From IMG/VR virus record IMGVR_UViG_3300035662_001474, positions 1-35,500 of that record: a stretch of DNA of 35,500 nt; one strand, 5' to 3'. A program made the translations under genes and the position numbers. The notes under the pieces were generated by a model. The model searched no databases and was not told the origin of the DNA. It worked only from the letters and a program-made list of their open reading frames with translations. The stretch is from a virus. How positions within the stretch are numbered: position 1 is the first letter of the stretch; every line of letters begins with the position of its first letter. Shown here one piece after another: positions 1 through 35,500 of this stretch.

Positions 1-785
1 TAATAGAATCTAATTCTGTATTAGAAGACGCTACAGCAGCTAAACTCCCTATACTATTACGTGATGATGCTTTATTCTCAATATCAGATAAAGAATCACC
101 ATATATAACGAGTCAATTTCATTTACTAAATCGTATAAAAGAATTAATACCTAGAGAGGTAGAAATAAAAAACATTATATATGGTATGTTTCAACCAATA
201 ACTGTTAAATTTTCAATAGAAAATTCAGAAGTTTATAATAGAGACTTTTTTAATAAGTGGATGCATTATCATAGGATAGGTGATAAAGGTTATTTAAATG
301 TGTTGCTAGATTATATTAAAAATATATCTAATAGTAAAGAGATTCTATCATCTGGATACCATGAATATTGTTTGAAGGGAAACTATATAGATAACCTTAC
401 TACAAATTTCTATATTGGGTTAGATGATTTAGAGGAGAAGATAAAGAATATGTTTGGTACTATTTATTATATAAAAAGACAATTTCTTGATAGAATATCA
501 CCTACAAATACTTTAAGAGAAGTATTTACTACACATAATACTATGATAGATAGTTTAAGAAATATTGCTTATAGAAACTTCGATGCTTGTCCTTTAGAAA
601 GTACAATTTTAGATACCTTAAAAAGGGTTATATTAGAAGAACAAAAATTATTAAGCGCTAATAATGAGAAAAATACAAAATCCAAAACTAGTAAGCAAAT
701 TATCTCGCCACCTGTGTCCAGATACGATGGAACGCAATTTACACCAACCCCAGCTTGGGCATCAATCTGGAAGACTAAAATTTAA
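1..785 (+). CDS. Hypothetical protein, 5'-truncated by window edge
   Basis: The reading frame is open from base 3 through to TAA at 783-785, so the Met at 186 is probably internal and the visible part is about 260 residues. I do not recognise the family. The body is rich in Asn, Ile, Lys and aromatic residues and looks mostly helical, with no signal peptide or membrane segment. The last 40 residues change character to a polar Ser/Thr/Pro-rich tail ending in SIWKTKI. The DNA coding that tail (about 700-780) looks richer in G+C than its surroundings and also carries a second open frame (664-858). It lies upstream of replication genes in the same orientation, so a role in DNA metabolism is possible, but the sequence does not show one. 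Confidence 0.7.
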   Translation, partial: IESNSVLEDATAAKLPILLRDDALFSISDKESPYITSQFHLLNRIKELIPREVEIKNIIYGMFQPITVKFSIENSEVYNRDFFNKWMHYHRIGDKGYLNVLLDYIKNISNSKEILSSGYHEYCLKGNYIDNLTTNFYIGLDDLEEKIKNMFGTIYYIKRQFLDRISPTNTLREVFTTHNTMIDSLRNIAYRNFDACPLESTILDTLKRVILEEQKLLSANNEKNTKSKTSKQIISPPVSRYDGTQFTPTPAWASIWKTKI

Positions 786-858
786 AAATAAATTAAGGTC
801 TAAGGCTAGAATTGAAGAATTAGATGCTTATTTCTTATACAAAAACATATTCATTTAA
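664..858 (+). CDS. Possible small overlapping ORF (64 aa, basic)
   Basis: An ATG at 664, in the +1 frame relative to the upstream gene, opens a 64-residue basic frame ending at TAA 856-858. It overlaps the upstream gene by 122 nt and fills the otherwise empty 786-860 interval. The unique C-terminal part (LRSKARIEELDAYFLYKN) reads like a natural amphipathic helix. In favour of coding: the genome is tightly packed, another long overlap at 3197-3294 is genuine, and the shared stretch looks GC-richer, as dual-coding DNA can be. Against: no recognised homology, and a long overlap is more often a shadow. A +1 frameshift extension of the upstream protein is a third possibility. Confidence 0.33.
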   Translation: MRKIQNPKLVSKLSRHLCPDTMERNLHQPQLGHQSGRLKFKNKLRSKARIEELDAYFLYKNIFI

Positions 859-860
859 CT

Positions 861-1061
861 ATGAGCGGAGAACCAAAACTAGTAAAAGAATGTACTAATT
901 GCTTTAATACTAGAGAAATTTGGAATGGGAAAGAAATGATACCATGCCCAGATTGTACTGACTCTTCTTTTAAGAGTCAAGATTATCAAACTATAAAAAA
1001 GAAAATATTAGATGAAAACTTAAAAGATGAAGGTAACATTGAACTTGAAAAAATTGATTGA
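861..1061 (+). CDS. Small zinc-ribbon protein
   Basis: This 66-residue protein has two CxxC knuckles: C11-T-N-C14 and C29-P-D-C32. The 14-residue loop between them contains WNGKEM. This is a treble-clef or zinc-ribbon arrangement seen in small phage DNA-binding or accessory proteins. The C-terminal half is charged and Lys/Glu-rich, ending in IELEKID. The ATG at 861 follows an A/T-rich leader with no Shine-Dalgarno. Its 3' end overlaps the next gene by 35 nt, which suggests translational coupling with that gene and the DnaB helicase behind it. Zinc binding is inferred from the cysteines; the partner or nucleic-acid target cannot be read from the sequence. Confidence 0.75.
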   Translation: MSGEPKLVKECTNCFNTREIWNGKEMIPCPDCTDSSFKSQDYQTIKKKILDENLKDEGNIELEKID

Positions 1062-1596
1062 GCTGAAAATTAATGCCACTCAATACCTTTTACTATTAGC
1101 TATTACGCATGATAAATTAGATAATATGTTAAAATATGTTCTATTTAATGATCTGGATCTATATACATTACAATCTCTAAAAGTATTAGAGATAAAGGAT
1201 ATTACAAAATTAACGTTTTCTATTAGACCTGAAAATATAGCGGAAGCTAAGAAATTACTATCTATAGATAACATAGTTTGGGTTCGTGAGTGGTTAGACT
1301 TATGGCCTGAGGGTGTTAAATCTATGGGATATTATGTTAAAAGTAATGTGGAAAGTGTTGAAACCAAAATGGAGGCTTTCATCCATAAGCATGATTATAA
1401 CAAAAATGTAATTATGACTGCCACCAGTAAGTACATCGAAGAGATGAGACATAAGGGGTGGAAAGGTATGCAGCTAGCACAGTACTTTATCGAAAAAAAT
1501 AAAAGTAGTACCCTTGAAACTTATTGTAGAGAAGTTACTCGTGTTGAAGATCACGAGTCTAGAATTATAGATGACTTCAATGGGATATCTGCTTAA
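1027..1596 (+). CDS. Predicted replication accessory protein (winged-helix-like N-terminus)
   Basis: This 189-residue protein sits directly upstream of the DnaB-type helicase and begins inside the zinc-ribbon gene. Residues 1-70 read as a run of short helices ending in a strand-like segment (DITKLTFSIRP), compatible with a winged-helix fold. The C-terminal half starts with VWVREWLDLWPEGVKSMGYY and continues through helices (YNKNVIMTATSKYIEEMRHK, then MQLAQYFIEKNKSSTLETYC). I associate this W-x-LWP-x-G-V-K-S plus A-x-YFI-x-K pattern with proteins that precede replicative helicases in Bacteroidota phages. That is recollection, not a search result. A helicase-loader or origin-recognition role is inference from position. 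Confidence 0.6.
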   Translation: MKVTLNLKKLIELKINATQYLLLLAITHDKLDNMLKYVLFNDLDLYTLQSLKVLEIKDITKLTFSIRPENIAEAKKLLSIDNIVWVREWLDLWPEGVKSMGYYVKSNVESVETKMEAFIHKHDYNKNVIMTATSKYIEEMRHKGWKGMQLAQYFIEKNKSSTLETYCREVTRVEDHESRIIDDFNGISA

Positions 1597-1617
1597 TTAA
1601 CTTAATAACCAAAACGA

Positions 1618-2679
1618 ATGCTTTTTGATGACGCGTGGCATAAACTTCAAAGTAATAGAAACAATGAAATTAATGCCATACCATTCGGTTTTAAAAAATT
1701 TGAACAGTACTTACCTGGAATTCTAAAAAAGCATTATTATATCTTAACAGCTAACGCTGGAGTAGGTAAGAGTCAGATAACTGACTTTATGTTCTTATAT
1801 CAACCATTCAATTACTGGTTACAACATAAAGATAAATTTGATATAGAGATACACTATTTCTCCTTAGAAATGGATCGTGAAAGCAAGATTATTGCTGGTA
1901 TGGCTAAACGCCTATACGAAGAACATAGATTAAGAGTATCACCTACACAATTATTATCTTTTAACCGTAACAAATTACCAGCTCATATCTTTGATGCCGT
2001 ATATAAAACTAGAGAATATTTTGAATTACTGTCATCGAAAGTAAAATTTTATGACGATCAAATGACTCCAACTCATATAAATGACATCGTACAAAAATAC
2101 GCCAAAGAAAATGGTAAAGAGGTAACTAGAACGGTAGATGGGCATGTCTACTTTGATAAATACATTCCTAATAATCCTAATAAATTTGTTATTTTTATTA
2201 CTGACCACCTTGCTGAATTAGACCTTGAAAGAGGTTTAGATCTAAAAGGAACAATTGAACGTCACAGTGACAATAATAGAAAGAACAGAAATAAATATGG
2301 ATTTACTTTCATAGATGTACAGCAGCAAATGGCTGCTAAAGAAGATCAAGAGTTTTACCAAGGGCTTAGTATAATAACCAAACTGGAACCAAGTTTACAT
2401 GGTCTGGGAGAGAGTAAATTAACTCAACGGAAAGCAAACATAGTATTAGGACTATTTGCGCCTAATAGGTTTGAAATCCCAGAATATAGGGGATATAATA
2501 TTAAAGCTTTACAAGATAACTTCAGATCTTTATCTATATTAAAGAATAGGAATGGTGTCTCAAATGTTCACACTGGACTTTACTTCGATGGTGCTACAAA
2601 TTACTTTGAAGAATTACCACGAGGTACAGAAATGACAACAGCTTTTTATGAAGAACTTAGGAAAAGAACCAAAGATTGA
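1618..2679 (+). CDS. dnaB: DnaB-type replicative DNA helicase (RecA-fold domain only)
   Basis: This is a 353-residue RecA-fold ATPase that unwinds the fork ahead of the phage replisome. Walker A is TANAGVGKSQ at residues 44-53. The DnaB motif FSLEM lies near residue 81 and carries the catalytic glutamate. The Walker B strand is VIFITDHL near residue 195. FIDVQQQMAAKE near residue 235 takes the place of the usual sensor 'SQL' segment. ILKNRNGVS near residue 310 matches the arginine-finger/KNRxG end of DnaB. Bacterial DnaB is about 450-470 residues; the N-terminal primase-interaction domain is missing, as in several crAss-like phage helicases. The primase is a separate gene at 4897. Its 3' end overlaps the next gene by 32 nt. 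Confidence 0.88.
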   Translation: MLFDDAWHKLQSNRNNEINAIPFGFKKFEQYLPGILKKHYYILTANAGVGKSQITDFMFLYQPFNYWLQHKDKFDIEIHYFSLEMDRESKIIAGMAKRLYEEHRLRVSPTQLLSFNRNKLPAHIFDAVYKTREYFELLSSKVKFYDDQMTPTHINDIVQKYAKENGKEVTRTVDGHVYFDKYIPNNPNKFVIFITDHLAELDLERGLDLKGTIERHSDNNRKNRNKYGFTFIDVQQQMAAKEDQEFYQGLSIITKLEPSLHGLGESKLTQRKANIVLGLFAPNRFEIPEYRGYNIKALQDNFRSLSILKNRNGVSNVHTGLYFDGATNYFEELPRGTEMTTAFYEELRKRTKD

Positions 2680-2941
2680 AAAACAAATTAAACAAGAACT
2701 AAAACAGATAGAGAAGTTATTAATTAGAAAAAACCGTTCGTATGGAGATTCTATTAATAACCCTATACTTGTATTTGGTATCCAACAAAACAAAGATAAC
2801 TTAAATGTACAACAATTCGCTATTTGTTGTAGATTAGATGATAAGTTAGCTAGGTTAAAAAACGGAGGTATTACTAAAGACACTATGGATACCATAGATG
2901 ATATTATAGGATATCTCATAAGACTAAAAATAGCATTATGA
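2648..2941 (+). CDS. Small all-alpha protein resembling nucleotide-modification domain / NTP-pyrophosphatase-like proteins
   Basis: This 97-residue helical protein contains RKNRSYGDSINNP (about residues 28-40) and then RLDDKLARLKNGG (about 62-74) and DTIDDIIGYLIRLK. A K-x-x-x-YGD/N-S element followed by a DK-x-x-RL helix and a D-x-x-GYL helix is the pattern of DUF1599-type 'nucleotide modification associated' and related MazG-like helical families. Metal-binding acidic residues are present (D64, D65, then DTIDD). Its start lies 32 nt inside the helicase gene, and its stop shares bases with the next start (ATGA). A house-cleaning role on nucleotides is possible, but substrate and catalysis are unproven. 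Confidence 0.55.
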   Translation: MKNLGKEPKIEKQIKQELKQIEKLLIRKNRSYGDSINNPILVFGIQQNKDNLNVQQFAICCRLDDKLARLKNGGITKDTMDTIDDIIGYLIRLKIAL

Positions 2942-3294
2942 TAAAAATTATAGATCCAGCACTAGAACCATTCTTCTTAGAAGTAGACAAATCAGGTATA
3001 ATGATTAAGGAGAATGTAGAAGACAAACATGGTAAACTTACTAAAGTAATTAATCATGTTCGTGTACATGAAATTTCACATGCTCTTGGCTTTATTTCAG
3101 ATCAGATATTCTTCAGGGAGAATATGGGTCAGGAAATGGGTATTAAAGAGTTTGTGGAAGGTAAACAAAATCAATTTAACTCTTTAATTTCAGCTTTTGA
3201 GCCTAGACAAATTACAGCTGCCACTGAAACCGAGGAAACCATTGAGGCAGAACCCCAAGAGGTTGCTGATTTACAGCAAACCGAAAACGGGTAA
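2938..3294 (+). CDS. Small conserved-type phage protein with acidic tail
   Basis: This 118-residue protein opens with MIKIIDPALEPFFLEVDKSG, an opening I associate with a widespread small phage protein of unknown role. The body (about 1-85) is a mixed strand/helix domain. The tail from residue 91 (ITAATETEETIEAEPQEVAD) is Glu-rich and probably disordered. An HExxH string (HEISH, about residue 43) lies in what looks like the ordinary helix of this family, and I do not take it as a protease site. The start couples to the upstream stop by ATGA. The last 98 nt are shared, in another frame, with the Sak4-like ATPase gene, so the acidic tail may be shaped by that dual coding. Confidence 0.65.
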   Translation: MIKIIDPALEPFFLEVDKSGIMIKENVEDKHGKLTKVINHVRVHEISHALGFISDQIFFRENMGQEMGIKEFVEGKQNQFNSLISAFEPRQITAATETEETIEAEPQEVADLQQTENG

Positions 3295-3934
3295 AACCAC
3301 ATTAGTTTCTAAACTAGAAAACTGTTTTATATTAGACTTAGAGAGAGGTTCTGAATTCTTAGAATGTATCTCTCTACCAGCAGATAATATTGAAGATATT
3401 AAGACTATAGGGAAGGCTATAAAAGAAGCTGATTACCCTTATAGTTACTTTGTAATAGATACCGTTACTAAATTAGAAGAACTGTGCTTACCACTAGCAC
3501 TTGACCTTTATAAACAAACCCCTATGGGTAGAGCATTTTCGGGGGATAATGTTCTGTCCTTACCAAATGGGGCTGGTTATTATTGGTTAAGAGAAGCTTT
3601 TAGTAAAGTACTAAATTACTTGGAAACTTTAGCTCCTACAATTATTATGTTAGGTCACGTACTTGATAAAGTTGTAGAAGTTAAAGGTAAAGAAGTAAAT
3701 GCTTCTGATATAGATTTAACTGGTAAATTAAAACGAATTGCCTGTCAGGATGCTGATGCTATAGGCTTTTTGTACAGGGATGGTAATAATACCTACCTTA
3801 ACTTCAACTCATCAGATACTGTTACTTGTGGAGCAAGACCAGACCATTTAAAAGGACAAAACATCCTTTTAGGTGAAGGTGATGCTCAAGGTAACTTAAT
3901 TTCAACCCATTGGAATAAAATATTTATAAACTAA
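3197..3934 (+). CDS. Sak4-like RecA-fold ATPase (single-strand annealing / recombination)
   Basis: This is a phage AAA_24/Sak4-type ATPase, thought to act with SSB in single-strand annealing and recombination-dependent replication. The core opens with RLLIYSKPKTGKTT (residues 22-35; Walker A), followed by CFILDLERGSEF. Walker B is YFVIDTVTKLEE (84-95). The sensor strand TIIMLGHV (148-155) and a C-terminal RIACQDADAIGFLYRDGNN complete the fold. At 245 residues the length is typical. No ATG lies in frame upstream of the P-loop. The frame is closed by TAA at 3185-3187, and the first usable codon is TTG at 3197 (other TTGs at 3242 and 3263). The P-loop strand is therefore read inside a 98-nt overlap with the previous gene. 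The exact start is uncertain; the family call is firm. Confidence 0.82.
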   Translation: MSLDKLQLPLKPRKPLRQNPKRLLIYSKPKTGKTTLVSKLENCFILDLERGSEFLECISLPADNIEDIKTIGKAIKEADYPYSYFVIDTVTKLEELCLPLALDLYKQTPMGRAFSGDNVLSLPNGAGYYWLREAFSKVLNYLETLAPTIIMLGHVLDKVVEVKGKEVNASDIDLTGKLKRIACQDADAIGFLYRDGNNTYLNFNSSDTVTCGARPDHLKGQNILLGEGDAQGNLISTHWNKIFIN

Positions 3935-3938
3935 AGAA

Positions 3939-4241
3939 ATGCGAAAAACAAACAACACACCTAGAAAAACTACCTCAACTTCATCAAAGACCACAACAAC
4001 TTCAATGGTTTCGGATTACCTACGTACTAATCGTAATGCTTCAGATTCTGAAGTTTACATGCATATATTAAAGCAAAACAAAATTCCTGTAACTAAGACT
4101 ACTATCAGTAAGTTCTTCTCTGACTACAAGAGCTATCCTAGCTTCCGATCAGTAATTGAGATTTCTAGACAGGTACGAATGTCTATGCGCCCACGTACTA
4201 CTAAAGGTACGATACTGCCTACCCGTAAAAAAGTATCCTAA
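3939..4241 (+). CDS. Small basic protein with possible helix-turn-helix
   Basis: This 100-residue, strongly basic protein has a Thr/Ser/Lys-rich, probably disordered N-terminus (residues 1-22). A helical middle, DYLRTNRNASDSEVYMHILK followed by IPVTKTTISKFFSDYK (about 25-67), has the spacing of a helix-turn-helix in which TKTTISKFFSDYK would be the recognition helix. The C-terminus is again basic (MRPRTTKG, ending RKKVS). Sitting between the Sak4-like ATPase and the SSB-like gene, it could be a nucleic-acid-binding helper or a small regulator. I do not recognise a named family. It starts four bases after the previous stop with no Shine-Dalgarno. Confidence 0.6.
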   Translation: MRKTNNTPRKTTSTSSKTTTTSMVSDYLRTNRNASDSEVYMHILKQNKIPVTKTTISKFFSDYKSYPSFRSVIEISRQVRMSMRPRTTKGTILPTRKKVS

Positions 4242-4282
4242 GTAAATCAACAAAAATAACTTTAACAAAAACATTTTTAAAC

Positions 4283-4846
4283 ATGAGTTTATTTAACGAA
4301 TCAATTTTAGACAGCTCCCCTAGTGGAGATTCATTGTATCTCTCTAAAGGTATTAATTCTGATGTTATGATTGGAGCAATCGAAGGTGTAATTCCTGAGA
4401 CTGGTGCTCCTTATATCTCTGTAGCCTTATTTAAGAAAGAATCTAACCCTGAAACAGATAGTAGAGTCTTCAAATTCTACATGTCTGAGAAAGCTCAGGG
4501 TAAATCACTTGAAAAGCTAATCCACTTAGCTAAAGAAGTGATTAGTAAGGAAGATATTAGAAATATTAATAATAACTCTAAGACATTAGAAGAGTTTGCC
4601 TCACATCTTTCAGCAGCTTTGAAAGGAGCTACTATTAAATGGTTTAAGCTTTGCGCTGAACAGTATATTAATGCTGAAGGTAAAATAAGAGATAGATTAA
4701 CTATCGGTTTACCACGATTTGCTTCACAGAAAGAGACATGCCCATTGAAATGGGATGAAACCAAGTCTCATGACTATAAGCGTCTTGACACTAGTGCTAC
4801 AGTAGGTAGTACAGCTAAAGAGAAATCAGATGGTTTACCATTCTAA
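4283..4846 (+). CDS. Predicted single-stranded-DNA-binding protein
   Basis: This 187-residue protein would coat ssDNA at the fork and present it to the Sak4-like ATPase encoded just upstream. The N-terminal half alternates short strands (YLSKGINSDVMIGAIEGV, then YISVALFKKESNPETDSRVF) as in OB-fold phage SSBs. A helical insert follows, then further strands (IKWFKLCAEQYI, RDRLTIGLPRFASQ). The strongest clue is the C-terminus: an acidic/polar tail ending SDGLPF, close in form to the DDDIPF tip by which bacterial SSBs recruit partners. It is preceded by a 41-nt A-rich leader, one of the longest gaps in this block. Pairing of Sak4 with an SSB is common in phages. The OB fold is inferred, not proven. 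Confidence 0.62.
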   Translation: MSLFNESILDSSPSGDSLYLSKGINSDVMIGAIEGVIPETGAPYISVALFKKESNPETDSRVFKFYMSEKAQGKSLEKLIHLAKEVISKEDIRNINNNSKTLEEFASHLSAALKGATIKWFKLCAEQYINAEGKIRDRLTIGLPRFASQKETCPLKWDETKSHDYKRLDTSATVGSTAKEKSDGLPF

Positions 4847-4860
4847 AACATTTAATGTTG

Positions 4861-4891
4861 GTGGGGAGTGTAATGCTCCCCACTGCATTAC
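4861..4891 (+). promoter_or_regulatory. Two mutually exclusive hairpins upstream of primase
   Basis: GTGGGGAG (4861-4868) pairs perfectly with CTCCCCAC (4876-4883) around a 7-nt loop. GTAATGC (4870-4876) pairs perfectly with GCATTAC (4885-4891). The second stem uses the loop and 3' arm of the first, so only one can form. No long U-run follows, so this is not a textbook terminator. It lies between the SSB-like stop and the primase ATG at 4897, where it could act as an attenuator, RNA-processing site or translational switch. The GC-rich stem stands out in AT-rich sequence. Confidence 0.6.
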
Positions 4892-4896
4892 TCACT

Positions 4897-6222
4897 ATGA
4901 CAGCACTATTTGATCTAAACAATCTACTAGCACCATTAACTCCTGAAGAAATCTTAAAAAGAGTAACTCACGAGGAATTATGGTTCAGGTATTATGGTAA
5001 ATTTGAATTAAATAAGAAGATAAGGATTCCTCATTTTCTTAGGGAAAGTAATAAGGAAGATAATAATCCCTCAGGATCATTTTTACTAAGTGCTACTCTT
5101 GAGATATTATTATACGATCATGCTTACCATCAAACATATAATATATTTTCTTTCCTAAGAAAACAATATCCTAGTAAGTCATTTAATGATATATTAATTA
5201 TGATTAATGAGGATTTTAACTTAGGAATAGGTACATCAAAAATTATAAAAAAACCAATGCTTCAACAAGCAACATATTTAGAAAGACAAAAAAATGATGA
5301 TACTGTAAGTAGTTATTCTACAGCTGTAGATATAGACATATCTACTACTATGATGGATAAGTTTACTCCAGAAGCATTAGCATATTGGAAAAGTCATGGT
5401 ATATCAGAAGATACCTTAATATTTTCAGATGTTGTACAAATAACAGGATATACTATAAAAAAATATGATACAGATACTAGAGAAATGAAGGAGATGAAAT
5501 ATACAGCAAAGAATAATGAGTTATTATTTGCTTATATATTCTTTGATCCTAGTACTAGATATAAAGAACTTGCTTCTATTAAAATCTATGCTCCCCATTC
5601 TAGTAATAAATGGATTACTAATACTACTAAATTTGTAATAAATTTTAGTAAACAAATCTCTACAGTAATAGATTATTTCAATTTCTTATTCTATAATTCC
5701 AATTGGGATAGTTTACAAGACCTACCAGAAGGGATATTCCTTACAGATTTCAAATATAGCCCACTATTTGATAGACTGCCTATCTTTGTAGAAATAAATA
5801 AAACTTATGAAACTACAGATATAGTTCAAGAAGAGTATTACGGTATATTTAAAAATATAATTCAGTCATCATCATTGAAAGATAATATGGCTTGGTTAGA
5901 ATTAGGTTATTTAAGTTTCTCACAACAAGCAGAATATGGTAAACTATTCAATAGGGTTGTTAGCAAGGATATCTTAAAACCATTTGAAAAGGTAATCATA
6001 AATTATGATAATGATACTGCAGGATATAATAATGCTTTAGAACTACAAAGAAATTCAGGGCATTTTATAAAGGATCTAACTAGATCGTCAGTTTTAAATT
6101 TATTATTTGTTGGAGACTCCAATAATAAAGATATAAGCGATTACACAAAAACCTATGGGTTTAAAGAAACTTTTAAAAGATATGGTAGAGAAAATTTTGC
6201 CTTATACGCCAGAACCGAATAA
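4897..6222 (+). CDS. DNA primase with TOPRIM domain (DnaG-like, zinc-less N-terminus)
   Basis: This 441-residue DnaG-type primase makes RNA primers for the DnaB-type helicase encoded upstream. The N-terminal region has the primase entry pattern: DNNPSGSFLLS, a strand EILLYDHAYHQTYNIFSFL and a following helix. Zinc-ligand cysteines are absent, as in several phage primases. The TOPRIM domain carries VIINYDNDTAGYNNALELQ near residue 366 (the DxD-x-AG metal site). A downstream acidic KDISDYTKTYGF resembles the usual 'KDPxDY' end of TOPRIM. There is no fused helicase. An in-frame ATG at 4855 would give 14 extra residues coded by the hairpin DNA. I prefer 4897 because that stretch is a structured intergenic element. 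The 3' end overlaps the next gene by 68 nt. Confidence 0.78.
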   Translation: MTALFDLNNLLAPLTPEEILKRVTHEELWFRYYGKFELNKKIRIPHFLRESNKEDNNPSGSFLLSATLEILLYDHAYHQTYNIFSFLRKQYPSKSFNDILIMINEDFNLGIGTSKIIKKPMLQQATYLERQKNDDTVSSYSTAVDIDISTTMMDKFTPEALAYWKSHGISEDTLIFSDVVQITGYTIKKYDTDTREMKEMKYTAKNNELLFAYIFFDPSTRYKELASIKIYAPHSSNKWITNTTKFVINFSKQISTVIDYFNFLFYNSNWDSLQDLPEGIFLTDFKYSPLFDRLPIFVEINKTYETTDIVQEEYYGIFKNIIQSSSLKDNMAWLELGYLSFSQQAEYGKLFNRVVSKDILKPFEKVIINYDNDTAGYNNALELQRNSGHFIKDLTRSSVLNLLFVGDSNNKDISDYTKTYGFKETFKRYGRENFALYARTE

Positions 6223-7129
6223 GGATTTAAGTTTAGGAAGATTCAGATCTTTCAATGAATTTTCTGACTTCATTAACTCCTTTAATTTTTATGTATTAAA
6301 AATAACAAATCCTAAGTCAACTAGAAATTCTATTTATGGTATTGGTATATACAGACCAGATAAGAATGATATTATTTATATAGAATGTAGTAATTTAAAC
6401 TCATTATTAACAAAGATTAATCCTAAAAATGTTAAGCTAAAGCATTTAGATATTCAATCTTTGTCTCACGATCATGTGCCTGTATCATTATTAAATTACT
6501 TTAAGGAGTTAACAGAAGAGGGTAAATTACTAAATAATGGTGGTATTAATATTAGTCATTTATCATTAGTATTATCTAAGCTATTCGTTTTATTTAAATT
6601 TAAATTCTCAGTTAAAGAACTTGTTAATAATAAATTCTTAAGCTACCCTAAAATTAAAGCTAATTTATTTGATAAGGGATTATTAAATAACTTGCCTATT
6701 AGAGCTATGAGAATTGTTCCTACTTATGATATTGCCTTAGATTTAAAATCATTAGATAGTTCTTATCTTGTATTAGAAGATACTAAAACTCATAAAAGTA
6801 TCTTTCATACTAACTCATTAGATGTTATATTAACAACAAAGTTAGAAGGTTTAACTACCACATTAAAATTCTATGCTGAGTTGTGTAATATCCATTCTAA
6901 TTCCTTTAATGGGTATAACCCACCAAAAGATAAGACTATAAGAATTGGTGACTTAACTAAAGTTATTAAAACTGATTTCAAATATAGTCAATTCTTATAT
7001 GGAGATAAGTTAGTAGTATTACAAATATTTCATAACTCCAAAACCCCACAAAAACACTCTGCATTATGCGAGAGAACAAAAGATGGGTTTCAAGCATTAA
7101 TTCACATCAATAATTTAAAGAAATTATAA
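6155..7129 (+). CDS. Hypothetical protein, 324 aa
   Basis: I do not recognise this protein. It starts 68 nt inside the primase gene (ATG 6155); ATG 6182 would leave a 41-nt overlap and 315 residues. The sequence alternates hydrophobic strands and helices (FNFYVLKITN, NSIYGIGIYRPDKNDIIYIE, a Leu/Lys/Phe-rich middle near LSKLFVLFKFKFSVKELV). It has no signal peptide, clear membrane segment or obvious catalytic motif. It is rich in Asn, Lys and Leu. The stop shares a base with the next start (TAATG), coupling it to the ATP-grasp ligase that opens the amide-bond cassette. It could belong either to the primase side or to that cassette. Confidence 0.7.
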   Translation: MGLKKLLKDMVEKILPYTPEPNKDLSLGRFRSFNEFSDFINSFNFYVLKITNPKSTRNSIYGIGIYRPDKNDIIYIECSNLNSLLTKINPKNVKLKHLDIQSLSHDHVPVSLLNYFKELTEEGKLLNNGGINISHLSLVLSKLFVLFKFKFSVKELVNNKFLSYPKIKANLFDKGLLNNLPIRAMRIVPTYDIALDLKSLDSSYLVLEDTKTHKSIFHTNSLDVILTTKLEGLTTTLKFYAELCNIHSNSFNGYNPPKDKTIRIGDLTKVIKTDFKYSQFLYGDKLVVLQIFHNSKTPQKHSALCERTKDGFQALIHINNLKKL

Positions 7130-8037
7130 TGGAACACAAACCAATTCCACTTAAAGTAACAAAAAAGACTATTAAAAAAACTACTACAACTACCACTGTA
7201 GGTAAGAAGGAGTATACTAAATTTAGAGCTCAAGTAAGATCAAGACATCCATCACATGATGCTATTAGAGGTACTTTAGGAATGTATCCTAAAAGAGTAA
7301 TTGTTCGCTTTGGTAGTTCTACGCCTACACTAGGTAACCCTATTGAAATTAATAGTATTAAAGCTTGTCAGACATCAGCTAATAAATTAGCTATGAAGAA
7401 AGCTTTTTTAGAACATAATGTTAAAACTGCAGAATGGTTTGTTTTAAATGGTAAGGAATTTGTTAGTAACGATAATAAAGTTAGCTTACTACAATTACCT
7501 TACCCAATGGTAGCTAAATCACACTTCGGTTCACGAGGTAATGGTAATTATCTTATCGAATCTGCTGAGGATATGGAAGTATTCTTAAAAGATATGAAGG
7601 ACAAAACTGGTTCTAATTATATCTTTGAGAAATATTATAACTACGATAAAGAGTACAGATTACACGTAACTAAAGACGGTGTATTCTATACTAATCGTAA
7701 AATGCTTAAGAAAGATACACCAGAGGATCAACGCTGGTATAAAAATGATAATAACTGTGTATGGATTTTAGAGGAAAATCCGTTATTTGATAAACCTACA
7801 TGCTGGAATAAAATTGTAGAAGAGTCTGTTAAAGCTCTAAAAGCTGTAGGATTGGACTTTGGTGCTGTAGATGTACGCGTACAAAAGAATACTACAGGTA
7901 AAACTAAAATTAAGAATCGTGAGGTTGTAGATTTCATTATTATTGAGATTAACTCAGCACCTTCATTTGGTGAAGGTACACTTAAAAAGTATCAACAAGA
8001 ATTACCAAAACTTATAAAAAGTAAATTCAATGATTAA
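7129..8037 (+). CDS. ATP-grasp ligase (RimK-like)
   Basis: This 302-residue ATP-grasp enzyme is expected to activate a carboxylate as an acyl-phosphate and join it to an amine. After a basic Thr/Lys-rich head (residues 1-28), the central domain has MVAKSHFGSRGNGNYLIES (about 126-144: the lysine and Gly-rich ATP-grasp loop). The hinge region FEKYYNYDKEYRLHVTKDG follows (about 165-183). The metal-binding end is GLDFGAVDVRV (about 243) and FIIIEINSAPSFGEG (about 268-282), with the E-x-N pair that coordinates magnesium. The order and spacing fit RimK-like peptide ligases. It is followed, with an 8-nt overlap, by the COOH-NH2 ligase, an association described for phage amidoligase clusters. The substrate is unknown. 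Confidence 0.82.
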   Translation: MEHKPIPLKVTKKTIKKTTTTTTVGKKEYTKFRAQVRSRHPSHDAIRGTLGMYPKRVIVRFGSSTPTLGNPIEINSIKACQTSANKLAMKKAFLEHNVKTAEWFVLNGKEFVSNDNKVSLLQLPYPMVAKSHFGSRGNGNYLIESAEDMEVFLKDMKDKTGSNYIFEKYYNYDKEYRLHVTKDGVFYTNRKMLKKDTPEDQRWYKNDNNCVWILEENPLFDKPTCWNKIVEESVKALKAVGLDFGAVDVRVQKNTTGKTKIKNREVVDFIIIEINSAPSFGEGTLKKYQQELPKLIKSKFND

Positions 8038-8980
8038 AATTGCTCATATTGGAACCGATCCAGAATTTGTAGTATTAGATGCTGAAGGTAATTTAGCCTC
8101 ATCTATAGATTTCTTACCTGGTACTAAAGAAACCCCATTTGATTTGGGTAATGGTACTTACGTACAAGTTGATAACGTTATGGCTGAATTTTGTGTTCCT
8201 CCTACAAATTCGCCTAAAGAATTATGGGATGCTTTACAGTATGCTAAACAAGCAGCCCTACAATTTTTACCAGCAGGATATTCATTTGCTACTATAGCAA
8301 GTGCTGTATATCCTGATAAACTACTAGATAACCCAATTGCTCAGGTTTTTGGTTGTGAACCAGATTTTACACCATATTATCCTAAGGGTACATTAAAAAA
8401 TAATGTTTCAAATAGAATTACTGATCTTTTTAGTGGTAGTATGAGAGTTAACCCAAAACCAAATTGTGCAGATAAAAATTTAAGATCTTGTGGTGGTCAT
8501 ATCCATTTAGATTACTTTGATTCTATTTGTATTATTAAAGATCCTACTACTTTACAAAGACTTACTTCTATTATAATCTTGTTATGTGATTTGTATTTAG
8601 GTATCCCTTCTGTATTAGAAGACCCTGATACTAACAGAAGATTATTATATGGTAAACCAGGATCTCACCGTCCTAAAAGTTATGGTTTAGAATATAGAGT
8701 CCTTTCTAATTATTGGTTAGAGTCTTTAGATATGATTACTGCTATCTTTGAGAGGATTAAGCTAATAGAAAAAGCATTAAATTCAAGAATAACTAGTATA
8801 TCTGGAGGTACAATTTATGGATATAATGAGTTAAATAGTCATATTAATAGTATATTAAATAAATTTAACATCAATACTATTGAAGATCTTGACGATATTA
8901 TTATTAATAACAACACTAAGGTTGCTGGAGAAATCTGTAGCTTCTTAGAAATCAAACCGTTAATTAAAGAAAAAGTATAA
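8030..8980 (+). CDS. phiEco32-like COOH-NH2 ligase type 2 (glutamine-synthetase-like fold)
   Basis: This 316-residue member of the phiEco32-like carboxylate-amine ligase type 2 group uses ATP to form an amide on a glutamine-synthetase-like fold. Diagnostic pieces are: HIGTDPEFVVLD at the N-terminus (about residues 6-17; acidic metal ligands); VDNVMAEFCVPP (about 49-60); QVFGCEPDFTPY (about 105-116); LRSCGGHIHLDYF (about 151-163), the GGHIH active-site strand; and YGLEYRVLSNYW (about 221-232), matching the E-x-R end of the family. All key positions look intact. The 3' 66 residues are Asn/Ile-rich helices. It overlaps the ATP-grasp gene by 8 nt and precedes a GATase, so ammonia from glutamine may feed it. 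Confidence 0.84.
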   Translation: MIKIAHIGTDPEFVVLDAEGNLASSIDFLPGTKETPFDLGNGTYVQVDNVMAEFCVPPTNSPKELWDALQYAKQAALQFLPAGYSFATIASAVYPDKLLDNPIAQVFGCEPDFTPYYPKGTLKNNVSNRITDLFSGSMRVNPKPNCADKNLRSCGGHIHLDYFDSICIIKDPTTLQRLTSIIILLCDLYLGIPSVLEDPDTNRRLLYGKPGSHRPKSYGLEYRVLSNYWLESLDMITAIFERIKLIEKALNSRITSISGGTIYGYNELNSHINSILNKFNINTIEDLDDIIINNNTKVAGEICSFLEIKPLIKEKV

Positions 8981-8992
8981 TCAAAAAAAGAT

Positions 8993-10636
8993 ATGTGTGG
9001 ATTAGTTGGATTTCAATCGATAGATTCTGGTAAACTAAATATACTCAGAGCAAAAATGTTATTACAATATCTTTCAGAATCTAGAGGTAAAGATTCTACT
9101 GGAATCTTTTCACCAGAAATTGGTGTAGTAAAAAATGCAGATTCTGCCTCTAAATTTCTTGAAGGTATGTATGATACTAAAGATATTGACTTTAGTAAAC
9201 TAAATGACTCTAAAATATTTATAGGTCACGTACGACAAAAAACTCATGGTGAAAAGAAAGCTACAAATGCTCATCCTTTCAGATATGAGAATATCGTAGG
9301 TGCTCATAATGGTGTAATAAACAATCATACCAAATTAATACCTGAGGGTCAATTTCCTATTGACTATCCTGTAGATAGTATGGTTATATTCGCCAGATTA
9401 CATAAAGATAATAATTACAAAGTACTATCTGAAATGATAGGTGCTGCAGCAATATTATTCTATAATTATAAGGAACCTACAATTCTTTATGCTTATAGAA
9501 ATAGTGATAGGCCCTTATGTTATGGGTTTATTGAGGGTGAGGGTATTTACTTTGGTTCTACAGAAGAATCTTTAAAAGTAATTGATTGTACTAATATCAA
9601 AGAAATTAAAGAAAATATATTGTATAAATTTGAGAATGGTAAAATAAAAACCAGTTTCAAGGTAGCAAGAGCTTCTGATCCAGATAGTCTTTTAGTTTCT
9701 AATTTCTCTGAAATTAAAGAGCTTAAAGATTTATTTGGATTTAATTTATTAGTTAAACAAACATCAAGTTATTATAATAAGGGTATTCTGAATGATTCAG
9801 ACTACACTTATATAAAAGGTTATATTAAAGCTAGTCATGGTCCAGGTAATAGTTCTTTTCAAGTACAAGCTGCTCAAAACTTTGAAGATAAGGATAATTC
9901 AGGTTCAGTTTATACATCAGAGTTAGATATAAATTCTTATAATGCTTTCTTTAAAAAAGGTAATATTGTAAGAGCTGTACGAGACTTTGATTATCAAACT
10001 ACTAAGAAGAATAAAAAGAAAGTAAGAGCTTGTATTAAACATGAATTATTTATTATAGTTAAACCACTTACATCAAGAACTCAAAGAAGTGTAACTGTCA
10101 CATCCTTACTAGACTCTAACAAGGACTTATTAATGGATGTATCTCATTTAGAAGCTATAACAACTCAGAAACTGTTAACAGAAACTGCTGATGAGATAGG
10201 CTTTAAACTTGAAGATGAGGTAAAAAGAGTGGAAACACTTATTGACAGTGTATCTCCAGAAGAGATTAATAAGTTTAAAGGTATTACTGAAGAGAAAATC
10301 TATTCAGTATTAGATACTAAATTACGTAAAGTACTTAATTTAGAGTCTAAAGCTTTAGATAATAATCAATTTAGAAGTATTATTGAAAATCAATTAAACT
10401 TAAACTTTGATGAGCTTGATAATAATAATTTAACTAAAAGTCTAGAAAGAACTTACCAAAATATAACAAAATTAAAAGAGCAAATTGCTAATAGTTTAAA
10501 TTTGTTAGGTGATGACTTCAAAATAGGTGATTTAGCCTTAGCTACCCTTTTAGATGAATTAGAACAAATTTCTATGGATGTAATATCCATTTATGATAAT
10601 CATTCTGTCGAAAATAGTGAACATGCCTTAAGTTAA
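8993..10636 (+). CDS. Class II glutamine amidotransferase, copy 1 (547 aa)
   Basis: This protein has an N-terminal-nucleophile glutaminase domain with a long C-terminal extension. Catalytic Cys2 follows Met1 (MCGLVGF) and would be exposed by Met removal. The glutamine pocket is complete: RGKDSTGIF (31-39), GHVRQKTHG (78-86, with Arg81), NAHPF (92-96), HNGVI (105-109) and Asp128 in DSMVIF. The glutaminase part ends near residue 220. The remaining 330 residues match no synthase domain I know (not sugar isomerase, asparagine synthase or PRPP transferase) and end in Leu/Asn/Glu-rich, coiled-coil-like helices. This suggests it hydrolyses glutamine and passes ammonia to a partner, plausibly the amidoligases on either side. 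An A-rich leader precedes ATG 8993. Confidence 0.85.
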   Translation: MCGLVGFQSIDSGKLNILRAKMLLQYLSESRGKDSTGIFSPEIGVVKNADSASKFLEGMYDTKDIDFSKLNDSKIFIGHVRQKTHGEKKATNAHPFRYENIVGAHNGVINNHTKLIPEGQFPIDYPVDSMVIFARLHKDNNYKVLSEMIGAAAILFYNYKEPTILYAYRNSDRPLCYGFIEGEGIYFGSTEESLKVIDCTNIKEIKENILYKFENGKIKTSFKVARASDPDSLLVSNFSEIKELKDLFGFNLLVKQTSSYYNKGILNDSDYTYIKGYIKASHGPGNSSFQVQAAQNFEDKDNSGSVYTSELDINSYNAFFKKGNIVRAVRDFDYQTTKKNKKKVRACIKHELFIIVKPLTSRTQRSVTVTSLLDSNKDLLMDVSHLEAITTQKLLTETADEIGFKLEDEVKRVETLIDSVSPEEINKFKGITEEKIYSVLDTKLRKVLNLESKALDNNQFRSIIENQLNLNFDELDNNNLTKSLERTYQNITKLKEQIANSLNLLGDDFKIGDLALATLLDELEQISMDVISIYDNHSVENSEHALS

Positions 10637-10641
10637 AAAAT

Positions 10642-12363
10642 ATGTCATTAGAAGAAATATTAAGAAAACCTGGAACGTATGGGTCTGGGCCTAAAAAACC
10701 AAACAACAAACCAAAAGATAAAACGGTTAGAAAACTTGATATTGGGAAGTCTTTAAAGAGCTCAGCCTTCTCAAGTAATACCTGGGATATTATAACAGAG
10801 GCATATGATTTAAGAGTAAAATCTTCTATACTATACTTACTGTCTAATTATTCTAGAAGAATTGGTGCTGGTTTATTAGGGTCTAATAAGGCTGAAATCA
10901 AGGAGCCCACATTAGATGTTTTACAAGAAACATTTAATGAGATGAGTAAAAATAATACCTTTACTTGCTCATTAACTAAGTTAAAAGTGCCTGCTGACCA
11001 CTTTGCTCCTAAGAATGTAATAACGAAATTTGATGTAAATAAAAATATTATTACACCTCATTTTGAGAAAGCTTTAGATGTATTTATGGAAGGATTACCT
11101 TCCTATATAGATCATAAAACAGGTCATATCTATAAAGTTACAATACCAGCTTTAGAAACTTTAATATCAGAGACTCCAGCAGATACTATTGTAGAATTTC
11201 CTGGTATAGGAGCTTTTGGTGTTAATACTATAGATAAAGACCTTGTTAGCTATAGGGATTATAATAAGTTTGATGAGAAGATTTCTTTCAAAGAGGTAAG
11301 AGATAAGGAGAGTGCTTATAGATTTGGTCTTCAAAGCCCCTCTTTCAGATCTACATTTGGTCTAACATACACCTTTGGTGTTGAAGTAGAATGTGCTACA
11401 TCTTTTGTAGCTAATAATGTAAAGAATATCTTTAATATGTCTTGCGTTAGAGACGGTTCTCTAAATGGTGGTAAGGGCGGACCTGAATATGTTACTGGTG
11501 TCTTAACTGGTGATGCTGGTCTTATGCACTTACAGAAAATAGTAAACTATTTATCAGCAAGATCTACTATTGATAAGTATTGTGGTATACACGTACATGT
11601 TGGTGGATTTGTACCTAGTCAAGAGTTTAGTGTAGCTATATTCTTACTTTGTCATGCCCTTCAAGATGACATATTCTTAACTCTACCTATTACTCGTAGA
11701 TCTAATGAATATTGTAGACTTATACCAAACAGTATTATTAAAAAATTAGCAGCACAACATAAAACTAATACTATTGATAAATTCGTTGTAAACAGAATTT
11801 ACGATGATATTGTTGAATATGTTGGTGCTCTAGACTTGTTAGGTGGTAAAGAACAATTCTTGTTAAGTAAAGCTAAGGACAAAAATGCTCCTTTAGGTAA
11901 ATACTTAAATAAGAATTGTAATCACCCAATGGGTAAGAAAGCTAATTACAATCATAAAACACCAAGGTATGAGTGGATAAATCTTGTACCATTACTATTT
12001 AATGAGAAAGGTAAGGATGTCTTTACTATTGAGTTTAGACCTCACCCAGCATCATTAAACTTTATTAAAATTAAAAACTGGATATTGTTATGTATGTTTA
12101 TTACTAAATATGCTGAAACTTATGCTAGTAGAATTATATCAAATTTCTTATCTGGTAACTTAAAACCTCTTACAATCGAACAAGTATTAGAAGATATCTG
12201 CCCTTTAAAAATTGAAAGCGCATCACTATCTAAATACTTCAATGAGCGTAAGAATAAGTTTGACTCTAGTTCGAAAAACTTAGAGAAGGAAGAAATTAAA
12301 GAGTACGAATCTGAATCATTAACTGTAGTTAAAGACCTAAAATTGAAGGAAATATGTGCATAG
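10642..12363 (+). CDS. Amidoligase-family protein (Amidoligase_2-like), 573 aa
   Basis: This is a second glutamine-synthetase-fold ligase, of the 'amidoligase enzyme' family and distinct from the type 2 ligase at 8030. Residues 1-225 are an uncharacterised N-terminal region with a Lys/Pro/Gly-rich start. The ligase core begins at YTFGVEVECATSF (about 241-253; metal-binding E-x-E). It continues with CVRDGSLNGGKGGPEYVTG (about 269-287), then CGIHVHVGGF (about 314-323; the H-x-H-x-G strand). FTIEFRPHPASLNF (about 462-475) ends the core with the E-x-R-x-H motif. A helical Glu/Lys-rich tail follows. It is flanked by two GATases and overlaps the second by 10 nt. It ends in TAG, showing that TAG is a stop here. 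Confidence 0.8.
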   Translation: MSLEEILRKPGTYGSGPKKPNNKPKDKTVRKLDIGKSLKSSAFSSNTWDIITEAYDLRVKSSILYLLSNYSRRIGAGLLGSNKAEIKEPTLDVLQETFNEMSKNNTFTCSLTKLKVPADHFAPKNVITKFDVNKNIITPHFEKALDVFMEGLPSYIDHKTGHIYKVTIPALETLISETPADTIVEFPGIGAFGVNTIDKDLVSYRDYNKFDEKISFKEVRDKESAYRFGLQSPSFRSTFGLTYTFGVEVECATSFVANNVKNIFNMSCVRDGSLNGGKGGPEYVTGVLTGDAGLMHLQKIVNYLSARSTIDKYCGIHVHVGGFVPSQEFSVAIFLLCHALQDDIFLTLPITRRSNEYCRLIPNSIIKKLAAQHKTNTIDKFVVNRIYDDIVEYVGALDLLGGKEQFLLSKAKDKNAPLGKYLNKNCNHPMGKKANYNHKTPRYEWINLVPLLFNEKGKDVFTIEFRPHPASLNFIKIKNWILLCMFITKYAETYASRIISNFLSGNLKPLTIEQVLEDICPLKIESASLSKYFNERKNKFDSSSKNLEKEEIKEYESESLTVVKDLKLKEICA

Positions 12364-14099
12364 TATGTGTATTCCCAAAAGGGATAGATAAAACAACAGC
12401 CGAAGTAAAACAAGCTATAGAAAGTGGTTTAAGTACTAACGATCATAGCGCAGGTTTTGCTTTACGTCGTGCTGGTGAATCTGAAATTTATATTAAAAAA
12501 GGTTACGTACGTAAAGTAACTGATATTTACAAAGATATTATGGGACTAAAACCTGGTATTGATGATGTACTTATTGTACATGGTCGTATAGCTACTCATG
12601 GTGGTAATACTGCGGAATTAGCTCACCCATTTGTATGTTCTGAAGATTTAGATGAAGTTTTAACAACTGAAGGTAAAGTTACTAAACCAATATTAGCTCA
12701 TAATGGAGTATTTAGAGGTTTAGGTGATAGGGGATTACTAGCTAATAATTCAGACACTTCAGACTTTGCTCATAAAATAGCTGGTTCTAAGTTATTTCAA
12801 ACAGCCCTGTTTAGAAATCCTAAAAAAGTAGAGAGGCTATTAGACTCAGCTCCTTATAATATTTTAAGTTGGAGTAAGGTAGTATTCTTATACCCAATAG
12901 CTGATACTGAACCAGTTTATATTGGTACAGGTTGGAAAACTGTAGATAACTTAGGAGTATTTTCTAATGAAGGATACTCTAGAAAAGTTTATGATTTTGG
13001 AGGATCTTCATCAAACCCCCATCTGGCTCTGCAATCGACTTCAAAGAGTGGAGTGAACAACAACATATGTGGTGTTACTAATAAAAGTCTTGTAGGGCCT
13101 CAAACTGAAATAAATAGGAATGAGGAGGATTCTAACGATGAGATCTTTTTTCGCTACGACTCTTATGGGGTCTGTTCTACTTTCAGTAATTCTACTTTTA
13201 GGGTTAACGTATATAATTATCCGTTTCTTAACTTTAGGGTAGATAAGGTTATTTATAATAAAATGATAGCTAATAATAATTATCGTAAATCTTATGGTGT
13301 TACAACTTCTGATTTAAAACTATTGAATAGTTTATTATTCTTTGTAAATTATAAAATAATGTCATTCTCAGATGAGGATTGTTTTATAAAGTATGACTCT
13401 ACCAATAATATGTTAAATGTAAACAGAGTTAACGTTTCTAATGTCGATAAAAATGTATTTATCGAAACACCAATTAGATTATTAGAGAGCGTATTTATTA
13501 TAGAACCTAAATGGGCTAAACGTAGCAGAGTAGATCAATTAACTGGTGAAATTATTACTGATAGTGTAAGTAATATGGCTTTAAGTAATTTTATAGTTTC
13601 TTATAATGCCTTACGTAGACTCTCATTATTTAATAAGGATGGTACTATTAGTTTAAGTTACACTAAAAAGCTCTATAATATTGTAGAGGATAATATTTAT
13701 ATTTGTAAAGATGAGGAATTTATAAGAGCCTTTAATTCAAAATCACATTCTAATAGAAAAGGTGTGATTATTAAGAATAATTGTAGGTCCTTATTTATGT
13801 TAGGAGAGAATCTTATAAAGAAGATAACAAGTAATACTAATGTATTATTATATGATGTATCACCACTAGCTTTAGCATTATTTCTTTTAGAAAGATCTAC
13901 AAATTTAACTAAGTTCCAAGAAGAAAGTATTAAAGAAGCTATTAGCTCTTTTGCTTTCTTAAATCAGCTTATTAAATCTGACTTCATGTTCTATACTCCT
14001 TATAATGTAGAAACTAGTAATTTAGATTTTACTAGAAATTCAAGTAAGGCTAATCCTAAGGAGTACAATCCAAAAGAAGTACCAATTCTTTTAAACTAA
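12354..14099 (+). CDS. Class II glutamine amidotransferase, copy 2 (581 aa)
   Basis: This is a second, divergent Ntn glutaminase. Cys2 follows Met1 (MCIVCVF). The pocket motifs are DHSAGFAL (30-37), HGRIATHG (76-83, with Arg78), AHPF (90-93), HNGVF (116-120) and DTSD (134-137). The glutaminase domain covers roughly residues 1-220. Beyond it, a Ser/Asn-rich linker leads to an unknown 350-residue domain unlike the tail of copy 1. The start ATG lies within the last codons of the amidoligase (10-nt overlap), so the two are probably translated together and may form an ammonia-channelling pair. Two GATases alternating with two ligases in one operon suggests paired modules rather than simple duplication, since the copies share little beyond the motifs. 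Confidence 0.82.
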   Translation: MCIVCVFPKGIDKTTAEVKQAIESGLSTNDHSAGFALRRAGESEIYIKKGYVRKVTDIYKDIMGLKPGIDDVLIVHGRIATHGGNTAELAHPFVCSEDLDEVLTTEGKVTKPILAHNGVFRGLGDRGLLANNSDTSDFAHKIAGSKLFQTALFRNPKKVERLLDSAPYNILSWSKVVFLYPIADTEPVYIGTGWKTVDNLGVFSNEGYSRKVYDFGGSSSNPHLALQSTSKSGVNNNICGVTNKSLVGPQTEINRNEEDSNDEIFFRYDSYGVCSTFSNSTFRVNVYNYPFLNFRVDKVIYNKMIANNNYRKSYGVTTSDLKLLNSLLFFVNYKIMSFSDEDCFIKYDSTNNMLNVNRVNVSNVDKNVFIETPIRLLESVFIIEPKWAKRSRVDQLTGEIITDSVSNMALSNFIVSYNALRRLSLFNKDGTISLSYTKKLYNIVEDNIYICKDEEFIRAFNSKSHSNRKGVIIKNNCRSLFMLGENLIKKITSNTNVLLYDVSPLALALFLLERSTNLTKFQEESIKEAISSFAFLNQLIKSDFMFYTPYNVETSNLDFTRNSSKANPKEYNPKEVPILLN

Positions 14100-14103
14100 A
14101 ACC

Positions 14104-14568
14104 ATGAGAAGAAGACACAAAAAACCAAAAATTAGAAACGATACAATGGTTAAAAAACCACCAAAGGCTCCTAAGGCAACTAAGGTTGATAATAGGAAAG
14201 TCAAGAATGCTAGAATAACTGTAATAGATGGTATAAAGTTTCACTCTGCATTAGAAGCTTTTACCTATAAGCTACTGTTAGAATCAGGTTTAAAATTTGC
14301 TTACGAACCCACATCATTCGAACTTATTCCCCCATTCGAATATGATGGTAAAAAAATACGTGGAGCAACTTATAAACCTGATTTTGTCGGTATAGATCAG
14401 GACTGGATAATAGAAGTTAAAGGATTTGAAACAGATGCCTTTAAAATCAGATGGAAGTTATTTAAATATATTTTATCAACTTCAGAAAAGAAATATAAAC
14501 TATTCTTACCAAGAAACCAAAAAGATGTAAGGGAAGCTATTGAGAAGATAGTAAACAAAGAAACTTAA
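14104..14568 (+). CDS. PD-(D/E)XK endonuclease (DUF1064-like; possible branch resolvase)
   Basis: This is a 154-residue nuclease. A basic, disordered N-terminus (residues 1-38) precedes IDGIKFHSALEAFTYKLL (41-58), in which Glu51 is the first acidic ligand. A strand pair FAYEPTSFEL follows, then the catalytic YKPDFVGI (90-97; Asp93) and WIIEVKGFET (101-110; E104-V-K106). That is the complete PD-(D/E)XK set in the order of DUF1064-type and T7 endonuclease I-like phage nucleases, which cut branched or nicked DNA. It is followed by the 5'-3' exonuclease, a natural companion in replication, recombination and DNA maturation. It starts four bases after the GATase stop. Family call good, substrate inferred. 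Confidence 0.78.
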   Translation: MRRRHKKPKIRNDTMVKKPPKAPKATKVDNRKVKNARITVIDGIKFHSALEAFTYKLLLESGLKFAYEPTSFELIPPFEYDGKKIRGATYKPDFVGIDQDWIIEVKGFETDAFKIRWKLFKYILSTSEKKYKLFLPRNQKDVREAIEKIVNKET

Positions 14569-14589
14569 TGAAACAATTTTTTATCAATT

Positions 14590-15303
14590 ATGATTACCGC
14601 CCTAATTGACGGTGATTTCTTAATGTATATTTGCTCATATCAAAAAGCAAATACCCCTCAAAACACTCTTGAGTCCGTTATAAATTCTACGGATACTTTT
14701 TTACAAGAGATTTTTAAAGTAACAGAAGCAACACACTATTTAGGATTTTTAACAGGTTCCCCCAATTTCAGAAAAGAAATTTCGCCTGATTATAAAGCTA
14801 ATAGAGTGAAAAAAGAATTACCTGAATTTTTCAGAGATGTTCGTAATCATCTAGTAGATAATTGGAACTTTACTTATAAAGCTCCATATGAAGCTGATGA
14901 CTTATTGAACATGTATAAGAATGATAATACTATTATAGTATCTACTGATAAAGACCTTTTACTATTACCAGGACTACATTATAACCCAGTTAAAAAAACA
15001 TTTATAAGTACTACACCAGAAGATGCTGAAAAAGCTTTCTGGTCTAGCATGATAACAGGAGATAGGTCTGATAATATAAAAGGATTACCAGGTAGAGGTA
15101 TTAGATATGTAGAAGCTTTATTAGTAAATAATGTTAGGTTAGAGTTAAGTCTACCAGCATTAATTCTAGGAGAGTATATCAAATACTATGGCGAATATTC
15201 AGGTATAAACAAATTTAACACAAACTATAATTTACTTAAAATTCTAGAAAAGCCCTTAGAAACGGATTCTAATTTTCAATATTTAGAACCAATACAATTA
15301 TGA
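14590..15303 (+). CDS. 5'-3' exonuclease / flap endonuclease (T5 FEN type)
   Basis: This 237-residue PIN-like flap nuclease removes primers and 5' flaps and degrades host or nicked DNA. The acidic metal site is complete: ALIDGDFLMY (residues 4-13), DYKANR (67-72, helical arch), YEADDLL (100-106), VSTDKDLLLLPG (117-128) and MITGDRSDNIKGLPGRG (154-170), the last containing the helix-hairpin-helix DNA-binding loop. It is shorter than T5 exonuclease (291 residues), with a reduced C-terminal region. It stands alone, not fused to a polymerase, so the partner polymerase must be elsewhere. The stop overlaps the next start (ATGA). Confidence 0.87.
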   Translation: MITALIDGDFLMYICSYQKANTPQNTLESVINSTDTFLQEIFKVTEATHYLGFLTGSPNFRKEISPDYKANRVKKELPEFFRDVRNHLVDNWNFTYKAPYEADDLLNMYKNDNTIIVSTDKDLLLLPGLHYNPVKKTFISTTPEDAEKAFWSSMITGDRSDNIKGLPGRGIRYVEALLVNNVRLELSLPALILGEYIKYYGEYSGINKFNTNYNLLKILEKPLETDSNFQYLEPIQL

Positions 15304-15656
15304 CTTTTGAAGAATTTAGTACTAAGACCAGCCGTACTATGGCTGATCTACATGATACAGAAAAAAATATAAACCACACCCTATTTGGTATGGTAACAGA
15401 ATTAGGAGAGATTACAGACCTGTTCAAAAAGAAAATGGCTTATGGGAAATTATTCTCACAAGAACAACTTATGGATGAGACAGGTGATTTACTATTCTAT
15501 CTTAGTGAATTTATAAGATTTAATAAGATGGATATCAGTGTAATATTACAGAAGAATTGTGACAAGCTAAAGATCAGATTTCCTGAAAAGTTTGATTCGG
15601 AAAGAGCTATTTCCCCAGATAAAGATACTGAAATGCAAATTTTTATAAAAGAATAG
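15300..15656 (+). CDS. MazG-like nucleoside triphosphate pyrophosphohydrolase
   Basis: This is a 118-residue all-alpha NTP-PPase. The metal-binding motif is complete: ELGEITD (34-40), then DETGDLLFY (59-67), i.e. ExxE followed by ExxD with the usual spacing. A third helix carries the conserved C-terminal KLKIRFPEKF. Such phage enzymes hydrolyse (d)NTPs or modified nucleotides to monophosphates and can adjust pools or host alarmones. Translation is probably coupled to the exonuclease through ATGA, and the ribonucleotide reductase follows two genes later, so a nucleotide-pool role fits. It ends in TAG. Confidence 0.83.
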   Translation: MTFEEFSTKTSRTMADLHDTEKNINHTLFGMVTELGEITDLFKKKMAYGKLFSQEQLMDETGDLLFYLSEFIRFNKMDISVILQKNCDKLKIRFPEKFDSERAISPDKDTEMQIFIKE

Positions 15657-15659
15657 TAT

Positions 15660-16262
15660 ATGCGAAAGAGTCTTTCATCAAATACAAATGTATCTAAAAC
15701 GTTTATTTACATGCTTCCATTACTTAACATTTCTCAAAAGTTAGTAAAGGAATACTGTATTGATGCTTTTTGTGGAGAAGCAACTATGCCTGAATTAAAC
15801 AATCATATTTTTTTATTATTTGAGTTTCATGCTGACCCTATAGATGAGAAATTACAGAGAGAATTTTCATCTTCCCCAGATTTTTACAACCGTTATCACG
15901 TAGATAAGAACTATGTGATGTTCATATTTAAAGTTGGAGAGAAGTGGGAGAAAGATTATTTACAATTTAAAGATTCTAAGTATTCTAAACTATCAGAAGA
16001 AGCAAAGAAAACAATTAAAGCTTATCACCATTTAGATGTAAGATCTAAAACACATGGTATATTATATAAAACAGAGGGTAGGAGACAATGGTTAGAACAG
16101 TATCTCAGTACTCATGACGATGGTACTCCACTTGGACAAGTAACTGTACCAGTTGATAATGAGTATGATGATGCGCTAGATTTAAACCAAGAGATATTCG
16201 ACCCACTTAGGTTTCAAACAGATTTCAATTTAAATTTAACTTTAACAGGGGAGAAAATTTAA
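15660..16262 (+). CDS. Hypothetical protein, 200 aa
   Basis: I do not recognise this protein. The N-terminal half has strand-like segments (TFIYMLPLLNIS, HIFLLFEFHADP, YVMFIFKVG) separated by helices, suggesting an alpha/beta fold. A charged helical stretch follows (WEKDYLQFKDSKYSKLSEEA), then HLDVRSKTHGILYKTEGRRQ. The tail from about residue 160 is acidic and low in structure. There is no signal peptide or membrane segment. It follows the MazG-like gene by three bases. Its last codons (GEKI and stop) form the left arm and loop of a terminator hairpin, so it is the last gene of its transcript. Context suggests DNA or nucleotide metabolism, without direct evidence. Confidence 0.68.
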   Translation: MRKSLSSNTNVSKTFIYMLPLLNISQKLVKEYCIDAFCGEATMPELNNHIFLLFEFHADPIDEKLQREFSSSPDFYNRYHVDKNYVMFIFKVGEKWEKDYLQFKDSKYSKLSEEAKKTIKAYHHLDVRSKTHGILYKTEGRRQWLEQYLSTHDDGTPLGQVTVPVDNEYDDALDLNQEIFDPLRFQTDFNLNLTLTGEKI

Positions 16263-16280
16263 TCTCCCCTGCTTTTCTTT
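16246..16280 (+). terminator. Rho-independent terminator overlapping a gene end
   Basis: CAGGGGAGA (16246-16254) pairs perfectly with TCTCCCCTG (16263-16271) around the loop AAATTTAA. The run CTTTTCTTT (16272-16280) follows. The stem contains the end of the 200-aa gene, and the U-tract ends exactly where the ribonucleotide reductase ATG begins (16281). It should end the upstream transcript, fully or partly, and could act as an attenuator for the reductase. Confidence 0.85.
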
Positions 16281-18128
16281 ATGGATAAAGGATTAAAACT
16301 ACTTTCTCAATTAAACATTTTTGATAAGTACTCTAAGTATATACCATCCCTCAAGCGTAGGGAAACTTGGGAAGAAATATGTAATAGGTATGAAAATATG
16401 ATGATAGAAAAATACCCTATGCTCAGTAGGGAAATAGTACATCATATGCACTTAGTAAGAGCTAAAAAGGTATTACCATCAATGAGAGCACTTCAGTTCG
16501 CTGGAGATGCTGCTACACGTAATCCTAGTAGAATTTACAACTGTGCTTACTTACCTATTGACTCTATCTATTCCTTCTCAGAAACCATGTTCTTACTTTT
16601 AGGAGGAACTGGGGTAGGATATAGTGTACAATATAGTGACATCGAAAAATTACCAAACATAATAAAGCCTACTTTAAAAAGAAGGTATTTAGTACAAGAT
16701 AGTATAGAGGGTTGGGCTGATGCTGTAAAGGTTTTATTAAAATCTTATACAGGATACTCAAACTCTTTACCCATCTTTGATTTTAGTGATATTAGAAAAA
16801 AAGGTACTAGGCTAGTAACCTCAGGAGGTAAAGCTCCAGGACCAGATCCCTTAAAGAGATGTTTATTTCTTATTCAAGAAGTACTAAACTCTAAAGAGAA
16901 TGGTTCTAAATTAGAACCTATAGAAGCACATGATATATTATGCTACATAGCAGATGCTGTATTAGCAGGTGGAATTAGAAGAGCAGCTATGATTGCTCTG
17001 TTTAGTTTCGATGATATGAAGATGAAGACCTGTAAGTCAGGAAACTGGTGGGAGTTAAACCCGCAAAGAGGTAGAGCTAATAACTCAGCTATTATTATTA
17101 GGAACAGAATTCAAAAGAGTGAGTTTGATGAATACTGGTCTCTAATAGAAACTAATAAATCTGGTGAACCTGGTATTTATCTTACAAATGATTCAAGATG
17201 GGGAACTAACCCATGTGTTGAAATAGGTCTTAGACCATATCAATTCTGTAATCTTTGTGAGATAAATGTTAGTGATATAGTAGATTTAGAAGACTTTCAA
17301 GCTAGAGTTAGAGCTGCTGCATTCTTAGGTACCTTACAAGCAGGCTTCACTAACTTCCATTACCTTAGACCTATATGGCAGAGAACTACTGAAAAGGACG
17401 CTTTGCTAGGTTTAGGACAAACTGGTATAGCATCTAAAGAAGCTGAGAAGTATAACTTAGAAAGTTTAGCTAATTTAGCTAAAGAAGTTAATCTAGAGGT
17501 TTCAACCATAATAGGTATAAACCAAGCAGCTAGATTAACATGCGTTAAACCTAGTGGTACTACATCATGTGTATTAGGTACTAGTTCAGGCATACATGCG
17601 TGGCATAGTGATTATTATATTAGAAGAATGGAACTATCGGGTAACAACCCATTAGTTGAATTCTTATCAAAAAATTATCCTCAACTAATTAAACCATTAG
17701 TTAGATTACCAGGTTCTTATTGTGTTGAAATACCATGTAAAGCTCCAACAGGTGCTGTTACTAGACATAATGAAACCGCAACATCATTACTTGAAAGAGT
17801 TAAACATTTTACTATGAACTGGGTTAAACCTGGTCATATTAATGGTGCCAATACTCATAATGTTAGCACAACTATTACAGTAAAAGATGGTGAATGGGAT
17901 GAAGTAAAATCTTGGATGTGGGAAAATAGAGATATATTTAATGGTATGGCTATCTTACCTTTTGATGGTGGTACTTATAAAGAAACACCATTTGAAGATA
18001 TAGATGAAAAGACATATCATGAAATGTTATCTAAAATACCAGAAGATATAGATTTTACATTATTAGTAGAGGAAGAAGATGAAACAAAATTTGCACAAGA
18101 AATAGCTTGTGCTGGAGGAGTATGTTAA
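16281..18128 (+). CDS. nrdJ: Adenosylcobalamin-dependent (class II) ribonucleotide reductase
   Basis: This enzyme reduces ribonucleotides to deoxyribonucleotides using a B12-generated thiyl radical. It resembles the monomeric Lactobacillus leichmannii ribonucleoside-triphosphate reductase. All five functional cysteines are visible. C88 in IYNCAYLP and C323 in QFCNLCEIN would form the reducing disulphide. C312 in NPCVEI is the thiyl residue, with E314 as its acid/base, and C323 lies 11 residues on as in the Lactobacillus enzyme. The terminal CAGGVC supplies the C610/C615 shuttle pair. GGTGVGYSVQ (108-117), AGGIRRAAM (229-237) and CVKPSGTTSC are family signatures. At 615 residues it is shorter than the 739-residue relative. 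It needs no oxygen, fitting a gut-type anaerobic host, but requires host cobalamin. Confidence 0.9.
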   Translation: MDKGLKLLSQLNIFDKYSKYIPSLKRRETWEEICNRYENMMIEKYPMLSREIVHHMHLVRAKKVLPSMRALQFAGDAATRNPSRIYNCAYLPIDSIYSFSETMFLLLGGTGVGYSVQYSDIEKLPNIIKPTLKRRYLVQDSIEGWADAVKVLLKSYTGYSNSLPIFDFSDIRKKGTRLVTSGGKAPGPDPLKRCLFLIQEVLNSKENGSKLEPIEAHDILCYIADAVLAGGIRRAAMIALFSFDDMKMKTCKSGNWWELNPQRGRANNSAIIIRNRIQKSEFDEYWSLIETNKSGEPGIYLTNDSRWGTNPCVEIGLRPYQFCNLCEINVSDIVDLEDFQARVRAAAFLGTLQAGFTNFHYLRPIWQRTTEKDALLGLGQTGIASKEAEKYNLESLANLAKEVNLEVSTIIGINQAARLTCVKPSGTTSCVLGTSSGIHAWHSDYYIRRMELSGNNPLVEFLSKNYPQLIKPLVRLPGSYCVEIPCKAPTGAVTRHNETATSLLERVKHFTMNWVKPGHINGANTHNVSTTITVKDGEWDEVKSWMWENRDIFNGMAILPFDGGTYKETPFEDIDEKTYHEMLSKIPEDIDFTLLVEEEDETKFAQEIACAGGVC

Positions 18129-19345
18129 AAAATCATGATTTATTATTATCAGAAGGCATAAAAAGTGAAGAGCATAATGCTGCTAACCTAATTAATTTAT
18201 CTAATATTATAGAGAATATTTACCAAGACTTTTTAGACCTTTTATATGATAATTTTGAGATAGAATATTTATGTGATTTCACAAAGTATTTTGTTAAATT
18301 CCCGTCATATGATTTAGTTAAAGGTAGTGGATCTACTTTAGGAGAACATATGAATAATTATACTACCATAGTAAAATGTTATGAAAATATGTTTCATTCT
18401 TATTTAAATAAGATATTTTATGCTTTTTACTTAAATAAGTTTGGTATAGTAGATCCTAGTAGGAAAGAAACTACATATGTAAATAATATAGGAGGAAATG
18501 ACTTAAAAAATTATAAGTTAGTTATCCTTGATAAGTCTTTTATAGATCATATATGTAATATGTTTAGAATAAGTTATAAGTTAGACTCATTACAAAAGAT
18601 ACCAATTAATAAAAAATTACCTCAAGTAGAAGATTTAGAAACAATGCCAGTAATGCTTAATAATAATAATCCATATAAGCATATGTATGATGGTAATTAT
18701 TTTGAGACTAGTTGTTCTAGTATCTTTGTAGAGAACCCATATTGTAATTTAAAGTTACACGTTCCTTTAAAGTCTTACCATAATGAGGCTTTAGGTTATT
18801 TCGATCTTATTACAAGTTCTTACATAAATAAATCTTATAATGTATATTGTTTAAATACTTTTAAAGTAAACAATCCTGTAAGATATGCTGACTTTTTAAT
18901 TTATCAGGAAGATAAAAATCTAACTCAAGAAGAATTACTAAACTTATACAATAAGATTGATAATAAAGCTTCATTTTTAAGTAAGGTTGAAAGTACTTAT
19001 AAACAAATGACTGATCGAAATCCTTATTATTTAAAAGGATATCAATCAAGAATATTTATTAAAACTAAAGAACCTACTAAAGAGGAGATTAAAGTAGCTA
19101 AATCTAGAAGAAAGGGTACTACTTTAAATGGTGAACCTGGGTTTATACAAGATATACCTGTACCGCAAGAACCTAATATTCATTTTGGTCATGGTATGGG
19201 TAATCATATAAATGTAATATGGGACCATGAAGCTGAACTCGCTGCAGCAGAGAATGCACACCACCAAGCTTTATTAGACGAGGAAGCGCTTAATAATATG
19301 ATTGCACAACAAGCTGCAGAAGCAGGTAATAATATTCAAATGTAA
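18122..19345 (+). CDS. Hypothetical protein, about 407 aa
   Basis: I do not recognise this protein. The reading frame extends up to a TTG at 18107, but the ATG at 18122 (MLKNHDLLL) overlaps the reductase stop by 7 nt and is the better start. The sequence is helical, rich in Tyr, Asn, Leu and Lys, with FVKFPSYDLVKGSGSTLGEH and YHNEALGYFDLITSSYINKS as the more ordered-looking parts. No catalytic motif, signal peptide or membrane segment is seen. The C-terminus from about residue 350 changes composition: a Gly/His stretch (HFGHGMGNHINVIW) and then an Ala/Glu/Gln-rich helix to the end. It is the last + strand gene before the convergent junction. It could be structural or a partner of the reductase; neither is shown. 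Confidence 0.68.
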   Translation: MLKNHDLLLSEGIKSEEHNAANLINLSNIIENIYQDFLDLLYDNFEIEYLCDFTKYFVKFPSYDLVKGSGSTLGEHMNNYTTIVKCYENMFHSYLNKIFYAFYLNKFGIVDPSRKETTYVNNIGGNDLKNYKLVILDKSFIDHICNMFRISYKLDSLQKIPINKKLPQVEDLETMPVMLNNNNPYKHMYDGNYFETSCSSIFVENPYCNLKLHVPLKSYHNEALGYFDLITSSYINKSYNVYCLNTFKVNNPVRYADFLIYQEDKNLTQEELLNLYNKIDNKASFLSKVESTYKQMTDRNPYYLKGYQSRIFIKTKEPTKEEIKVAKSRRKGTTLNGEPGFIQDIPVPQEPNIHFGHGMGNHINVIWDHEAELAAAENAHHQALLDEEALNNMIAQQAAEAGNNIQM

Positions 19346-19379
19346 ATAATAAAATAGTTAGTTCAAATAATACACACAC

Positions 19380-19421
19380 AAAAAAGGGGAGGTAGATTAA
19401 TTCTACTTCCCCTATTTTTTT
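19380..19421. terminator. Bidirectional terminator between convergent genes
   Basis: AGGGGAGGTAGA (19385-19396) pairs with TCTACTTCCCCT (19402-19413) with a single G-T wobble and a 5-nt loop. It is followed on the + strand by a T run (19415-19421) and preceded by an A run (19380-19385) that gives a U-tract on the - strand. It lies between the 407-aa gene and the stop of the giant gene, so it can end transcription from both sides. Confidence 0.9.
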
Positions 19422-19435
19422 GTAAGCTGTTATTA

Positions 19436-22400
19436 TTAATAATTATTATACCAAGGATCTTTAATTAACTGGTTATAAGCAACAGAGAAAGGCATTAAAG
19501 TTGTAGCACCTTTCATACCCACTAAGTCCCCATCTCTATTAGTATTTCCTTCTAATAAACCACTAAAGAATAATTTATCAACACCTTCACCAGTCTCTAA
19601 TAAAGCTGGTAATATTACAGTTGGTTTATTAACTAAGTTCAACATCTCTAAGATATTAAATTCAATAGTTAAGTCTCTTAACAAGTCTATACTTCTACGT
19701 TTAAGAACATCTTTGTCGTCATCATCAGCATCACCATAAGCATATATAATACCCATAGTACCAGCTACCCAAACAAATAAGTTTAAATACTGATTTAAAA
19801 CTAATTGTTTTTGTTCTGGTGATAATGTAGACCATACAGTAACAGCCTCTTTAGAATCGTTTAGCATAGCTTTATTTAAGTAAAGTCCTCTCATCATCAT
19901 CTTATAACCTCTTAAGATAACATCATTATAAGCAACACTAGCAGCTAACAAGGACATACCTTTATCTAATTGAGCTTCCCATCTTAATACTGGATTACCA
20001 TCAACTTCTATAGGCTTACCACTGTCATGATCTAATACTTCTATATACTTACCAAGTGAGGCATTTTCAAACTCTCCTTGGAAAGCCATCTCAAACTTAT
20101 TAGGTATAAACTTCTTAAACTGTAAGAACATAGCTGTGAAGGCATTAGATTCCATCTTACGTTTCATTTCAGGATCATATTCACCTACAATTCTAGCCAT
20201 AATCTTCTTGAATTTTAAAAGCTCTTGAGCTGTCATTCCACTAATAACTTCACCGTTTTCAGTTACACCTCTAGTACCACCTTCCCAAACCAACTGACCA
20301 TCTTTTACATTGTAAGCATCCCACATATTGGTTTCACCATTAGCAGTTTTAATTTTCTTATTCTTTAATATACTAATAAAGATTAATGAGTTAGCTAAAG
20401 AATCACCTAAACCATAAGTCATATAAAGCCATCTATCATCAACAGCTTTATTTCTAGCCATAGTTAACATTTGTTTACTATTAGCACTAATGAACTGCTG
20501 TTGCTTTATATTATATATATCATCAAATAAGGTAAGCTTATCAACTTTACCTGTAAGTTTATTATATAAGTGTTGGAAGTATATACCATAAGCTTGGGTA
20601 AGTGTAGATAAAGACCAGTTGATGTCATCCTCTTCTATACCATCTATACGTTTAGCTAAACTACCTTTAACAGCATCTTTAACAGTATTTAACTGGTTTA
20701 ATACTAAGTTAACAGTAGCACCTAATGTAGAGAATGAGAGCTTAGCCATTGTAGCTAATCCCATAAGGCTTCTTAATGCCCTTTCTCCAGATACTTCTAT
20801 ACCTAATACTTTCTTACGTTTATGTATGTTTGAAGCTAAGTTATTTTCTTCTTCATTATAAACTTCATGTAAGTTATTATCAATATAAGATCTTAAGAAA
20901 TTAGCAGAGTTTTTCATAGCACCTATCTTAGAACCACCTGATTCAAATATAGTAGCTAAACTTAAACCATAAGCAGATACATTATCATAGAATCTTTTAT
21001 TTATCATGTTCTTAGCAAACAGTTTCATGATTAATTCTGTATGCATAGTTTGATTAGGACTATGTGCATTATAGTTATTAATATACTTTAATGGTACACC
21101 AGCTCTACGTAAACCAAAGGTATCAGCAGGCTTAGCACTGTAAGCTGTTACTTTATGTAAAGCCCAGTTTCCTAAAGTATTAATAATCTCCTTAGTTTCA
21201 GTAATACTATACTCTCCTGTAAGCTTAGGTAATCTTGGTGTGAAGTCTTCAGTGTAAACAAAATACTTACCAAGCTCAGCTTCCCACTTCTCAACAGGTT
21301 CCATATCTAAATACATATCTATTTTAGCTTGGTACTTAGCAGCAAGTTCTTGTTTAGTGAATAGTCCTATCAATAAGTCTGAATCAACATTATCTAACTT
21401 ATTCTTATAATACTTTAAACCTCTAGTAGTTGATAATGTGGAGAATAACATATCTCTAATACTATCTCTATAGAATACATTATACTTCTTCTGAGCAGTA
21501 GATAATAAAGCCCAATCAGTACTAGTTTCAGTTTTAATAGTCATACCATCCCCTTCAGATGTATCCCACATAAATTTAAATGCTTTCTCATAGTTAAGCA
21601 TATTTAAACCTATCTTACCACCAATCATAGATAAGAAGTTATTACCATAGTATTCTTTTAATACATCTTTAAGTAAAGAGTCAGACTCTCTAAATAACTT
21701 ACTTCTAGTTTCTGATATAAGTTGTAATGCCCTAGTCCGAAGCTTCATGAAAGTCTTCAAGAGCGGATTCTTAACATTAAATCCTACTGAAGTATAGGTT
21801 TCTTTTATATCTATATCAGAATTAACATCTGTCATAGATCCAAATTCAGCACCTTCTAATTCAGATATCTGTAATATTAATGACTCTAACTGCTTTTTAA
21901 CTAGTGGGTTAGAATTAATATAAGCATCAGTTAATGGTTGCTTATCCTTACCTCCAGATCTTTGTAGAGTATCTAATTGCTCATATAATCTTTGTAATAC
22001 AATTTCTTTAGCTGCGAATACTGAAGCTGCTCCTTTCTTTAACTCTTCATTAATACGATCAGATACATTAGTAGATATAGCTACATATTCCTTATGATTT
22101 AACAGATAACTATTAGTCTTAATAAAGTCATTAGGATTATGTGTAAAGTAACTAGCTAAGTTTAATAATACAGAGGACCTATCAACTTCTAATAAAGCTG
22201 GTGTAGTAGTATGTTTATTTAAATTAACTAATGTTATATTTCTAAATCTAGCATTAGGATATAATGATTTAACAAGTAAAGCATAAGTACCTAACTGCAT
22301 TTGATAGTTATTAGTAGAATTAAATAACATACCAGTACGCTCAGCATACTTCATTTCACCGAAATCTTCATTAGGGTTAAATGATTTACCTGTCTTAAAG

Positions 22401-25400
22401 TCAATAATTGAGAAGGTACCATCAGCATGCTCTATTAACATATCTATTGTTCCACCCAAGTTTAACTGTTCATTGTATACTAAGAACTCAGAATGTATCT
22501 TATCAGTAGGTTGTATATTCAACCTTTCCATAAGGGCAGTTAAATAAGTATCATTACCCTCAATCCAATTGAAGTCAGAATCTTTACCACCTAAAGTTAT
22601 ATATTGTTGTAGTAAATCAGCTTTCTCTTGACCAAACTTTTGAAACTGTGGATCACTATTACCTACAGTATACATCTGTATAATCTTATGTATAATTTTA
22701 CCAGTTATTCTACTACGCTCACCAATCTTAGTAAAGTAGTCTAATAACTCTTCATAAGTAACTAGTGTACCAGTCCCATCTGGATGTTGTACAGGCCTAC
22801 CTAATAAGGTATTTACCTTACCATAGTACTTCTTAGCCATTACCTCAGCTTGAGTTAACTTCCTATTGTAACTTAAAAAGTTACCTAAGAAAGTACTCAC
22901 ACGATCTAATACTACAGATCTACCAGTAGAAGATACTACAGTATATCCTGTATCTCCTTCAATACCAGTCTGTTTAGTAATAGTGTAGTTATTATTTAAG
23001 TACCTTAACTCAGATGTCCCTTGAACATTACTAATGGTATCCGAGAACTCAGGACCATTTAACATCAGTTCAGCTAATTTAGAGATACTTGTTTGAGGAT
23101 CTAACTCAGTAATATTGGTAGGTTTATATAATCCTATTACACGCATTATAGCTTGATATACGCGCTTTACAGCACTTATAAGGGTATTAGTCCAACCAGA
23201 GGTTAATCCTACGCCATATCGTCCTATAGCGGTTACTATAGCCTCGTCTATCTGATCTTCTAATGAGAGGTCAGGATAGCTAAGTTTAATCTCAGCTAAG
23301 ATAGGACTATCCAGTATATTACGTTTTAAGTTATCATATAGAAGCTTGTTCTTAGACTTAATCATTATTAATAGTCCGTGACCAAACTCGTGTATAGGAG
23401 TTTCTAAACTATACTTATTAGAGTTTATGTATACCTTACCATTATGGAAGAATCCATATATATCAGGATTTAAACCTAACGACTTAACTAACTCACTATT
23501 AGTAAAGTCTAATACCTCATACTCAAACTTCAGTTTAGAAGCTAATTTACTAAGAAGTTTATTAACTACTCTAGAACCAACTACCTTATTACTATCTTTA
23601 ACATTTCTTTGTTCTGAAGCTTTCTGTTTAGTTAAATTAACTTCTACAGAACCATATACTTTAAAGTTATTGTTTACAGTATTCTCACCAGAACCAGTAG
23701 ATATAATTTGTTCTGAAGCATCACTAGTTTTTACACTATTAACCTGATAAGGTATCAACACTTCATTATGAATATCAAGCATTGACTTCACTTGAATAAC
23801 ATCACCTACTGCAGGTAACTTCTCATCAGTAACAAACTTTAAAGTAGTTTCTATAGTATCATTATTGAAGTCTAATGGTGTAACACTAAACACATTACCT
23901 TTATTAGAGAAAGCTTCTTTTAAACTATAAGCTTTACCAGCTAATAAGTCTGGTCTAGCTGAATAGAACTTATATAGTTGGTTATCTTTAAGATTAGCTA
24001 CCTTGACATAGTAAGCTGTTTTAGCAGTCTCATCCATATCAACACGATACAATAAAGATGCTGGGTAGTTAGAAAACTTAAAGAACAATGGTGGTGTAGA
24101 GCTTTTAACTTTCATCTCCTCACCAGTTTCTTTATTTACAACTGTTTCACGATCATCTCCAAAATATACTATAGCATCAATATTCTTTCTTTCTCTTCCA
24201 CCTAGTAAGCCATTAAACTTAGCATTGTTTCTAGTATAGATATGACCACTATTCTTAAATACTGCAGAAGCAGATCTAACATAATCTTGGTTTCTAAGTA
24301 GAAATGGTAGTATAAAGTGATCGCTTAGGTTATTAAAAGCCTCATCATTAAACATCGCAGTATTGAATTGATTGTATACTGCATTAGCCTTACCTAACAA
24401 AGATGGAAGTATTAATGTAGAGAATCCTCTAAAACCAAACTCCAATCCTGTAGACAATGTTGAAAACTTAAGTAAAGCTAATTGAAACTCTTCAGGTAAC
24501 TCCATGAAAGATACTTGTATAGTAGCAATACGACCAGGTTCTTGTTGAACTGATCCTAATACCCAATAGATACGAATCTCACCATTAGCACCTTTATAAG
24601 TACCTATGTTATTTATCTTAGGTTCTAAGAGCTTCAAGAATTCATTATCAGGATACTTAGCTTTATACTCTTTTAAAGTCTCAGCAAAGTTTTGTATCCA
24701 AGCATCAACTCCATATAAGTAAAAAGATCTATCAGGATTAACTTTATTAGTTATCTTTACAGGCTCTTTCCATTTTAAATCTTGCTCATCATAACTAGTT
24801 AAAGATGATAATGAGTACAATTCAAATTCTCTAGATACATGTATAAGATCTTCATTAGAAGTTCTATTACTGTTTAAGTACTTGTTAACAAATCCAGCTA
24901 ATCTTTCTTTCCAAGCTTTACTACGCTGTGGTAATACTTGTTCTCTAACTTCTAAAGTCTCTTCAAAGATTTGTTTAGACTCTTTAATGTGGGTAATATC
25001 AAATATAGAACCACCTTCAATACCACTATCTTTAGATATTGTTTCTAAGTTATCTTGTACCTTAGCAATTTCTTCCTCTGTAACAGGGAAATCTCTAATG
25101 ATATTAGTAGCATCAGCTGTCTTACTAATCTTCTGAGCTATTGGGAATAGTTTAGTATAAGCTATTAAAACTTTATATTGTGTTATAATAGCTTCTTTAG
25201 GTAACCCTTCCCAGCTTACCATAGAGTCATAACCTACTAATGCTAATACATCTTGTAATTCTTTAGATGTGATAGTATCATCTTTGATTGTTTTAGTATC
25301 AACTCCTAAACCCTGTAACTTAGCTTCAATACTCTTTTTAATATTTTGAAGCTCACCTAATGTATAATTAACATCAAAGGTTCCTAATCTAGCAGTATCT

Positions 25401-28400
25401 TTCATAATAACTGGTTGTCTTAGGAAAGATACAATGTCTGTCATTGGTATACCTAATGATACCATCGTAGCTAATGTAGCTCCAGTATTATTAGTAGCAT
25501 TAAGTATAGCTAATACTTGTTCTTTAACGTTATCAATAGCACCGTTAATCAATGTATCTAATAACTCCCAGATCTTACGTCCATTAGGTCTATCTTCTCT
25601 CTCAGCAATACTACCATATACTTTATCATTAAATGATATATCTAATGGTTTAGCATTCTCTGAATTCTTATTATATACAAACTTAGCACCAACTGGTGTT
25701 GAGAAGTATATGTAAGATAAAGCTTTTACGAAGTTAGCGAAAGCACCAGTTAATGATACTCCAGAGAAGTTATCTAAATAATATTGTAAGTTATCATTCA
25801 TATCATTTAGATCTTTGAGTACATCAAAGTCTATCTTATTATTAATAACTTTCAATAACATTTTAACTGATATATCTTTATCAGCTAATATAGTATTACG
25901 TAACTCATCAGATAGATTTAATCTATTATTATCTACATCTAATTGTATATTATCTGCAGTAACACCCCACTCTTTAAACTTACTAATAACTCTTTCAGTT
26001 GATGTTCCCTTTTCTAACTCTACTAAAAACTCAGGAGTTAACTTACCATCATCACCGAAAATATCTATTGGAGATGTTGGGTGATATAAAGTTTCATTAG
26101 GATCGAAGAAGTCTTCTTTAACAGCATTAAAGGTAATAGGCTGCATCATGTCATACCTATTCTGTTTACGCAGTAATATCCAAGATATTAAGAAGTTACG
26201 TTTGTTCTGTAATGTTTTTACATAAGCACTTTCAGCTAATTTTAAATGAGATTTAAGTTCTTTTAACGCCTCAGCATCTTCATTATCAGAAATGTTACGG
26301 TTAATAGAATCTATTAAAGATTTAATAAGACCTATCTGACGATCAAACTCAACAGAATTAAAAGTACTTTCTGTAGCTTTTTGAGAAGCCATCATCATAC
26401 TAAAGCTATCAAAGTTTATGTCAGCATCCCAACCAAGTCTTTGTCCTTCTTTAATTATAACGTTACCATTCAGATCTTTTAACTCAATCATTTTCCTAAC
26501 ACCAGTCTTCTTCAAACTTGATTTAGGATCAACTAATACCTCAACGTGAATAGCAAACAATGAATCGACGTCGAAGTCAGATCCGTGTAAAGCTACAAGT
26601 TCCATTGGGGCTACTAAGATGTTACTCTTACTGTCAGTAAATCCTACAATTTTAAATGGTACTGCAGAGTGAATACCAGTAGTAGGGATACGTACACCAA
26701 AAGCAAACCTAGTTAAGAAGTCATCTACTAGAACAATATCACCAGTATCAACTTCACTACCCTTAGCTTTCATATATTGTTTCCACCAAGCAGGCGCTAT
26801 AACTTCAGCTATACGACCATCCATAGTAGAGTTATCTGATACCATATTTAATCTAGTAGGAATTAACATCCTATCTGTATTAAGAGTATCAATAAGTTCT
26901 TTCTCACTATCAGATAATGCGGTATACTCCATAGTCATATCTTTATGACTTTCCCAGTGAGTATATGAGTTATTATTTAAGTAATAAGAATTTACTTTTA
27001 ACTTTAAAACTTCCTTAACATGATAGGGTAATAATTTAAAAGCATCAAAAGATTTCTTCTCACTTTCTGTTAAATCATTAAATAACTTAACCTGACCACC
27101 AATTCTAAATACTGAAACTCCACGATCAGCTTGTAATACTAATTTATTACCACTACCTACAATAGACTTTACAGAGTTATTAGCAGCACCACTCATTAAG
27201 CTTATCTCAACCCTATTACGTAATGCTGGGAAGTTTAAGCTAATCAAGTAATTACCTCTGCCATCTTTAGCACGAATAAACTCCTCAAACCTTTCATAAC
27301 CAGCCATACCTGATACAGCTTCAGCTAATACATTTCTAACTTTATCTTCGTTAATCTCAAACTTATTACCTACATACTTACCTAACTTTCTTAAGTAAGC
27401 ATTAAAGTTAGTACGCATTATCAAGGCATCAATATCATATACCATCTTAGTAGCTTCAGTATTTAACTTATTAACGTTTAAGAAATAAGTTAACTGACTA
27501 AAGTTAGTTACATCACCCTCAGAACTTGCTGGGTTAGATTGTATACTATAATATTTAGAAGGTACATTTATAATACCATTACCATTTTGTCTAGTAGTTG
27601 TAGCTATGTGATCTGATATAGACTCGCCATTCTTTAATAAACGAGCAGGAGCTCCTACTTTGAATGCTGAACTATGATGAAACTCCATAATGTTATTGTC
27701 TTCCATATCTTTACGGAGATCAGCTAACTCAGGAAACCTAGCACATAAACTATCTGATAACTCAATACCAGAGTTTTTACTAAATCTAGTAACACCATAC
27801 TTATCAATAAAGTACAGTACAGGTTTTAAAACTCCCTTAATACCATACTCATATCCATATCCTTTCTCAAGCTCCTCTTTCCACTTAGGTAAGTAGTACA
27901 TCTGAGCATCAGTCTTATCTATCTGTAAGCCATATAAACCATTATAAGCTTTAGCTACATCTGTATAAATATTAAATACAGCATGCTGATCTGATGCTAC
28001 AATGATATTAAAGTTATCAACCATACCATTACCAGATTTAGAAGTATCTACCTTTGGTGAATCACCAGGAGATATTCCTCCACTAGCTCTCTTAACTTGT
28101 GTAGTAGGATTAGCATACAAAGATCTATCAGACATTTGAAACTGATTCAAGAAGTGACCATTAACATAGTTCTGTTTAAATGCCTCAGCTATAATGATAT
28201 ATAAATTCAAATTATATTCTCTATCAATTTCAGGAGAGTATTTAGAACTAGCATTATACTTATAGTTCTTATTGAATATCTTAGTTAGACTATCAATCTT
28301 AGCATCATCTAATAAACCTACTCTTTCTAAGTAACTTATAAAGCTCTTAGCCTCGTAAGGTTCAATATAATTCTTATCACCAAGACCACGCTTTAACTTA

Positions 28401-31400
28401 GCTACTAAAGCATTATTGTTTACAATACGCTCATAAAATTTATAAGCTCTAGTATCAAGATCATCAATTACTTTATCAACTACTCTTTCTAAAGACTCCT
28501 GATCTAGTACTTTATTATCAGCTAAGTAAGTAAATCCACCCTTTAACTTACCAGTCCACACATACTTATATGTACCATTTTCAAGTACTTGTACTTTCAA
28601 AGGTATACCTTTTATAAATATGTTATGATCTTTAGCTAAGGTTTCATACCATCTATATCTTTCAACCTGTTGTAATATGGCACTCTTTATATCTTCCCTC
28701 ATAGTTTTAATATTACTAGCAGGAATTCTAAATGACATATTCTGAGGTTTGTTAGATGGTGTATATGGTGATTGTATATATGTTGGGTTCTTATCAGACT
28801 TTAACATAGTACTGTAGAAACCAAACACTAATGTTCTAACTACCCAACCACTAATACCCTCATTCTTGTAAGGTGTAGCAGTATCAGCATCTTCAAACAT
28901 AACGTTATTCTTATAACGTTGTTTTAAAGCTTCTTGTGTAATCAGTTCTCTAATGACTCTACCTTTAGATCTAAGGAAAGGATTGTATTTATAATACAAC
29001 TTATATCCAATAGATTCAGGATCAATATGATCTGGTCTTTTAAATCCAGTCTCACCAGTCTCATCAAGATTCCTTCTGAACTTCTCAAACATTCTAGTTA
29101 AGAAACTACCCTTAACAAATTTATAACTACTTCTGTTCTTAGAATCTAAATATCTACTGTTCTCACCAAAGCCTTGAGAGATAGCTAAAGTATCCATAAT
29201 CTCTTTAATACGATTATTGTTATCGTTAGCTAATGCATCCTCAATAGCTTCTAAAGATTCTTTCTTATCTACAAAGCCTATTATATTATTTAATATACCA
29301 TTTAAAGCATTAATAATTATCTCATTCTGTATAGGAGTTAAGTTAAAGATTTTAAACTTACCTAATCCTAACATATTAAATACTTTAGAAACAGTTTCTC
29401 TATTAGTACTAATCTTATTAGCCTTTACATCAGTAGACTTGTTTACAAGTTCTAATAAGCTTTGGGCTTGTCTAATTATAGCTCCTTGGGGATCATCTCT
29501 CAATACAGATAGAATACCATCCTCAATAGATAATTTAACAGCTTGTTCACCACCTAATACAGAATTAGGAATATATCTAGTCTTTAATGTAACTATAGGC
29601 TTTTCTCTAGAGTTAGGATCTTCTGCTTCTTCTAATATAACATCTGTCAATCCCATGTATGGGTGACGTTCTACTAACGAGGATATCCCAGCTTGTATAC
29701 CAGCACTTAAGTTTCTAGCTTCTTCTCTAGCTAATAATGTAGCATACATATTAGCCAACTGTTGTTCAGTAAATTTATTAGAAGGAACTAACTGTCCTTG
29801 TATATCAAATAACAATGGCTCATCTAAAGCTAATGTCATAGCTACTAATCTCTTAATATAATTATTAGCATTAGCATCCTTAACACCATTAGCATCCCTA
29901 CGAGTAAACTTATAGTCTACACCTTTGATAGTACCAACAACTAAGTTATTGTTATAATATAAACCACCATCTTTAAAACCACGTTGAGTTATTTTAAGGT
30001 TACTTGGTAAGAAGGCTTTTTTGTATCTTAATCTTGATACACCATTCTTTACCTCAGTAGTAACCTCACTAGTATATTTATCATTCTCAGCTCTTCTAAT
30101 TATATCAACTAAGAAGTCATACACTCTACCTACTTTAGGATCTCCAGAGTCATCTTTCCAACCAAGCTTAGTAGCATTCAAAGACATAGCTTGAATAGCA
30201 TTCATATCAAAGTTTTCAATACCTTTAAGGAGTTTTAAACTTATATAGAATACTGTTCTTCTAGGAATATATTCTTTTAAAAGTACATTACCTTCAGCAT
30301 CATATTGTTTAATAAACAATGCCGACATTAAGTTTTTAACAGAAGCAAGTAACTGTGACTCGTAATTTATACGCCAAGACTCTTCGATCTCATCCTTTAA
30401 AGAAGGATCATCACCAAATGTCTCGTCAGAATTATCTAAGTTAATACTATCAGTACTTTGTACTAAGTAATCATATACATTATTGTATATCATATTAGCA
30501 CGTTTAACTTCCTTCTCAGTTATACCGCCAACCAATATCTTTAACCATATTGGAGCTTTATCTTTTAAGTTATTAAACTGATCTTTCAAATCCGCATATA
30601 CAGCAAACTTAGCATCCTCTGGAGTCATAGTAGCTCCATTGTAATATACCTTACCATTAGCCCCAGTTCTAATAGACATTGCTATACCATTAGACTGATC
30701 GTTCCTAGGAGAGTCTGGGGATATTTTACTAGCTAATGATTTTAATATAGCTACTTGAGCTAAGTTATAATTATCAGCTGAATCCTTGTACTGTCTTTCT
30801 GGAGTACCAAACCAAGCATGTATAAGTAATTTATTTAAACCAGTACCTTCAACAGCTTCATTAGCAGTCTCATAAGTAAAGTTACCTTTCTGTATACGAT
30901 CAAAGAAACTTTCAATCTTATCTTGAGCAGATAATTGAATATTAAATATACTCTTTATCTTCCTGAAGAAACTATGTAATAGCCTACTAACAAAGTTTGG
31001 CTGTCTTAGGTAAGACATAAAGGAGTCTGCTAACCACTCTTCAATATCACGGTTAGTCTTATCCTTTAATAATGGGTTAGCTTGTATAGCTAACTTATAT
31101 ATCTCTTTACGTTGCTCAGCATTAAAGTAAGCATGTGTTACTCTATGGAAAGCCTCGTGTCTCAATACATCTATTGAAGCTTCACCTTGAGCATTAGTCA
31201 TTAAGTAAATAACTCCCTTCTCATATCTACCCCACACATCCTTACCAAAGCGTCTAATCATTTCAGCTTTAGATAAGAATAATAATTTATCAGGATCTGA
31301 AGCAAAGTCCTTACCAAATATTTCTGATGCTGCTTGTCTAACTAAACTAGGTGTAACCCAATTAGTAGGAGTTGTAGTATCACGTACTGTCCAATCAAAA

Positions 31401-34400
31401 CTATCAGTATCATCATCCCAGCTTAAATCAATATCATTACCATCAGCAGCGAAATCATTAGCAGGTCTAGGATCTTGTGGTACATGAGCTACATCATTAG
31501 GGATAGATTGTTCTAAAGCAGCTAGTTCTGCATCATAGTTAACAAGAATATTTCCTTTAGAGTCCGTAGTAACAGTATAATCTTTACTTAAAGTTTTATA
31601 TATATTAGGTACCATTACACCTTTTCTCATTTCTGAAAAAGAGTATAAACCTTTTACGCCAGAAGGTAAATTTTCTAATATATACTTATATGAATTAGTA
31701 GCTATTTTTTTATTTTGATATTCCTTTTTAGTACTTACTTCATAAACGTTAATATATTTTTTACCATCTATGTCTATTATATTTCCTTGAAACTTGAATA
31801 TCGGAACATTTGAGAAAGTACTTTTTTTATCATATACTTTTAATGTATACTCATCATTTTCAAGAGTAACTTCTGTTGTATAATCATTTTTATTAAAAAA
31901 TGAAGATATTTCTTGTCTTCTTTTTTCTATATCAGCTTTAGCATCTGTAGAAACACCACCTTCTAAAGCAGCTAATTCTGCATCATATTTAGCATTAATT
32001 TCTAAATATTTTCTTTTTGCTTCAATATTTTCTTCTCTACTATCTACATAACCTTTATTAGCTTCTGGATTTGAATACAAACCTTTTTTTCTCCCTTCAA
32101 TAGTTATATCAGCAATATCAATCCAGTTTTGTAAAGCTTTATCATATCTTGCTGCTACATCAGGTCTATACTTTATTTCATAATCATATCCCCTCACTTC
32201 TTTAATTAACTCCTCTTGTCTTCTTCTTTCTATATCAGCTTTTTTAGATTCTATAGGTTGAGTTTCTTTAATTGGTGGCTTAACATTGTTAATAGTAATA
32301 CTAGTAGGTTCAATACCCATTAATGAAGTTTCAAAATCATCTATCAGATCATCTTGAATTCTTTGTTTATATCCTTGTTCAGTTTCAGTAGGAAACCTAT
32401 TTACAGTTTTAGTATGCATTGGTAATCTTAAACCAAAGCCACTATTAACCATACTATCACCATTATTATCAAAAGCATTATCTCCCACTAAAGCATCTAA
32501 TACTTCTTCAGTGATAGGATCTAATTCCTCAACTACAGTTACTGCAGATGGTTCGCCTTTAGTAGGTCTATGGCTGTGTATGTAATGAGCCTTAGTGCCA
32601 TTACCAGGGTTATATAATAAGTTTAATCCTGAGAAATACTTATGACCAGTAGCTACACCATCTTTATATTCTTGTTTAGTCTGTCTTAAGTATATTCTTT
32701 TATCACCAATGAACACAGATGAGTTAGCCCTAGCTATAGAATCAAATGCTTTAGCTGCAGGACCATGATTACCACGCTCATTAATTAAACCATCAATAAC
32801 TAACTCTTCAACATATTGTGAAGGATCAATATCCATATTATGGATAATACCAGATTCAACTTTAGTACCACCATCTAGTATACGTTTGTAATTACGTTTA
32901 CCACCATTCTGATCTATAAACTCTTGTGAGTGTATTTCATATACAGGCATACGCTCTTTACCAGTAGCAAGATCTTTATCTACAGGTATATCAATCTTAA
33001 TATGTAAGCCTTTAAAGTTATAAACTTTACGCCAAACCTTTAATCCTTTATTACCCTTCTCTATTAAATAGAATCCTTTTAATGTAGGGTGTGCTGTATA
33101 ACTATTCTCACCAAGTTTTACTGGACCTTCAACTGCTCTTCTAGAACCTTTGTCTCCAGTAATAAAATACTTAGACATGAAATCCTCATCAGTACCCTCA
33201 TCATTTATAACAGCATTGTTAGGATCATAACCATACTCGTGTAAAGCTAATGGGTTAAATAATCCAGTACGAATACTCTTAATAAGATTATTATAGGTAG
33301 CTATATCAACACCTTTACGTGTAAGCTCTTCTATTACCTTCTTAGAAATCTCAGACTTAGGATTAAGTAACTTAGAGAATATCTCTGCTTGAGTTCTACC
33401 AATAGTCTTACCAGTTGACTTATTAACATAGTCATAACCAGGTACAACCTTTAGTCCACCCCAACGTATCTTAGTATCACCATCTAATACAGATAGTATC
33501 TTATGAATATCTTTTATGTTATTTAAGAAGCCACGTAACTCATTAACAGAAGAATCTAAATTTAAGTTTAATCTTCTAGTAGTTAATGGTACATACAATA
33601 CTTCTTCTTTACCACTCTTATGAGTAATTTTAATTACTTGGTAAGGTACACCAGGTCTAACTACACGAGGATTTAATCCTTGTTTAATTATCTCAGCATT
33701 ATTATATATCTTTAATTCCCAATTGTATTTATCGTCAATAGGATTAAATGATTCTAAGTTACCACTATCACTATAGTATGTACTCATAATCTTTACATAC
33801 ATAGTATCTAAGAACTCTCTAAAGTCTTTTAAAGGACCCCACTTAAAGAACTTAGGTGTAGCATTACCAATTTGTCCTACAAGCAATGGAGGATTCTTAT
33901 CACCCAGATCTGTAGTTAATTTTCCTTCCTTACCCTTGAATTCAGACCACTCAATATCATCAGCATCCCTAGTTTGAAACTCAGGGCTAGTAATAGCATC
34001 TACAACTTCCTTAGGTAATTTATACTTACCTATTTCATTTATATCATCCTTACCTATTACACCAATCAGATACCATGAACCATCAGCTCCCTGAGCAATG
34101 ATAGCTAGACCAGCTCTGTTGTTAGCCTTATCCCAGTACTTTACATATTGTACTTGAGAGCCTGTTGTAATCTTTTTATCCTTATCTTTAATAGAGAAGT
34201 ATTGTGGATACTTCAAGTTATGAGTATTAATTATAACTTGTGGTTCCTGCGTATTTTCTATAGGAAAATCTTCAGGCTTATTTAATTCTTCCCTAGCTAA
34301 ATCAACAGTATCATTATCCTGATCCATATCATCATCAGCTACAATACCCTCATTATCAGGATCTGCAGGCTTAGGATTAGTTGGATTAGCAGAATTAGTT

Positions 34401-35500
34401 TGTGCTGGATCATTAGCAGCTGGTTTAACTACAGCAGCTTTTAAATTAGCATTTAGATTACTGTTAGATATATTATCATATTGTTTTTGTAGCTCACCAA
34501 CAAAGTTACTAATCTCATCCTTAGTAGGTGCCTTACGTTGTTCAGCAGCTATTAAAGTTTTATTATCATTAGTAAACTTAGTTGTAGGTGAATGTATAAC
34601 TACTAAGTTCTTAGCTCTAGATGTAGCTACATACATAGCTTTGTTAAACATAGCTACGGTACCATCATGTCTAGGAGCTAACTTACCAGTAGGTGTTAGC
34701 ATAACATATACTTCATCTACAGTATGGCTTTGAGCTTCATGTATCTCAAGCACATCAACATTAGTTACACCCAAGTCAGCTAACTCTTTAGTTACTTCTT
34801 GTACTTCTTTAGCTGAGTTAACAATAACTAATTGATGTCTACCTTTACCACGATTAGCGATAAGCATATTGTATAAGTCAACTTTACTATTAACTCCAAA
34901 GCTACCATTAGCTTTATCTGAAGTTAATGCAGTAGTTACCTTATCAACAACACTTACCTTATTACGGTATTCTTTCTGTGTTCTAATTATATCAATATCA
35001 TCAGTACGATATGTAATCGTTAATGGTGACATAAACTCTTTAGAAGGATATTCACCAATAGGTTGTGCGATAAATGGTGGTATAGTTAAAGTAGATAACT
35101 GTGTTGGATCGCCCATCATTACAACCTTTACTGCTGGGTTTATTGCTTGAGCTTCAAGTATCTTTCTATTAATCTTGTCTAATTGTTCATCAGATAACAA
35201 CCCAGCCTCATCAATTATAATGATAGGTGAGTCAGCTAGTACTTGTGAATCCGTATTTAAGAATGTCTCAAGCGGATTAGCATCATTAGGGTCTGATTTA
35301 CCTAAAGCTATTGCTAAGTTCTTATTAGAAGATTTAGTTGGAGCTAATGATACTATCTTAGTACTATCAATATTTAATAGTTTAAGTAATAACTTAGTAA
35401 CAACTTGTGTCTTACCGCTACCAGCATAACCAAGTACAACACTTACAGGACCAGTTAATACATCACCTTTATACCAATTAACTAACTCTCGTGATGTTAC
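19436..35500 (-). CDS. Giant multidomain polyvalent protein with virion-type RNA polymerase core (at least 5,354 aa, open at right edge)
   Basis: One uninterrupted frame runs from the window edge (codon at 35500) to TAA at 19436-19438. No start is visible; codons upstream of 35200 encode a clear helicase P-loop, so the protein begins outside the window. Domains, N to C: SF1 helicase; Pro/Asp-rich linkers; two repeat-bracketed cassettes; zincin (HEAFH); a polymerase core with an invariant-looking Lys (27659-27661) and DFDVD (26564-26578); a second zincin (HEFGH); a RecB/Cas4-type nuclease; and about 1,000 C-terminal residues ending with a hydrophobic segment and DPWYNNY. crAss-like phages are known to carry DFDxD polymerases in the virion, eject them with the DNA and use them for early transcription. 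I infer the same here. Autocleavage by the zincins is plausible. A chain this long in phage is exceptional. Confidence 0.85.
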   Translation of the reverse strand, partial: VTSRELVNWYKGDVLTGPVSVVLGYAGSGKTQVVTKLLLKLLNIDSTKIVSLAPTKSSNKNLAIALGKSDPNDANPLETFLNTDSQVLADSPIIIIDEAGLLSDEQLDKINRKILEAQAINPAVKVVMMGDPTQLSTLTIPPFIAQPIGEYPSKEFMSPLTITYRTDDIDIIRTQKEYRNKVSVVDKVTTALTSDKANGSFGVNSKVDLYNMLIANRGKGRHQLVIVNSAKEVQEVTKELADLGVTNVDVLEIHEAQSHTVDEVYVMLTPTGKLAPRHDGTVAMFNKAMYVATSRAKNLVVIHSPTTKFTNDNKTLIAAEQRKAPTKDEISNFVGELQKQYDNISNSNLNANLKAAVVKPAANDPAQTNSANPTNPKPADPDNEGIVADDDMDQDNDTVDLAREELNKPEDFPIENTQEPQVIINTHNLKYPQYFSIKDKDKKITTGSQVQYVKYWDKANNRAGLAIIAQGADGSWYLIGVIGKDDINEIGKYKLPKEVVDAITSPEFQTRDADDIEWSEFKGKEGKLTTDLGDKNPPLLVGQIGNATPKFFKWGPLKDFREFLDTMYVKIMSTYYSDSGNLESFNPIDDKYNWELKIYNNAEIIKQGLNPRVVRPGVPYQVIKITHKSGKEEVLYVPLTTRRLNLNLDSSVNELRGFLNNIKDIHKILSVLDGDTKIRWGGLKVVPGYDYVNKSTGKTIGRTQAEIFSKLLNPKSEISKKVIEELTRKGVDIATYNNLIKSIRTGLFNPLALHEYGYDPNNAVINDEGTDEDFMSKYFITGDKGSRRAVEGPVKLGENSYTAHPTLKGFYLIEKGNKGLKVWRKVYNFKGLHIKIDIPVDKDLATGKERMPVYEIHSQEFIDQNGGKRNYKRILDGGTKVESGIIHNMDIDPSQYVEELVIDGLINERGNHGPAAKAFDSIARANSSVFIGDKRIYLRQTKQEYKDGVATGHKYFSGLNLLYNPGNGTKAHYIHSHRPTKGEPSAVTVVEELDPITEEVLDALVGDNAFDNNGDSMVNSGFGLRLPMHTKTVNRFPTETEQGYKQRIQDDLIDDFETSLMGIEPTSITINNVKPPIKETQPIESKKADIERRRQEELIKEVRGYDYEIKYRPDVAARYDKALQNWIDIADITIEGRKKGLYSNPEANKGYVDSREENIEAKRKYLEINAKYDAELAALEGGVSTDAKADIEKRRQEISSFFNKNDYTTEVTLENDEYTLKVYDKKSTFSNVPIFKFQGNIIDIDGKKYINVYEVSTKKEYQNKKIATNSYKYILENLPSGVKGLYSFSEMRKGVMVPNIYKTLSKDYTVTTDSKGNILVNYDAELAALEQSIPNDVAHVPQDPRPANDFAADGNDIDLSWDDDTDSFDWTVRDTTTPTNWVTPSLVRQAASEIFGKDFASDPDKLLFLSKAEMIRRFGKDVWGRYEKGVIYLMTNAQGEASIDVLRHEAFHRVTHAYFNAEQRKEIYKLAIQANPLLKDKTNRDIEEWLADSFMSYLRQPNFVSRLLHSFFRKIKSIFNIQLSAQDKIESFFDRIQKGNFTYETANEAVEGTGLNKLLIHAWFGTPERQYKDSADNYNLAQVAILKSLASKISPDSPRNDQSNGIAMSIRTGANGKVYYNGATMTPEDAKFAVYADLKDQFNNLKDKAPIWLKILVGGITEKEVKRANMIYNNVYDYLVQSTDSINLDNSDETFGDDPSLKDEIEESWRINYESQLLASVKNLMSALFIKQYDAEGNVLLKEYIPRRTVFYISLKLLKGIENFDMNAIQAMSLNATKLGWKDDSGDPKVGRVYDFLVDIIRRAENDKYTSEVTTEVKNGVSRLRYKKAFLPSNLKITQRGFKDGGLYYNNNLVVGTIKGVDYKFTRRDANGVKDANANNYIKRLVAMTLALDEPLLFDIQGQLVPSNKFTEQQLANMYATLLAREEARNLSAGIQAGISSLVERHPYMGLTDVILEEAEDPNSREKPIVTLKTRYIPNSVLGGEQAVKLSIEDGILSVLRDDPQGAIIRQAQSLLELVNKSTDVKANKISTNRETVSKVFNMLGLGKFKIFNLTPIQNEIIINALNGILNNIIGFVDKKESLEAIEDALANDNNNRIKEIMDTLAISQGFGENSRYLDSKNRSSYKFVKGSFLTRMFEKFRRNLDETGETGFKRPDHIDPESIGYKLYYKYNPFLRSKGRVIRELITQEALKQRYKNNVMFEDADTATPYKNEGISGWVVRTLVFGFYSTMLKSDKNPTYIQSPYTPSNKPQNMSFRIPASNIKTMREDIKSAILQQVERYRWYETLAKDHNIFIKGIPLKVQVLENGTYKYVWTGKLKGGFTYLADNKVLDQESLERVVDKVIDDLDTRAYKFYERIVNNNALVAKLKRGLGDKNYIEPYEAKSFISYLERVGLLDDAKIDSLTKIFNKNYKYNASSKYSPEIDREYNLNLYIIIAEAFKQNYVNGHFLNQFQMSDRSLYANPTTQVKRASGGISPGDSPKVDTSKSGNGMVDNFNIIVASDQHAVFNIYTDVAKAYNGLYGLQIDKTDAQMYYLPKWKEELEKGYGYEYGIKGVLKPVLYFIDKYGVTRFSKNSGIELSDSLCARFPELADLRKDMEDNNIMEFHHSSAFKVGAPARLLKNGESISDHIATTTRQNGNGIINVPSKYYSIQSNPASSEGDVTNFSQLTYFLNVNKLNTEATKMVYDIDALIMRTNFNAYLRKLGKYVGNKFEINEDKVRNVLAEAVSGMAGYERFEEFIRAKDGRGNYLISLNFPALRNRVEISLMSGAANNSVKSIVGSGNKLVLQADRGVSVFRIGGQVKLFNDLTESEKKSFDAFKLLPYHVKEVLKLKVNSYYLNNNSYTHWESHKDMTMEYTALSDSEKELIDTLNTDRMLIPTRLNMVSDNSTMDGRIAEVIAPAWWKQYMKAKGSEVDTGDIVLVDDFLTRFAFGVRIPTTGIHSAVPFKIVGFTDSKSNILVAPMELVALHGSDFDVDSLFAIHVEVLVDPKSSLKKTGVRKMIELKDLNGNVIIKEGQRLGWDADINFDSFSMMMASQKATESTFNSVEFDRQIGLIKSLIDSINRNISDNEDAEALKELKSHLKLAESAYVKTLQNKRNFLISWILLRKQNRYDMMQPITFNAVKEDFFDPNETLYHPTSPIDIFGDDGKLTPEFLVELEKGTSTERVISKFKEWGVTADNIQLDVDNNRLNLSDELRNTILADKDISVKMLLKVINNKIDFDVLKDLNDMNDNLQYYLDNFSGVSLTGAFANFVKALSYIYFSTPVGAKFVYNKNSENAKPLDISFNDKVYGSIAEREDRPNGRKIWELLDTLINGAIDNVKEQVLAILNATNNTGATLATMVSLGIPMTDIVSFLRQPVIMKDTARLGTFDVNYTLGELQNIKKSIEAKLQGLGVDTKTIKDDTITSKELQDVLALVGYDSMVSWEGLPKEAIITQYKVLIAYTKLFPIAQKISKTADATNIIRDFPVTEEEIAKVQDNLETISKDSGIEGGSIFDITHIKESKQIFEETLEVREQVLPQRSKAWKERLAGFVNKYLNSNRTSNEDLIHVSREFELYSLSSLTSYDEQDLKWKEPVKITNKVNPDRSFYLYGVDAWIQNFAETLKEYKAKYPDNEFLKLLEPKINNIGTYKGANGEIRIYWVLGSVQQEPGRIATIQVSFMELPEEFQLALLKFSTLSTGLEFGFRGFSTLILPSLLGKANAVYNQFNTAMFNDEAFNNLSDHFILPFLLRNQDYVRSASAVFKNSGHIYTRNNAKFNGLLGGRERKNIDAIVYFGDDRETVVNKETGEEMKVKSSTPPLFFKFSNYPASLLYRVDMDETAKTAYYVKVANLKDNQLYKFYSARPDLLAGKAYSLKEAFSNKGNVFSVTPLDFNNDTIETTLKFVTDEKLPAVGDVIQVKSMLDIHNEVLIPYQVNSVKTSDASEQIISTGSGENTVNNNFKVYGSVEVNLTKQKASEQRNVKDSNKVVGSRVVNKLLSKLASKLKFEYEVLDFTNSELVKSLGLNPDIYGFFHNGKVYINSNKYSLETPIHEFGHGLLIMIKSKNKLLYDNLKRNILDSPILAEIKLSYPDLSLEDQIDEAIVTAIGRYGVGLTSGWTNTLISAVKRVYQAIMRVIGLYKPTNITELDPQTSISKLAELMLNGPEFSDTISNVQGTSELRYLNNNYTITKQTGIEGDTGYTVVSSTGRSVVLDRVSTFLGNFLSYNRKLTQAEVMAKKYYGKVNTLLGRPVQHPDGTGTLVTYEELLDYFTKIGERSRITGKIIHKIIQMYTVGNSDPQFQKFGQEKADLLQQYITLGGKDSDFNWIEGNDTYLTALMERLNIQPTDKIHSEFLVYNEQLNLGGTIDMLIEHADGTFSIIDFKTGKSFNPNEDFGEMKYAERTGMLFNSTNNYQMQLGTYALLVKSLYPNARFRNITLVNLNKHTTTPALLEVDRSSVLLNLASYFTHNPNDFIKTNSYLLNHKEYVAISTNVSDRINEELKKGAASVFAAKEIVLQRLYEQLDTLQRSGGKDKQPLTDAYINSNPLVKKQLESLILQISELEGAEFGSMTDVNSDIDIKETYTSVGFNVKNPLLKTFMKLRTRALQLISETRSKLFRESDSLLKDVLKEYYGNNFLSMIGGKIGLNMLNYEKAFKFMWDTSEGDGMTIKTETSTDWALLSTAQKKYNVFYRDSIRDMLFSTLSTTRGLKYYKNKLDNVDSDLLIGLFTKQELAAKYQAKIDMYLDMEPVEKWEAELGKYFVYTEDFTPRLPKLTGEYSITETKEIINTLGNWALHKVTAYSAKPADTFGLRRAGVPLKYINNYNAHSPNQTMHTELIMKLFAKNMINKRFYDNVSAYGLSLATIFESGGSKIGAMKNSANFLRSYIDNNLHEVYNEEENNLASNIHKRKKVLGIEVSGERALRSLMGLATMAKLSFSTLGATVNLVLNQLNTVKDAVKGSLAKRIDGIEEDDINWSLSTLTQAYGIYFQHLYNKLTGKVDKLTLFDDIYNIKQQQFISANSKQMLTMARNKAVDDRWLYMTYGLGDSLANSLIFISILKNKKIKTANGETNMWDAYNVKDGQLVWEGGTRGVTENGEVISGMTAQELLKFKKIMARIVGEYDPEMKRKMESNAFTAMFLQFKKFIPNKFEMAFQGEFENASLGKYIEVLDHDSGKPIEVDGNPVLRWEAQLDKGMSLLAASVAYNDVILRGYKMMMRGLYLNKAMLNDSKEAVTVWSTLSPEQKQLVLNQYLNLFVWVAGTMGIIYAYGDADDDDKDVLKRRSIDLLRDLTIEFNILEMLNLVNKPTVILPALLETGEGVDKLFFSGLLEGNTNRDGDLVGMKGATTLMPFSVAYNQLIKDPWYNNY
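19736..19789 (-). other. Hydrophobic, possibly membrane-inserting segment near the C-terminus
   Basis: NLFVWVAGTMGIIYAYG is an uncharged 17-residue stretch followed at once by DADDDDKDVLKRR. It could span a membrane, which would suit an injected virion protein, or be a buried helix. Confidence 0.45.
22215..22875 (-). other. Domain: RecB/Cas4-type PD-(D/E)XK nuclease
   Basis: The order is that of the RecB family: GKIIHKIIQMY with an early His (about 22680-22700), GGTIDMLIEH with the catalytic Asp (22443-22445), IIDFKTGKSF with Asp (22400-22402) and Lys (22394-22396), and finally YQMQLGTYALLVK, the Q-x-x-x-Y helix. All residues needed for cutting are present. Target DNA unknown; attack on host DNA or trimming of ends after injection are possibilities. 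Confidence 0.8.
23215..23535 (-). other. Domain: zincin-like metallopeptidase 2 (HEFGH)
   Basis: GKVYINSNKYSLETPIHEFGH has the edge strand followed by HExxH, coded at 23378-23392. DQIDEAIVTAIGRYG downstream offers a third ligand (Glu). It is separated from the first zincin by the whole polymerase core, so the two peptidase modules bracket the polymerase. Confidence 0.7.
26120..28035 (-). other. Domain: double-psi-beta-barrel DNA-directed RNA polymerase core
   Basis: The first barrel region contains DKTDAQMYYLP and later FHHSSAFKVGAP, whose lysine (27659-27661) fits the conserved active-site Lys. The second barrel reads RIPTTGIHSAVPFKIVGF, then LVALHGSDFDVDSLFAIHV. This parallels the bacterial beta' sequence around NADFDGD, including the upstream R-x-P-T and the following hydrophobic strand. 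The metal-binding aspartates are coded at 26564-26578, 361 residues after the Lys. A downstream helix, NKRNFLISWILLRKQNRYDM, could match the bridge-helix region. This is the single-chain crAss-like/YonO class of polymerase. Confidence 0.83.
30855..31375 (-). other. Domain: zincin-like metallopeptidase 1 (HEAFH)
   Basis: VLRHEAFHRVTHAY supplies HExxH (coded at 31145-31159). EEWLADSF about 35 residues later gives a third, glutamate ligand (near 31026-31043). The flanking strand GVIYLMTNAQ is typical of the edge strand before the zincin helix. Zincin domains beside the polymerase have been noted in crAss-like giants. Likely role: processing of the giant protein or of virion or host proteins. Confidence 0.72.
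31511..31939 (-). repeat. Bracketed cassette 2: KADIEKRRQE ... YDAELAALE with GNAT-like payload
   Basis: The opening bracket KADIEKRRQE is coded at 31910-31939 and the closing bracket YDAELAALE at 31511-31537. The enclosed 125 residues read like an acetyltransferase-type alpha/beta unit: strand YINVYEVSTK, helix start EYQNKKIATNSYKYILENL, then GVKGLYS and VPNIYKTLSKDY. The usual Q/R-x-x-G-x-G/A acetyl-CoA loop is replaced by YQNKKIA, so a GNAT call is tentative and activity doubtful. The DNA looks richer in A/T homopolymers than its flanks. Confidence 0.65.
31961..32242 (-). repeat. Bracketed cassette 1: KADIERRRQE ... YDAELAALE
   Basis: A 10-residue opening bracket (KADIERRRQE, coded at 32213-32242) and a 9-residue closing bracket (YDAELAALE, 31961-31987) enclose about 75 residues of charged, Tyr-rich sequence of unknown function. 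The same two brackets recur immediately downstream around unrelated content (31511-31939). Confidence 0.75.
34240..34470 (-). other. Disordered acidic/proline-rich interdomain linker
   Basis: Directly after the helicase the protein becomes low-complexity: many Asn, Pro, Ala and then Asp (for example NPTNPKPADPDNEG, then DDDMDQDNDT). This is a probable flexible hinge and an obvious place for proteolytic separation of the helicase from the downstream parts. Confidence 0.7.
34580..35500 (-). other. Domain: SF1 (RecD/Dda-like) helicase at the N-terminal side of the giant protein
   Basis: Walker A LGYAGSGKT is coded at 35408-35431 and onward. Walker B IIIIDEAGLLSDEQ has its Asp-Glu at 35207-35212. 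Motif III is VVMMGDPTQLSTL (about 35080-35125), motif IV-like TYRTDD follows, and motif VI is AMYVATSRAKNLVVIHS (about 34590-34640). The set is complete and in order, so an active 5'-3' DNA helicase or translocase is likely. Dda-type helicases are usual in crAss-like genomes as separate genes; here the module heads the polymerase giant. Confidence 0.85.

Follow-up and report, generated by a model that had tools for sequence, protein, structure and literature searches.

The window, by which is meant the whole of the 35,500-base virus record analysed here, ends in a giant open reading frame (ORF) that is open at its 5' end, at the record edge, and runs on the minus strand to a stop codon at 19436-19438. 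The uninterrupted frame of 16,065 nt and at least 5,354 residues reported in the preliminary description of this DNA does exist, and it is coded on the minus strand. Coding on the plus strand is ruled out by the many stops there in the same frame, and random codons at the base composition of the window would include approximately 7.6% stops, which puts the probability of 5,354 stop-free codons arising by chance at about 10^-184. Two other IMG/VR contigs from the same phage, G002 and G001, both carry the frame on to an ATG 1,196 codons upstream, which overlaps the stop codon of a 190-residue gene. The full protein therefore comprises 6,550 residues (740 kDa), the N-terminal 1,196 of which lie outside the window on these two contigs, and the TTG at 35200, considered as a start, is internal. 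Positions in the full protein are prefixed with f below (window residue plus 1,196). The features recognised are as follows.

35500..19436, minus strand: giant ORF, 5,354 codons in the window, residues 1197-6550 of the full protein
34592..35446, minus strand: SF1 (Dda/Pif1/RecD-like) helicase core, f1215-1499, from Pfam, PHROGs and motifs
30809..31291, minus strand: putative zincin 1, f2600-2760, from a profile, with HEAFH at 31145-31159
25052..28651, minus strand: RNA polymerase (RNAP) region modelled, f3480-4679, from predicted structure
27209..28171, minus strand: first conserved RNAP block (DPBB-B-like), f3640-3960, from profiles
26459..26791, minus strand: second RNAP block (DPBB-A-like), f4100-4210, from motif and profiles
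23069..23521, minus strand: zincin 2, f5190-5340, with HEFGH at 23378-23392 and a downstream invariant Glu at f5282
22109..22771, minus strand: PD-(D/E)XK nuclease, Cas4/RecB/MGME1-like, f5440-5660, from Pfam, alignment and model
19649..21091, minus strand: conserved C-terminal domain, f6000-6480, from profiles

The order along the chain is thus an N-terminal region, the SF1 helicase, zincin 1, the double-psi-barrel RNAP, zincin 2, the Cas4/RecB-like nuclease and the conserved C-terminal domain. No hydrophobic segment above threshold was detected in the window protein.

All three contigs (the window, G001 and G002) are fragmentary, at 28-56 kb. G002 overlaps the window by 8,755 nt with 8 mismatches, which change 6 codons (2 synonymously, 4 not). 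The four residue changes may reflect contig-end error or a strain difference, two causes that are not separable because all four fall within the first 20 codons at the window end. Were the frame an assembly artefact, separate genes would have been joined by lost stops or in chimeric contigs, and window residues 3023-3969 do rest on a single same-phage contig, the window itself, G001 and G002 ending before them and L016 starting after. Against this, contigs of five relatives hold the same colinear single ORF, each with the frame open across the whole gene, and comparison of 2,907 codons between the near-identical G003 and G004 shows 3 synonymous differences and 0 non-synonymous ones; the chance of such an artefact appears negligible. 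Recoding was also rejected as the basis of the long frame: the ORFs of the window's clade are open in translation table 11, and TAG readthrough is needed in 13 of 79 RNAP loci.

Megablast of the window against phages gave zero matches. At the protein level a crAss-like origin, as had been proposed for this DNA, is supported by the terminase, portal, capsid and tail genes. On G002, genes matching the terminase, portal, capsid, gp33, gp34/35, gp40, gp43 and gp44 of crAss001 occur in an identical order. The large terminase subunit matches that of crAss001 at E 1e-91, and its tblastn search matched 158 phage records, the best row being cr1_1 with 37% identity over 99%. The portal matches crAss001 at E 2e-114, and gut crAss phages at 33% identity over 94% by tblastn, while the major capsid protein matches crAss001 gp32 at E 4e-62. 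Matches to gp43 (tail ring), gp40 and gp44 follow in order, at E 8e-11, 1e-10 and 8e-21 respectively; we take gp40 to be a ring protein and gp44 to be the muzzle. Members of the Crassvirales have circular genomes near 100 kb and Bacteroidota hosts, and IHF is a crAss signature gene in the structural block. IHF was not found beside the tail genes on these contigs; where it would be expected there is a 169-residue gene without a Pfam or crAss001 match.

The giant gene sits in the tail and cargo gene block, with the replication genes on the other strand. Upstream is a muzzle-like gene of 1,688 residues, the one matching gp44, which also matches phi14:2 gp082 (E 2e-65); it is followed by genes of 820, 762 and 190 residues and then by the giant. 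The order in crAss001 is gp44-gp45-gp46 and then gp47, with gp49 and gp50 on the strand opposite to gp47. The 820- and 762-residue genes have no sequence match to gp45 or gp46, and correspond to them by position.

Searches of the chain against domain collections were informative at two places, the Pfam matches above cut-off being confined to the helicase and the nuclease. Pfam gave nothing above cut-off for f1-1196 or for the middle tiles of the window protein, for which PHROGs matched at E 0.02 or weaker only, and phmmer of the window protein against PDB sequences returned nothing below E 0.3. Profiles for the SF1 helicase and the zincins were built from eight giants, so matches on those eight are by construction; the Pfam profile PF13604 (AAA_30) served as an independent test for the helicase.

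The predicted structure of the RNAP region (pLDDT 70.4, pTM 0.74) has a sole match in the PDB at E<=0.001, to 6vr4_A, the virion RNAP of phi14:2 (E 7.3e-20, TM 0.52 by query). The first RNAP block matches crAss001 gp50 at E 3e-10 with the giants' profile and 1e-56 with a profile widened to relatives, and phi14:2 gp077 at 4e-17 and 1e-43 respectively. The second block holds the catalytic motif GSDFDVD at f4169-4175, of which DFDVD lies at 26564-26578 and aligns with the motif of cr4_1, ctbg_1 and Dulem 41. GSDFDxD is visible in 75 of 80 RNAP loci, an invariance that is partly by construction because the scan pattern and 44 alignment rows were chosen with the motif. An N4-type polymerase, with a T7-like single-subunit core, was rejected, as both motif and fold are of the double-psi-barrel kind. 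Fold and motif thus bear out the double-psi-barrel polymerase with DFDVD named in the preliminary description, whose span of 26120-28035 takes in most of both conserved blocks, and the model supports its assignment as a crassviral virion-type RNAP.

The two HExxH sites that had been noted are present, at window residues 1448 and 4037. Zincin 1 matches crAss001 gp47 at E 1.5e-12 with the giants' profile and 3e-27 with the widened one; its relatives include cr4_1 gp26 and the 2474-residue protein of Dulem 41, and the site is kept as HExFH in the eight giants. The corresponding HEAFH of crAss001 gp47 lies at 2157 of 2341. In zincin 2, HExxH and the downstream Glu are kept in all 12 alignment rows holding the domain, which leave out the L020 row, as this begins after the domain and matched by accident. 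Residues 7-200 of the model of f5150-5720 agree with a zincin fold at a level below that called safe: IrrE/PprI and PPEP/Zmp1, which are HExxH proteases, were matched at Z 6.4-6.8, short of the Z 8 below which the tool advises caution, among 50 entries listed of 606 chains with Z of 2 or more.

The nuclease part of the same model (pLDDT 69.8) matches 9iac at E 7.6e-5 and MGME1 at Z 11.9 (186 residues, rmsd 4.4), and groups with Cas4-like ACE1, MGME1, Dna2, Exo5 and RecE. Pfam identifies PDDEXK_1 at E 2.9e-9, and the residues H f5467, D f5549, D f5563 and K f5565 are invariant in 13 of 13 alignment rows. The claim of a RecB-type nuclease holds on these grounds, with the H...D...DxK pattern kept and a Cas4/MGME1-like fold. 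The structure prediction that had been proposed as a check thus covers the RNAP region, which matches 6vr4, and the zincin 2/nuclease region, which matches MGME1/Cas4-like folds; both models are of modest confidence (pLDDT about 70). In crAss001 gp47 a nuclease-like stretch is found at E 2e-5 only. The C-terminal domain matches crAss001 gp49 (E 1e-18 with the giants' profile, 7e-101 with the widened one) and phi14:2 gp076 (1e-12 and 7e-56); gp49 also matches the zincin 2 profile but lacks HExxH.

The SF1 helicase claimed for this frame is matched by AAA_30 (E 3.7e-13) and Viral_helicase1 (E 4.2e-12) in Pfam and by the Dda-like phrog_325 (E 7e-19) in PHROGs. Its core contains GYAGSGKT, IIDEA, GDPTQL, HEAQSHT and YVATSRAK; motifs I, II, III, V and VI are present and broadly conserved in the eight giants.

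The variation among relatives was studied with a four-row RNAP alignment scan, from which the best 80 of 92 confirmed loci were taken. One of these, L017, lies on the window phage's own contig G001, and the RNAP ORF is present in all 79 others; L097-L103 and L106-L108 are longer views of counted loci and were counted once. A tree of 49 RNAP rows (the window, 43 of the 79 loci, and crAss001, phi14:2, cr4_1, ctbg_1 and Dulem 41) places the window and 13 loci, L018-L030, in one clade (SH-aLRT 100), apart from all five named phages. The tree was made by a quick method, with long-branch warnings for the window with L020 and for L023/L028 with the other side, and the clade includes near-copies (L018/L019, L021/L022 and L023/L028). 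On this evidence the clade would represent a deep branch of crAss-like phages, new here, with a helicase joined to the RNAP.

Identity to the window protein across the 13 clade rows is 22-29% in the RNAP tile and 17-23% in the zincin 2/nuclease tile, with lower values for the linkers and for most of the N-terminal region; the domain order is colinear end to end. Five records hold complete single ORFs from ATG to stop: G004 (6,105 residues), G006 (6,148), G010 (6,045), G011 (6,166) and G012 (6,679). In others the gene is divided in two (G005, 4,955 residues plus a second gene; G009, 4,846 residues plus a second gene) or in three (G008 and G013), which implies that a single chain is not essential. 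In G003, G007, G014 and G015 the giant is cut by contig ends. Pfam gave nothing at 0.01 for the first 3,000 residues of L025.

Very large crassviral proteins of this kind are already known. In the text available, a review puts RNAP genes in crassviruses at 'up to ~6000 aa' (PMC10136315). The transcription block described by Yutin et al. (PMC7886860) comprises several large proteins of multiple domains, a PDDEXK domain occurring in some of them, and a figure legend there counts an SF1 helicase with the conserved genes. Thus the giant in itself is not new. The combination of domains in one chain put forward in the preliminary description is present but less novel than it might seem: besides these published genes, zincin 1 shares the RNAP ORF in 34 of the 66 loci outside the clade, and 11 of the 66 have the C-terminal domain in that ORF. 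Within single ORFs, zincin 1 is joined to RNAP in cr4_1 gp26 (4,491 residues) and RNAP to the C-terminus in the putative RNAP of ctbg_1 (4,407 residues), the difference being that in both phages the remaining parts are in another gene. The SF1 helicase was not found in either locus by our own profile, nor in cr4_1 gp26 or gp27 by Pfam.

crAss001 and phi14:2 offer a close comparison. They share with the window phage the RNAP fold, GSDFDxD, zincin 1, the C-terminal domain and the position after the muzzle and cargo genes. What in crAss001 is three proteins, gp47, gp49 and gp50, is in the window phage one chain, which differs further in having an SF1 helicase, a zincin 2 that retains HExxH, and a nuclease after zincin 2. 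The published crAss001 atlas, in its available text, reports that mass spectrometry detected gp45, gp46, gp47, gp49 and gp50 in virions, mentions six copies of each RNAP-associated protein as one number that would fit, and deduces that the cargo partially unfolds on the way out (PMC10172136). In phi14:2, gp076-gp082 are annotated as structural by MS/MS.

Given the fold match to 6vr4 and the profile matches to gp47, gp50 and gp49, we judge with good confidence that the giant is a crassviral virion transcription cargo in a single chain, equivalent to gp47, gp50 and gp49 together, with the addition of a Dda-like SF1 helicase N-terminal to zincin 1. An injected takeover machine had been suggested at the outset; homology of three modules to the virion-borne gp47, gp50 and gp49 lends that suggestion partial support. 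We infer packaging, injection, each of the enzymatic activities and the cooperation of helicase and polymerase. A few copies would be packed near the portal, and the giant, partly unfolded, would exit through the tail before the DNA and refold in the host cytoplasm. The double-psi-barrel polymerase could then transcribe early genes, while the tethered helicase might act on the incoming template by opening the duplex, clearing proteins or pulling DNA in. The Cas4/RecB-like nuclease would trim or degrade DNA, and the zincins may serve to process the chain or may target host proteins.

The same protein could instead be made in the cell and, without injection, serve as a replication-transcription factory. 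A helicase and a nuclease are typical replication functions, and 17 of the other 79 RNAP records have a free-standing Dda-like helicase ORF of 486-509 residues. We consider this very unlikely, however, as the homologues of the giant in crAss001 and phi14:2 are virion proteins, on the sources available, and the gene lies in the tail and cargo block, away from the replication genes on the opposite strand.

For the virion cargo favoured here, the closest mechanistic parallel, on the argument that the giant is by homology an ejected cargo, would be the virion RNAP of N4 and DEV. As described in the available text of PMC12633501 and PMC10925440, this is a giant single-chain RNAP of about 3,500 residues with an HExxH domain (in N4), which is ejected into the cell, being itself an ejection protein, and for which a genome-ejection motor has been proposed. 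It differs in having a T7-like core (PMC5512222), in being approximately half the size of the window protein, and in that no helicase is mentioned in those texts. The 5,002-residue RNAP of P23-45 is likewise a giant virion protein with a polymerase homologous to cellular ones; it differs in that the RNAP is fused to the tape measure of a long-tailed Thermus phage, according to the text available of PMC10770324. The cargo of the window phage would show that crassviral injected transcription machinery can be one continuous chain with a motor enzyme added, and the natural one-, two- and three-gene versions offer a ready comparison for how giant virion polymerases and DNA are moved across two membranes. 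The helicase attached to the polymerase might supply force or open the duplex, an idea that can be tested, and the giant provides a marker for a branch that the RNAP tree sets apart from its crAss representatives.

A further parallel is with the polyvalent proteins of Iyer et al. 2017 (PMC5512222), which the available text describes as very large phage and plasmid proteins in which zincins are interspersed among multiple domains, and which are thought to be active right after entry. The window's chain also joins several enzymatic domains with interspersed zincin domains, zincin 1 being recognised by sequence only. The polymerases and helicases named there are N4-like RNAPs and SF2 or UvrD helicases, as against the double-psi-barrel RNAP of the window, and the word 'crass' is absent from the text of that paper as available.

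This parallel raises the question of whether the chain is a self-processing polyprotein, cut by its zincins at the seams between the helicase part, the RNAP and the nuclease part, before or after injection, with the separate enzymes doing the work. Zincin autoprocessing of injected polyvalent proteins has been proposed (PMC5512222, in the text available), and the gene breaks in the clade fall near zincins: before both zincin 1 and zincin 2 in G008 and G013, before zincin 2 in G009 and just after it in G005. crAss001 gp47 ends 184 residues past the start of its HEAFH site, and an HExxH is kept between the RNAP and the C-terminus in 8 of 8 clade ORFs joining both. These gene breaks are nevertheless few and related by descent. 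Outside the clade, all 11 ORFs that join RNAP and C-terminus have no HExxH between them, so fusion there needs no protease. Moreover, HExxH is entirely absent from 13 downstream ORFs that encode the C-terminal domain separately (L020, in which zincin 2 ends the preceding ORF, is excluded), and in the downstream ORFs of L082, L084, L092 and L095 the first HExxH is more than 700 residues from the start. The N4 virion RNAP also has a zincin, yet is packaged uncut (PMC5512222, in its available text). Self-cleavage by the zincins is plausible but unproven, and we hold the polyprotein explanation to be a serious, if tentative, possibility.

Alternatively, the zincins, and perhaps the nuclease, may be anti-host effectors carried on a delivery platform of the polyvalent type. 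Certain relatives do carry modules of this kind: cr4_1 gp27 contains ART-PolyVal (5e-9), G068 combines DUF1848 (7e-10) with a C-terminal SF1 helicase, and the more distant G051 encodes a 7,427-residue ORF with zincin 1, RNAP and a zincin 2 match. In the 6,720 of its residues covered by the domain scan, G051 also has cpYpsA (8e-35), an AAA_33/Zeta_toxin kinase-like module (5e-17 and 3e-5) and a sub-cut-off ART-PolyVal (6e-5). That the window's own chain gives Pfam matches over cut-off for helicase and nuclease only argues against this explanation, which we regard as unlikely.

In the reading of the giant as virion transcription cargo, the built-in helicase is the part for which no precedent was found, and it appears to be new: in the open literature as available, we recognised no description of a crassviral RNAP protein with an SF1 helicase in its chain. 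Not every crassviral cargo includes the helicase, the nuclease and zincin 2, an observation that counts against the cargo reading. Profile and ORF counts cover loci of up to about 20 kb, a span at which a helicase could hide in an ORF cut at the locus edge, and PF13604 searches cover whole records. Within the clade, SF1 lies in the same ORF as the RNAP in 9 of 13 loci, as well as in the window. In two others (L023 and L028) it occupies the adjacent upstream ORF, the gene being split, and the remaining two (L018 and L022) start downstream of SF1, so that the helicase is truncated away. AAA_30, which is independent of our own profiles, finds SF1 over cut-off in 10 of 13 clade records, with none in G003, G007 and G010, and misses it in G010 although the helicase motifs align there. 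Outside the clade, SF1 falls within the RNAP ORF in 2 of 66 loci: L058 (record G043), on the N-terminal side, and L083 (record G068), at the C-terminus, with UvrD_C_2 as well.

When the window helicase was compared by tblastn with 50,697 phage records, a search whose reach is limited at this divergence, 58 records matched; those listed, 40 in number, are from T4-like coliphages, and their genes, where named, are called Dda-like, DNA helicase or exonuclease V. Capture of a free-standing Dda-like gene was rejected on the helicase tree, where a 100/100 branch separates the group of 12 N-side helicases from the 17 free-standing ones. Fine placement within this tree is unsafe owing to its midpoint root and the long branches of the window's own helicase, G005, G043, G068 and RB49. 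L058 and L083 lie elsewhere in the RNAP tree and also outside the N-side helicase branch, so these two fusions look like separate gains, subject to the same long-branch warning.

The boldest account would be that of an undescribed deep Crassvirales branch with an SF1-virion RNAP fusion, in which a single ejected molecule opens the incoming genome, or hauls it in, and also transcribes it, the fusion having been gained at least three times in the order; taken as a whole, this is doubtful. If it were true, crassviral early transcription would be limited by duplex opening or genome entry, and chains of 6.0-6.7 thousand residues, together with that of 7,427 residues in G051, would rank with the largest proteins ever to pass through a phage tail. 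The RNAP ORF of L070 (record G055) also gave a partial, sub-cut-off match to PF13604 (14 bits, profile positions 16-46), which was excluded from the count of fusions.

Two RNA polymerase (RNAP) giants of other crAss-like phages carry domains of their own. The crassviral RNAP ORF of the IMG/VR record G051 (7,427 aa; L066 / L109+L110) bears cpYpsA (SLOG), an AAA_33/Zeta_toxin kinase-like module and a sub-threshold ART-PolyVal match, and on the basis of these domains the chain is predicted to be a carrier of effector domains. The 6,070-aa RNAP giant of G068 has a DUF1848 match and, at its C-terminus, an SF1 helicase with UvrD_C_2 (L108 16779-19115), apparently an independent fusion of a helicase to RNAP.

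Parts of the giant gene can also be recognised in other phage proteins. The 2,482-aa 'structural protein' of Tenacibaculum phage Gundel_1 (L004 16056-23504), which is classed in Pachyviridae, has zincin 2 in common with it (E 1e-10). In crAss001 (L129), a nuclease-like stretch (2e-5) lies upstream of zincin 1 in gp47, and the zincin 2 profile matches gp49 at 5e-5, yet gp49 lacks HExxH. A single protein of cr4_1, annotated as 'VOG1134; exonuclease', combines several such domains:

L005 27475-32886, cr4_1 gp27: ART-PolyVal (5e-9), HExxH, weak PDDEXK and the C-terminal domain

In four stretches (L057, L070, L087 and L089), profile search places the zincin 1 ORF and the RNAP gene on opposite strands, and the zincin 1 part of the cargo block is therefore inverted.

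Two further groups of genes were recorded, the first of which resembles a set for peptide ligation or tagging:

window 7129-12363, plus strand: four adjacent genes, S6 glutaminyl transferase-like, COOH.NH2 ligase, glutamine amidotransferase-like and amidoligase
L011 9317-12284: two tail-fibre-like genes nearby, with collagen-like matches

At the junction between the plus-strand genes and the giant gene on the minus strand (window 19400-19500), GC skew changes sign, as is reported for crAss replichores in PMC10136315. All four residue differences between the window and G002, a contig of the same phage, fall within the first 20 codons of the part of the giant gene that the window holds, at the window's end (35440-35500), and reflect either contig-end error or strain difference.
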